From Selaginella tamariscina (lineage: Eukaryota; Streptophyta; Lycopodiopsida; Selaginellales; Selaginellaceae): DNA of 64,000 nt. Each line of letters begins with the position of its first letter. Positions within the stretch are counted from its first letter, which is position 1. Both the position numbers and the translations under genes were made by a program. Under the pieces are notes generated by a model that was given only the letters and a program-made list of their open reading frames with translations, was not told the origin of the DNA and did not search any database. Shown piece after piece: positions 1 through 64,000 of the stretch. The stretch is taken from the NCBI GenBank assembly GCA_003024785.1, contig PUQB01000311.1, positions 62,001-126,000 of the forward strand, given 5' to 3'.

Positions 1-2911
1 TTTGAACCACCTCCACGTTGTTGATCCGACCTTGAAGAATCTTTGCCTGGTTGTAATGTTTCTCATGTTCCTTGGACATTCTTGTTGGTGTTCGCACACT
101 CCGTCCATGGTATGTTGGTACTCTATGTGCTCCCTCTCCTCTTGGTGGTGATGGTGTTCGATCCATTCGGCTACTACTGTCGTCTACCATTTCTTCAAAT
201 CCCTCCAACTTGAATCCTGCTTTCAGAAGAGCTTCAACCTCATTTGCATTCAAGTTTGTTCCTTTTTGAACTGGCCAAACCTCTGGAACTTCTGGAATAC
301 TCTCAGGAGGAATCCCTGCATATGGTCGTCTGAAGCAACAAGAATCGCGTGGGCAGAACCATACATCTGATGAGTGAACTCAATGTTCCCAAATGCATTT
401 GTATATTGCCGTCTACCGTGAAATCCTGGTGCCGGTACACGATGTGGATATCCTATGGGTCTGCCACACTTGCTGTTACCGTCCTGAGTGAGACCTAGAC
501 ATTTCACCTGACTTGCCTCCCCAATGCGTCTGATGGCCCACTGAGTCATCAACGTCTCTCTTTCAGTGACATTGACATCTTGAAACTTGAGTTTTTTCCT
601 GCGTGCATTTGGGATGACTTGTTCTGCATATTGTGTGTCATGTCTATGTGTACGAAGTGCATCAATCCCATGGTCCCCAGTTGACGGTTGACGAACGGTT
701 CGAACACGAACATTTGTTGTAGAGGCAAACTCTGGACTTGCAAGATGCTCTTCATCACTAACAAGATTTGCAAAAGTTGTTGGAGACACTGATTTTCCCG
801 CTGAAAGTTTCTGCTGTGCACGTTTCAGAAGAGTTTCCATGGAAGGACCTGTGCCTGAATATCTCCCTTCAAATGATGCCTTGACCTTTGCACTTTGGAA
901 AACAGCATCTGTTAAATCTAACATTGTTGCCTCCAACAAAGGAACACGCTTCGTCAGCCTTGCTCTTCGTGCTCTTGCATGAACAACTTCGGAGTTGTTA
1001 GTGGTAGGCACATTCGCAACACCATCTTCTGTCAAGTCAATTATCTCTGTCATGGAAATATGATCTTCATGTCTTGCCCACCATGACAGCCATGTTTGCA
1101 AAGCGCTAACGTTACTGGACCTGCCTTCCCAAAATGACTCCAACATTACTCGTCGTTCCAACTTATCTTGGTTGGTTAGTGCTGCAGGCCATGAGCGTGC
1201 AAGGTTCATGTGCTCCTCCCTGTGTTCCTCAAGTATCCACTTCTTTGTAACTTGACGCACTGACTGCATGTAATGGAACAAACAACTCCTTTCTCTTCCT
1301 CTCATCTTTGACCCATTGTTGAAAACTTGACGCAATGCTAACCAAATTGCACCTGACTCATCTGACATGAACCCCGCAAAGTTCACATTATGAAGTCCTT
1401 GCTTGCTGCACACTTGAAGCATAGTGTTCAAAAATTTGATCACCGCCACACTATCCTCCCTGATCATGTCACCATAAGCAAGTGTCACCATCGACCTTAA
1501 ACTACACAAACATAAGTGCATTATATTAGTAAGTATTTTAAAACATAGATATGTTAATACTTACAATGGATCATAGAGATGTATTCCCAGTGTACACCAA
1601 TCATCAATACGATATGTGTGGTCTAGCACCACCCACTGCTGTTCGAGATCACCTCCAGATTGACACCTTCTAATGTAGTCTATTCCGGATCCTGGGCCGG
1701 CAACCGTCATTTTGAAGATTAAAGGCTGCTCTTCAGCTCCGTTGAGGTCCATTCCGGGTATGTGGATAACATGTATGAATGGGATTGATAGCTTCTTCTT
1801 TAACTGCAGAAGTCCTTCGTAACCTTCTTTGAAACGAGTGTCTCTTGTTCTAGCCTGAGATATCCATTCTCTTGTTCTACAGTGGAAAGGTTAAGCATCT
1901 CCAAAAGGAAATAATAATTTTTTTGCTTACCGGCGGTGATTTGTGAGTGGTAGTAGATCTGACAGAACCTTGTCGTATGATACATCTCCAGAATCTGTTA
2001 CCAGTTTTTCCAAAATTATATTGCGTGCTGCTTGAAACTCTATGACACGTTGATTAGTTCTTGGGGTTGCAGCGACTGCTTTGTTGATTGTCTCCTTAGC
2101 TCTGTCTTTAGAGACCATGGATTCGGGTGGTCTACGTGGATGTTGATGTTCTCCAAGATGGATGAAAAGCCTCGTGCATGTGATATCATCTGGAATTATG
2201 TAATATGCAACAACGGAGCATGTCTGCACTAGAAGGGGCTCATTGTTGCAATGCACACACTTCATTCCAAGCACTCTACCATCTGAAGATAACTGGACTT
2301 TATCAATGGTGCCCTTAAATTGGCAGTCATTTGCTTTCTTACTTGAAGCTGATGAACGGACATGTTTCCTTTACGCATTTCATGTGGCCAATACATGAAC
2401 TGCGACTAACACGAGCTGGAACATTCCAATGTGTTGTGCAGCGTTGAGTCCAGTAATCACACCCATCCTTCCTATTCATCCCTTTGTACTTGTCCTTCAT
2501 TGTTTCGTGTGCTGGCAACTCGTAAATCACATTTCCGTTGCAATCTTCTGGGACCTCAGCAACTTGCTGAATCGATGACGAGACCACCAGTTGCTTCCCA
2601 ATCCTACATCTCTGACTATTGCGAAGTATTGTTACCATAGAATTGTCCCGATCTGTTGTCTCCAACCGGAATAGTGGTCCTTTGGAAGGAAGAAGTGTGT
2701 AATACACAAAACTGCTAGCTCTTGCCCCTTCTGGTTCTACCTCAACATTCGCAGCATCTCCACCAACAACAGACATCAAATGCAGCACTTTAAAAGATTG
2801 CCAAGGTGGAATGTCAAATGCAGACCTGAGATCTGTTTCAAAGACAAATGCAATACCATCTTCATCTGCAGGGAAGTCCTTGTCAACACCATTGTAGCTG
2901 ATTCTTGCCAT
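1..2911 (-). pseudogene. MULE transposase, frameshifted copy, 3' end outside window
   Basis: Same gene as the intact transposase at 16144-19317. By comparison, the exons are 1931-2911, 1565-1876 and 1-1501, separated by introns of 54 bp and 63 bp with GT..AG ends. Two lesions break the frame: one extra base near 2342-2346 creates a stop shortly after the Cys-rich region, and one missing base near 363 shifts the last visible part of exon 3. The SWIM zinc finger would lie beyond position 1 and cannot be checked. The DDE-bearing exons 2 and 3 are otherwise conserved. I infer that this copy makes no full transposase, although the right copy could act on it in trans. Confidence 0.85.
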
Positions 2912-3830
2912 GTAGCAAAAATGGAACAAACAAAAGTTAAAATTCAAAGACAATGAACATATTACACACGATGGTTAATGTGTTTGTTAGTCGTGAGGCA
3001 ATCATTTCATTGACAAATATTAAAAATAATATTAATTGCGTGCGTCTGGGTAGAAGAGTGAAATTAATTTACTGCGTCTGGGTAGGTTTTTTGTAAATTA
3101 AAAAGTTTTACTATGTACAAGTGGCGATCATGCATGCAATATGTTTACAGAAATTAGGTTGGTTTTTAATTGATTTAGGGCGGCTAGGGTTTTGCAATTA
3201 GGGCGGCTAGGGTTTTGCAATTAGGGCGGCTAGGGCAGCTAGGGCGGCTAGGTTTTCGTGGAGCAGGGGCTCATTTGGGGGCATAGCGTGGAGCAAGTGT
3301 GGCTCCAGGGATTAATCACAATAGGCTTCCATTGAGGGGGTGAGTATTTTCTGATTTCTTCATGATCTGCTCATGATCTTTCATGATCTGTTCATCTTTT
3401 TACATCTCTTCACAGTTGCAAGAAATCCGAGTCGGCCTGCCGACTCGGACTGACTTCGTTGTCCGTCCCAGTCGGCAGGCCGACTGGGGTGGACTGTTCC
3501 AGATCCAGTCAACATTTTGACCGGGGTTGACTGTTCCAGCCCCAGTCAGCATTTTGACTAGGGTTGACTGTTCTAGTCCCACCTAGCATTTTGACTGGGC
3601 CTTGCTTCGTTCCCAGTCCCAGACTGGGCCTCCCTTTGTTGCCAGTCCCAGTCGGCATGCCGACTGGGACTCCCTTTGATGCCAGCCCAGTCGGCATGCC
3701 GACTGGGACTTACAGCAACTGCTCTCTCAGTCGGCACGCCGACTGTGAGGGCTAGTATGTTTTTTTAATTTTTATTAAACATCTTTGAACATTTATTACA
3801 GTTTTTTGTTAAACCTTATTGCTTTTGTAG
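2912..3830. promoter_or_regulatory. Divergent promoter region between transposase and methyltransferase genes
   Basis: About 0.9 kb separates the two outward-reading start codons, so both genes must be driven from here. It contains a short tandem repeat of the type AGGGCGGCTAGGGTTTTGCA (about 3176-3250) and, nearer the methyltransferase, an array of palindromes built on AGTCGGC (listed separately). No TATA box could be assigned with confidence. Confidence 0.6.
3427..3749. repeat. Cluster of 22-bp palindromes (AGTCGGC core)
   Basis: Four near-perfect palindromes have 10-bp arms and a 2-bp centre: 3427-3448 (CCGAGTCGGC arms) and 3467-3488, 3647-3668 and 3686-3707 (CCCAGTCGGC arms). A fifth, imperfect one lies at 3726-3749. 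Between them are degenerate half-sites of the type CCCAGTCAGC..TTGACTGGG. This spacing is irregular and the sequences between are not unique spacers. They resemble binding sites for a dimeric DNA-binding protein. Confidence 0.85.
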
Positions 3831-6800
3831 ATGCGCTCTTCACAACGTTTACAAGAAAAGAAGATGAAGGAGCCTACTGAGAGAGAAGCAGAAGCTAGAG
3901 CTGCAATTCAGAGAGGGCGTCGGGGTCGTGGGAGAGGAAGTAGGAAGCTGGCTGTGGTTCAGGAACAAGGACCTTCAAGTGATGCTCCAGTTGAACAGGC
4001 AAGCCAGCAGGACTGGTCAGGAGAGCAAGAGGATGTAGTTCAACCCCAACAAGAACAATCAGACTTTGTTGAAGAAGTTGAGGATGATGTCTTACCACAG
4101 GAGACACAGGAGCAGACAGAAGGCACACAAGCCTCATGCGCAGTGACTTTGTCGAGTGACGAAGAGGATGAACCCAAGAGCAAGAAGAGACGACGCAAAG
4201 CTGCTGGAGATTCAGAGGCTGCTAAGAAGAAGAAGAAGGGTAAAGCAGAAGTGCCAGATAATGAGGAAGTTTACAACATTGCAGCCAGCATGCATTCGGA
4301 GAGTGCAGTGCGTCTTCTCGCGAAGATCACAATCCGAGAATATGGAGAGGCACCGGATGTCCCTATTTGCCGAATTCTGGGAAATGAGCAGGTGCGGAGA
4401 GTCAATCCAGCGGATCTGGAATCTTTGACTAGGAGTTTCAAGAAGGCAGTTGGTTATTTGCGCAACACCACTCAGTTCATCCTTCAAGTTGGGGACCCCA
4501 TGACAGATGCAGATCTGGCAGCATTGAGAAGCGATGAAGCGATGTATGCTCAGCATTTGGCTTTTGAGGAGGAGCTTCAGTCTGACATGTTCCGGCAATG
4601 GGCACCAATGCTTTCGATGAAGAAGTTCATCTGTTGGGATGGTAATCACAGGCTAAAGGTGCTTCAGAAGCTGTACACAGAAGACACGGAAGATAAAATC
4701 AGTGGGCAGTGAGAGTGCGTTCAGGCTTCATCCGTGCTGGGGTCATGGATAATCTTCAGCTTGTGACAATGTTTCAGCAAATTAATAGGTAAACATAGTG
4801 ACCTCTAGATCATAGGATTAACTAACTTCGAGATTTTCAAATATGCAGTTCCTCCGCAACGGCAGTGCAAACCACACTGCCACATCTTCTGCTATCTGTG
4901 AAGACATGTTGCACCAGTGAGGAGGGCACAGCGAAGATCTTGGCCAGGCTCAGTGACAAGGAACGAGATGACATAAGAAAGTGGAAGGAAAGCGCAACTG
5001 GACAACAAGCTTGGCATCCACTTCCGAATTTGATCTGTGCAAAGATTTTTTTGAGGTACCACGTCTCACACTTATATTACTTAGTTGATTACGTCTGTGA
5101 ATTACAGAGTGAGATTGAGGATGATCTTGAGAAGGCTGCAAGGGCATCCAAAGGCAACAAATACCAGGAGCAACAACAGGTCTACATTAAGCATGACAAG
5201 CGCATGATGAAGATCTTAGCCATCATCGATCCTGCATTGGGTGAAGAGTGGTTCGACAAGGTGACCCAAATCACATGGAAACAATGCAGATGGATGGGGT
5301 TGGAAAAGCTGTACGCGCTTTCAAGGGCGAGAATTCCAAACGAGACGAGAATCATGTACTTCAATAAACTGGTACGTCTCGATCTGAAGAGAGAGCAAGA
5401 GACACTTGGATTGCCGGGTGTTCAGGATAAGGAGTGGATAAGGTGGTTTACTATCGATTTGTATTGGCGAGCGATCAGAGAGGAGGCAGTACAGATTCTC
5501 ACGGGACTCATCGAGGATGGCGAGTGGAGCAGGCCGGTTACAGATTTCACGACTTGGTACGATGAAGTGCGGGTAAAATGCAAGAACGTGATGTTCCAGC
5601 CATTCCATGAGTGTGTGAAGTTCACTTACTCCATAGAGCCGAAAGAGTTCCTCGAACACGAAGAGACAGCAAGAAGGATGATTTGGAGGTAAGGATGATC
5701 TTCTTGACATTGTTACATTCTGACACTACTATATGTTCATTACAGGTATGTCGCAGCGAGAAAGGTGCCTCACACACAGACTATGGTATTCTGGTCAGAT
5801 TACATGGAAGCACCACACATGTGGTCGAAGACAAGATCTGGCCTGACAGAGTTCGACGTGTACACGTACCGTTCTGGCTTGATTATCCACCTGGGCAACC
5901 ACCAACATGGGAGAAGGATCTCTACAATGAACACTCAAAAGATCTCCCATGCATCTCATGGGATCCGGCAGAGGTCGACTTCATTAAGAAGACAAAGGCC
6001 AAGGCAAAGCGGCGTCAGCCTGTGCAGCAGTCAAAGAAGACCTCAGATACAGTAGCTGGCACCTCCACTACTCGCGATCCAGCTGCCTTCTTCAATTTAT
6101 CTGAAGTGCTACCATCGCAGGGAACCATGGACATCAAGGATGACTTGGTCACATTCGTCCCTTCACTTGCTACAACTCGAGGTGATAATTTCTTGGCGAT
6201 TGATGACATCGAGGAGATGCAACAGGCCGTGCTCACGGATGAGAAGGAAGAGGAGGTTCCTGACGCTAGACTGGTTCCTTATAGAAAAGTTCAGACACAG
6301 GTGGCCAGGTACCATACAGCTGACAGCCAGACTCGCTACCAGCATATTGCGGGAGAATATGGTTTCAACTTGGTGATCTTCGACCTTCCAAATGGGACCT
6401 TGCCAGGAAATACAACGAGTGATACGCCATACCTCTACCTTGATCCAGTGAAGTTCGATGAAGCACTCCAGTTTGCAGGTATGCATATGGCTGCAAATGG
6501 TTGGTTGGTTGTGTTTGCTGCAGCAAACACCTGGGATCAAGTTGTCCGAGCTGCAAGTGTGGTGGACCTTCAACTTGCTGCAACGTACTACATCTACAGA
6601 GGGCGTGGTTGGGGCTACCGCAACAAGATGAAGGTACTTTTTTCTTTATTCATGAAGTTCATTAATGATTTTTGATGTTTTAACAGGAGAGCATCCTGCT
6701 CCTTCTTGTCTTCCAAGATGCATCTAGAGGATTGCGCGATAATCCGCTGCGTTTGTCATCAACAATTCTTGTTGATAATCCTGAGCGGTTCCAAGAACCA

Positions 6801-7149
6801 TGGTAGGCATTTCATTTCAACAATTTAAGTATTTACCATTATCTTCACATGCAGGATGGACTACCAACCGAAGAGCACTCGATTGATGCAGCTCGTGATA
6901 GAACGACTCACCCGGCCAGGTGATCTTATCTGGGATATAGGCAGTGGTACGGGGTCCTCAATGCTTGCAGCTATCGAGCTGGGGAGAAACATTGTTGGGA
7001 CTGAGAAGAACCCTGAGCTCGGGAGAATTGCTATGAACAGGATTAAAGAGAACATCCAGCCAGAGGAAATCCCAACCCAACCAATAGCGACGTCAAGTAG
7101 GACTGGTGGTTCACGAATTGCAGCATTGCTCAATCGTAAGAAGAAGTGA
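3831..7149 (+). pseudogene. ParB-like / DNA methyltransferase gene carried by the MULE (copy 1)
   Basis: Six exons can be placed: 3831-4788, 4849-5055, 5108-5688, 5746-6633, 6687-6802 and 6855-7149. Their introns are 52-60 bp with GT..AG ends. The N-terminus has an Arg/Gly AT-hook-like stretch (residues 28-39), an acidic region, a basic NLS-like stretch (117-138) and a ParB-like segment (about 188-281) ending in CWDGNHRLKVLQ. The C-terminal third has FDLPNG at the place of motif IV, then a motif X-like helix, then DLIWDIGSGTGS and GRNIVGTEKNPE (motif I region): the IV-X-I order of beta-class N4/N6 DNA methyltransferases. Frameshifts relative to copy 2 lie near 4697, in the T run at 5046-5052, and near 5855. 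The methyltransferase part (exons 4b-6) is open here, whereas it is broken in copy 2. The middle, about 450 residues, is not recognised. Confidence 0.75.
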
Positions 7150-7179
7150 CAAGTGTTGAATTGTACTCTTTGGTGTTGA

Positions 7180-7185
7180 AATAAA
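7180..7185 (+). promoter_or_regulatory. Poly(A) signal of methyltransferase gene
   Basis: AATAAA lies 31 bases after the TGA stop at 7147-7149. The same hexamer is conserved in the other copy. Confidence 0.5.
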
Positions 7186-7263
7186 ACTTTAATAATACAG
7201 TATAAACATGGCTATGATTTAAATATTTTTTGTTGTTAATTGCCGACTGAGCCAAAATCCTAA

Positions 7264-7367
7264 ATTCTAAGAATATTTAGGAATATTCTAAGAATATTCT
7301 GGTAGATTCTTTAGAATATTCCGGGTCAAGCCCGGAAGCCCCGGAAGCCCTCTTTTTGTGGGGACTC
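7264..7367. repeat. Terminal region of MULE copy 1 with GAA/TTC array
   Basis: The outermost bases match the end of copy 2. Just inside, 7264-7322 contains repeated GAATATTC-type blocks (GAA and TTC modules, many 2 bases apart), a pattern matching heat shock elements (nGAAnnTTCn). The motif GCCGACTGAG at 7242-7251, just inside this block, repeats the AGTCGGC core of the central palindromes. Confidence 0.7.
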
Positions 7368-7985
7368 ATATAACATGTATATAACGCTTACTCTTGTTAT
7401 ATTTTTGTGTTTGGGAAGAGAGGAAGCAACTGTGCCAAGTTGTATGAAGCTGATTCTCTCACAACAGCCATGGGATCCTCAATAAGCTGCTCCAATATTG
7501 AAAAACGCATATTCGATCGTACAAACTTAGCCAGACTGTGCAACGCCTCTCTTCATAGTTATGGTTTATCTATTGAAGAAATAGAAAATATTACCACACA
7601 CACACACACGCACACGATACATTTATGAATGATAAAGCTTCCCATACACATAATTAAAAATGTTATATGTATCCAGATATGTATAATATAAATACGCATG
7701 ATATATATGTACTGTATACAATGTATAGATAAAAGTATGCGTGTATAAATGTCAAAATGAACACGTATACAAATACACATAACACAGCAGTTTTCTAGAC
7801 TACAAATCGTTTACAAAAGCAGTGGTACCTGTTCCCACCATTGAGGAAGCAACTCTGTTTCAGTTCGTAACTCACCAATGGATTTTGAAAGAGATATATA
7901 AGCCTGAAATAAATAGATTAACCTTTTGAAAATATATATACATAAACTGCATACTCGAGATTAAGTTTATATATAAATACATGTT
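7368..7985. other. Host DNA beside MULE copy 1, no confident gene
   Basis: There is an open stretch at about 7407-7600 (+) of mixed composition that I cannot assign to a family. It is followed by a CA microsatellite (about 7597-7618) and AT-rich DNA. The segment near 7825-7910 also looks exon-like but has no recognisable motif. Confidence 0.4.
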
Positions 7986-7989
7986 GTAT

Positions 7990-8956
7990 ACCACGTTGAG
8001 GCTTGATGTGGAGGAGGAGGCTGGAGACAAGCCTCAACTTGTAACACAGCAATTGCTTCTTCCTGTACTTGTTACTTTGGCATCAGACACAAATCTCGAA
8101 GTTAAATACACAAGCATACCTGCGTTCGGCGTTGTTGCTCAACAGTTTACCGATGACACGGTGCGCTTTTCATGTGTGTGTACACACACACATACATACA
8201 CACAGGCTTTCATGTGTATGTGTGTGGTTTTTATGTCTGGGTACATTGTACCTTGATAAAGCAACAGCGGGAGCAGAATCTCTCTCTCTCATACACACAC
8301 ATACACACATTTTGTTATCTATATGGACTTTCTTGATTAATATTAATCGTATGATTACTGTGTTGTAGGTTACTGATAAGATTCGTGCACAAATGGATGG
8401 TTTCCTAGACGACGGCTCCAATGAAGCAGTTATAGGGGTTGTCCGCACATTGGCTTCTGCAGTCCCATTGGCTCCACCTGCTCTTCGAGACTATATCCTT
8501 ATTTTTTATACTATGTACACACAGGTGCACGTCATATTTTGTACTCGTCGTCGGCTTCTGACATATAGATACATTGTATCTGTGAATATGTAAATGTACG
8601 TTGTCTACACACCCATAATGAATTCTTTTCTGCTGCCTTGACAAGGAATGCTGCTTCACATTTGCTCCAGAAATTGCTGGTTTTAACTGCAGATTCCATG
8701 GGAACGAATCCAAAGCGTCGACGAGAGAAAGCAGATGTTTTCTGTGAAGCTATCCGTTCTTTAGATGGCACAGGTAACTATGCAGCTGTTGCTTCAACAG
8801 ATACGTATATGGGCTTCCGTATGTATGTATGCCATACATATAGTCTATCTCTCCCCCCTTCGCAATATTGTAATGACAGATTTATCAGCAGTAAGTGTAC
8901 GTGAACTATTGCTGCCAACAATACAGAACCTGATGCGTGATTTTAGAAGTTACTAA
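7990..8956 (+). pseudogene. RELCH-like (LisH/HEAT-repeat) gene remnant, C-terminal exons
   Basis: Four exon-like blocks lie in order on the + strand. About 8020-8160 encodes LLLPVLVTLASDTNLEVKY followed by IPAFGVVAQ. 8369-8495 encodes the continuation MDGFLDDGSNEAVIGVVRTL. About 8633-8775 is rich in ASHLLQKLLVLTADS. About 8875-8956 encodes LLLPTIQNLMRD followed by a stop. The motif succession (LPxLVxLASDxNLxVK, IPAFG, LPxIQNLxxD) matches the HEAT-repeat C-terminal half of RELCH/KIAA1468-type proteins, which link Rab11 endosomes and the Golgi in animals. The final exon present in the second copy (52.3-52.5 kb) is missing here, and a CA-rich intron interrupts the first two blocks. With no 5' half present, it is a fragment. 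Confidence 0.6.
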
Positions 8957-9395
8957 AGACAGCTAATCTTATAATTAATATAACTTATTGTTAATTTATA
9001 AAATAATCTAGACATAAATAAGTATATATTTTTATATAAACACTAAGCAAGGATACAAAAGTTTTTTGTTTATAGACTCACATATTTTAAGTAGTCTTAT
9101 CCCTAGATAAAGGATAGTTATTTTTCTTTTTTGAATTGTAAATTATGCCTTTTGAACTTTATAATTTGAATTGATCTAGTTAACCCACTTAACCTTTGAT
9201 AATTCAGTGAGAATTTTAATAATACAATCTATCTCATCGATAATAATTTTTAATTAAATTATTCAATTAAAATTAATTAAATACATTATATTTTAACAAA
9301 ATTAATATTTGGGCAAATTAATTAATATACATTTTGTTATACTGACTCCTTATAATACATTGATTTGGTCCCTGTTCTTCTGATTCATCGGCAAT
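8957..9395. other. AT-rich intergenic DNA
   Basis: No open frame of interest. The stretch is homologous to the DNA upstream of the other two LRR copies (27.06-27.4 kb same orientation; 50.25-50.7 kb inverted), so it belongs to the duplicated block. Confidence 0.6.
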
Positions 9396-11530
9396 ATGCT
9401 CATTCTAGTGATTTTCAATCTTCTGCTTGTAAATTTCTCATTATCTCATTCACCATGTCCACCGATTGACAATGAAATTGAAGCTTTGAAACTCTTGAGA
9501 AACGGGTTGAACATCTCATTCTGGAACCACACAGTTCATCCCAACAATTGGCAAGGTATAAAATGGAACTCACACGGTCAAGTGGAGAGCATAACCTTGC
9601 TCAATCACGGTCTCAAAGGAACTCTCAACTCCGTGTGGGATGGACTTCCTTCCTTGACTAGTCTCGATCTTTCACAGAATGCTATCACAGATATCAACTT
9701 CCATTGCAGTACCAAAACAACAGCAACATCAAAGAATTGAATCTGAGCTCCAACTTATTGCACGAAGAATCTCCCCAACAACCTGGTGGTTTTGGATCTC
9801 AGTAATAACTCTTTGAATGGCAGGATTCCTAAGTTCGACTCTCTGCGCGTTCTCAACTTGTCCTTGAACAACTTCACTGGGGATGTGTCTTTTGGTGACA
9901 ATGTCGAGCTTCAAGTGTTGGACCTCAGTTACAACAGATTCAATGGCTCCATTTCGAACTTATTGCAGTTGAAGAGTATTGAATTCATTAAGCTCTCGCA
10001 TCACGAGCTTGGAGGGGTCATACCCAACGAAGTCTTCCGACAAATGAGGAATTTAACAAGCCTCATGTTGTCGGGTAATCACTTTGTTGGGGGAATACCA
10101 ACACTCGAGAATTGTTATAGTCTTTCTTATGTTTACCTCACAACTAACAACTTGAGTGGAGGAATACCTTCAAGCCTTGGAAGACTTCCAGAGCTCTACA
10201 TTTTCGGTGTTGGTAACAACATGCTGTGGGGCCAACTTGTGTTTGAAGCTGGGAGTTTCCTTAAGTTATAAGTATTGATTTTACAAGGAAACAACTTTGA
10301 AGGGACTCTCCCTAGCAGCTTAGGAGGCCTGCAGAGGTTGGAGACACTATAGCTAAGTCACAATGGATTCACTGGCAATCTACCTCCTGAGATAAGTAAC
10401 TGCTCGCTGCTCGAAGCACTTTGGGTCAATGGCAACATGCTAAGTGGTCCTATTCCTGCTGATCTTTCCAAACTCAATCGTTTTTGAATGACAACTTGAT
10501 TTCTGGGGAAATCCCTCCAGAGTTGTCCAATTGCTCTCAACTTGAAGTCTTGGATTTAAGAAAGAACAATTTAACAGGCAGACTGCCGGAGAGCCTCGGA
10601 GACATACACAACTTGCTGTTTTAATCAATTTCAAACAACAAACTTAGTGGTAACATCCCAGCAACATACAAGAACTTGAAGTCGTTATTGTTGTTTTCAG
10701 GCTGGCTATAATATGCTGTCCGGAGAGCTTCCTATGGCACTTGGAGAGCTTCAATCTCTTCAGGTTTTGTTCTTATCCAAGAACCGATTCTCTGGGGATA
10801 TTCCCAGGTGGTTACGAACATGACACAGCTTCGGGCGGTAGATTTTCTCATACATAACTTCACTGGACAGATACCACCAGCATTTTCTTATCTTTTCCAA
10901 GATGTGTTATTATACAAAAAGAGCACGGAGACTGCTCTAATCAGTCTTGACACACATGAGATAGCCATAGCTCTTAACCTCTCACATAACGAGTTAACTG
11001 GGAGTATTCCAGCTGAAGTTGGGAATATGCATAAGTTACAAGTGTTGGACTTGAGTGGTAACCTCCTCAGTGGTTCAATTCCAGACAACCTCGGACACGC
11101 TAGGCAACTCCTCAAGCTCAATCTATCAATGAACGAGCTTACAGGTCACATCCCGACCTCTCTTGCAGATCTTTCTTTCCTCTCATCTCTAGACGTGCCG
11201 TACAACCGTCTCGAAGGCAGGATTCCGCAGTCCGGACAGTTTCTAACATTTCCGAATGTGTCTTTCATCGGTAATCAGTTGTGCGGAGCTCCACTTGGCG
11301 AATGTAGTTTGCCAACTCAAGATCCTTCTCTGGATGTTCAGGTTTCTAAGGAGCAACTTATACAGGTGGATTCCGTGGTGATATTTGAAGTTACTTTCTT
11401 ATGTGCATTCTTCGTCAGTTCCCTTGGGACGTACTTTGCACTCTCGCATCCGGTTTTAGGCACCAAAGATCTTCAGTATTACGAAAACATATTTCATGTA
11501 GAAAAGGGTATTAAATTGAGTTTTAATTAA
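9396..11530 (+). pseudogene. LRR receptor-like protein (RLP) pseudogene L1
   Basis: It begins with a hydrophobic signal peptide (MLILVIFNLLLVNFS) and an N-terminal LRR cap (IDNEIEALKLLRNGL), followed by many plant-type LRRs and a C-terminal cap (NQLCGAPLGEC). A membrane segment (VVIFEVTFLCAFFVSSLG) and a short tail come last, with no kinase domain: the layout of an RLP that senses ligands at the cell surface. The reading frame is broken several times: a shift near 9720-9780, a stop near 10269, further stops or shifts between 10340 and 10800, then a long open final part (about 10808-11530). It has no visible intron. It is the most complete of three copies in the window (L1-L3). Confidence 0.8.
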
Positions 11531-11746
11531 ACTACCACACTCTCTCTCTCTCTAACCACCTGTTCTACGCAGCAAATTTGTTATTAAAAATGTAAGATTA
11601 ACTGTTAACATATGCCATTTGTTCATGTTAAACTTTTTATAATACGATTAATATTATCTCCAACACTAGGGTTCATCAAAATATATAAAAAGTGGGTGTT
11701 AAATTGAGTTTTAATTAAACTACACACTCTCTCTTTCTCTCTCTAA
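11515..11746. repeat. Tandemly duplicated 3' flank of LRR gene
   Basis: The run beginning TTAAATTGAGTTTTAATTAA at about 11513 recurs at about 11699. The first unit continues through CTCTCTCTAACCACC into sequence that, for the second unit, is found only after the MULE (19524 on). Unit 1 is therefore the uninterrupted version of the MULE insertion site. Confidence 0.75.
11738..11746. repeat. MULE target site duplication, left
   Basis: TCTCTCTAA immediately precedes the element end GAGTCCC and is repeated at 19515-19523. A 9-bp duplication is typical of Mutator-like elements. Confidence 0.8.
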
Positions 11747-11863
11747 GAGTCCCAACAAAAAGGGGCTTCCGGGCTTAGACCCGGAATATTCTAAAGAATC
11801 TACCAGAATATTCTTAGAATATTCCTAAATATTCTTAGAATTTAGGATTTTGGCTCAGTCGGC
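11747..11863. repeat. MULE terminal region, methyltransferase side
   Basis: End sequence GAGTCCCAACAAAAA, then GAA/TTC modules from 11782 to about 11840, then CTCAGTCGGC at 11854-11863, which repeats the core of the central palindromes. Confidence 0.75.
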
Positions 11864-11919
11864 AATTAACAACAAAAAATATTTAAATCATAGCCATGTT
11901 TATACTGTATTATTAAAGT

Positions 11920-11925
11920 TTTATT
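11920..11925 (-). promoter_or_regulatory. Poly(A) signal of methyltransferase gene, copy 2
   Basis: AATAAA on the - strand, about 30 bases after the stop codon at 11956-11958, conserved with copy 1. Confidence 0.5.
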
Positions 11926-11955
11926 TCAACACCAAAGAGTACAATTCAACACTTG

Positions 11956-14900
11956 TCACTTCTTCTTACGATTGAGCAATGCTGCAATTCGTGAACCACC
12001 AGTCCTACTTGACGTCGCTATTGCTTGGGTTGGGATTTCCTCTGGCTGGATGTTCTCTTTAATCCTGTTCATAGCAATTCTCCCGAGCTCAGGGTTCTTC
12101 TCAGTCCCAACAATGTTTCTCCCAGCTCGATAGCTGCAAGCATTGAGGACCCCGTACCACTGCCTATATCCCAGATAAGATCACCTGGCCGGGTGAGTCG
12201 TTCTATCACGAGCTGCATCAATCGAGTGCTCTTCGGTTGGTAGTCCATCCTGCATGTGAAGATAATGGTAAATACTTAAATTGTTGAAATGAAATGCCTA
12301 CCATGGTTCTTGGAACCGCTCAGGATTATCAACAAGAATTGTTGATGACAAACACGGATTATCGCGCAATCCTCTAGATGCATCTTGGAAGACAAGAAGG
12401 AGCAGGATGCTCTCCTGTTAAAACATCAAAAATCATTAATGAACTTCATGAATAAAGAAAAAAGTACCTTCATCTTGTTGCGGTAGCCCCAACCACGCCC
12501 TCTGTAGATGTAGTACGTTGCAGCAAGTTGAAGGTCCACCACACTTGCAGCTCGGACAACTTGATCCCAGGTGTTTGCTGCAGCAAACACAACCAACCAA
12601 CCATTTGCAGCCATATGCATACCTGCAAACTGGAGTGCTTCATCGAACTTCACTGGATCAAGGTAGAGGTATGGCGTATCACTCGTTGTATTTCCTGGCA
12701 AGGTCCCATTTGGAAGGTCGAAGATCACCAAGTTGAAACCATATTCTCCCGCAATATGCTGGTAGCGAGTCTGGCTGTCAGCTGTATGGTACCTGGCCAC
12801 CTGTGTCTGAACTTTTCTATAAGGAACCAGTCTAGCGCAGGAACCTCCTCTTCCTTCTCATCCGTGAGCACGGCCTGTTGCATCTCCTCGATGTCATCAA
12901 TCGCCAAGAAATTATCACCTCGAGTTGTAGCAAGTGAAGGGACGAATGTGACCAAGTCATCCTTGATGTCCATGGTTCCCTGCGATGGTAGCACTTCAGA
13001 TAAATTGAATAAGGCAGCTGGGTCGCGAGTAGTGGAGGTGCCAGCTACTGTATCTGAGTTCTTCTTTGACTGCTGCACAGGCTGACGCCGCTTTGCCTTG
13101 GCCTTTGTCTTCTTAATGAAGTCGACCTCTGCCGGATCCCATGAGATGCATGGGAGATCTTTTGAGTGTTCATTGTAGAGATCCTTCTCCCATGTTGGTG
13201 GTTGCCCAGGTGGATAATCAAGCCAGAACGGTACGTTTACACGTTCGAACTCTGTCAGGCCAGATCTTGTCTTCGACCACATGTGTGGTGCTTCCATGTA
13301 ATCTGACCAGAATACCATAGTCTGTGTGTGAGGCACCTTTCTCGCTGCGACATACCTGTAATGAACATATAGTAGTGTCAGAATGTAACATTGTCAAGAA
13401 GATCATCCTTACCTCCAAATCATCCTTCTTGCTGTCTCTTCGTGTTCGAGGAACTCTTTCAGCTCTATGGAGTAAGTGAACTTCACACACTCATGGAATG
13501 GCTGGAACATCACGTTCTTGCATTTTACCCGCACTTCATCGTACCAAGTCGTGAAATCTGTAACCGGCCTGGTCCACTCGCCATCCTCGATGAGTCCCGT
13601 GAGAATCTGGACTGCCTCCTCTCTGATCGCTCGCCAATACAAATCGATAATAAACCACCTTATCCACTCCTTATCCTGAACACCCGGCAATCCAAGTGTC
13701 TCTTGCTCTCTCTTCAGTTCGAGACGTACCAGTTTATTGAAGTACATGATTCTCGTCTCGTTTGGAATTCTCGCCCTTGAAAGCGCGTACAGCTTTTCCA
13801 ACCCCATCCATCTGCATTGTTTCCATGTGATTTGGGTCACCTTGTCGAACCACTCTTCACCCAATGCAGGATCGATGATGGCTAAGATCTTCATCATGCG
13901 CTTGTCATGCTTAATGTAGACCTGTTGTTGCTCCTGGTATTTGTTGCCTTTGGATGCCCTTGCAGCCTTCTCAAGATCATCCTCAATCTCACTCTGTAAT
14001 TCACAGACGTAATCAACTAAGTAATATAAGTGTGAGACGTGGTACCTCAAAAAAAATCTTTGCACAGATCAAATTCGGAAGTGGATGCCAAGCTTGTTGT
14101 CCAGTTGCGCTTTCCTTCCACTTTCTTATGTCATCTCGTTCCTTGTCACTGAGCCTGGCCAAGATCTTCGCTGTGCCCTCCTCACTGGTGCAACATGTCT
14201 TCACAGATAGCAGAAGATGTGGCAGTGTGGTTTGCACTGCCGTTGCGGAGGAACTGCATATTTGAAAATCTCGAAGTTAGTTAATCCTATGATCTAGAGG
14301 TCACTATGTTTACCTATTAATTTGCTGAAACATTGTCACAAGCTGAAGATTATCCATGACCCCAGCACGGATGAAGCCTGAACGCACTCTCACTGCCCAC
14401 TGATTCTTATCTTCCGTGTCTTCTATGTACAGCTTCTGAAGCACCTTTAGCCTGTGATTACCATCCCAACAGATGAACTTCTTCATCGAAAGCATTGGTG
14501 CCCATTGCCGGAACATGTCAGACTGAAGCTCCTCCTCAAAAGCCAAATGCTGAGCATACATCGCTTCATCGCTTCTCAATGCTGCCAGATCTGCATCTGT
14601 CATGGGGTCCCCAACTTGAAGGATGAACTGAGTGGTGTTGCGCAAATAACCAACTGCCTTCTTGAAACTCCTAGTCAAAGATTCCAGATCCGCTGGATTG
14701 ACTCTCCGCACCTGTTCATTTCCCAGAATTCGGCAAATAGGGACATCCGGTGCCTCTCCATATTCTCGGATTGTGATCTTCGCGAGAAGACGCACTGCAC
14801 TCTCCGAATGCATGCTGGCTGCAATGTTGTAAACTTCCTCATTATCTGGCACTTCTGCTTTACCCTTCTTCTTCTTCTTAGCAGCCTCTGAATCTCCAGC

Positions 14901-15272
14901 AGCTTTGCGTCGTCTCTTCTTGTTCTTGGGTTCATCCTCTTCGTCACTCGACAAAGTCACTGCGCATGAGGCTTGTGTGCCTTCTGTCTGCTCCTGTGTC
15001 TCCTGTGGTAAGACATCATCCTCAACTTCTTCAACAAAGTCTGATTGTTCTTGTTGGGGTTGAACTACATCCTCTTGCTCTCCTGACCAGTCCTGCTGGC
15101 TTGCCTGTTCAACTGGAGCATCACTTGAAGGTCCTTGTTCCTGAACCACAGCCAGCTTCCTACTTCCTCTCCCACGACCCCGACGCCCTCTCTGAATTGC
15201 AGCTCTAGCTTCTGCTTCTCTCTCAGTAGGCTCCTTCATCTTCTTTTCTTGTAAACGTTGTGAAGAGCGCAT
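11956..15272 (-). pseudogene. ParB-like / DNA methyltransferase gene carried by the MULE (copy 2)
   Basis: The exons on the - strand are 14314-15272, 14046-14253, 13413-13993, 12468-13355, 12302-12414 and 11956-12249, with five introns of 52-60 bp. Exons 1-3 and the first half of exon 4 are open, including the AT-hook/NLS region, the ParB-like segment (CWDGNHRLKVLQ) and the unassigned middle. This copy is therefore better than copy 1 at its N-terminus. A one-base loss near 12838 shifts the frame before motif IV. A second near 12120 shifts it just after DLIWDIGSGTGS. A 3-bp in-frame loss also occurs in exon 5. ParB-like domains joined to or paired with DNA methyltransferases are known from phages and bacterial mobile elements; here the gene is interrupted by introns and rides in a eukaryotic transposon. 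Catalytic activity is doubtful because motif IV reads DLPN rather than D/N/S-PPY/F/W. Confidence 0.75.
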
Positions 15273-16143
15273 CTACAAAAGCAATAAGGTTTAACAAAAA
15301 ACTGTAATAAATGTTCAAAGATGTTTAATAAAAATAAAAAAACATACTAGCCCTCACAGTCGGCGTGCCGACTGAGAGAGCAGTTGCTGTAAGTCCCAGT
15401 CGGCATGCCGATGGGCTGGCATCAAGACTGGGCCTGGCAACAAAGGGAGGCCCAGTCTGGGACTGGGAACGAAGCAGGCCCAGTCAAAATGCTAGGTGGG
15501 ACTAGAACAGTCAACCCTAGTCAAAATGCTGACTGGGGCTGGAACAGTCAACCCCGGTCAAAATGTTGACTGGATCTGGAACAGTCCACCCCAGTCGGCC
15601 TGCCGACTGGGACGGACAACGAAGTCAGTCCGAGTCGGCAGGCCGACTCGGATTTCTTGCAACTGTGAAGAGATGTAAAAAGATGAACAGATCATGAAAG
15701 ATCATGAGCAGATCATGAAGAAATCAGAAAATACTCACCCCCTCAATGGAAGCCTATTGTGATTAATCCCTGGAGCCACACTTGCTCCACGCTATGCCCC
15801 CAAATGAGCCCCTGCTCCACGAAAACCTAGCCGCCCTAGCTGCCCTAGCCGCCCTAATTGCAAAACCCTAGCCGCCCTAAATCAATTAAAAACCAACCTA
15901 ATTTCTGTAAACATATTGCATGCATGATCGCCACTTGTACATAGTAAAACTTTTTAATTTACAAAAAACCTACCCAGACGCAGTAAATTAATTTCACTCT
16001 TCTACCCAGACGCACGCAATTAATATTATTTTTAATATTTGTCAATGAAATGATTGCCTCACGACTAACAAACACATTAACCATCGTGTGTAATATGTTC
16101 ATTGTCTTTGAATTTTAACTTTTGTTTGTTCCATTTTTGCTAC
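15273..16143. promoter_or_regulatory. Divergent promoter region, MULE copy 2
   Basis: The inverted counterpart of 2912-3830. It is shorter because part of the palindrome cluster is deleted (near 15410-15440). The TAGGG/CGGC tandem repeat lies at about 15825-15880. Confidence 0.6.
15353..15651. repeat. Palindrome cluster in MULE copy 2
   Basis: Intact palindromes lie at 15590-15611 (CCCAGTCGGC arms) and 15630-15651 (CCGAGTCGGC arms). An imperfect one lies at about 15353-15376 and a damaged one at 15395-15415. One palindrome present in copy 1 is lost, as expected for deletion between hairpin-forming repeats. Confidence 0.8.
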
Positions 16144-19100
16144 ATGGCAAGAATCAGCTACAATGGTGTTGACAAGGACTTCCCTGCAGATGAAGATGGT
16201 ATTGCATTTGTCTTTGAAACAGATCTCAGGTCTGCATTTGACATTCCACCTTGGCAATCTTTTAAAGTGCTGCATTTGATGTCTGTTGTTGGTGGAGATG
16301 CTGCGAATGTTGAGGTAGAACCAGAAGGGGCAAGAGCTAGCAGTTTTGTGTATTACACACTTCTTCCTTCCAAAGGACCACTATTCCGGTTGGAGACAAC
16401 AGATCGGGACAATTCTATGGTAACAATACTTCGCAATAGTCAGAGATGTAGGATTGGGAAGCAACTGGTGGTCTCGTCATCGATTCAGCAAGTTGCTGAG
16501 GTCCCAGAAGATTGCAACGGAAATGTGATTTACGAGTTGCCAGCACACGAAACAATGAAGGACAAGTACAAAGGGATGAATAGGAAGGATGGGTGTGATT
16601 ACTGGACTCAACGCTGCACAACACATTGGAATGTTCCAGCTCGTGTTAGTCGCAGTTCATGTATTGGCCACATGAAATGCGTAAAGGAAACATGTCCGTT
16701 CATCAGCTTAAGTAAGAAAGCAAATGACTGCCAATTTAAGGGCACCATTGATAAAGTCCAGTTATCTTCAGATGGTAGAGTGCTTGGAATGAAGTGTGTG
16801 CATTGCAACAATGAGCCCCTTCTAGTGCAGACATGCTCCGTTGTTGCATATTACATAATTCCAGATGATATCACATGCACGAGGCTTTTCATCCATCTTG
16901 GAGAACATCAACATCCACGTAGACCACCCGAATCCATGGTCTCTAAAGACAGAGCTAAGGAGACAATCAACAAAGCAGTCGCTGCAACCCCAAGAACTAA
17001 TCAACGTGTCATAGAGTTTCAAGCAGCACGCAATATAATTTTGGAAAAACTGGTAACAGATTCTGGAGATGTATCATACGACAAGGTTCTGTCAGATCTA
17101 CTACCACTCACAAATCACCGCCGGTAAGCAAAAAAATTATTATTTCCTTTTGGAGATGCTTAACCTTTCCACTGTAGAACAAGAGAATGGATATCTCAGG
17201 CTAGAACAAGAGACACTCGTTTCAAAGAAGGTTACGAAGGACTTCTGCAGTTAAAGAAGAAGCTATCAATCCCATTCATACATGTTATCCACATACCCGG
17301 AATGGACCTCAACGGAGCTGAAGAGCAGCCTTTAATCTTCAAAATGACGGTTGCCGGCCCAGGATCCGGAATAGACTACATTAGAAGGTGTCAATCTGGA
17401 GGTGATCTCGAACAGCAGTGGGTGGTGCTAGACCACACATATCGTATTGATGATTGGTGTACACTGGGAATACATCTCTATGATCCATTGTAAGTATTAA
17501 CATATCTATGTTTTAAAATACTTACTAATATAATGCACTTATGTTTGTGTAGTTTAAGGTCGATGGTGACACTTGCTTATGGTGACATGATCAGGGAGGA
17601 TAGTGTGGCGGTGATCAAATTTTTGAACACTATGCTTCAAGTGTGCAGCAAGCAAGGACTTCATAATGTGAACTTTGCGGGGTTCATGTCAGATGAGTCA
17701 GGTGCAATTTGGTTAGCATTGCGTCAAGTTTTCAACAATGGGTCAAAGATGAGAGGAAGAGAAAGGAGTTGTTTGTTCCATTACATGCAGTCAGTGCGTC
17801 AAGTTACAAAGAAGTGGATACTTGAGGAACACAGGGAGGAGCACATGAACCTTGCACGCTCATGGCCTGCAGCACTAACCAACCAAGATAAGTTGGAACG
17901 ACGAGTAATGTTGGAGTCATTTTGGGAAGGCAGGTCCAGTAACGTTAGCGCTTTGCAAACATGGCTGTCATGGTGGGCAAGACATGAAGATCATATTTCC
18001 ATGACAGAGATAATTGACTTGACAGAAGATGGTGTTGCGAATGTGCCTACCACTAACAACTCCGAAGTTGTTCATGCAAGAGCACGAAGAGCAAGGCTGA
18101 CGAAGCGTGTTCCTTTGTTGGAGGCAACAATGTTAGATTTAACAGATGCTGTTTTCCAAAGTGCAAAGGTCAAGGCATCATTTGAAGGGAGATATTCAGG
18201 CACAGGTCCTTCCATGGAAACTCTTCTGAAACGTGCACAGCAGAAACTTTCAGCGGGAAAATCAGTGTCTCCAACAACTTTTGCAAATCTTGTTAGTGAT
18301 GAAGAGCATCTTGCAAGTCCAGAGTTTGCCTCTACAACAAATGTTCGTGTTCGAACCGTTCGTCAACCGTCAACTGGGGACCATGGGATTGATGCGCTTC
18401 GTACACATAGACATGACACACAATATGCAGAACAAGTCATCCCAAATGCACGCAGGAAAAAACTCAAGTTTCAAGATGTCAATGTCACTGAAAGAGAGAC
18501 GTTGATGACTCAGTGGGCCATCAGACGCATTGGGGAGGCAAGTCAGGTGAAATGTCTAGGTCTCACTCAGGACGGTAACAGCAAGTGTGGCAGACCCATA
18601 GGATATCCACATCGTGTACCGGCACCAGGATTTCACGGTAGACGGCAATATACAAATGCATTTGGGAACATTGAGTTCACTCATCAGATGTTATGGTTCT
18701 GCCCACGCGATTCTTGTTGCTTCAGACGACCATATGCAGGGATTCCTCCTGAGAGTATTCCAGAAGTTCCAGAGGTTTGGCCAGTTCAAAAAGGAACAAA
18801 CTTGAATGCAAATGAGGTTGAAGCTCTTCTGAAAGCAGGATTCAAGTTGGAGGGATTTGAAGAAATGGTAGACGACAGTAGTAGCCGAATGGATCGAACA
18901 CCATCACCACCAAGAGGAGAGGGAGCACATAGAGTACCAACATACCATGGACGGAGTGTGCGAACACCAACAAGAATGTCCAAGGAACATGAGAAACATT
19001 ACAACCAGGCAAAGATTCTTCAAGGTCGGATCAACAACGTGGAGGTGGTTCAAAGAGGGAAGACTGAGGCCTTCATTGTCTCTGCAGGCATGCAATCTGC

Positions 19101-19317
19101 TAAGGTAACAATTTCTACTGTTCCGTCATGCACTTGTGCAACTTTTCAGAAAGCCAAGAACTGGAGCCCCTGCCAACACATGTATTTTGTGTACACTCAT
19201 GTTCTTGGATTGGACCCAACGATTACTTACTTCTTACAGAGGCGGACCCTTACTCCAGCAGAAGTGCATCGGTTATTGGTTGATTGCAAGCGCAATGTCG
19301 AACCTGCGACCTTTTAA
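16144..19317 (+). CDS. MULE transposase, intact, three exons
   Basis: Exons 16144-17123, 17178-17489 and 17553-19317 join in frame across introns of 54 and 63 bp, giving about 1018 residues. I chose ATG 16144 (MARISYNGVD) because the upstream open extension starts from a non-ATG codon. A Cys/His-rich region (about residues 145-265, ending GEHQHP) resembles the WRKY/FLYWCH type of MULE N-terminal zinc finger. The DDE core shows LDHTYR (first Asp, about 413), FMSDESGA (second Asp, about 477) and the family CxxH motif SCLFH, with the catalytic Glu expected after it. Near the C-terminus, CTCATFQKAKNWSPCQH (about 957-974) is a SWIM zinc finger (CxC..CxH). The protein should cut and join the element ends in the nucleus and may mobilise copy 1 too. 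It is the only long gene here without a lesion. Confidence 0.85.
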
Positions 19318-19407
19318 GTCCAGTCGGTATAGTAAAGTCTAGTCGGCAAATAATTAGCGTTTTTCACTTGTTGGTCGGCATTTTATATGAAAGTTAAAGA
19401 TAATCTA

Positions 19408-19514
19408 CTTGGCAGAATATTCTAGAATATTCCCGTTTATTTGACAGAATATTCCTGGATATTCGGGAATATGCGAAAAGCCCGTTGTACGAAGCCCGGT
19501 TTTTGCTAATCCTC
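19408..19514. repeat. MULE terminal region, transposase side
   Basis: Contains GAATATTCTAGAATATTC (19415-19432), four perfectly phased GAA/TTC modules, followed by further modules to about 19472. The reverse complement of the end is GAGGATTAGCAAAAACCGGG. AGTCGGC copies lie just inside, at about 19321-19374. Confidence 0.75.
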
Positions 19515-19523
19515 TCTCTCTAA
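19515..19523. repeat. MULE target site duplication, right
   Basis: TCTCTCTAA, identical to 11738-11746. Confidence 0.8.
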
Positions 19524-19760
19524 CCACCTCTTCTACGCAGCAAATTTGTTATTAAAAATGTATGATTAAATGATAACATATGCCAGTCAAGAAACTATTT
19601 TTTTTATGTTAAACTTTTATATTACGGTTAATATTATCTCCAACACTGTGAATAGAGCAACTACTTTCCATAAATCTGAAAACTAGTTATTTTTAAAAAG
19701 TAACAAACTAATTTAGCATATTATTATTATTAGCAATTACAAAAAATTAGTAGCTTAATG
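19524..19760. other. Host DNA between MULE and Ty3 element
   Basis: Continues the LRR 3' flank interrupted by the MULE. It matches the reverse complement of about 47.83-48.06 kb. No gene. Confidence 0.6.
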
Positions 19761-19961
19761 TGTAAAGTTCCATGGTATATACTACATATATATGCCACGT
19801 ATACTCTGGCCATGTGACATTAGGATCCAGACACACTAATCTGGGCACTGGCTAATCTGGACACCATGATTTACTTGGTACCAAGAGTGCTAATCCTAGC
19901 ACAGACACTTAGTATAAATACCTTGTATCAGTCAGACCTAATCGAATCATTTGTATTCACA
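19761..19961 (+). repeat. 5' LTR of Ty3 element 1
   Basis: Homology to the 3' LTR is clear from 19761 to TATCA at 19930 and weak beyond. The right border is uncertain (19930 or the CA near 19961). Confidence 0.65.
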
Positions 19962-20046
19962 CCTTCTCATTGGTGGAGAAGTTGGGCAATCCTTTTCGGC
20001 TTAGTTTTTTTGTGTTCTTTTTGTCTCCCTCTTCCCTTGTGTTCTT

Positions 20047-20969
20047 GTGGTGATGGCGACCGAAGAAAGGTGGTTGCAGTTGTTCGATGCACTGCAATTG
20101 AGCGTGGCAAATCAACTGCTCTTTGCGAAAATTCACCAAGGAATGCAGCAGAATGCTAGTATGCCGCAGAGTTCCAATCCACACCTTTTGGGTTCCAATC
20201 CACGTTTCGTCCAGAATTCTTCAAGGGGAGTTTGGAAGACGTGTACCATTGGTGGGAACATTTTCAAGGGATTGCTGACTTATGGATGGTCTGACTCCCA
20301 GCGGTTGCGAGAGTTCCCAACGTGTTGCAAGGACTTGCCTTGCAATGGTACAATGGTGTCCCCGTTCTTGATCGACAAGATTGGAACATCTTATCCCAGC
20401 GTTCAAGCAAGCTTTTGGTAAGCCCGAGGATTCTGCTGCAGCTTTTCGTGAGCTCCATGACTTGAAGCAAGTGTCGGGAGAGACGTCCAGATTCGGGATT
20501 AAGTTTCGAAACTTGGTCAATCGTGCGATCCAAGCATGACAGAACGGGTACGTTGGGCTTGGCTCTTCGCCTGATTTGGCTGGCTTGGTGGAGGGATTTG
20601 GTCCTTCGACTGTGGAGGAGGCCTTGCGGATTGCACAACGATTTGAGAACTCATTGGGGCAGCACAACGTGTATATCCTGTATCGGCACCTATTCCTGGG
20701 ACATCCGATCCTGTTCCGATGGAGGTGGGTGCTGTTCAGATGGAGGACCAGTCCTCAGGCCGCAGGAGGGGCCCAGGCCAAGCTGCTGATCGCGTGGTCG
20801 TGGTCGGTCGTGGTCGTGGTCGTGGTGTGGTCGTGGGCGGAACATTCAGTGCTATGAGTGCCGAGGTTGGGGACATGTTGCACGAGCATGTGCAAATCGA
20901 CATCAAGTAGCTGCCATCGAGATTGCAGAAGAAGTGGAGACTCTTCCGCAGCCGGAAAACGAGGCATAG
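20047..20969 (+). pseudogene. gag remnant of Ty3 element 1
   Basis: Broken gag reading frames run from about 20047 (ATGVMATEER-like start in several frames). They end in a recognisable zinc knuckle at about 20850-20892, CYECRGWGHVARAC (CX2CX4HX4C), which binds RNA during particle assembly, and then a TAG at 20967-20969. Frameshifts between 20420 and 20830 prevent one continuous product. The knuckle is in a different frame from the pol frame that overlaps it from 20858. Confidence 0.7.
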
Positions 20970-23900
20970 TGCATGGGGTGTCAGAGGACCCATGCACTAG
21001 GCACATTGCACCACCTCTGAAGAACTTGATTCCAGCGCATGGTCGACACTTCCCCGAAGCACCTTTGTTCTTCCATGCTTGTGCGGGCATAGGGGTCTCG
21101 AGTGAGTTACTGGACACTGAGCGTTTTATGTTTGTGTTCTCCGGCATGGTAGAAGGAACTCCTGTTTCAGTCCTGGTGGACTCCGGATCCAGTATATCTT
21201 CTATCAATCGATCAGTAGCGGAGTCCTTGCACTTGCACACAGTACCAGCTGAGCGAACTTTGAAGGTAGTGTTTGCTGATAAGCAGTCTTTTGCTAGATC
21301 ACATCGAATTGCACATGTGCCTGTGGTGTTAGGAGGATACCATCATCTACTTCCGTTGCGGGTGATGCCGAGCCAAGTCCATGACATCATCCTCGGTGTC
21401 AATTGGCTTCGTGCGGTCAAGGCAAGATGTGATTTTGAAATGTGCACGTTGTCTATCCCAGGATGCCCCCCATTGCAGGCTACAGAACATGCACCGAATG
21501 GCATGGCGGCAACATTGCAGGGCATGATGGCGCCTAAGGCAGAGCCTTCTCCAGAGCAACGAGCTAAGGACATCAAGGAGCTGTTGGCGAGGTATCCGAG
21601 CCTATTCAAACCCATTGTAGGAGATGCAAATCCCCTGTTGACTACTCGGCATCACATCCCGACTGGTACAACTCAGGCGACGATCTCCAAAGGAGAAATA
21701 TATCTGAATCGTTGTGTGAGGGAGATGCTAGAGTTGAAGGTGATACGTAAGTCTCGAAGTCCATGGGCAGCAGAACCACACCTAGTTCCGAAGCCGGATG
21801 GGACTACACGTTTCACTATTGATTTCAGGCCATTGAACGATGTTTCTGTTCCAGATTCATATCCACTACCAAGGGTGGATGATTTGGTCGATGCATTGGG
21901 GAATAGCCGGTACTTCACTATTCTTGACATGGCTTCCGGCTATTGGCAGATCCCTATGGCTCCTGAAGATGCAGCAAAGACAGCATTTCGAACACCATCC
22001 GGCTTGTACGAGTTTACAGTCATGCCATTTGGGTTGGTCGGGGCCCCAGCAACCTTCCAGCGGATGATGGATGAGCTATTGGAGGGCTTTGAAGAATTTG
22101 CACGTGCGTACATCGATGACCTTCTTATTCACTCTGCTACGTGGGAGGAGCACCTTCAGCAGTTAGAGCGGGTCCTGCAGCGATTGGTGCAATACGGGCT
22201 GAAGTTGAAAGAGCAGAAGTGCAAGTTCGGATGTACCTCCTTGAAATACTTAGGATTCATCATCACGGCAGAGGGTGTGAAACCGGATCCCGAGAAGACC
22301 CTAGCTGTACGAGAATTTCCTGCTCCTGAGTCAGTGGCGGAGTTGCAGCGTTTCTTGGGAAAGGCAACATACCTAGCGAGGTTTGTTCCGCGGTTCTCAG
22401 ATTTGACAGCCCCATTGCGAGGATTGTTAAAACAAGGAGCTCAGTTCCGGTGGTCCAAGAAGTGTCAGAAGGCGTTCGAGGATGTTAAGGCATTGCTAGG
22501 ATCTCCACCTTTGTTGCGGTATCCGGACTTTGCCAAATCCTTTATTCTTCGGACCGATGCTTCAGATGTCGGGTTGGGGGCCGATCTGTTGCAGGAGACT
22601 CCCAATGGTCAGCGGTACCCAATCGCTTATGCAAGTCGGAGCCTTACTGAGGCAGAGAAAAATTATTCCACCACGGACAAGGAATGTCTGGCAGCCGTAT
22701 GGGCCTTTCAAAAGTTCCATGCATATCTACATGGCTCCAACACATTGTTGGAAACTGATCATGCTGCTGTCAACTCAATCATGAAGAGGAGGAATGTGAC
22801 GGGACGACTTGCACGTTGGGCGTTAATTTTGCAAGGGTATCGTTTTCGGGTTGTTCATCGCCCAGGGTCTAGCATGGCGGATGTGGATGCGTTATCCCGA
22901 GCTCCTGTGGTAGTAGCAGCCCCTGTAGCATTGTTGCCGGATGCCCTTCCTGATCGCGTACTTCCGAGGCGGGAAGACATTGTGGAGGCTCAAAAGATGG
23001 AGCCATGGATCAGGAGGTTGCGTGAAGTCTTGAGTAGTGAGGTACCCTGCGAGGATCTTAACTTTCGCACATATGCACGATCTTTCAGACTGATGGATGA
23101 CTTGCTTGTCTTTGTTGGAGACGGTTCCGAGTGTCGTGTGGTGGCACCACCAGTTTACATTAACTCCTGGTTGCAGTTCTTTCATGACAACCCGATGTCC
23201 GGACACATGGGATTCCAACGATGCCTTGAGAGGATTCGACAGCACTTGTATTGGCCCCGATTGCGACAAGACCTACATGAGTACATTCATACGTGTCCGG
23301 AGTGTCAACGGCATAACGTGTCCACACTTCCTCCTGCAGCAACCCTGGAACCAATTCGAGTTTCTCGCCCCTTTGAGCTGGTAGCGTATGACATCATGGG
23401 ACCATTCCCTGTGTCGCAGTTCGGTAATCGATACATCATTGTGTGCTCTGATTACTTGACTCGGTGGGTAGAAGTGTGTGCTTTGCCAGATGCTACAGCA
23501 ACTTCCATCATCAAGTTCCTACTAGCTCAAGTGGTGTGAGGCATGGTTGCCCCGAACGAATTTTATCGGATCAAGGACCAGGCCCAGCAGCGGAAGCAGT
23601 AGCTTTGTTGATGCGACGGTTGCAGATCCGACAATCTTTTGCCTCAGCTTATCATCCTGAGACTGATGGTTTGGTGGAGCGGTTGAACAGAACTTTCAAA
23701 GTCATGCTTGCCAAGTATGTGCGTCCTGACCATACGGATTGGGATATGTGGCTTCCATATCTCCAATTTGCTTATGTTTCAGCCCCTCACAAGTCAACAG
23801 GGATTTCCCCATTCAAAGCTTTGTATGGTCGTGAACCTGTATTGCCACCAGCAGTTGGCATTACTCCTCACGAAGCACGGTATATGGATGGGCGTATGTG

Positions 23901-24252
23901 GTTGGAGCATTTGAACCAAGTCCTTCCTCTGTTGTATGCTCAAGGTGGAGAACAGTTAGCTCGTGCACAAGAGTATCAGCGTCGGACTTACAATCAACGA
24001 CATCGAATGCCACCTCAATACCAAGTGGGAGATTTGGTTCTCGTCAAGTTTCCAAGGTTAGGGGATCAAACACACGCAGCAGGGCTTCAACCACGATGGG
24101 TCGGGCCTTGGAGTGTTGAAGAACAGTTGGGAACACAGGTGTATCGCTTGAAGCGGCGTGATGGGGTTCGGGAGTCACAACATGTCGCTCATGTGTGTCG
24201 GCTACTACCGTTCCACCAACGGACACTCGTCCAAGGAGGAGGACCACCTTGA
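20858..24252 (+). pseudogene. pol polyprotein of Ty3 element 1, integrase frameshifted
   Basis: The open frame 20858-23539 covers an aspartic protease (VDSGSS at about 21177), reverse transcriptase with YIDDLLIHS (about 22105), RNase H (LRTDASDVGLGA region, about 22545 on), an H2C2 integrase finger (HMGF..CPECQRH) and the start of the integrase core (AYDIMGPF). A shift at about 23525-23540 moves the rest, ILSDQGP and HPETDGLVERLNR (second Asp and catalytic Glu), into another frame that stays open to 24252. No chromodomain is visible at the C-terminus. The element cannot make a complete integrase and is probably dead, although the RT part is well preserved. Confidence 0.85.
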
Positions 24253-24269
24253 TAGGTAGAAGCCATGTC

Positions 24270-24284
24270 TTGAGAGGGGGATGA
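24270..24284 (+). other. Polypurine tract of Ty3 element 1
   Basis: GAGAGGGGGATGA directly before the 3' LTR, the expected second-strand primer. Confidence 0.6.
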
Positions 24285-24462
24285 TGTAAGGTTCCATGGT
24301 ATATACTACGTATATATGCCACGTATACTCTGGCTATGTGGCATAGGATCCAGACACCTAATCTGGCATTGGCTAATCTGGACACTATGATTTCTTGGTA
24401 CCAAGAGTGCTAATCCTAGCACAGACAGTTAGTATATAATACCTTATATCAGTAAGACTTAA
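24285..24462 (+). repeat. 3' LTR of Ty3 element 1
   Basis: Matches the 5' LTR from TGTAAGG to TATCA at 24451, then fades by 24462. Confidence 0.7.
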
Positions 24463-25439
24463 GCTATATTTTAACAAAATACAATGTATCAAAACTTGTG
24501 TTAGGAAACTTATTCCTTAGAACAAGATTTTAAACATTTTAAATTGCAATTTTTTAAATCCATTATAAATATGACCATTTGAGAGAGGTGTGAATAACAA
24601 ATACGATTCTCATTATAGTACATTCCAAGTGAATATTTTCATTAACCATTTTATCTACATAAGGTATTCACTCTCATTATACCACACGTGTGTGTGTGTT
24701 AACTATCTTTTTCGTAAGTTTCTTCAAGCATACAAATAAGACGTGTAACACACACGCTTTTCAGTTCAAAAGTGAGGACAGCAAAGTGATTGAGAAACCT
24801 TTGGTGTACAATAGACAGGATAAATTTGTCTAATTTGCAGACTTTTAACTATACAAACTCCATTCTTTGCACTATCACGGCTTGACTGAAGAATTTTCAG
24901 CAGGAACATCCTTATCAGATCTTTTCAACACTTGAACATAAAGTGTACAGTTTCTACATAATGCATGCAGACACATCTATTGACTTGAATTATATACTGT
25001 ATGCAGTAAAGCATTTTCTAAGATTTCTAAATTTATGTAACAGCCTGTTAAATTAACTTCTACATATTAAGTTGCGCTCCCACACAGACCATATATTAAT
25101 AATACCTACATTTGAACTCGCGTTCTTTAGTGAATAAAAGAGACGTGATAACCATGAGATGTTACTTATTTTAAAGTTAGGTTTTTAAACTAAACGTGAT
25201 TACAAATCAACGATTATACGCATCAAACAAAATTACAAAAAGCATAGGTCTTAATAATTATTAATACATTAATACTATGCAACCTATATTCTGTTTTCTA
25301 TAATTTACACGCATACATACGTGTCTTCGTTGTATCAGTATATAAAAGATTTGATACAAGCGTGAGATAATATACAAAATGAATTGATCCAAGCCATTTA
25401 AAAACGTATATATGAAACTATACGAAGGTGCGTAACCGT
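24463..25439. other. Intergenic spacer upstream of K1
   Basis: AT-rich, no gene. From about 24600 it is homologous in the same orientation to 28.49-29.4 kb and inverted to 46.4-47.7 kb. The first 130 bp (about 24470-24600) are inverted relative to 28.29-28.40 kb. A decayed tRNA-Val-like sequence (minus) lies at about 25098-25160. Confidence 0.55.
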
Positions 25440-26520
25440 TGGGATAGAATATACCACATCCACTTTGTAAACCTAGTTCTTCCATTCTGCATTTATTTTC
25501 TAATTGTTAATATTATTTTTCTAACAGTTAAAAGCTTGATCATTTTGATTTTCATACAGCATATCACATGCAATTCATGAAGCATTTGAGAGACAGAACA
25601 CAAATTATATGACTCAAAACTTATCAATACTTCCACAAGCATTTGAAACACAGGTTTGCTTACTTAACGTTTTAAAGTGTGTATTCTATTTAATTCATTT
25701 TGCGAATGCTTAACATATGTTCTGCTAGGGAATAAAATCTCCGTTGGGAAAGGCAAAAGAATGGGGCTTTGCTGGAGCTTGAACAACGTAATGAACACCT
25801 AGCTTCCTTGCCGAGAGCATGTATGTAGGTTCTTGTCAGTAAACATTACACACACGTACACACAGTTGTTTGTAGTCAAGAGAGTGAGCTTATTGAATAA
25901 GGGGCAGGAATACATGCGTCTATTTGCACAAGAGCGGACTATATAAAGCTCTGCGATACATCTCACACAGCGTATATGGCTGTCCAGGCGTATGAAAGCA
26001 GTGCTCTCGTGCTAGGCTCCGTTTTGTAGGAAAAAGAAGGTGATCTCTCTCTCTAGCCGAGCATAGATTGGGTTTACCACGGAATAGGAAGGAACATACT
26101 GCAGTGCTTTGCAAGTAAACTCGAGAGTCCCTTTTACACATTCGTGCCTTTCATTCAGGTATGTATACACACTGGTACACACACTATAATATATATATGT
26201 ATGTATGTATATGTGTGTGTATGTATACATGTTTATATGTATGCCGTGGATTCTACATGGGTCCTATGTAACACCCACGTACACATACACGCATATAGTA
26301 GATCGTAAGCTTTATGGAGGTACACACGCACATATGTATATCATTTCTATGTAACAAATATGCAGACATACACATGATGTATATAATAGATAAAGCTTTC
26401 TTGTATATGGTCCAGAGTAGAGCATCGGATGAGAATATTACCAGGGCCAGGCGACGGTAAACTAATGTAGGTATTTGGAGGATACCGTACAAAAGCTGGG
26501 CTATTAGACACGCAGTACTG
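25440..26520 (+). pseudogene. Kelch/Sfi1-like gene, short copy K1
   Basis: Contains the coiled-coil exons seen in the full copies (about 25560-25650 and 25730-25815), then the exon with the HTAYMAVQAYE-type reading (25880-26030). It jumps directly to a damaged first kelch exon (about 26090-26155) and part of a later kelch exon (about 26400-26515). The middle W-motif exons are missing. The frame is broken in several exons. Confidence 0.6.
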
Positions 26521-27398
26521 TAATGGCTTAAATATTAATAACATTATATATTGAAATAGTAATATAAATGTATAATTTAAACATTTATAAGAGAATAATT
26601 TTAACAATAATTTTGCATTATTAATGATGAATCTTTACTTTATGTAAAGTTGGAATATAATAATTATATTTAGTATTATATTTAATTAATTATGGTAACA
26701 ACAATTTAACACCTTCGTCCTACCATAGTTAGTTCAACCCATTCATCATTGTTATTGTAGTTGAGTTGAGCTTGTTGCTCAGGTAATCCCTGTAAAGAAT
26801 TTAGCCCATACATACACATGCACACACATACACAACCGAGATCATGTAAATGATCTTTAATGTCAACGAGGATTGAACTCTGCTTAACACACAAACACAC
26901 ACACACAACACACTTAATGCCCTGTAAATAATTTAGTGCACAGACACACACACACACCCAATACTCAAAAAACCTTCCTATGATGTAAGTGCTTGATAAA
27001 GGGAATAGACGTAAAACGGCGTACATACACATACGTATATACATGTATATATATGCTAGATAGAAACAATTTATTTAATGGGATATATTACTAACCATTA
27101 TTTTAAACAGATGTAATTTACATATATTCCACTAAATTGTATTGTTATATTTATAGATACTGGAAAAATAGTCTTATCCCTAGGTAAATATGTTTTTTTG
27201 TTATAATTGTTATAATTAATTTAAACCTTAAATTCGATAAACAATTTCTATCGTTGATATAATCTTAACACCAACTTTGGAATACAATCTTGTTTAATTG
27301 ATTTAAAATTAATTAAATAAATAATATTTGGGCAAATTAATTAAATACACATTTTGTATATGTTGCTTATTAATATAGTGAGTACATCGATCTGGTAA
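26521..27398. other. AT-rich spacer between K1 and L2
   Basis: About 26660-27040 matches the reverse complement of 50.82-51.11 kb, including several CA runs. 27060-27398 matches the LRR 5' flank at 9.0-9.39 kb. No gene could be supported. Confidence 0.5.
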
Positions 27399-28260
27399 TT
27401 GAACGTTCCTGTTCTTCTGATTCTGAAATTTACAAGTAGAAGATTGAAAATCACTAGAATGAGCATAATGCTCATTCTAGTGATTTTTAATCTTCTGCTT
27501 GTAAATTTCTCATTATCTCATTCACCATGCCCACCGATTGACAATGAAATTGAAGCTTTGAAACTTCTTGAGAAACGGGTTGAACATCTCATTCTGGAAC
27601 CACACAGTTCATCCCAACAATTGGCAAGGTATAAATGGAACTCACACGGTCAAGTGGAGAGCATAACCTTGCTCAATCACGGTCCCAAAGGAATTCTCAA
27701 CTCCGTGTGGGATGGACTTTTCTTATCTTTTCCAAGATGTGTTATTATACGAAAAGAGCACGGAGACTGCTCAATTCAAGCTTTACACATATGCGGTAGC
27801 CATAACTCTTGACCTCTCACATAACGACTTAACTGGGAGTATTCCAGCTGAAGTTGGGAATATGCATAAGTTACAAGTGTTGGACTTGACCTCAGTGGTT
27901 TAATTCCAGACAGCCTCGGACACGCTAGGCAACTCCTCAAGCTCAATCTCTCAATGAACCAGCTTACTGGTCACATCCCGACCTCTCTTGCGGATCTTTC
28001 TTTCCTCTCATCTCTAGACGTGTCGTACAACCGTCTCGAAGGCAGGATTCCGCAGTCCACACAGTTTCTGACATTTCCGAACGTGTCTTTCATCGGTAAA
28101 ATGTAGTTTGCCAACTTATACAGGTGATTCCGTGGTGATATTTGTAGTTACATTCTTATGTGCATTCTTCGTCAGCTCCCTTGGGACGTACTTTGCACTC
28201 TCTCGCATCAGGTTTTAGGCACTATTACGAAAACATACTACATGTAGAGAATAAACGTTA
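27399..28260 (+). pseudogene. LRR receptor-like protein pseudogene L2, internally deleted
   Basis: The signal peptide and N-terminal cap (about 27467-27715) are joined at about 27718 straight to the last LRRs (SYLFQDVLLYEKSTE), removing the central repeats found in L1. It also has a frameshift near 27570 and a stop near 27903, and has lost most of the C-terminal cap near 28100. Confidence 0.75.
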
Positions 28261-29399
28261 AAAGGGTATTAAATTGAGTTTTAATTAAAGTAATTTAATG
28301 GTCATATTTACAATGGATTTAAGAAGTTGCAATTTAAATTTTTTAAAATCTTGTTCTTGAGGAATAAGTTCCTTCAGCAAATATAAACACAAGTTTGGAT
28401 ACATGTGTATATTCTTGTAGTAAGAATATCTGGCTATTCAATATAGTGCAATTTTAAATTTTTCACTTACATAAATATCATAATTATAGTACATTCAAGT
28501 GAATTATTTTCATTAACCATTTTATCTACATAGGGTATTCACTCTCATTTATATATATATATCCACGTGTGTGTGTGTGAACTATCTTTTTTGTAAGTTT
28601 CTTCAAGCATAAAAATAAGAGACGTGTAACACACACGCTTATCAGTTCAAAAGTGAGGACAGCAGAGTGATTGGGGAAAGCTTTAGTGGACAATAAGACA
28701 GGATAAATTTGTCTACTTTTGACTATACAAAACTCCGTTCTTGTGCATTATTATTTGATGATAGACAATTCTACACGGCTTAACTGAAGAATTTTCAGCA
28801 GGAACATCCTTATCAAAAAATTTTCAACACTTGAATTACATAGAGTGTATGGTTTCTACAATAATGCATGCAAACACCATCTATTGACTTGAATGCATAG
28901 TTATGCAGCTCTAACACAAACATTTTCTAAGATTTCTAAATTTAATATAACGATGTAGCAGCCTGTTAAATTAACTCGTACTTATCCCACACAGGACCAT
29001 TATATTAAGAATACCTATTGCCAATAGCCTCGCAGAAATTTGAAACTCGCGTTCTTTTGTGTGTAAAGAGACGTGATAACCAGTACACCATGAGACCATT
29101 ACAAACGTTACTTATTTTAAAGCTAGGTTTTAAACCAAACGTGATTAAAAATGCTCATCCTTCTGGTAAGTCCGTAAGCGTCACTTCACATCAACGATTA
29201 TACGCATAAAAGAAACAATTATTTATTAATACAGTAATACTATGTAACATATATTCTGTTTTCTATAATATACACGCATACATACGTGTCTTTTTACAGT
29301 CCCATTGTATCAGTATATAAAAGGTTTTGATACTAGCGTAAGATGATATACAAAATGAATTGATATAAGGCATTTAAAAACGTTTATATGAAACTATAT
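28261..29399. other. Intergenic spacer upstream of K2
   Basis: Direct repeat of the spacer upstream of K1 and inverted repeat of 46.4-47.85 kb. A tRNA-Val-like sequence on the minus strand lies at about 29040-29100. No gene. Confidence 0.55.
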
Positions 29400-30760
29400 G
29401 AAGGTGCGTAACCGTTGGGATAGAATATACCACATCCACTTTGTAAACCCTAGTTCTTCCATTTTGCATCATTTATTTCATAAATTCTGCATTTATTTTC
29501 TAATTGTTAATATTCTTTTTTTTTTTTATCACATAATTAAAGAATTTAGGAGCACACTGGAAGCGCGACAAGAATGTAGCATTATTGGAGCTAGACAGAC
29601 AGGAAAACATAAAGCTCTTGGAGTCATATGATTCAAACTTATCAATAGCATTTGAAACACAGGTTTGTTTAGTTAACGCTTTAAAGTGTGTATCCATTTT
29701 GCGAATACTTCCGTTTAATATTAACATATGTTCTGCTAGGGAGTAAAATCTCCGTGGGGAAGGCAAAAGAATGGGGCTTTGCTCAAGCAGCTTGAACAAC
29801 GTAATCAAACACCTAGCTTCCTTGCTGAGAGCATGTATGTAGGTTCTTGTCAACATACACATACACACACTCGTTTTGTAGTCAAAACAGTGAGCTTATT
29901 GAATAAGGGGCAGGAATACATGCGTCTATTTGCACAAGAGCGGACTATACAAAGCTATGCGATACATCTCACACAGCGTATAAATGCAGTGCTCTCGTGC
30001 TGGGCTCGTGTTGTAGGAAAAAGAAGGTGATCTCTCTCTCCTAGCCGAGCATAGACTGGGTTTACCACGGAATAGGAAGGGACATACTGCAGTGCTTTGC
30101 AAGTAAACTCGAGAGTCCCTTTACACATTCGTGCCTTTCATTCAGGTATGCATACACACTGGTACACACGTATATGTATGTATGTTTCATATCTGGAGGA
30201 TGTATACAGTTTTAATACGGTTTACATACACATGGAAGAAGAGGAATATACTTAAAGTCAGGGACGTGGTCTACGGAAGGTCAACTCATGCCATGCTGTT
30301 GTCCAGTCAACAGTTTATCATATTGGAAGGAATACATGAGATATACTTTACTTAGAAACTGGAGCGGATAAGTAGATCAATAACAATATTTGTATAAATG
30401 GTAAAAAAACTTAAGTATATATACTCAAGTAGTTATTGTTATATAACGTCTGATTATACATGTACTAAGATTTTAATTGTATTTGAAGCTCAGTGATATA
30501 TTTATTGTTAACTTCTATTAGTAAAACATTGTATAAGTATTTACGCATGTTGTAGTGGTCATCACGTATACATATAATCTGTAATGAGTGGTTATGTAAT
30601 TATATGTATATACACACACCTGATTAGGGGTCATGGGCTTGAGTTGCAACGGGAATTGGGGGAAGAAGCAAAGTACACACTTAGAAACGCTGTTGTTCAA
30701 TACGAGAAAACCTACAGGATCTTCACTTGCGTATTCAATAACTATGGTGTGTGTGTGTGT
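29400..30760 (+). pseudogene. Kelch/Sfi1-like gene, short copy K2
   Basis: Same exon loss as K1: coiled-coil exons at about 29545-29660, 29745-29835 and 29880-30030 run straight into the damaged first kelch exon (30060-30150). A late kelch exon (30190-30360) and the post-kelch coiled-coil exon (about 30630-30750) follow. It is the inverted partner of K5. Confidence 0.6.
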
Positions 30761-31739
30761 GTGTGCCTGCGTGCGTGTGCGCGTGTGTACATTTAAATCT
30801 TTAAACTAAACTCGACTTAAATGATTATAAAGAAAGGTTCTGATTCTAAGTTGATGTTGATTCTATTTAAATAAATATAAATTATATTTCAATAAGGATA
30901 TAGTTTACTAGTAAAATAAATAATTTACTTATTAAATATTTATTAAACTAGGATATAATTAAAATATTATGTCCCTATGCGTTTGTACACATATAATATG
31001 ATAACATGATACTGTCCGCGAATATATGTCAGTGTACACATGTGTAATATATATACATGCCGACGGTTCCGAATGCCAAACGATGAAGTGAAGGGTTAAC
31101 TATCGGGACTTTTTGTTCTGAACACACACACATATATGTAGTGTTTTATTTTATACTAGGATTATTGTAGAATATGTTATGACAGTTAAACTATGCATAC
31201 GGAAAATGTTTAAAATCGTTGTGAATAAACGAGAGAGAGAGTGTTACAGGCATCAACATCAAAGAGATAGATGAGCGCTTTTGACATGCTTGGTCTAAAA
31301 AATTAGCTTTTAAATATGTATATAAAAGTAATTGTCTTATGGTGTAGGGGTTATCAAGTCTGTCTTACACACAAAAGGTTGCGAGTTCAACCCTCGCTGA
31401 GGCTATATCTCTTTTAGAAAGAAGCATATTAAATTCGCTAAAAAAAATGCAAGGATAATGATAACATTTGCCAGTCAAGAAACTACTTGTTTAACTTATG
31501 ATTTTATATTGATATTACTATTAAATATAATCTCTATTATCCCATACATAAAAAGTGCAGTACAAAAAACTAGTTGCTAATAACACCTGGAGCTTATAAA
31601 GTCTAGTTAACATATTTGTCCGGACAATAAAAATACATAAAAATTAATTAATTTTGAAGATGTCAAAAAAGGATAAAACACTTATCGTAAAATAATATAG
31701 TTAATCTAAGCCATTTAAATACACTAATCATAGAAAACT
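30761..31739. other. Spacer between K2 and K3
   Basis: AT-rich. Homologous (inverted) to parts of 42.7-45 kb, 57.1-58.07 kb and 61.8-62.1 kb. It contains a tRNA-Val-like sequence and the uninterrupted form of the MITE insertion site (about 31425-31445). Confidence 0.55.
31333..31404 (+). pseudogene. tRNA-Val(UAC)-like sequence T2
   Basis: Cloverleaf-like order with A-box-like TGGTGTAGGGG, loop CTTACAC (anticodon UAC) and a perfect T-arm GCGAG/CTCGC. Weak anticodon-stem pairing suggests a pseudogene or SINE head rather than a working tRNA. Confidence 0.55.
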
Positions 31740-32873
31740 TGTGCGTGACCGTTTGGATAGAATATACCACATCACTTTGTAAACCCTAGTTCTTGGCAAG
31801 GCGAACAGAAATGGTATTTAAAATTTTTTTTCCTGCATTTTGCATCATTTTGCATTATTTATTTCATCTTTATTAATTTCTTTTACCTTGTTTTACCACA
31901 TAATAAAAAACTTAGGAACACACTGCGCGAGAAGAATGCAGCACTATTGGAGCTTGACAGAAGAAACAGAACCCTCGAATCCAAGCTCTTGGAATCAAAC
32001 AAGGTTCTTATTCATATGCACATAACATGACTGTATACATAGACACGCACACGCACACTCCCACACATACACACAAAGAAACAGGCAAAATTTGATGATC
32101 TTGGTTTTCCATACAGGAAGCAAATGCAGTACCTTCTGAACAGGAGGAAATGCAGGAGGGCATACCACATGCAATCCATGAAGCATATGAGAGACAGTCC
32201 TTTAGGAAGAACACAAATTATATGTCTCGAAACTCATCAATAGGTTTGTTTACTTAACATTGAAATTGTGTATTTTCTTTAATTAATTTATATTTATATT
32301 TAATATTGTAGCACTTAAATCTTCTGTTTAACATTAACATGTTGTTAAATATTATGTTTGCTAGGGAGTAACATCTCCGTGGGAAAGGCAAAATGCGGCT
32401 TTACTGGAGCTTGAACAACGTAATCAACAGCTAGCTTCCTTACTTAAGGTATGTATGTAAGTTCCGTCGGTAAACCTCTCTCTCTCTCTCTCACACACAC
32501 ACTCACACACTCACACACACTTGTCTTGTAGTCAAAAGAACAGAGGGAAGTGGAGAATGGACAAGAAAAAGTGCTTATTGAAGAAGGCTTTATAAGGGGC
32601 AGAATACATGCGTCTATTTGCACAAGTGCGGGCTATACAAAGCTCTGCGGTACATCTCACACAGCGTATATGGCTGTCCAGGCGTATGAATGCAGTGTTC
32701 TAGTGCTGGGTGCGTTTTTGTCAAAAACTCAAGGAAAAAGATGGCGATCTCTCTCCCTCTCTCTCTCTACTTCGGTTGTGCGCGTCCACCTATATGTTAT
32801 GCACCTGACGAGAATATACACAAGCCCATATATATGTGCCTGTATGTTTTATTATTTCTACAGCTACATATAC

Positions 32874-32912
<39 letters not shown>

Positions 32913-33327
32913 CAGCAACCTTTCTCACAAATACAACTGACAAAGTGCAATTCTTTGTAAATCAGAGAGCGTCTGGGAAAGGCGAATTTTAAGTAAAATC
33001 ATTTGCTGAATTTACTGCAAGACAGGACCAAGAAGCTTACTACAATAGCGGATAAACACAGGAAGAAAGCACACTTTCTACATAGCTTCCGCTCCTGGTA
33101 TGCTGCATTCAATCCAAAAAGTCTCTTAGAGAAAGGTGTGTGTGTGCGCGCGTGCCTGTGTGCATGACTGGTTACTATGTATATAAGGATACAATATTTG
33201 TATGCTGTAAGCTGTATGTTTGAAATGTCCTTATAGTCCTCTACACACACAGATATAGATAGATAGATAGATATATGTTATATGTACCTAACAAATGAAT
33301 ATATGCATGTATATATATGTGTGTGTG

Positions 33328-33365
<38 letters not shown>

Positions 33366-35756
33366 TATTTTAACATATTGTGTAGCAGGATGGCTGTTTT
33401 CGAGGTGGTTAAGAGACACATACTAAAAGAGGTGGCTTTTGGTGTATGGAGGATATTTCTTGACACTGTAGCAGTCAAATTAATGATTAACTTTTTGGGC
33501 AGAAAAATTGCTTGCAAAACACAGGTTTTGAATGTTATATATATTCAACACAGAATTATGATATCACACATACACACACATATACAGATATATAACTGTA
33601 GATATAGATATATGTGTTAACCTGTCGATTTTACTTGAGAACAGCCATTCTTATGAAATTATAAGTTTATAATAAGTCTGTTTGATATAAATATAATAAA
33701 ACTTTTGTATATAGTGTATGACATGGTTACGTTGGAGTGTTATACACATGTCATTTACAACATACATATATATATGTATGCATGTACAGGATTCGGAAGT
33801 CATGGGAGAAATGGGGAAATTCAATGTACACACCTCGCGTGTATAATTACGAAGCCAGTGAGTTTCCAGACGAAGAATATTAACATATACTCTACAGACT
33901 TGGCATAGGAATATCAAGAGAGCATTCTTGAACTAGTAAGTTTAATAGCATATTCTATTTTAATAAGTTAGTATCAGTGAACTACTTTGGTCGAAAAACA
34001 CTGAATTATTTAATAATTAATGATTTTCCATTTATGAAAGGCTTATAATGCCCGCATTGAGCAACACAGGAGTATCTTCTTCCAAGAGTGAAAAGAAGTG
34101 TTTTATTAAAGTTATTATGCAAAGACGCTTGGACAAACTTGTAAGTACCATTTACATTCCTGGATGGAAACAATATGTGGAAAACAAAAAGGTAATCTTC
34201 TATTATATACACACATACATACATATGTTATAGTAATTTAATTGAATACATATGTACGTATGTATGTATGAAACATGTTATTTAAATTATATGGTATTTA
34301 AAGGAAGTTAAGGCGTGGCGAAGTATGTCATGGCCAGGCAAAGGTTTCAATTAAAACAAGAGGCTTTAATGTTTGGAAGGGGCAGTACATCCAACATCGC
34401 CTGGTTTCACGTTTCAAATCTCAACAAGCGGCCAGAAGAATAGTATAGCAAAATCGGATATAAGGAACGCGCGCGCGCACAGGCACACACTTATATATAT
34501 TATGGATGTGCAGGTTGGCATTTCTTAAGGCATGGTCACATATATTACGAATGCAGAAAATTTGTTTTACTACACGTATGTAATATTTTGACGAGAGCAC
34601 AGCAAAGATTATTAAGACCTGTTTAATCGATGGTTAGTTTTTATAATTAACGATATAGTTGTTAATTATATACATGCGTGGTGTATACATGTCTATATAC
34701 ACACTCTTTACTAGAGATTACACATTATGAAGAGGCTAGAATACACAAGCCAGATTGGAACTGTCCACATGAAGATTTACAACTGCAGGAAGATCACAGG
34801 CCGAAATGATTAAGATAATTAAACTGTTGGAGAAGGAGAGTTTAACTATGGTTAAGACAATTAATTGTGTCACTGCAAGAACACCTACATGGACGTCCGG
34901 CTTTCTAAACGGTACGTGTGTGTGTGCGTGCGCGCGGTGTTCCTTACTACATACATGCTGTGTGTGTGTGTCACGAGCTTTCGTGTGCAGCACTAAGCTA
35001 AGGGTTCCAAGTGCTCGAGTTGGTCATACTGCGGTAGCTTTGCAAATGAACTCGGGTTTACCATCGTATATAGTTGTTATTGGAGGTTACAGTGGAGAGT
35101 CCCTTTTACATGACAATCTTGTCTTTCATTCAGGTATGCACACACACACACACACACACATTTATATGCATGCAGGACTCCAGAGATTACATATACAGAA
35201 AGCAGCTTTGCACGAGGTATTCAACACCATACTGCTTGTGCACAAGGCAATAGAATGATTATATTTGGGGGTTTTGATGGAACCAATGATTCTTCAGATT
35301 TATCAGTTATCAAGTTCTCTGAAAAGGGAGGTATGTGTATGTACGTGTGCATATATATATGTGTACGTATTCCTGCTATCTTCTATACGTATTCATATAC
35401 ACACATATATTATAGTAAAGCATCGGGTGGGAATATTAACAGGACCAATGTCACAACACACGAGCTGCTTAACTGACGACGGTAAACGAATGTACGTATT
35501 TGGAGGGTACCGTACAAAAGTTGGGCATCCAAGGGAGCTCTGGATATTAGACACGCAGTATATGGATTGGCACTTACCAGAATATTATGGAGATACCGTC
35601 AGCTCGTCGTGGATCGTACGTATTTGGTGGGCTACGATGGCCACAGCAACTTGAACGATCTTCATGTTTTCGATCTGAAAACTATGCACTGGGAGCTTGT
35701 TAACTCGTCTGGAGAAGGTATTTATTAACGTATATATACATACGTTTTATATATCA

Positions 35757-35793
<37 letters not shown>

Positions 35794-36052
35794 ATATATA
35801 TATATACATACACATCTCTCTCTCGTCGGACGTCCATATACAAACTCAAAGTACTTGTTGATTAAAGCACCTAGTTCAAGGAGGCAGTACGAAGGCATAT
35901 TCTCGTGTACGGTGGGTATAACGGGGTGAGGATGTATACACTTTTGATACGGTTATGGGAGGCATACATGGACCTCTAGGGGATATCTTCTACTAGAAAA
36001 TGGAGCAGGTAATTAATTTAATGTTTAAAATTAAGCTATTGTAATGGTAGTT

Positions 36053-36089
<37 letters not shown>

Positions 36090-36501
36090 ATTTATTGTTA
36101 TACGTCATTCACGTCTGATTTACTAAAAGATTATAATTATATTTATATACTTATACGAATATCAAATTATATACATACGTATATTAATATCAAAGCACAT
36201 ACCTGATGACGTGTTATGCAGCTATTGATGGGCTTCAGTTACAAAGGGCGTTGACAGAAGAAGTACAAAAACGCTTTTGTTCAAAGGGACAAGACCTTGC
36301 ACTTGCTTATTGTGTGAGTGCATTTATATTGATCTTCTAACCATTACAAATTGATGTATATATATCATGCATATGCATGCTTACATACACATGTATTTTC
36401 TATTGCAGGAAGAAGCAAAGCAGCGAAAGACAGCAGTGTCCAAGCAACAAGTTCTTATTCATAAGCTTAAGAAAGCTCGTAAGAAGGCAAACTTATGGTA
36501 G
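31740..36501 (+). pseudogene. Kelch/Sfi1-like gene, full-length copy K3
   Basis: About 18 exon blocks in the same order as K4 but on the + strand. They start with coiled-coil exons at 31914-32003, 32115-32245 and 32366-32450, continue with W-motif helices (about 32530-34640), then kelch blades (about 34990-36010), and end with a basic helix with stop TAG at 36499-36501. Kelch signatures include YIVVIGGYSG, MIIFGGFDG and MYVFGGYRT. Deletions near 35600-35630 and 35880-36000 damage two blades, so I call it a pseudogene. Introns carry long CA/TA runs (33320-33362, 35756-35812, 36058-36088). Confidence 0.65.
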
Positions 36502-36594
36502 TGTAAGATTTTGAATAATAAAAGATTAAACTGTTCCACTACTATGTATGTTTAACTCCGTGCCATATTAAATATATATTTTTATATATGTAGT

Positions 36595-36667
36595 GGTCTC
36601 ATGGTGTAGTGGTTATCACTTCTGCCTTACACACAGAAGGCCGCGAGTTCAAACTTAGCTGAGGCTA
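36595..36667 (+). pseudogene. tRNA-Val(UAC)-like sequence T3
   Basis: The acceptor stem GGTCTCA/TGAGGCT can pair with G-U pairs. A-box TGGTGTAGTGG. The T-stem is damaged (GCGAG opposite TTAGC). Confidence 0.55.
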
Positions 36668-37009
36668 TAGCATATCATATCATATTAAGCGATTCCTAGA
36701 ATCTATAGAGTATGATTTATATACACGTGAAAATCTAATGTTGTAGCCAAGCTTGTTTTACTTGAATTCAGCTTTATATAAAGTTAACACCTTATAATTG
36801 TTTTTGTGCTGAAACTGAAAACAAACTCCATCATATAACATTTTTTGTTATAAATGTAGTATTATCTCTATAAGTTTAATTTAAAATTTAAATAACAAGA
36901 TGTTATATATCAGAAAATAATTAGTGAATTAGATAGAAAGTCATAATATATTGCACTCACAAATGCTGAATTTATATATACCATAATATGCTTCAACTAA
37001 TGATACGGT

Positions 37010-37082
37010 AGCCTCAGCGAGGATTGAACTCGCGTCCTTCAGTGTGTAAGACAGACGTAATAACCAGTACACCATGAGGCCA
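37010..37082 (-). pseudogene. tRNA-Val(UAC)-like sequence T4
   Basis: The best-preserved member: acceptor GGCCTCA/TGAGGCT, A-box TGGTGTACTGG, perfect T-stem GCGAG/CTCGC, anticodon loop CTTACAC, with one mismatch in the anticodon stem. It could still serve as a Pol III promoter. Confidence 0.6.
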
Positions 37083-37425
37083 TCAACACATTATTTTTGT
37101 TTTAATATTCAGATTATATATATCTATATTAATATTTGATGCATGATAATAAACTCGAATTTCTTTTGACTATTACGCACCCAATATACAAGTGCATAAC
37201 AATAAATATAACCATAAGATTTTGTGGGAATTAAAATCACATATTAACATTAATGAATTCGTTAATAATTTGTTTCTCTTTATGTACAACTTTTTTGAAC
37301 CTTAGGGGCATAAGGTTTTAATTATATCCATATTATAATATTATATATATATAAAGCGCACACTATTATATACGGCATATACATAGTAGTGGAACAGTTT
37401 AATCTTTGTTATTCAAAATCTTACA

Positions 37426-40400
37426 CTACCATAAGCTTGCCTTCTTACGAGCTTTCTTAAGCTTGTGAATAAGAACTCGTTGCTTGGACACTGCTGTCTT
37501 TCGCTGCTTTGCTTCTTCCTGCAATAGAAATACATGTGTATGTAAGCATGCATATGCATGATATATACATCAATTTGTAATGGTTAGAAGATCAATATAA
37601 ATGCACTCACACACACCTTTAATGCAGTTTGACAGTCTGTTATTCTTGAATAAGCAAGTGCAAGATCTTGTGTCTTCCTTTGTAAGGTTTCCTCGTATTG
37701 AACAACAGCGTTTCTAAGTGTTTGTACTTCGCTTCTTTCTTCTGTCAACTCCCTTTGTAACTCAAGCCCATCAATAGCTGCATAACACGTCATCAGGTGT
37801 GCGTTTTGATATTCATATACGTATGTATATAATTTGATATTCGTTAAGTATTAAATATAATTAAAATCTTTTAGTAAATCAGACGTGAATGACGTATAAC
37901 AATACATACATACATATATATATGATAGCTTAATTTTAAACATTAAATTAATTACCTGCTCCATTTTCTAGGTAGAGGATATCCCCAAGAGGTCCATACT
38001 CATGTATGCCTCCCAACATAACAAATCGTTGACCGGTCAACACCATGGCATGCATCGACCTTCCGTACACCAGTTTGTCACCTCCTGGCTTAAGTATATT
38101 CCACTTCTTCCATGTGTATGTAACCGTATCAAAAGTGTATACATCCTCCAGATACGATACCCCGTTATACCCACCGTACACAAGAATATGCCTTCCTACT
38201 GCTTCCATAGAGTGGTGCCTCCTTGAACTAGGAGCTTTAATCAATCAACAAGTACTTTGAGTTTGTATATGCACGTCCGACGAGAGAGAGATGTATGTGT
38301 GTGTATATATATTATATATATATATACGTATATTATATGTATGTATATACGTTATATACCTTCTCCAGACGAGTTAACAAGCTCCCAGTGCATAGTTTCC
38401 AGATCAAAAACATGAAGATCGTTCAAGTTGCTGTGGCCATCGTAGCCACCAAATACGTACATTTTCGTGCGTACAATAGCAGCTCCGTGTCCACGACGAG
38501 CTGACGGTATATCTCCATAATATTCTGGTAAGTGCCAATCCATATCTGCGTGTCTAATATCCAGAGCTCCCTTAGATGCCCAACTTTTGTACGGTACCCT
38601 CCAAATACGTACATTCGTTTACCGTCGTCAGTCAAGCAGCTCGTGTGTTGTGACATTGGTCCTGGTAATATTCCCACCCTGTGCTCTACTCTAGACCATA
38701 CACAGGAAACTGCAACAAAAACAAAAAAGCTTTATTATAATATGCATTTATATGAATGCGTATACTAGATAGCAGGCATACGTACATATGTATACATACA
38801 CATACCTCCATTTTCAGAGAACTTGATAATTGATAAATCTGAAGAATCATTGGTTCCATCAAAACCCCAAATATAATAATTTTATTGCTTGTGCACAAGC
38901 AGTATGATGTTGAATACCTCGTGCAAAGCTGCTTTCTGTATATGTAATCTCTGGAGTCCTCCATGTAGAATCCACTGCATAAAATATAAATGTGTGTGTG
39001 TGTGTGCGCGCGCGCGTGCGTACCTGAATGAAAGACAAGAATGTCATGTAAAAGGGACTCTCCATTGTAACCTCCAATAACAACTATATACGATGGTAAA
39101 CCCGAGTTCATTTGCAAAGCTACCGCAGTATGACCAACTCGAGCACTTGGCACACTTCCCTTAGTACTCCGTGGAAAACCCCATCTAAGCTCGGCTGCAC
39201 ACAAAAGCTCGTACACACACACAAATAACATGTATGTAGTATATGCGCATGATAGTTCTGTATACGTCCGAAGGAACACAACGCACATGCACGCACGTAC
39301 CGTCTAGAAAGCCGGACGTCCATGTAGGTGTTCTTGCAGTGACACGATTAATTGTCTTAACCATAGTTAAATTCTCCTTCTCCAGCAGTTTAATTATCTT
39401 AATCATTTCGGCTTGTGATCTTCCTACAGCTTGTAAATCTTCATGTGACAGCTCCAGTCTGGCTTGTGTAATTCTAGCCTCCTTCACAATGTATAATCTC
39501 CTGGTAAAGAGTGTACATATACATATAGTTAACAATATATGGTTAATTATAAACACTGACCTTGACTCTGCTAGAAAAGCTAACCATCGATTAAACAGGT
39601 CCTTAATCCATCTTTGCTGTGCTCTCTTCAACATATTACATACGTGTGCTAAACAAGCTTCTGCATTCGTAATGTATGTGACCACGCCTTAAGAACTGCC
39701 AACCTGCACATTGCGTATATGCGATTTTGTTAGTTACTCGTTTATACTTTTCACATTATACATATACAGACACACATATGTATAGTATTTGTGAGTAGAA
39801 AATCAATTAAAAAAAAAAAACACCTTATTCTGGCTGCTTGTTGAGATTTGAAACGTGAAACCAGACGATGTTGGATGTACTTGTCCTTCCAAACATTAAA
39901 TGCCTCTTGTTTTGAGTGAAATCTTTGCCTGGTCAATGACATACTTCGCCACGCTTTAACTTCCTTTAAATACCATAGAATTAAACTAATTCAATTAAAA
40001 ATTAATATAACATGTTTTAAAATATATAGAATAATATATATGACTACCTTTTTGTTTTTCACATACTGTTTCCATCCGAGGAACGTAAATACCAAAATCC
40101 TTCTTATTCTGGTACTTATAAGTTTGTCCAAGCGCCTTTGCATAATAACTTGTAATAAAACACTTCTTTTCCACGCCTGGACGCACTTCTGAAGAAGAAT
40201 CTCTTCTGTGTTGCTCAATGCGGGCATTATAAGCCTTTCGTAATTGAAAAAGCATTAATATATTAATTAGATTAGAAATTCAGTGTTTATCTACCAAAGT
40301 ATACTCGAAGCAAATAAATATTAAAATGTTATATGCTATTAAACTTACTAGTTCGAGAATGCTCTCTTGAATATTCCTATGCCAAGTCTGTAGAGTATAT

Positions 40401-41865
40401 GTTAATATTCTTCGTTTGGAAAACTCACTTGCTTCGTAATTATACACGCGAGATGTGTACATTGAACTTCCCCATTTCTCCCATGACTTCCGAATCCTGT
40501 ACATACATACGTTCATATACATATACACACACACACATATGTGTGTGTGTATATATGTATGAATGACATGTGTATAACTATTATAAATTTATAATTCATA
40601 TAAGAATCAAACTTGTGACTAAACCTTTAACGTCCTCAAGTGGACAACATATATCTCTTAACGATATATCAAAAAAGTAGGTCGAAAATTTTATAAAGAC
40701 GAATACATTCACGTATCAACTAGCCAAACCATATTTAAAATTATTAAATACAGTTATATACAACATAGATACAAGTAGTTAATATCTGTATATGCATACA
40801 TACACGCATATGTATGTGTGCGTATGTGTGTGATATTACATTCAACCTGTGTTTTGCGAGCAACTTTTCTGCCCGTAAGTTGATCATTAATTTGACTGTT
40901 GCAGCCACAAGGAATGTCTTCCATGCGGTAAAAGCCACTCTTTTAGTATGTGTTCTCTTAACCACCTTGAAAACTGCCATCCTGCTATGCAATATGTTAT
41001 AATAATAATGTATATACATTAAAAATACACGCATGCATGTATATCGATATTCATCTGTTAGATAGAGATAGTTCACATACACATACACACACAGATGTGT
41101 ATATATATGTGTGTGTGTGTACATACTTACATACGTACATATATGTATGTGTGGTGTGTGTATGCAGGCGACTATAAGACATGTATAGACATACAACTTA
41201 CAAGCATACAAGTATTATATCATATATTATACATTATAACCTGTTACCATACAACACACAAGCTTCATGACGCGCGTGCGCACACACCTTTCTCTAAGAG
41301 ACTTTTTGGATTGAATGCAGCATACCCAGGAGCGGAAGCTATGTAGAAAGTGTGCTTTCTTCCTGTGTTTATCCGCTATTGTAGTAAGCTTCTTGGTAAT
41401 ACTAGCCCTTGCCTGTCTCGCAGTAAATACAGCAAATGATTTACTTAGAATTCGCCGTTCCCAGACGCTCTCTCCTTTACAAAGAATCTGCACTTTGCCA
41501 ATGAGAAAGGTGCTGCTCTCTCTCTCTCTCTCTCTCCGCACACACATACGTAGTTGTAGAAATAATAAAACATACAGGCACGTATTTATGGGCTTGTGTA
41601 TATTAAGAGAGAAACATTAAAACCTTAGACACACAGAGATCACCTTCTTTTTCCTTGAGTTCTTGACAAAACGAGCCCAGCACGAGAACACTGCATTCAT
41701 ACGCCTGGACAGCCATATACGCTGTGTGAGATGTACCGCAGAGCTTTGTATAGCCCGCACTTGTGCAAATAGACGCATGTATTCCTGCCCCCTTATAAAG
41801 CCTTCTTCAATAAGCTCTTTTCTTGCTCATTTTCCACTTCCTCTGTTCTTTTGACTACAAAACAA

Positions 41866-41897
<32 letters not shown>

Positions 41898-42700
41898 TGA
41901 GAGAGAGAGAGAGATAGAGAGATAGAGAGATAGAGAAGTTTATCGACAGGAGCGTATAAACATACCTTAAGCAAGGAAAGTAACTGTTGATTACGTTTTT
42001 CAAGCTCCAGCAAAGCCGCATTCTTTTGCCTTTCCCACGGAGATGTTACTCCCTAGCAGAACATAATATTTAACAACATGTTAATGTTAAACAGAAGATT
42101 TATGTGCTACATATTCGTGAACATATAAGAAATATAAATATAAATGAATTAAACAAAATACACACTTTCAAATGTTAAGTAAGCAAACCTGTGTTTCAAA
42201 TGCTTGTAGAAGTATTGATGAGTTTTGAGACATATAATTTGTGTTCTTCTTAAAGGACTGTCTCTCAAATGCTTCATGGATTGCATGTAACATGCCCTCC
42301 TGCATGTCCTCCAGTTGGGAAGATACTGCATCTGCTTCAATCTGCTTGTATGAAAACCAAAATCATCAACGTTTGCGTGTTCGTTTCTTTGTGTGCGTGT
42401 GCGCGTGTGTAATCTACATTGTATATGTGTACAGTCATGTTATGTGCATATGAATAAAAACCTTGTTTGATTCCATGAGCTTGGATTCAAGGGTTCTGTT
42501 TCTTCTGTCAAGCTCCAATAGTGCTGCATTCTTCTCGCGCTCCCAGTGTGTTCCTAAGTTCTTTAATTGTGTTATAAAAAAATGTTAAAGAATATTAAAA
42601 TTAGAAAATAAATAGAGAAATACCATTTCTGTTCGCCCTGCCAAGAACTAGGGTTTACAAAGTGGATGTGGTATATTCTATCCAAACGGTCACGCACATG
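37426..42700 (-). pseudogene. Kelch/Sfi1-like gene, best-preserved copy K4
   Basis: Read on the minus strand, coiled-coil exons come first: ends at 42472, about 42185-42355 and 41968-42053. Exons with spaced Trp helices such as RVAFTAWKTFL, EAFNVWKDKYIQ, FLHSFRSWV and LFNRWLAFL follow (about 39300-41850), resembling Sfi1-type centrin-binding repeats. Six kelch blades follow (about 37955-39195), with YIVVIGGYNG, MYVFGGYRT, MYVFGGYDGHSN, ILVYGGYNG and FVMLGGIHE. A further coiled coil (37615-37785) and a basic C-terminal helix end at stop 37426-37428. One missing base near 38550 shifts the frame within the kelch part relative to K3. The first exon and start codon are unclear. Function is unknown; a centriole or basal-body role is an inference from the Sfi1-like repeats. 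Confidence 0.6.
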
Positions 42701-43387
42701 CATAAGTTTCATATAAACGATGGATAGTGTTTTTAAATGGCTTAGATGAACTATATTATTTATTATCAAGTGTTTTATGTATTGACAAAAAAAATAATCA
42801 ATTTTATAATAATTAATGTTCAAAAAATTAATCTTGCACTTTTATTAACAAATTTTCTGCGTACAAGAGATATATGAGTGTAATTAGAGGTGGATTGAAC
42901 TCGCGGCCTTCTGTATGTAAAACAAACGTGAGAACCAGTACACCATGAGACCATTACTTTTATTTCTTGTTTATTTAACGATTTTAAGCATTTTCCGTCT
43001 GCATAATAACATAATATCCTAAAATATTCTGTAAAATAAAACACTATATATATAAATCTTGATACATTAATACATATTTACCAATGTGTATATATACATA
43101 AAATACATATATTTTTGTATTTTACTAGTTGATCCTATGAAAGGTAAATTAAGGCAGGATTACAATAAAATGTGGGTAAATTAAAATTAATTAAGATTAA
43201 ATTAAAATAATTAAGATAGTTAACCCATTGTTAAAACGTTCGATTCATCCCTTCGACATGCATGTGTACACTGTTTACATATATTCGCCGCCAGTATCAT
43301 GTGTACAAACGCTTTATGTTTTAACTATATCCTAGTTTAATAACTATTTAATAAGTAAATTATTTATTTTAGTAGTAATACTATAAT
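42701..43387. other. Spacer between K4 and the MITE
   Basis: AT-rich, inverted relative to 31.0-31.7 kb. It holds a tRNA-Val-like sequence and no gene. Confidence 0.5.
42884..42953 (-). pseudogene. tRNA-Val-like sequence T5
   Basis: Minus-strand counterpart of T2. The anticodon arm is altered by substitutions. Confidence 0.45.
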
Positions 43388-43472
43388 TAAATTTGAAGAT
43401 TAATCGATAACATTTCCCAACTACTTGTTTAACAAGTAGTTGGGAAATGTTATCAATTAATCTTCAAATTTA
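43388..43472. repeat. 85-bp near-perfect hairpin
   Basis: Two arms of about 42 bases, centred near TTTAA at 43430, pair with a single mismatch (CG versus TG). One arm alone is homologous to single-copy spacer sequence at about 31455-31495 (inverted elsewhere), so the hairpin arose by local inverted duplication. It directly abuts the MITE. Confidence 0.85.
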
Positions 43473-43473
43473 A

Positions 43474-43767
43474 GGCCCACTTTCCACTAGCAGGGGTTAT
43501 TTGGCCAGTAGTAAATTAAAATAATGTCACATCGTTAATTATTACTACCACTGTGATTTTTCATTAGAGTGGTAGTAGTGAATAATTTATTTAATCAATT
43601 ATTATAAACATATATATATTATATATACATATGTAGTAAATGTGCACCTACTCAGTATTTTTAATTAAAAAAATATATTAAAAGTCCAACTTTTCATTGT
43701 TATTTTTTATATAGAATCATTAATTATAGTTTATTAATGTCTTTCTATATGTATGTATATAACAATG

Positions 43768-43850
<83 letters not shown>

Positions 43851-44293
43851 CACAAACATGTGAGTGTGTCGAGAGAAAGAGAGATCTACAATAATTTATG
43901 TTCTTTCTGCAAAATAAGTATATTAACTAATGTGTCTATATATATATATATATATAATATTCTTACATGTAAATGAGTGATATTTTGCTAAATCTAATGT
44001 TTACTTTTTATTTTAAAGTTCTAATTTATTTGTTTTTCATTGATTTTTTAAAGCTAAAAAAAATAAAACCTAATTTCATTAATCTTGATACACGTGTCAT
44101 TCAATTATGCCTGATAGCCATACAATCGGGCAAAATTGCCCGGTTATTAAATTACCACCGAAGAAGCCACGTGTCATGTAGATTATAAATTATAAATAAG
44201 CAGCAAGTGAAAAACTAAACCCATGGTAAAATAAATAATTTTTTTATTTTGATTGGTTGAGGCAATTAATCACCCGCTAGTGGAAAGTGGGCC
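43474..44293. mobile_element. Harbinger/Tourist-type MITE, 820 bp
   Basis: Both ends start GGCCCACTTTCCACTAGC (right end in reverse complement) and are flanked by TAA on each side (43471-43473, 44294-44296), the 3-bp duplication of PIF/Harbinger elements. No transposase is encoded. Inside is a long CA-then-TA microsatellite (about 43770-43850). The uninterrupted site is visible at 57795-57812. Confidence 0.8.
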
Positions 44294-44296
44294 TAA

Positions 44297-44950
44297 TATG
44301 CTTCTAAAGGAGGACATATCCTCACCCAGGGTTGAACTTAATTTTAGCTAACAACTAGTTTTATTGTACTGCACTTTTATGTACACGCACGCCACCTTCT
44401 GTGTGTAAGACAGACGTGATAACCACTACACTGTAAGACTATTACTTTTATATACTTATTTAAAAGCTAATTTTTTAAACCAAGCATGTGAAAAGCGCTC
44501 ATCTATCTCTTTGATGTCGATGCCTGTAAGAGTCCTCGTTTATTCACAACAATTTTAAGCATTTTCCGTATGCATGGTTTAACTGTCCTAACATATCCTA
44601 AAATAATCTAGTATAAAATAAAACACTACATATATGTGTATGTGTTCAGAACAAAAAGTCCTGATAGTTAACCCATTGTTTGACATTAGAAACCTTCGGC
44701 ATGTATATATATGCATGTGTACACTGTTGTACATATATTCGAGACAGTATCATGTTATCATATTATATGTGTACAAACGCATAGGGACATAATATTTAAT
44801 TATATCCTAGTTTAATAAATATTTAATAAGTAAATTATTTATATTACTTATAATTTATATTTTATTTAAATAGAATCAACATCAAGTTAGAATCAGAACC
44901 TTTCTTTATAATCATTTAAGTCGAGTTTAGTTTAAAGATGGTTTTAATCA
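44297..44950. other. Spacer between MITE and K5
   Basis: A tRNA-Val-like sequence on the minus strand (about 44311-44452) is split by roughly 60 bp that resemble spacer sequence. The rest matches 61.8-62.1 kb and, inverted, 30.8-31.3 kb. Confidence 0.5.
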
Positions 44951-46440
44951 ATATGTATATGTACACAGGCACAGGCACAGACACAATAACTATGAATAAG
45001 AAAGTGCAAGATCCTGTAGGTTTTCTCGTATTGAACAACAGCGTTTCTAGTGTGTGTACTTTGCTTCTTTCTTCCCCCAACTCCCGTTGCAACTCAAGCC
45101 CATGACACCTAATTAGGTGTGTGTGCGTGTTATTTATATAAGTAATACTTATACAATGTTTTGTTAAGAGTGAAGGTCTTTGGTATATATAGTGAACAAT
45201 AAATATATCACTAAGCTTATGTGTAAATCAGACGTGAATGAGATTATATAACAATTGTAAGCTTTAATCTACTTACCCGCTCCAGTTTCTAAGTACAGTA
45301 TATCTCATATATTCCTCCCAATATGATAAACTGTTGACTGGACAACAGTATGGCATGCATTGACCTTCCGTAGACCACCTCCTGACTTTAAGTATATTCC
45401 ACTTCTTTCATGTGTATGTAAACCGTATCAAAACTGTATACATTCTCAGATATAAACATACATACATATACGTGTGTACCAGTGCGTATACATACCTGAA
45501 TGAAAGGCACGAATGTGTAAAAGGGACTCTCGAGTTTACTTGCAAAGCACTGCAGTATGTCTCTTCCTATTCCGTGGTAAACCCAATCTATGCTCGGCTA
45601 GAGAGAGAGATCACCTTCTTTTTCCTACAACACGAGCCCAGCACGAGAGCACTGCATTCATACGCCTGGACAGCCCATATATGCTGTGTGAGATGTATCG
45701 CAGAGCTTTGTATAGTCCGCTCTTGTGCAAATAGACGCATGTATTCCTGCCCCTTATTCAATAAGCTCACTGTTTTGACTACAAAACGAGTGTGTGTACG
45801 TGTGTGTTGACAAGAACCTACATACATGCTCTCAGCAAGGAAGCTAGCTGTTGATTACGTTGTTCAAGCTCCAGCAAAGCCCCATTCTTTTGCCTTTCCC
45901 ACGGAGATTTTACTCCCTAGCAGAACATATGTTAATATTAAACAGAAGTATTCGCAAAATGAATACACACTTTAAAACGTTAACTAAACAAACCTGTGTT
46001 TCAAATGCTTGTGGAAGTATTGATAAGTTTTGAGTCATATAATTTGTGTTCTTCTTAAAGGTCTGTCTCTCAAATGCTTCATGAATTGCATGTGATATGC
46101 TGTATGAAAATCGAAATGATCAAGCTTTTGCTTGTTTGTTTCTCTCTGTGTCTGTAATCTACATTGTATATGCACACTATGCGTATGAATAAGAACCTTG
46201 TTAAATGACTCCAAGAGCTTTGTGTTTCCTCTGTCTAGCTCCAATAATGCTGCATTCTTGTAGCGCTCCCAATGTGCTCCTAAATTCTTTAATTATGTGA
46301 TAGAAAATGCTAGAGCATATTAACAATTAAAAAATAAATGCAAAATTTATGAAATAAATGATGTAAATTATGTATATTCTATCCCAACGGTTACGCACCT
46401 GCATATAGTTCTATATAAACGTTTTTAAATGGCTTAGATC
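44951..46440 (-). pseudogene. Kelch/Sfi1-like gene, short copy K5
   Basis: Minus-strand partner of K2: post-kelch coiled-coil exon (about 45000-45110), late kelch exon (45290-45450), damaged first kelch exon fused next to coiled-coil exons (45490-45830), and further coiled-coil exons at 45835-45920, 45990-46100 and 46190-46290. The central exons are missing, as in K1, K2 and K7. Confidence 0.6.
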
Positions 46441-46712
46441 GATTCATTTTGTATATTATCTTACGCTAGTATCAAATCTTTTATATACTAATACAATGGG
46501 AATGTAAAAAACACGAATATATTTTGTATATTTTAGAAAACAGGCATTATTAATAATTATTAAGACCTATGCTTTTTTATAATGTTTTGTTTTATGCGTA
46601 TAATCGTTGATGTGAAGTGACGCTTACGGACTTACCAGAAAGATGAGCATTTTTGGTTTTAAAACCTAACTTTGAAATAAGTACACAGAAAATACATTTG
46701 ACATCTGTTTTA
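46441..46712. other. Spacer, no gene
   Basis: AT-rich. Inverted match to the K1 and K2 upstream spacers. Ends in the direct repeat that flanks the next insertion. Confidence 0.45.
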
Positions 46713-47065
46713 TGGGAATTATGTGTATCTTATTCAATAGTGTAATAGTGTACACCAGAGGATTCCTTTTGCGTATTTTCTACTGCCCTGCTCACTACTT
46801 TCCATGGCTATCCTAGCCTATTCATATACCTTTGCCACGTCATCCACCGGCCACCTCAGCAACCTGCCATGCCAGCCACCTGCCACGTCAGCTACCCGCC
46901 ACATCAGCCACCAAGGTGGAAATCATTCTCTCCAGGTAGCATCCAACGAAGCATCTCCCTCTAAAAACCACAAGGGCGGTTGCCACCTCCAGTAAACGGT
47001 TGCGCGCAAGTTCCCCTGTCACTGCACCATGCGACCAAACGTTGGCAGCCATTGTTCTTCGTATA
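46713..47065. mobile_element. GC-rich insertion with flanking 19-bp direct repeats, class unknown
   Basis: ACATTTGACATCTGTTTTA occurs at about 46694-46712 and again at about 47066-47084, bounding roughly 350 bp of much higher GC content. The insert carries repeated CCACC/CCACGTCA words (46830-46910). The insert is absent from the paralogous spacers. No poly(A) tail or clear LTR ends were found, so the class is open (SINE-like, solo LTR or filler). Confidence 0.5.
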
Positions 47066-47084
47066 CATTTGACATCTGTTTTAC

Positions 47085-48100
47085 ACACAAAAGGTTCAAA
47101 TTTTGCTGAGGCTGTAGGTATTATTAATATAATGGTTCTGTGTGGGAGCGCAACTCAATATGGGCCAAGTTATTTAACAGGCTGCTACATCGTTATATTA
47201 AATTTAGAAATCTTAGGAAATGTTTGTGTTAGAGCTGCATAACTATGCTTTACTGTATACAGTATATAATTCAAGTCAATAGATGCGTGTCTGCATGCGT
47301 TATTGTAGAAACCATACACTTTATGTGATTCAAGTGTTTAAAAGATCTTGATAAGGATGTTCCTGCTGAAAAGTCTTCAGTGAAGCCGTGTAGAATTGGA
47401 GTTTTGTATAGTCAAAAGTTCTGCAAATTAAACAAATTTATCCTGTTTATTGTAGACAAAAGCTTTCTTCAATCACTCTGCTGTCCTCACTTTTGAACTG
47501 AAAAGCGTGTGTGTTACACGTCTCTTATTTGTATGCTCGAAGAAACTTACGAAAAAGATAGTACACACACACACGTGGTAACATATAATGAGAGTCTGGA
47601 ATACCCTATGTAAATAAAATGGTTAATGAAAATAATTCACTTGATTTTCCCTTAGAATGTACTATAATTATGGTATTTATACAAGTGAAAAAATTTAAAA
47701 TTGTACTATATTGAATAGCCAGATGTTCTCGTTACAAGAACATACATGTACATGTTTATATTTGCTGAAGGAACTTATTAAGATTTCAAACATTTTAAAT
47801 TGCAACTTTTTAAATATTTAAATATGAGCAATAAGCTACTAATATAGCTAATAATAATAAAACGCTAAATTAGTTTGTTACTTTTTTAAAATAACTAATT
47901 TCTATTGCTATGTTCCCAATGGTCATTAGACTTTTTATATATTTTGATGAACCCTAGTGTTGGAGATAATATTAACCGTAATATAAAAGTTTAACAAGGC
48001 ATATGTTAACAGTTAATCTTACATTTTTAATAACAAATTTGCTGCGTAGAACAGTTAGAGAGAGAAAGAGACAGTGTGTAGTTTATTTAAACTCACGTTT
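47085..48100. other. Spacer between K5 and L3
   Basis: A partial tRNA-Val-like sequence at about 47078-47117 is followed by AT-rich DNA that is the inverted copy of 24.6-25.1 and 28.3-29.1 kb. No gene. Confidence 0.5.
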
Positions 48101-50200
48101 ATTTACATTATGTTTTCGTAATACTGAAGATCTTTGGTGCCTAAAACCTGATGCGAGAGAGTGCAAAGTACGTACCAATGGAACTGAGAAGAATGCACAT
48201 AAGAAAGTAACTACAAATATCACCGCGGAATCCACCTGTATAAGTTGCTCCTTAGAAACTCAACATCCAGAGAAGGATCTTGAGTTGGCAAACTACATTC
48301 ACCAAGTGGAGCTCCGCACAACTGGTTACCGACGAAAGACGCATTCGGAAATGTCAGAAACTGTGTGGACTGCGGAATCCTGCCTTCGAGACGGTTGTAC
48401 GACACGTCTAGAGATGAGAGGAAAGAAAGATCCGCAAGAGAGGTCGGGATGTGACCAGTAAGCTCGTTCATTGATAGATTGAGCTTCAGAGTTGCCTAGC
48501 GTGTCCGAGGTTGTCTGGAATTGAACCACTGAGGAGGTTACCACTCAAGTCCAAAATTGTAACTTATGCATATTCCCAACTTCAGTGGAATACTCCCAGT
48601 TAACTCGTTATGTGAGAGGTCAAGAGTTATGGCTATCGCATGTGTGTCAAGCTGACTAGAGCAGTCTCCGTGCTCTTTTGTATAACAGCACATCTTGGAA
48701 AAGATAAGAAATGCTCGGTGGTATCTGTCCAGTGAAGCTATTGTATGAGAAATCTACCGCCCGAAGCGTGTCATGTTCGGTAACCACCAGGGAATATCCC
48801 CAGAGAATCGGTTGTTGGATAAACAAAACCTGAAGAGATTGAAGCTCTCCAAGTGCCATAGGAATTTCTCCGGAGAGCATATTATGGCAAGCAAACCAAT
48901 AACGACTTCAAGTTCTTGTATGTTGCTGGGATGTTACCACTAAGTTTGTTGTTTGAAATTGATAAAACAGCAAGTTGTGTATGTCTCCGAGGCTCTCCGG
49001 CAGTCTGCCTGTGAAGCTGTTATTTTTAAAATCAAGTTCAAGTTGAGAGCAATTGGACAACTCTGGAGGGATTTCCCCAGAAATCAAGTTCTCACAAAAC
49101 AACTTACGAAGACGATTGAGTTTGGAAAGATCAACAGGAATAGGACCACTTAGCATGTTGTCATTGACCCAAAGTTCTTCGAGCAGCGAGCAGTTACTTA
49201 TCTCAGGAGGTAGATTGCCAGTGAAGCCATTCTTACCTAGATCTAGTTTCCTCAACCTCTGCAGGCCTCCTAAGCTGCTAGGGAGAGTCCCTTCAAACTT
49301 ATTTCCTTGTAAAAACAATACTTCTAACTTAAGGAAACTCCCAGCTTCAAATACAAGTTGGCCCGACAGCATGTTGTAACCAACACTGAGAATGTAGAGC
49401 TTGGAAGTCTTCCAAGGCTTGAAGGTATTCCTCCACTCAAGTTGTTAACTGCGAGTCAACATAAGAAAGACTATAACAATTCTCGAGTGTTGGTATTCCC
49501 CAACAAAGTGATTATCCGACAAGATGAGGCGTGTTAAATTCCTCATTTGTCGAAGACTTCGTTGGGGATGACCCCTCCAAGCTCGTTATATGAAAGATTA
49601 AGGGATTGAATACTCTGCAGCTGCGATAAGTTCGAAATGGAGCCATTGAATCTGTTGTGACTGAGGTCCAACACTTGAAGCTCGACATTGTCACCGAAAG
49701 ACACATCCCCAGTGAAGTTGTTCAAGGACAATTGAGAACGCGCAGAGAGTCGAACTTAGGAATCCTGCCATTCAAAGAGTTATTACTGACATCCAAAACC
49801 ACCAGGTTGTTGGGAGATTCTGGGGAATCTCGTGCAATAAGTTGGAGCTCAGATTCAATTCTTTGATGTTGCTGTTGTTTTTGGTACTGCAATGGAAGAT
49901 TTTGATATCTGTGATAGCATTCTGTGAAAGATCGAGACTAGTCAAGGAAGGAAGTCCATCCCACACGGAGTTGAGAGTTCCTTTGAGACCGTGATTGAGC
50001 AAGGTTATGCTCTCCACTTGACCGTGTGAGTTCCATTTTATACCTTGCCAATTGTTGGGATGAACTGTGTCGTTCCAGAATGAGATGTTCAACCCGTTTC
50101 TCAAGAGTTTCAAAGCTTCAATTTCATTGTCAATGGTGGACATGGTGAATGAGATAATGAGAAATTTACAAGCAGAAGTAAAAATCACTAGAATGAGCAT
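48101..50200 (-). pseudogene. LRR receptor-like protein pseudogene L3
   Basis: Inverted copy of L1 with the full set of LRRs. The signal peptide and N-terminal cap are at about 49770-50200, and the C-terminal cap (NQLCGAPLGEC) is near 48290. The frame is broken many times (for example near 49730, 49380-49450, 49110, 48900 and 48650), and part of the membrane segment is shifted. No kinase domain. Confidence 0.75.
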
Positions 50201-50882
50201 ATTGCTGATGAATCAAAGAACAGGGACGTTCAATTACCAGATCGATATACTCACTATATAATATACAGGAGTCAAAGTAACATATACAAAATGTGTATTA
50301 ATTAATTAATTTGCCTAAATATTAACTTTGTTAAAATATAATTTATTTAATTAATTTAATTGAATAATTTAATTAGAAATTATTATCAATGAATTGAACA
50401 TTGATTAAAATTCTCACTGGATTATGAATTAAACAGATCGTATTCCAAAGGTTAAGGGGTTAACTGATGAATTCAAATTTTAAAGTTCAAAAAAGAAAAG
50501 AACCATATGTGACAAGTGCACGTCTATAAATATAATGTAAATATAATAATAAAATCTAGTGGCAATACAACACAGTAAATACACAGAGACAAAAAACTTT
50601 TGTATCCTTGTATTCAATCTTAGGGTTTATATAAAAATATATATATTTCTAATATAAGATTAGTTATACCATAAATATCTTTAGTAACTTCTAAATATAC
50701 CAAAATTACCACCATTATTAATGTATATATATACACATAAAATACATATATTTAAATTAGTTATTGATATATCCCATTGTATAAATTGTTTATATCATAG
50801 CATACATACATGTATATATGTTGTACGCTGCTTTACGTCTATTCCCGTTATCAAGCACTTACATCGTAGGAAGTTTTTTGAG

Positions 50883-50917
<35 letters not shown>

Positions 50918-52115
50918 AGGTTGAGGCTTGACATTAAAGATCATTTACATGATCTCAGGTGTGTGCGTGTGCACGTGTTGAATGTTTACACGCATAGAAT
51001 TTGTTTTTAAATTCTTTACAGGATTAAAGTAGCATTAAGTTGACCGGTGGTTAACTGCAAAGGCAAATTATTGTTACCATAATTAATTAAATATAACACT
51101 AAATATATCGTAAAGTAAATTTTCTAGTTAAAGAACTTTTTTATTAAATCAAATAATGCTTTTATGTATTAGATTTGTTATTTATAATGGAAAATTATTG
51201 TTAAAATTACCCTCATTTATTTTATAAATGTTTAAATCATACATTTATTACTATTTCAATTGATAATGTTATTAATATTATCTTATCAAATTATTAAAGC
51301 AAAAATAGCTTAGGTCTGAAGATTTAAGCTACATTTTATTTGTTATTAATGGTGATTAGGATTAAACACATTAAAATTAATCTTTATATTCGAGTTACAA
51401 ATTGACATATAAATCGAAACGAATAATAAAAATACATTTTACTTTGCTATAATATAATATAATAGTATTATGTAACATAAGTCAAGAGCTTTGTTGGTGC
51501 ATTCTTTTTGTGCATCCAGTGTTATCCTAAATTCTTTAACTATGTAATAAAATAAATAACTTGTTAAAAAACAAATACTGAATTTCAAACTAATTGATGC
51601 AAAATGGAAAAAATAAGCATAATTTAAAAAGTGGATGCAGTAAATTCTCCCAACTGATGTGGAATCTCTTATATAATATAAATTAAATTCAATTTAATAA
51701 TTTCATATGGTTATGCTTTTTAAACAGCAATATGGATGAACTTATATACAGGTGGTATATGCATTCTTCATTAGACGTGGCTATAAAGCCTACAAGATAA
51801 ATAAAAAATCTTGTCATGTTTACTAAACTAAAAGATTTATTGTTTACATACATACAGAGACACACACACATATAAAGCCTTAGATGCAAAGACCATGAAC
51901 TTATACTTTATATTTATTTTACTAAAGTGAAAATATAACTAATTTCCTAAAAGAGCCTTAAAGTAGAGTTTATAGCTAATAGATTATTTTATACGAACAA
52001 TTATTATTTAAAATAAAAGATTAATTGCTAAATACTGCCAGATTAATTGCTAAATACTGCCAGCTATTTACAGTTGCCCGCGTTCAACGGTATGCTTAGT
52101 TATTTCTGGAACAAA
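50201..52115. other. AT-rich intergenic DNA between L3 and RELCH remnant
   Basis: 50.25-50.7 kb is the LRR 5' flank shared with L1 and L2. 50.82-51.1 kb is shared, inverted, with 26.66-27.04 kb. A GT run lies at 50886-50915. No coding evidence was seen. Confidence 0.5.
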
Positions 52116-53620
52116 TTACTTACCTCCTACCAAAGTTTGTTCCTCATCATTCTTTTCAACACGCCTTCTTCCTGGTTGAGTTGGGCTTGATGGTTGCTCA
52201 GATATTGGCTGTAAACAGTTGAAATAATGAAACACACACACACACGCATGCATAAAAGAAATACATCTGTTTATTTTCAGTTATAGATATTATACGTGAA
52301 TCTCTATCTATACATATATACTCTTGATGCGTACATGTATGTATGTACAAACCTGTGGTGTGGACGGTCTAGATTCACCAAAGATGGCACTCATGGACCT
52401 GGTGGACATGCTGAGATGAGCATTCACAACTTTGGTGATGGCTTCAAACTTTCCCGCAGATCTCTCTCTTGTTATCATCTCCAATGCTTCCTTAGAATTT
52501 GCGTGTGTAATTAAGGGGGGGGAGATAGATTATATAGATGGCATACATACATACGGAAGCCCGTATACGTATATGTTGAAGCAACAGCTGCATAGTTACC
52601 TGTGCCATTTAAAGAACGAATAGCTTCACAGAAAACATCCGCTTTCTCTCATTGACGCTTTGGATTCGTTCCCATGGAATCTGCAGTTAAAACCAACAAC
52701 TTCTGCAGCAAATGTGGAGCAGCATTCCTTGTCAAGGCAACAGAAAAGAATTCATTATGGGTGTGTAGACAACTTACATTTACATATTCACAGATACAAT
52801 GTATCTATATTTTTCAGGTGGTGCCTATGAGTACAAAATATGACGTGTATGTGTGCGTGTGTGTACATAGTATAGATATAGTCTCGAAGAGCAGGTGCAG
52901 CCAATGGGACTGCAGAAGCTAATGTGCGGACAACCCCTATAACTGCTTCATTGGAGCCGTCGTCTAGGAAACCATCCATTTGCGCAGTAACCTACAACGT
53001 AGTAATCATACGATTAATATTAATCAATAGATAACAAAATGTGTGTGTGTGTGTGTGTATGAGAGAGAGAGAGATTCTGCTTCCGCTGTTGCTTTATCAA
53101 GACAAACACACATACACATGAAAGCCTGTGTGTATGTTTGTGTGTGTACACACACGCATGAAAAGCGCACCATGTCATGGGCAAAATGTTGAGCAACAAC
53201 GCCGAACGCAGGTATGCTTGTGTATTTAACTTTGAGATTTGTGTCTGATGCCAAAGTAACAAGTACAGGAAGCAATTGCTGTGTTACAAGTTGAACGCTA
53301 GCGTAAGGAACCTGATACAACAACCATTATACATATAAACACAGCTATTATAGGCTGTATCCAATCGTATACATGAAAATATAATTTGTATATGTCAAAT
53401 ATGAATGTGAGTGTACACAGACACACGCACACAACAGCTTACCAGTTCTTTGAGAAGAAGGGCAGTATGTACTTTGACACTGGCGTTCGTATTGAGAACG
53501 AGCTCCCAGAAAACACTTGTGATGATTTCATGGTGTTGCACAAATGAGCTGTAATTTGCACAATTAAATATAATAAGTTATTAAATACACTGTAACACAC
53601 AATAAACTTTCATATACCAG
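52116..53620 (-). pseudogene. RELCH-like (LisH/HEAT-repeat) gene remnant, second copy
   Basis: Minus-strand blocks in order: about 53435-53555 (HHEIITSVFWELVLNTNASV), 53160-53325 (QQLLPVLVTLASDTNLKVKY then IPAFGVVAQ), 52880-53000 (MDGFLDDGSNEAVIGVVRTL), 52640-52760, 52310-52500 (RSAGKFEAITKVVNAHL then SMSAIFGE) and a final Pro/Gln-rich block at 52120-52212. It is longer at both ends than the copy at 8-9 kb and includes the characteristic C-terminal SAGKFEAI..VVNAHL..FGE motif. Premature stops and the missing N-terminal half make it a remnant. Confidence 0.6.
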
Positions 53621-54070
53621 AGGAATGTGATGGATTCTATAAGACCGCAGTTTGAACACAGCTCCATAAGCCATGTTTAAGTGATGAATCTAGCACTAAG
53701 TTCTTTAGAAAGGTTGATAATGTAGTTGTGTCAGTAAGCACCCCGGTAAGAACGGAATAAAATGCACTTAAAAGCCAAATATGGAGCAGTTTCTGTTTGT
53801 GGTTTGAGACCGGCGAAGATATATATTTATTTATTTATTTATATAGTTATATATATAGGGTGTTTAACATAATATTGTTATGTGCGCGCACGCGCGTGTG
53901 TCATAATACAAGCACATAATGTACTAAAATAACATATATTGATGTAGAAATCTACTATAATTATAGACTTACTCGAAATTCTAGTTGAGATAGTGGACCT
54001 AAGACTGGATAATTGAGAATCATCACCAAGTGATATGGGCTTGACAACCATCACGTGGTAATGTTCATAA
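53621..54070. other. Junction between RELCH remnant and K6
   Basis: Exon-like homology to the kelch gene stops near 54070. In between are TTTA and GT/GC microsatellites and no gene. This is a duplication breakpoint. Confidence 0.45.
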
Positions 54071-54683
54071 ACACTGACGAAAGTTGATAATTAATTCGAC
54101 TGCTACAGTGTCAAAGAATATCCTCCATGCCACTCTTTTAGTATGTGAGAATATTAATAACATATATATACACATTTTAAACACATATATATGCATGCAT
54201 ATATTCATTTGGGTACATATAACTATCTATATCTGTGTGTAAACGACTATAAGACATGTACAAACATACAACTTACAAGCATACAAATATTATATCCTTT
54301 ATTATACATTGTAACCTGTCGTGCACACAGGCACGCGCGCGCACACACACCTTTCTCTAAGAGACTTTTTGAATTGAATGCAGCATACCCAGGAGCGGAA
54401 GATACGTAGAAAGTGTGCTTTCTTCCTGTGTTTATCCGCTAAGCCCTCCTCTTCTCTGCACTCTCCAGCTCCTTTTTGTGTGCATTTGGGGGAAACCTAT
54501 AAACACATATATAAATATTATTAAATCGAAAGATGTATATATTTTAAGCTTCTTGGTGATACTAGCCCTTGCCTGTCTTGCAGTAAATACAGAAATGATT
54601 TACTTAGAATTCGCCTTTCCCAGACGCTCTCTACTTTACAAAGAATCTCCACTTTGCCAGTTGTATTTGTGAGAAAGGTGCTG

Positions 54684-54720
<37 letters not shown>

Positions 54721-55073
54721 GTATATGTAGCTGTAGAAATAATCAAGGGACATATATATGGGCTTGTGTATATTCTCGTCAGGTGCGTAAGAGAGCAAAC
54801 ATGAAAACCTTTAGACACATAACATATATGTGGACGCGCACAACCGAAATAGAGAGAGATCACCATCTTTTTTCCTTGAGTTCTTGACAAAACGGAGAGC
54901 ACTGCATTCATACGCCTGGACAGCCATATACGCTGTGTGAGATGTACCGCAGAGCTTTGTATAGTCCGCACTTGTGCAAATAGACGCATGTATTCCTGCC
55001 CCTTATAAAGCCTTCTTCAATAAGCTTTTTTCTTGTTCATTTTCCACTTCCCTCTGTTCTTTTGACTACAAAA

Positions 55074-55141
<68 letters not shown>

Positions 55142-55910
55142 TTACCGACAGGAACGTATATACATACCTTAAGTAAGGAAACTAGCTGTTGATTACGTTG
55201 TTCAAGCTCCAGCAAAGCCGCCGCATTCTTTTGCCTTTCCCTACGAGATGTTACTCCCTAGCAGAACATAATATTTAACAACATGTTGATGTTAAACAGA
55301 AGATTTATGTGCTACAATATTCGCATATAATTATAAATGAACGTATAAATATAAATGAATTAAAAAAAATACACACTTTCAAATGTTAAGTAAACAAACC
55401 TGCGTTTCAAATGCTTGTAGAAGTAGGGACATGCAGGAGGGTGCAATTCCATGAAGCATTTGAGAGACAGTCCTTTAAAAAGAACACAAATTATATGTCT
55501 CAAAACTCATTCAGTTGGGAAGATACTGCATCTGCTTCCTGTATGAAAACCAAGATCATCAACTTTTGCTTGTTTCTTTGTGTGTGTGTGTGTGTGTGTG
55601 TGTGTGGGAGTGTGCATGTGTGTGTCTACATTGTATATGTATACAGTCATGTTATGTGCATATGAATAAGAACCTTGTTTGATTCCAAGAGCTTGGATTT
55701 GAGGATTCTGTTTCTTCTGTCAAGCTCTAATAGTGCTGCATTCTTCTCGCGCTCCCAGTGTGTAGTAAAACAATGTAAGAAAATTAGACAATAAATGAAC
55801 AATTTCTGAAATAAATGATGCAAAATGCAGGAAAACAATAGAAAAATACCATTTCTAAGAACTAGGGTTACAAACTAGATGTGGTATATTCTATCCCAAC
55901 GGTCCGCAGA
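54071..55910 (-). pseudogene. Kelch/Sfi1-like gene, 5' part only (K6)
   Basis: Minus-strand exons matching exons 1-6 of K4: about 55670-55770, 55400-55550, 55175-55260, 54860-55060, 54340-54670 and 54082-54140. The gene is cut within the W-motif region, so no kelch blades are present. A long GT/GA microsatellite (55078-55138) fills one intron. A roughly 100-bp insertion at 54440-54545 splits exon 5. Confidence 0.6.
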
Positions 55911-57604
55911 TGCATTATAAAGTTTTGGTCGTTTGGCACTAGTCATTAACTTAAGTGGGCTTAAAGTAATGGAAAATGGATTCACACTCGCCCTTAAATT
56001 GAGTAACCACTTTAATGGTTTAACTGTTAAAGGGCATTGAATTGCACCAGCCTTAATTTAAGAAATCACTTACTTAAGGGTTTTTAAGGGTTTGATTGTT
56101 AAGACAGTGTAATCCCTTAACTTAACTTATTTTAAGGAAATAATAACATTTTATAAAGAAAATTTAAGGGAGGGGTAGCCACCCTTAACGGTAGTGCGTG
56201 CCTCTTTCCGATAATGAAATTTCATATCAGTTTTTTCACAACCTTTTGTTTTTTTTTTTATTAAAATAAAATTATTTTTCATGTGTACTGTGTATTATTT
56301 TATTTTATTTATAATTCACACCATTTGTTAGGCACTAATTTGGAAATTGTTAATTCTCTTTTTTTTATTATTTATTATTTATTTCTTTTTGTGACCATAA
56401 TAAATATTATGTGTTCAAGATAAACTTAAAATATGAAAAAGGATGTATATTAATATTTTGTAACTTTTTTATTAAATAAATAAAAATATGAAATGCAAAT
56501 ATATGTATACACACACGTTAACACACATGTGTATGTGTATATAATATTTTTCATAAAGTTTTTACTTGTTTAATCATATCTAAAATATATAAAATTTTAA
56601 TTATCTATCATATACAATATTATATATAAGTATATAAATTTATGAGTATAAAGTCCAATATGTATTGCATAAGCATTTCACGATATTTTATATTTTTCAT
56701 TTTAAATAATAAAAATTAAGGATGCACATATTATTTAAATCATGGATACTATAAATATATAACTTGATATAATAATGTTAAATTCATTATAAAAATAATT
56801 AAATTAATAATCTTAACTTAAATGTAAATATAAAGTATATTGTATTAACTTAAGTTAAATTAAAAGCAATATTTAAATCCATTGTCCTTAATATTTTTAT
56901 ATGTAAATTCATTGCCCTTGCCAAAATCCCTTAATTTAAGTTAAAAAATTAAGAATTTACATGTGCAAATCTATTACAATCCCATTTAAAACCCTTAACT
57001 TTTTTTTCTTAAAAGTTGATGCAACTTAACCCTTACTTAACTTATGCATGCTAAGTTAAGTTAAGAAGAAGGAAGGAAAAATGACCCTAATTCTCATGGT
57101 TAGTATATTTAAATGGCTTAGATAAACTATATTATTTACATGTTTTATTCTTTATTGACACCTTCTGAATCAAAATTAATTAATTTTTATGTATTTTTAT
57201 TGTCCAAATAGACTTTGTAAGGTCCAGGTGCTTATTACAATTAATTAATTTTAGCTAGCAACTAGTTTTTTTTAATGCACTTTTTATGTATAGATAATAC
57301 TAACAGTAATATAAATATAAACAAGTAGTTTCTAGGTTATATATGTGGCTTTTGAATATGACAATGATGGTTTCTTCATTCCAGGTATTTGACTTCCATG
57401 GAATGCACTTTGTTCTCGGTGCATGTTCAATAAGAAAGTGGAACAGGCAAGTGTGGTCTTCCTGTACTGCACTTTCGATGTACATTGTGTTTAACATAAT
57501 ATTAACAGTAATATAAAAATTCATAATAAAGTGGATTTTTTTATAAGGTAAGTTCTAACTTTACTTAGAATTTCTTATAAATATTTAATAACACATTGAC
57601 TAAC
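55911..57604. other. AT-rich spacer, possible decayed element
   Basis: 55.92-57.09 kb has no counterpart in the other spacers and starts and ends with TTAAG-rich words (for example TTAACTTAAG and CTTAACTTAA), suggesting a large nonautonomous insertion whose ends I could not fix. 57.1-57.6 kb again matches 31.5-31.7 kb inverted. Confidence 0.35.
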
Positions 57605-57803
57605 AAATGTTATCAATTAATCTTGCATTTTATTAACAAATTTAATGTTATCAATTAATCTTGCATTTTTATTAAAAATTTAATGTTATCAATTAATGTT
57701 GCATTTTATTAACATTTTATTAACAAATTTAATGTTATCAATTAATCTTGTAAAAAATTTAATGTTATCAATTAATGTTGCATTTTTATTAACAAATTTA
57801 ATA
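57605..57803. repeat. Tandem repeat, about 40-bp unit, five copies
   Basis: Units contain ATGTTATCAATTAATCTTGC followed by a T-rich run and TTAACAAATTTA. Unit length varies. The sequence is related to one arm of the hairpin at 43388-43472. Confidence 0.75.
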
Positions 57804-57821
57804 TGCTTCTAAAAGAGACAA

Positions 57822-57888
57822 CCTCAGCGAAGTTGAACTCACAACCTTCTGTGTGTAAGACAGTGATAAATAGTACACTATAAGACTA
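57822..57888 (-). pseudogene. tRNA-Val-like sequence T7
   Basis: Decayed minus-strand copy with bases lost in the D arm. Confidence 0.45.
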
Positions 57889-58070
57889 TTACTTTTTATA
57901 TTTATTTAACAACTAATTTTTAAACCAAACATGTCAAAGTGCTCATCTATCTCTTTGATGTGGATGCCTCTCTCTCGTTTATTCAAAACGATTTTAAGCA
58001 TTTTCCGTATGCATGGTTTAACTGTCATAACATATTGTACAATAATCTAGTGTAAAATAAAACACTACAT

Positions 58071-58075
58071 ATATG
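58071..58075. repeat. Target duplication of Ty3 element 2, left
   Basis: ATATG, repeated at 61782-61786. Confidence 0.75.
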
Positions 58076-58284
58076 TGTTACGACCCGTATAATGAATCAA
58101 AGAATATTCCCCAGAAAGATATAAGTTAGAATATTCCTAAAGAGCTATACCTAGATCTAAGAGAATTAAGGCACACTAATATGAGAAGCCTTTTTGGAGA
58201 GCAGCGTGTGGAGACTAGAGACAGCTTGGGGGAGGTCGGGTGGTTTTGTGAGGGTCTCTAGTTTGTACGTAGTGGTGCCTAACA
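58076..58284 (+). repeat. 5' LTR of Ty3 element 2
   Basis: 209 bp, TGTTACGAC to CCTAACA. Contains AGAATATTCC-type GAA/TTC blocks near its start. Confidence 0.85.
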
Positions 58285-58286
58285 AT

Positions 58287-58301
58287 TGGTATCAGAGAAG
58301 G
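58287..58301 (+). other. Primer binding site (tRNA-iMet)
   Basis: TGGTATCAGAGAAGG, two bases after the LTR; standard for plant LTR elements. Confidence 0.85.
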
Positions 58302-58670
58302 TTCGAGATGAGTGCCTGGTGGGAAGGGATAATACCATCTGTATGGAAACGTTGGACACTGAAAGACAAATTGTCCAAGAGAAGCAAGCCCAAGGGCAAA
58401 AGTTTCAATGGTAGCAAGAACAAGTAAATGCCTAAGAAGCTTTAGGAGATGGGGCATCAAAGGAGATTTCTCTAAATCACAAGGTAAATTTTTATTTGTT
58501 CTTGCTCAATAGGTAAACTACATAGCACGGGAGGAGCCACACACACGTGCTATTGTGGTGGGGGACGACTTGGTGAGCGTCCAGTGCGAGTCCTTGTGTA
58601 TAGCATAAGTAGCGATAACTTTGTGTCAACAAAGTTAGTGGAGGAGTGAAGCTTACCCACAAAGACTGTG

Positions 58671-59215
58671 CCTCAATATGAATTTGAGGGCTAGCTATCA
58701 CACATAGCTACAATGCTTGTGTGGAGGAGTTACAACTGGAGGTTGGCAAAACCCAGCTGGTGGAGCTGCACGAAGACAGTGCCTCAATACGAGATTGAGG
58801 GCTCAGCTATCACACAGAGCTACAGTGCTTGTGTGGAGGAGTTACAGCTGGAGGTTGGCAAAACCCAGCTGGTGGAGTTGCGCAAAGAGCCTCAATACGA
58901 GATTGAGGGCTCAGCTATCACACAGAGCTATAGTGCTTGTGTGGAGGAGTTATAGCTGTAGGTTGGTAAAACCAGCTGGTGGAGCTGTACGAAAGAGCCT
59001 CAATACGAGATTGAGGGCTCAGTTATCACACAGAGCTATAGTGCTTGTGTGGAGGAGTTACAACTGTAGGTTGACAAAACCTAGCTGGTGGAGTTGCACG
59101 AAGAGCCTCAATACGAGATTGAGGGCAGTTGTCACACAAGAGCTAAATTGCTTGTGTGGAGGAGTTACAATTAGAGGTTGGCAAAACCCAACTGGGGAGA
59201 CTTTCTTTCTTGCAG
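58671..59215 (+). repeat. Tandem 108-bp repeat, five copies, inside Ty3 element 2
   Basis: Units start with CCTCAATA at about 58671, 58782, 58890, 58998 and 59106. Where the frame is kept, each unit codes for 36 residues with the cores EELQLEVGKTQLVELRKE and QYEIEGSAITQSYSA, an amphipathic, possibly coiled-coil repeat. It lies between the gag and RT positions. Confidence 0.85.
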
Positions 59216-59459
59216 AGCTAGTGCGTGTGGATCCTAAGATCCACCAAGCACATGAAGCTTGAGTATAGTGAAGTGAAAGACACTTGGTTTGGAACAAAGC
59301 TTGAGTCTCCAAACAAGTTCTTTTACTGTCACCTTGAGCAAAGCTGTTGTGCAAGGAGTTTGCTGACGTCTTCCCTCCTGAGCTACCTCATGGCTTACCA
59401 CATGCAAGAGGTGTGACATGAGATGGTTGGAACAGGGTATGAAAGCCATTCCGACTAAG

Positions 59460-61440
59460 CCATGCTAAGGAGCAAGAGGTTAAGAGACAAGTGATGGAGC
59501 TATTGGAATATGGCTTCATACAACTGAGCAAGTCTCCATTTGGTGCACCAGTATTGCTTGTCAGAAAAAAATGGCACCATGAGGATGTGCATAGACTACA
59601 GAGCTCTCAACAAGCAAACAGTGAAGGACATGATGCCCATGCCATGTGTGGATACTATCATGGATCATCTCGGTGGAGCCAGAGTGTTCACCAAGATAGT
59701 TGGGCATTTCGAGTTCACTGTTATGCCATTCGGCTTAACAAATGCCCCAGTCACATTCACTGTTGAGACTGAGGTGTTTGGTGACTACTTGCACGACTTT
59801 GTGGAGATCTTCCTCAACGATATTCTTATTTACAGTAAGAATGTGCAGCATTTGCGAAGAGTTCTTCAGTTGTTGAGGGAGAACAAGCTCTACAAAGAAG
59901 AGCAAATGTGCATTTGCTCAGTGCAAAGTGGAGTATTTGGGTCACATTGTGAGCCAAGTGGAGTGAAGACTGATCCACAGAAGGTGGCAGTGGTGGAGCA
60001 ATGGCCATTCCTAGCAATGCAGAAAGTTACGGAGTTTCTTGGGCATGGCTAGTTATTCCGCGGTATGTCAAGGATTATGCCAAGAAAGCTTCTCGTTAAC
60101 TAGGTTGCTAAGGAAGGACGTTCCCTTTGCATGAAGTGCTTCAGAGAAGAGCAGTTTCCAAGCTTTGAAACAAGCTTTGGTACGTGCACCAGTTTTATGT
60201 ATTGCAGATCCCTCTAAGCCTTATGAGGTATCGTGTGATGCAAGTGGAGTGGCCATTGGAGTTGTACTTATGCAAGAGGGAAGGCCTATTGCTTATAAGA
60301 GTCGTACTTGAATCCTGCAAGCAACAATACTCAACGTATGAGCAAGAACTACTGGCTATTGTTAATGCATTATGAGTTTGGAGGCACTATCTTTATGGTG
60401 CAAGTTTCAAAGTGTTTACAGATCACAAGACTTTGGTGTATCTGTTCAAACAGAAAGAGTTAAACTCTCGGCAAGCTCGATGGATGGTCAAATTTCCTAT
60501 TGAGCATTGCATGGGAAAGGCTAACGTGGTGGTAGATGCTTTGTCACGCGTTAGGAGAGCCACAGTGGTTAGAGAATTCCAAACACGCTTATGTAATGCA
60601 TTAACAAGGACGGTCAGTGAGTTTAGCCAGGTAGTTCAACATGCTCAAGCACAAGACGCTGAGGTGCAGGAGTTCAGAGGATAGAGCCACCATTCTCATT
60701 TTAGGATGGAGTTTTGTACTACAATGGCCGTGTGTATCTTCCTCGTGTGGACATTTGATCATTCAGGTACTATATTTCATCATGATCACCCGGAGGCTGG
60801 TCATTTTGGGGAGAGAAAACATATGAGTTGATCAAGAGAAGGTTCTATTGGAGGAATATGAAAGCTAATATCATAGAGTAATATAGGACTTGTGACAAGT
60901 GTCAACGTGCCCAAGGAAAAACCAAGTGGGCTATTAGTACCATTGCCTATTCCAACAGGCGATGGGGTAGTATCTCTATGGACTTTGTACCCATTTGCCA
61001 AGGACACAGTGGCATTGGAATGAGTCCATATTATGCTATGTTTGGACGGCATTCCAAGACATCTTTTGAGCTGGGTTTAGCAAGTAAAAAAGCTCAAGGC
61101 AACATGGATGAGGAAGCTAAAGATCTGAGTGTTGAGCTTAGAAACATTCAGAGTTTGTGCAAGAAGAACTTATAAGTAGTTCAAAGCCGTAGGAAGTTTT
61201 GCTAATGAGCATAGAAGCTTCCAAGAGTTCCAGGTGGGAGACTATGTATGTCTCCAAGTGGTATTTGCCACACATGTAAGGCAGAACACTATTGTGGCCT
61301 TACGGAAGGGACACAATGATAAGTTGTCTCCCAGGTACTCAAGTCCTTATGAAATTCTGGAGCGTATCGATGTGGCATATCGACTACGGTTGCCAGAAGG
61401 AATGAGGGAGTGTTTCATGTTAGCCAGTTAAAGAGAGTAC
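59460..61440 (+). pseudogene. pol remnants of Ty3 element 2
   Basis: Recognisable pieces are in several frames: reverse transcriptase (MRMCIDYRALNKQTVKD, VMPFGLTNAPVTF), then FLNDILIYS where the family has YxDD, then RNase H end (FTDHKTLVYLF, VVVDALSRV, about 60410-60560) and integrase pieces (about 60690-61180), then a C-terminal integrase tail (about 61230-61430). The catalytic YxDD is changed to LND, and frameshifts occur near 59570, 60050 and 60230-60380, so it is inactive. Confidence 0.8.
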
Positions 61441-61544
61441 TCACAAGGAACAAGTCCCGGTAGATTCTTTGTGGATGTACGAGGCTAATGATACAGGACC
61501 AGTTGAGTAAGTTATACTGCCCTTGAGGACAAGGACTTGCTAAT

Positions 61545-61555
61545 GGGGGGAGGAT
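61545..61555 (+). other. Polypurine tract of Ty3 element 2
   Basis: GGGGGGAGGA immediately upstream of the 3' LTR. Confidence 0.7.
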
Positions 61556-61781
61556 TGTTACGACTCATATAACGAATCAAAGAATATTCCCTAGAAAGGT
61601 ATAAGCTAGAATATTCCTAAAGAGCTATACCTAGATCTAAGAGAATTAAGGTCACACTAATATGGGAAGCCTTTTTGGAGAGCAGCGTGTGGAGACTAGA
61701 GACAGCCGGAGACTAGAGACAGCTTGGGGAGGTCGAGTGGTTTTGTGAGGGTCTCTAGTTTGTACATAGTGGTGCCTAACA
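61556..61781 (+). repeat. 3' LTR of Ty3 element 2
   Basis: 226 bp. It differs from the 5' LTR by substitutions and a 17-bp internal tandem duplication (GGAGACTAGAGACAGC repeated). Confidence 0.85.
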
Positions 61782-61786
61782 ATATG

Positions 61787-62150
61787 TGTGTTCAAAACAG
61801 AAGTCCTGATAGTTAACCCATTGTTAAGAAAAATAAAACGTTTCGCTTCATCATTTGGCATTCGGAACCTTCGGCATGTATATAATATGCATGTGTATAG
61901 TGTTGTATATATATTCGCCGACAGTATCATGTTATCATATTATATGTGTACAAATCCTAGTTTAATAAATATTTAATAAGTAAATTATTTATTTTACTAG
62001 TAAAATATCCTTATTGAAATATAATTTATATTTTATTTAAATAGAATCAACATCAACTTAGAATCAGAGCGTTTCTTTATAATCATTTAAGTCGAGTTTA
62101 GTTTAAAGATGGTTTTAATCAACATGTATATGTACACACGCGCACACGTA
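61787..62150. other. Spacer continued after Ty3 element 2
   Basis: Matches 44.64-44.99 kb in the same orientation. No gene. Confidence 0.5.
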
Positions 62151-63290
62151 TGCAGGCGCACTGAATAAGCAAGTGCAAGATCCTGTAGGTTTTCTCGTAT
62201 TGAACAACAACGTTTCTAAGTGTGTGTACTTTGCTTCTTTCTTCCCCCAACTCCCGTTTCATGACACCTAATCAGGTGTGTGTGCGTGTGTTATTTATAA
62301 GTATATACATATATATAACCACTCGTATATACGTGATGACCACTACAACATGCATAAATACTTATATAATGTTTTGTTAAGAGTGAAGATATTTGGTATA
62401 CATAGTTAATAATAAATGTATCACTGAGCTTCAAAATATTAATACATGTGTAAATCAGACGTGAACGAGATTATATAACAATAACTACTTGAGTTATATA
62501 CTTCAAAAATTTACCATATATATAAATATTGTTATAATTGTAAGTTTTAATCTACTTACCTGCTCCAGTTCTTAAGTGAAGTATATCTCAAGTATTCTCC
62601 CAATATGATAAACTGTTGACTGGTCAACAGTATGGCATGCATTGACCTTCCACAGACTAGCCTGACTTTAAGTATATTCCATTTCTTCCATGTGTATGTA
62701 AACCGTATCAAAATTGTATACATCTACATTATACATATACAAGAATCCTTCTTACTAGTGATGCCTTATGGAGCTTTAATCAACAAGTACTCTGTGCATA
62801 TGAAAGAGATCAAAGAACATTATACATATGTATGTGAGTTAACAAGCTCCCAGTGCATAGTTATATGAAGATCGTTTAAGTTGCTCTTGCCATCATAATC
62901 ACCAAACACTACATTTTCATAGCAGCTCCAACGGACTGACGGTATATCCCCATAATATGCTGGCAAATGCCAATCCATATACAGTACTGCGTGTCTAATA
63001 GCTCAGTTTTTGTACGGTATCCTCCAAATACCTACATTAGTTTACCGTCGTCTGGTCCTGATAATATTCCCATCCGATGCTCTACTCTGGACCATACACA
63101 AGAAAGCTTTATCTATTATATACATCATGTGTATGTCTGCATATATGTTACATAGAAATGATATACATGTATGCGTGTGTACCTCCATAAAGCTTTATGA
63201 TCTACTCCATATGCATTGTATGTGTACGTGGGTGTTACATAGGAGCCCATGTAGAATCCACTGCATACATACACACACACATATACATAT

Positions 63291-63335
<45 letters not shown>

Positions 63336-64000
63336 CAGTGTGTATACATACCTGAATGAAAGGCACGAATGTGTAAAAGGGACTCTCGAGTTTACTTGCA
63401 AAGCACTGCAGTATGTCCCTTCCTATTCCGTGGTAAACCCAATCTATGCTCGGTTAGAGAGAGAGATCACCTTCTTTTTCCTACAAAACGAGCCTAGCAC
63501 GAGAGCACTGCTTTCATACTCCTGGACAGAATATACGCTGTGTGAGATGTATCACAGAGCTTTGTATAGTCCGCTCTCGTGAAATAGACGCATGTATTCC
63601 TGCCCCCTTATTCAATAAGTTCACTCTTTTTTGACTACAAAACAAGTGTGTGTTACGTGTGTGTAAGGTTTACTGACAAGAACCTACATAATGCTCTCAG
63701 CAAGGAAGCTAGCTGTTGATTACGTTGTTCAAGCTCCAGCAAAGCCCATTTCTTTTGCCTTTCCCACGGAGATTTTACTCCTAGCAGAACATATGTTAAT
63801 ATTAAACAAAAGTATTTACAAAATGAGTACACACTTTAAAACGTTAAGTAAACAAACCTGTGTCTCAAATGCTTGTGAAAGTATTGATAAGTTTTGGTCA
63901 TATAATTTGTGTTTTCTTAAAGGTCTGTCTCTCAAATGCTTCATGAATTGCATGTGGTATGCTGTGTGAAAATCAAAATGATGAAGCTTTTGCTTGTTTG
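62151..64000 (-). pseudogene. Kelch/Sfi1-like gene, short copy K7, runs off window
   Basis: Minus-strand blocks: post-kelch coiled coil (62160-62265), late kelch exon (62560-62720), remnants of the middle kelch exons (about 62830-63110), damaged first kelch exon (63350-63440), and coiled-coil exons (63470-63650, 63695-63785, 63860-63960). It keeps more kelch exons than K2 or K5 but has the same loss of the central W-motif exons. Confidence 0.6.

Follow-up and report, generated by a model that had tools for sequence, protein, structure and literature searches.

Why a plant transposon should carry, beside its transposase, a gene for a protein that joins a probable ParB-like segment to a methyltransferase fold is the question raised by this locus. 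The window analysed (64,000 nucleotides of contig PUQB01000311.1 of Selaginella tamariscina) contains an element that a first-pass annotation had read as a Mutator-like transposon (MULE) into which a phage-type modification module had been captured, perhaps to mark element DNA. The mobilisation of a ParB-like/methyltransferase-like gene by a MULE-like element stands; the capture from phage is conjectural. What the gene does for its carrier can be approached through its copies, its conserved residues and a short motif repeated within the element.

Table 1. Features of the element and its surroundings, in window positions.
Feature	Position	Strand	Remarks
Element copy 1, complete	11747..19514	+	7,768 bp, with the transposase gene on + and the cargo gene on -; target-site duplication and empty site
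Target-site duplication, left	11738..11746	.	TCTCTCTAA
Target-site duplication, right	19515..19523	.	TCTCTCTAA
Terminal inverted repeat, left	11747..11769	+	GAGTCCCAACAAAAAGGGGCTTC
Terminal inverted repeat, right	19491..19514	-	reverse complement GAGGATTAGCAAAAACCGGGCTTC
Subterminal palindromes GAATATTC, left	11784..11824	.	at 11784, 11806, 11817
Subterminal palindromes GAATATTC, right	19415, 19425, 19447		match the left set
Unoccupied relative of the copy 1 site	47829..48095	-	within the window
Element copy 2, inverted	1..7370	-	cut by window edge; complete in contig, target-site duplication ATGTTATAT
Transposase gene	16144..19317	+	exons 16144-17123, 17178-17489, 17553-19317; 1,018 aa, intact in copy 1
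SWIM-type zinc finger (CTCATF...CQHM)	19120..19203	+	14.5 bits in the whole protein, below the 19.6 cut-off
Cargo (accessory) gene	11956..15272	-	exons 15272-14314, 14253-14046, 13993-13413, 13355-12468, 12414-12302, 12249-11956
ParB-like segment (approximate)	14200..14762	-	with RRVNPADLESLTRSFKKA and CWDGNHRL
Motif IV position	12708..12719	-	DLPN (degenerate)
SAM-binding motif I	12147..12170	-	DIGSGTGS
Frame break 1, cargo of window copy	12837	-	one base fewer than copy 2
Frame break 2, cargo of window copy	12120	-	one base fewer than copy 2
AGTCGGC half-site, subterminal left	11857..11863	+
AGTCGGC half-site, subterminal right	19341..19347	+
Central array between the genes	15355..15651	.	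units of ~37-40 bp, several with palindromic core AGTCGGC-NN-GCCGACT

A recently active element with two genes

The boundaries proposed for the element are confirmed by its GAG termini, by the 9-bp duplication at both flanks (the flank match extends up to 11 bp, in a CT-rich site) and by the unoccupied relative of the insertion site. The terminal inverted repeats are imperfect and about 24 bp long (GAG...CAAAAA..GGGCTTC). Between them lie, as had been proposed, two divergent genes; both contain introns, the cargo gene having six exons and the transposase gene three. The subterminal GAATATTC repeats were considered as a motif private to the element and rejected, because five such palindromes lie in the window outside both element copies.

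The assignment of the transposase to the SWIM-type MULE class is tentative. The 9-bp target-site duplications and the terminal repeats are MULE-like, but the SWIM finger scores below its Pfam cut-off in the whole protein (a hand-cut piece reaches 19.7 bits against 19.6, the whole protein 14.5) and no model of the MULE transposase domain matched at E <= 10. By eye alone, D412...D478...C504..H507 can be seen in the protein, and its N-terminal half appears rich in cysteine and histidine. A protein-database search returned no relatives of the transposase among 5,478 candidates scored, viral contigs gave one pattern match and none confirmed, and a solved-structure search yielded nothing meaningful.

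The inverted second copy at the window edge had been overlooked earlier. Five near-full-length matches other than copy 1 itself are 97-99% identical to it, and a search of the host assembly (300.7 Mb) with the cargo's ParB-like exon gave 151 matches. Both ends could be located in 16 of 21 copies (for the five in which the search pattern missed an end, default ends were used in motif counts), and 12 of these 16 have perfect target-site duplications of at least 9 bp, two of the 12 sharing an identical flank, when the length may be 8-11 and either end may move by up to 2; one of the other four has a duplication with a mismatch and three have none. The co-occurrence of the two genes, on which the first-pass annotation had staked its reading, was found in copy 2, in other copies and in a second family, in which the proteins are roughly half identical to those of the first (cargo pieces 34-71%, transposase pieces 40-88%; three outlier loci were fetched out of at least seven picked). 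The transposase gene and the divergent accessory gene thus form one mobile unit, and the element is a recently active, high-copy cut-and-paste transposon, MULE-like, with two genes and autonomous in layout.

A methyltransferase fold with an altered catalytic motif

The cargo gene has GT-AG introns of 52-60 nt, and its majority open reading frame, drawn from 17 copies, encodes 1,015 aa without an internal stop. That the window copy loses the frame at two points, by a single base each, had been missed before. The N-terminus, described earlier as an AT-hook/NLS region, is RG-rich and does have lysine-rich NLS-like runs, but the GRP core of the canonical AT-hook motif was not seen in it by eye. 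The protein also has a long middle part for which no relatives are known. A protein-database search with the whole cargo found no relative among 7,996 candidates scored, half of the cargo gave eight pattern matches in viral contigs and none confirmed, and structure models of two exon pieces (pLDDT 40 and 50) were not carried into fold searches.

A match to PF01555 (N6_N4_Mtase) lies in the C-terminal part (E 3.3e-9; 37.5 bits against a cut-off of 26.7), and a profile alignment runs from motif IV to motif I in permuted order (31-231 to 58-265, probability 98.3), as expected of the beta-class enzyme with IV-X-I order that had been proposed. The N half of this alignment taken alone has a probability of 5.6, yet it beats 300 of 300 shuffles; the 11 NCBIfam matches to this part are all below curated cut-offs. 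Motif I is intact in 16 of 17 copies. Motif IV does not fit the canonical (D/N/S)PP(Y/F/W): all 17 copies have DLPN, as do both second-family loci readable through this position, while DLPN occurs in none of the 11 relatives aligned. We rejected the idea that DLPN reflects the decay of a single copy, given its presence in every copy and in the second family. The degenerate motif had gone unnoticed earlier. From these alignments, the C-terminus is a permuted (beta-class) amino-methyltransferase fold with its SAM motif intact and its catalytic motif altered. Whether the protein would catalyse methylation is uncertain: since two phage relatives have DLPY and DIPY, the second position accepts Leu or Ile, and since DLPN differs from the phage DLPY solely at the aromatic residue, activity is still conceivable. 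The proposal that the protein marks element DNA is nevertheless doubtful, because all 17 copies have DLPN.

A probable ParB-like segment

The claim of a ParB-like segment fares less evenly. CWDGNHR is present, but no ParB model of Pfam, PHROGs or NCBIfam matches the cargo. Weak matching is not peculiar to this protein: the seven best protein matches to the cargo all have PF01555, and in six of them ParB_N too falls below its own cut-off, the seventh being without a match. Against a ParB profile of 17 sequences (four of these seven proteins and 13 phage loci, the latter picked from 40 listed among 641 records and including two without methyltransferase), one family of the element gave an alignment that three of 300 shuffles equalled, and another region of the cargo outscored the ParB-like segment (25.0 vs 22.0). 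With two families, none of 300 column shuffles did as well (probability 10.2, with the rival-region control covering the single family), and a GxxR-type motif and the helix motif preceding it were both collinear with ParB. A tblastn search of the segment against phages gave no match at E <= 10, a solved-structure search with the ParB-like part gave nothing meaningful, and a single-sequence fold model was uninformative (pLDDT 40). On this profile evidence, weak with one family and better with two, the accessory protein probably contains a ParB-like segment.

The same seven proteins bear on origin. As the best matches they are weak (E 0.18-0.95), and the long middle region of the cargo protein has no known relatives; capture from a phage is conjectural on this footing. 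Phage and prophage ParB-N6_N4 methyltransferase fusions do resemble the cargo in placing a ParB-type segment N-terminal to a permuted amino-methyltransferase, as described in part of PMC12704722. However, they are compact, at 385-501 aa in the 11 loci and four proteins measured, whereas the cargo protein has 1,015 aa, with its middle region of no known family, introns, a basic N-terminus and a best protein-database match of E 0.18.

Selection on the accessory gene

Polymorphisms shared among cargo copies are 13N:13S against an expected 3.09:1 (p 0.005), and private changes are 35N:12S, which is neutral (p 0.87), related copies being counted as independent in both; the shared polymorphisms of the transposase are 4N:7S. 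The shared class suggests purifying selection on the cargo. Frame-breaking indels number 62 in 17 cargo copies and at most 16 in 21 transposase copies. These counts rest on copies that cover at least 95% of the gene in question, a limit that removed 4 of the 21 cargo copies and none of the 21 transposase copies. The figure of 16 is an over-count, because three bases past the stop were included: the window copy is scored with one break although its transposase frame is whole. From this difference, the cargo may be dispensable in many copies, or single-base assembly errors may be at work. We rejected the frame breaks as the sign of a dead gene family, since the majority reading frame is intact and shared polymorphism is rich in silent changes.

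A motif repeated within the element

An unbiased list of the 7-mers that the two ends of the element share with its centre has four entries: AGTCGGC, two that overlap it, and AAATAAA. AGTCGGC is found 0 times in 6.1 kb of coding sequence and 0 times in the 48.9 kb of the window outside the element copies. The 16 two-ended copies have 9 to 31 sites each, with 0 in about 12 kb of flanks. The central array differs in length among copies, and among the 16 it is poorest in palindromes in the window copy. Where end sites are found, there is a single one at each end, at a distance of 109-127 bp on the left and 150-176 bp on the right; the left one is absent in L029 and L031. In the second family, the identical half-site AGTCGGC recurs within an otherwise barely alignable centre. 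The arrays had not been noticed in the first-pass annotation.

What the accessory protein may do

A conserved ParB-like/methyltransferase-like protein and a private palindrome together suggest a self-recognition system by which the element may be protected or regulated. A parallel is VANC21: the short motifs to which it binds recur in tandem in the non-coding sequence of VANDAL21, at the termini and between genes among other places (PMC5735166, in part). By analogy, the chances seem to us evenly balanced that the accessory protein is element-specific, binds its own arrays and serves VANC-like regulation or anti-silencing. The AGTCGGC arrays on all copies would be bound by a protein that the element encodes, most likely the accessory protein; its target would be the element itself, in the manner of VANC proteins and VANDAL MULEs, and it might hold the shared promoter region open or under regulation, while the end sites would couple array binding to transposition. 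The methyltransferase fold might then be a SAM-bound or base-sensing DNA module, or have weak or changed activity. A more specific version, possible but rather unlikely, is that the protein is a ParB-like clamp joined to a methyltransferase fold, the latter under selection but lacking the canonical catalytic motif; the clamp would load on the arrays, which no other DNA carries, as on parS, and would keep host silencing off all copies through SAM or base recognition rather than methylation. If true, this would be a self-recognition system built from prokaryote-type parts in a plant transposon.

AGTCGGC could equally be bound by the transposase, and it is conceivable, if rather doubtful, that the motif is the site of the transposase or of a transposition helper, the end sites building a synaptic complex and the central arrays autoregulating the divergent promoter. 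The positions of the end sites, the Cys/His-rich N-terminal half of the transposase and the tendency of transposase pieces toward higher conservation than cargo pieces between families would all fit. However, the sites are mostly central rather than terminal (seven of nine in the window copy, with more central ones in other copies), and the GAATATTC repeats at both ends offer another candidate for end recognition. That the protein does methylate DNA, at N6 of adenine or N4 of cytosine, and marks its own element through ParB-like targeting, is unlikely: the PF01555 match with its complete motif order, the intact motif I, the tolerance of the second motif IV position in phage relatives and an equivalent proposal for algal transposon accessory proteins (part of PMC12477816) speak for it, but Asn replaces the aromatic residue of motif IV in all 17 copies and in both readable second-family loci, and DLPN is absent from the 11 relatives aligned. 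It is very improbable that the cargo was captured as a gene that does nothing for the element. Its many frame-breaking indels, and the fact that 14 of the 18 substitutions between the window copies fall in cargo exons, would suit such a passenger; the excess of silent changes among shared polymorphisms, the intact majority reading frame and conservation across two families argue against it. What the protein does is accessible to standard binding and methylation assays.

Relation to known transposons

In Ectocarpus, the accessory gene of Sola1-1_Ec32 encodes ParB-like and N4/N6 methyltransferase domains in 1,104 aa, with green and red algal relatives cited, and is presented as an "intriguing gene" with a proposed role (PMC12477816, in part). 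As here, both domains lie in one protein, and its gene and the transposase gene of the DNA transposon are on opposite strands; the carrier there, however, is a Sola-1 element of 21.5 kb, whereas the present one is MULE-like, has 8 kb and lives in a host of plant type. The likeness is by description. Section 5 of that paper reports neither motif arrays nor catalytic-motif loss, and our protein-database searches with the cargo returned none of the algal proteins. Because algal transposons with such accessory proteins have already been reported, the present element is a MULE-like variant and not a new kind.

The Arabidopsis VANDAL elements are likewise MULEs with an extra protein (PMC5735166; PMC10398659; both in part) and have short family-specific motifs in fast-changing tandem repeats of non-coding parts. 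VANC21 motifs run in one orientation whereas those here are palindromes, VANDALs are described with degenerate terminal repeats whereas those here are imperfect repeats of ~24 bp, and the likeness is one of layout. It ties ParB-methyltransferase accessory proteins to MULE anti-silencing systems known from experiment. The present family offers handles on these proteins: it is high-copy and recently mobile, and it can be compared with a second, diverged family. To this come evidence of selection on the cargo, a short sequence as specific candidate for the binding site, and a catalytic motif whose conserved change argues against a simple scheme in which the element methylates itself.

Methyltransferases are accessory genes of other mobile elements as well. 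The Mariner elements of large viruses are cut-and-paste elements that carry them, of other classes and with an endonuclease present, ParB having 0 occurrences in the parts of PMC3627910 drawn on. DIRS1-type elements, tyrosine-recombinase retroposons of another architecture, include an N6-adenine methylase described as catalytically inactive (PMC3537659, in part), another case of a eukaryotic mobile element that retains a methyltransferase fold.

A transposon partner gene with a methyltransferase-like and a probable ParB-like part

The first-pass annotation had read a beta-class DNA methyltransferase signature at the C-terminus of the accessory ("cargo") protein, and this reading holds: the Pfam N6_N4_Mtase model PF01555 matches its last stretch (E 3.3e-9), and a profile alignment spans the permuted order from motif IV to motif I (probability 98.3). 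Phage DNA methyltransferase families also match this part (best E 4e-12), and its best structure-database match is a solved adenine methyltransferase, MboIIA (E 5e-4). The N half of the methyltransferase part on its own aligns weakly (probability 5.6), yet scores above 300 of 300 shuffles. The SAM-binding motif I reads DIGSGTG in 16 of 17 cargo copies, and the catalytic motif IV is DLPN in all 17 and again in the second family described below, at both loci that read through there; 11 aligned relatives have DPPF, DPAY, DPPY, DIPY or DLPY. The aromatic residue of motif IV stacks on the target base. Since this residue is replaced in DLPN, we infer that methyltransferase activity is reduced or absent.

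The claim of a ParB-like segment fared less evenly. No library model matches this part of the protein. Against a ParB profile of 17 sequences, phage-type or taken from the database, the segment holding CWDGNHR falls in register with the GxxR motif of ParB, an alignment equalled by 3 of 300 shuffles when one family is used; in the same one-family setting another region of the cargo protein outscored the segment (25.0 vs 22.0), and transposase and retrotransposon Pol windows reached at most 18.0 (99 windows in all). With both families the alignment is collinear with the ParB motifs, the upstream R..NP..L..S motif being correctly placed, and its score of 25.6 was reached by none of 300 column shuffles, at a probability of only 10.2 and with the other-region control confined to one family. 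Single-sequence structure models were too poor in quality to inform on a ParB fold. We regard a ParB-like domain in the cargo as probable.

Copies, mobility and selection

The element boundaries proposed earlier are right: the element has terminal repeats, a flanking duplication (TCTCTCTAA at either flank) and an unoccupied relative of its insertion site. The transposase (1,018 aa, + strand) and the cargo (- strand) are both encoded by exons with GT-AG introns (52-63 nt across both genes). In the host assembly (300.7 Mb, 1,391 contigs), all 20 scored candidates among 1,408 first-look candidates matched the element, and the ParB-like exon has at least 151 matches from the 150 candidates scored out of 1,409. 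Among the matches listed, the majority are 97-100% identical, and one broken copy could yield two. Both ends were located in 16 of 21 copies (20 fetched plus the window copy); 12 of these 16 have a perfect target-site duplication of at least 9 bp, two of the 12 having one flank in common, one has a mismatched duplication and three have none. Two loci (L033 and L045) match the element only to position 7743 and continue in one common divergent sequence, which may reflect an alternative right end or a deletion common to both.

Among 17 copies covering more than 95% of the cargo gene, the majority sequence is a single open frame of 1,015 aa. Older, shared differences in the cargo comprise 13 nonsynonymous and 13 synonymous changes, against a neutral expectation of 3.09:1 (p 0.005), and private differences comprise 35 and 12 (p 0.87); the corresponding counts for the transposase are 4:7 shared and 6:0 private. 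This pattern fits a cargo under selection during element mobility that decayed later. Two of the 17 copies are free of frame-breaking indels in the cargo, and both are also free of them in the transposase. Frame breaks are common, with 62 over the 17 copies of the cargo and no more than 16 over 21 copies of the transposase, and nonsense changes rare (one in the cargo, none in the transposase); the 62 breaks against one nonsense change in the cargo suggest uncorrected long-read assembly errors.

Copy 2, whose full version in the contig is flanked by the duplication ATGTTATAT, differs from copy 1 by 18 substitutions over the aligned part, 14 in cargo exons and one in transposase exons. Ten of 13 simple codon changes in the cargo, as read from their sequence contexts, alter the protein; the fourteenth substitution adjoins a 3-base indel and falls outside this count. 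Differences are concentrated in the cargo half (11747-15272), with hardly any in the transposase half (16144-19054), and the copies look as if they were mosaic or partly converted. The copy 1 cargo lacks one base at each of two places, both open in copy 2, which has its own frame breaks in cargo and transposase alike. As each break is one base long, assembly error may explain some of them.

A PF01555 search of the same genome gave at least 150 matches, all over the cut-off (150 scored of 739 candidates), with some outliers. Three outlier loci (L046-L048) hold a relative of the element with its genes in the same divergent arrangement, the cargo pieces being 34-71% and the transposase pieces 40-88% identical to the first family, as computed with introns and frame breaks left in the alignments. 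Cargo and transposase therefore co-occur in two families.

A shared motif and the possible role of the cargo

Four 7-mers are common to the left end, right end and centre of copy 1: AGTCGGC, two overlapping it, and AAATAAA. AGTCGGC occurs once per end and seven times in the centre, where it forms AGTCGGC-NN-GCCGACT palindromes in repeat units some 37-40 bp long. Within the window all 20 occurrences fall inside copies 1 and 2; there is none in 6.1 kb of coding sequence, nor in 48.9 kb elsewhere in the window. In the 16 copies whose two ends were located, sites number from 9 to 31 and palindromes from 3 to 15 (with one mismatch allowed), and about 12 kb of sequence flanking the 21 copies has no site. 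In the second family the half-site recurs in the centre, often in pairs spaced 31-32 bp, and it occurs once near the left end, past the end of the cargo gene. The centres of the two families share short matches only (at best 76% over 42 columns, E 0.003), and a half-site kept in centres that otherwise hardly match points to an element-encoded protein as its candidate reader.

The VANC proteins that VANDAL MULEs encode bind to short motifs lying in tandem repeats within the elements' own non-coding sequence, and they lift silencing (PMC5735166, PMC10398659). The element described here follows the same logic with other parts. Given this shared logic, we favour a scenario in which the accessory protein would act on the element's own arrays, whether or not by catalysis, which is uncertain. 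The protein may alternatively methylate element DNA, a reading to be set beside its PF01555 match on the one side and its altered motif IV on the other; or AGTCGGC may serve transposition as a site of the transposase or a helper, a reading to be set beside its presence at each end and its larger number in the centre. ParB-methyltransferase accessory proteins of transposons are a kind already known, for example in the algal Sola1-1_Ec32 (PMC12477816). A literature search, with subscription papers mostly outside its scope, found no MULE with such a cargo, nor any land-plant case.

Neighbouring features

Features of the window
Feature	Position	Orientation	Remarks
Element copy 1	11747-19514		termini GAG...CAAAAA..GGGCTTC repeats
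Unoccupied relative of copy 1 insertion site	47829-48095	opposite strand
Copy 2	1-7370	inverted	98.8% identity to copy 1 over 7,375 columns (BLASTN)
Ty3/Gypsy-type retrotransposon	20005-24252		adjoins element; protease, reverse transcriptase, RNase H, integrase zinc finger (Pfam)
Leucine-rich-repeat gene fragments	9150-11693 and 47930-50492	inverted copies	~90% identical; Pfam LRR matches
Three tRNA-Val (TAC) genes	31332, 36594, 37007		within 6-kb stretch
Tandem repeat array	58663-59262		~108-bp units, 4-5 units; one frame open over 184 codons

The retrotransposon has a frame shift near 23452-23539. Besides the two inverted copies, the leucine-rich-repeat fragments have another partial copy near 27468-28099. 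The leucine-rich-repeat genes adjoining the element, which we take to be receptor-type, give the host a plant-like appearance. A fourth tRNA match, a weak one, lies at 44356-44440, and a related stretch at 42892-42954.
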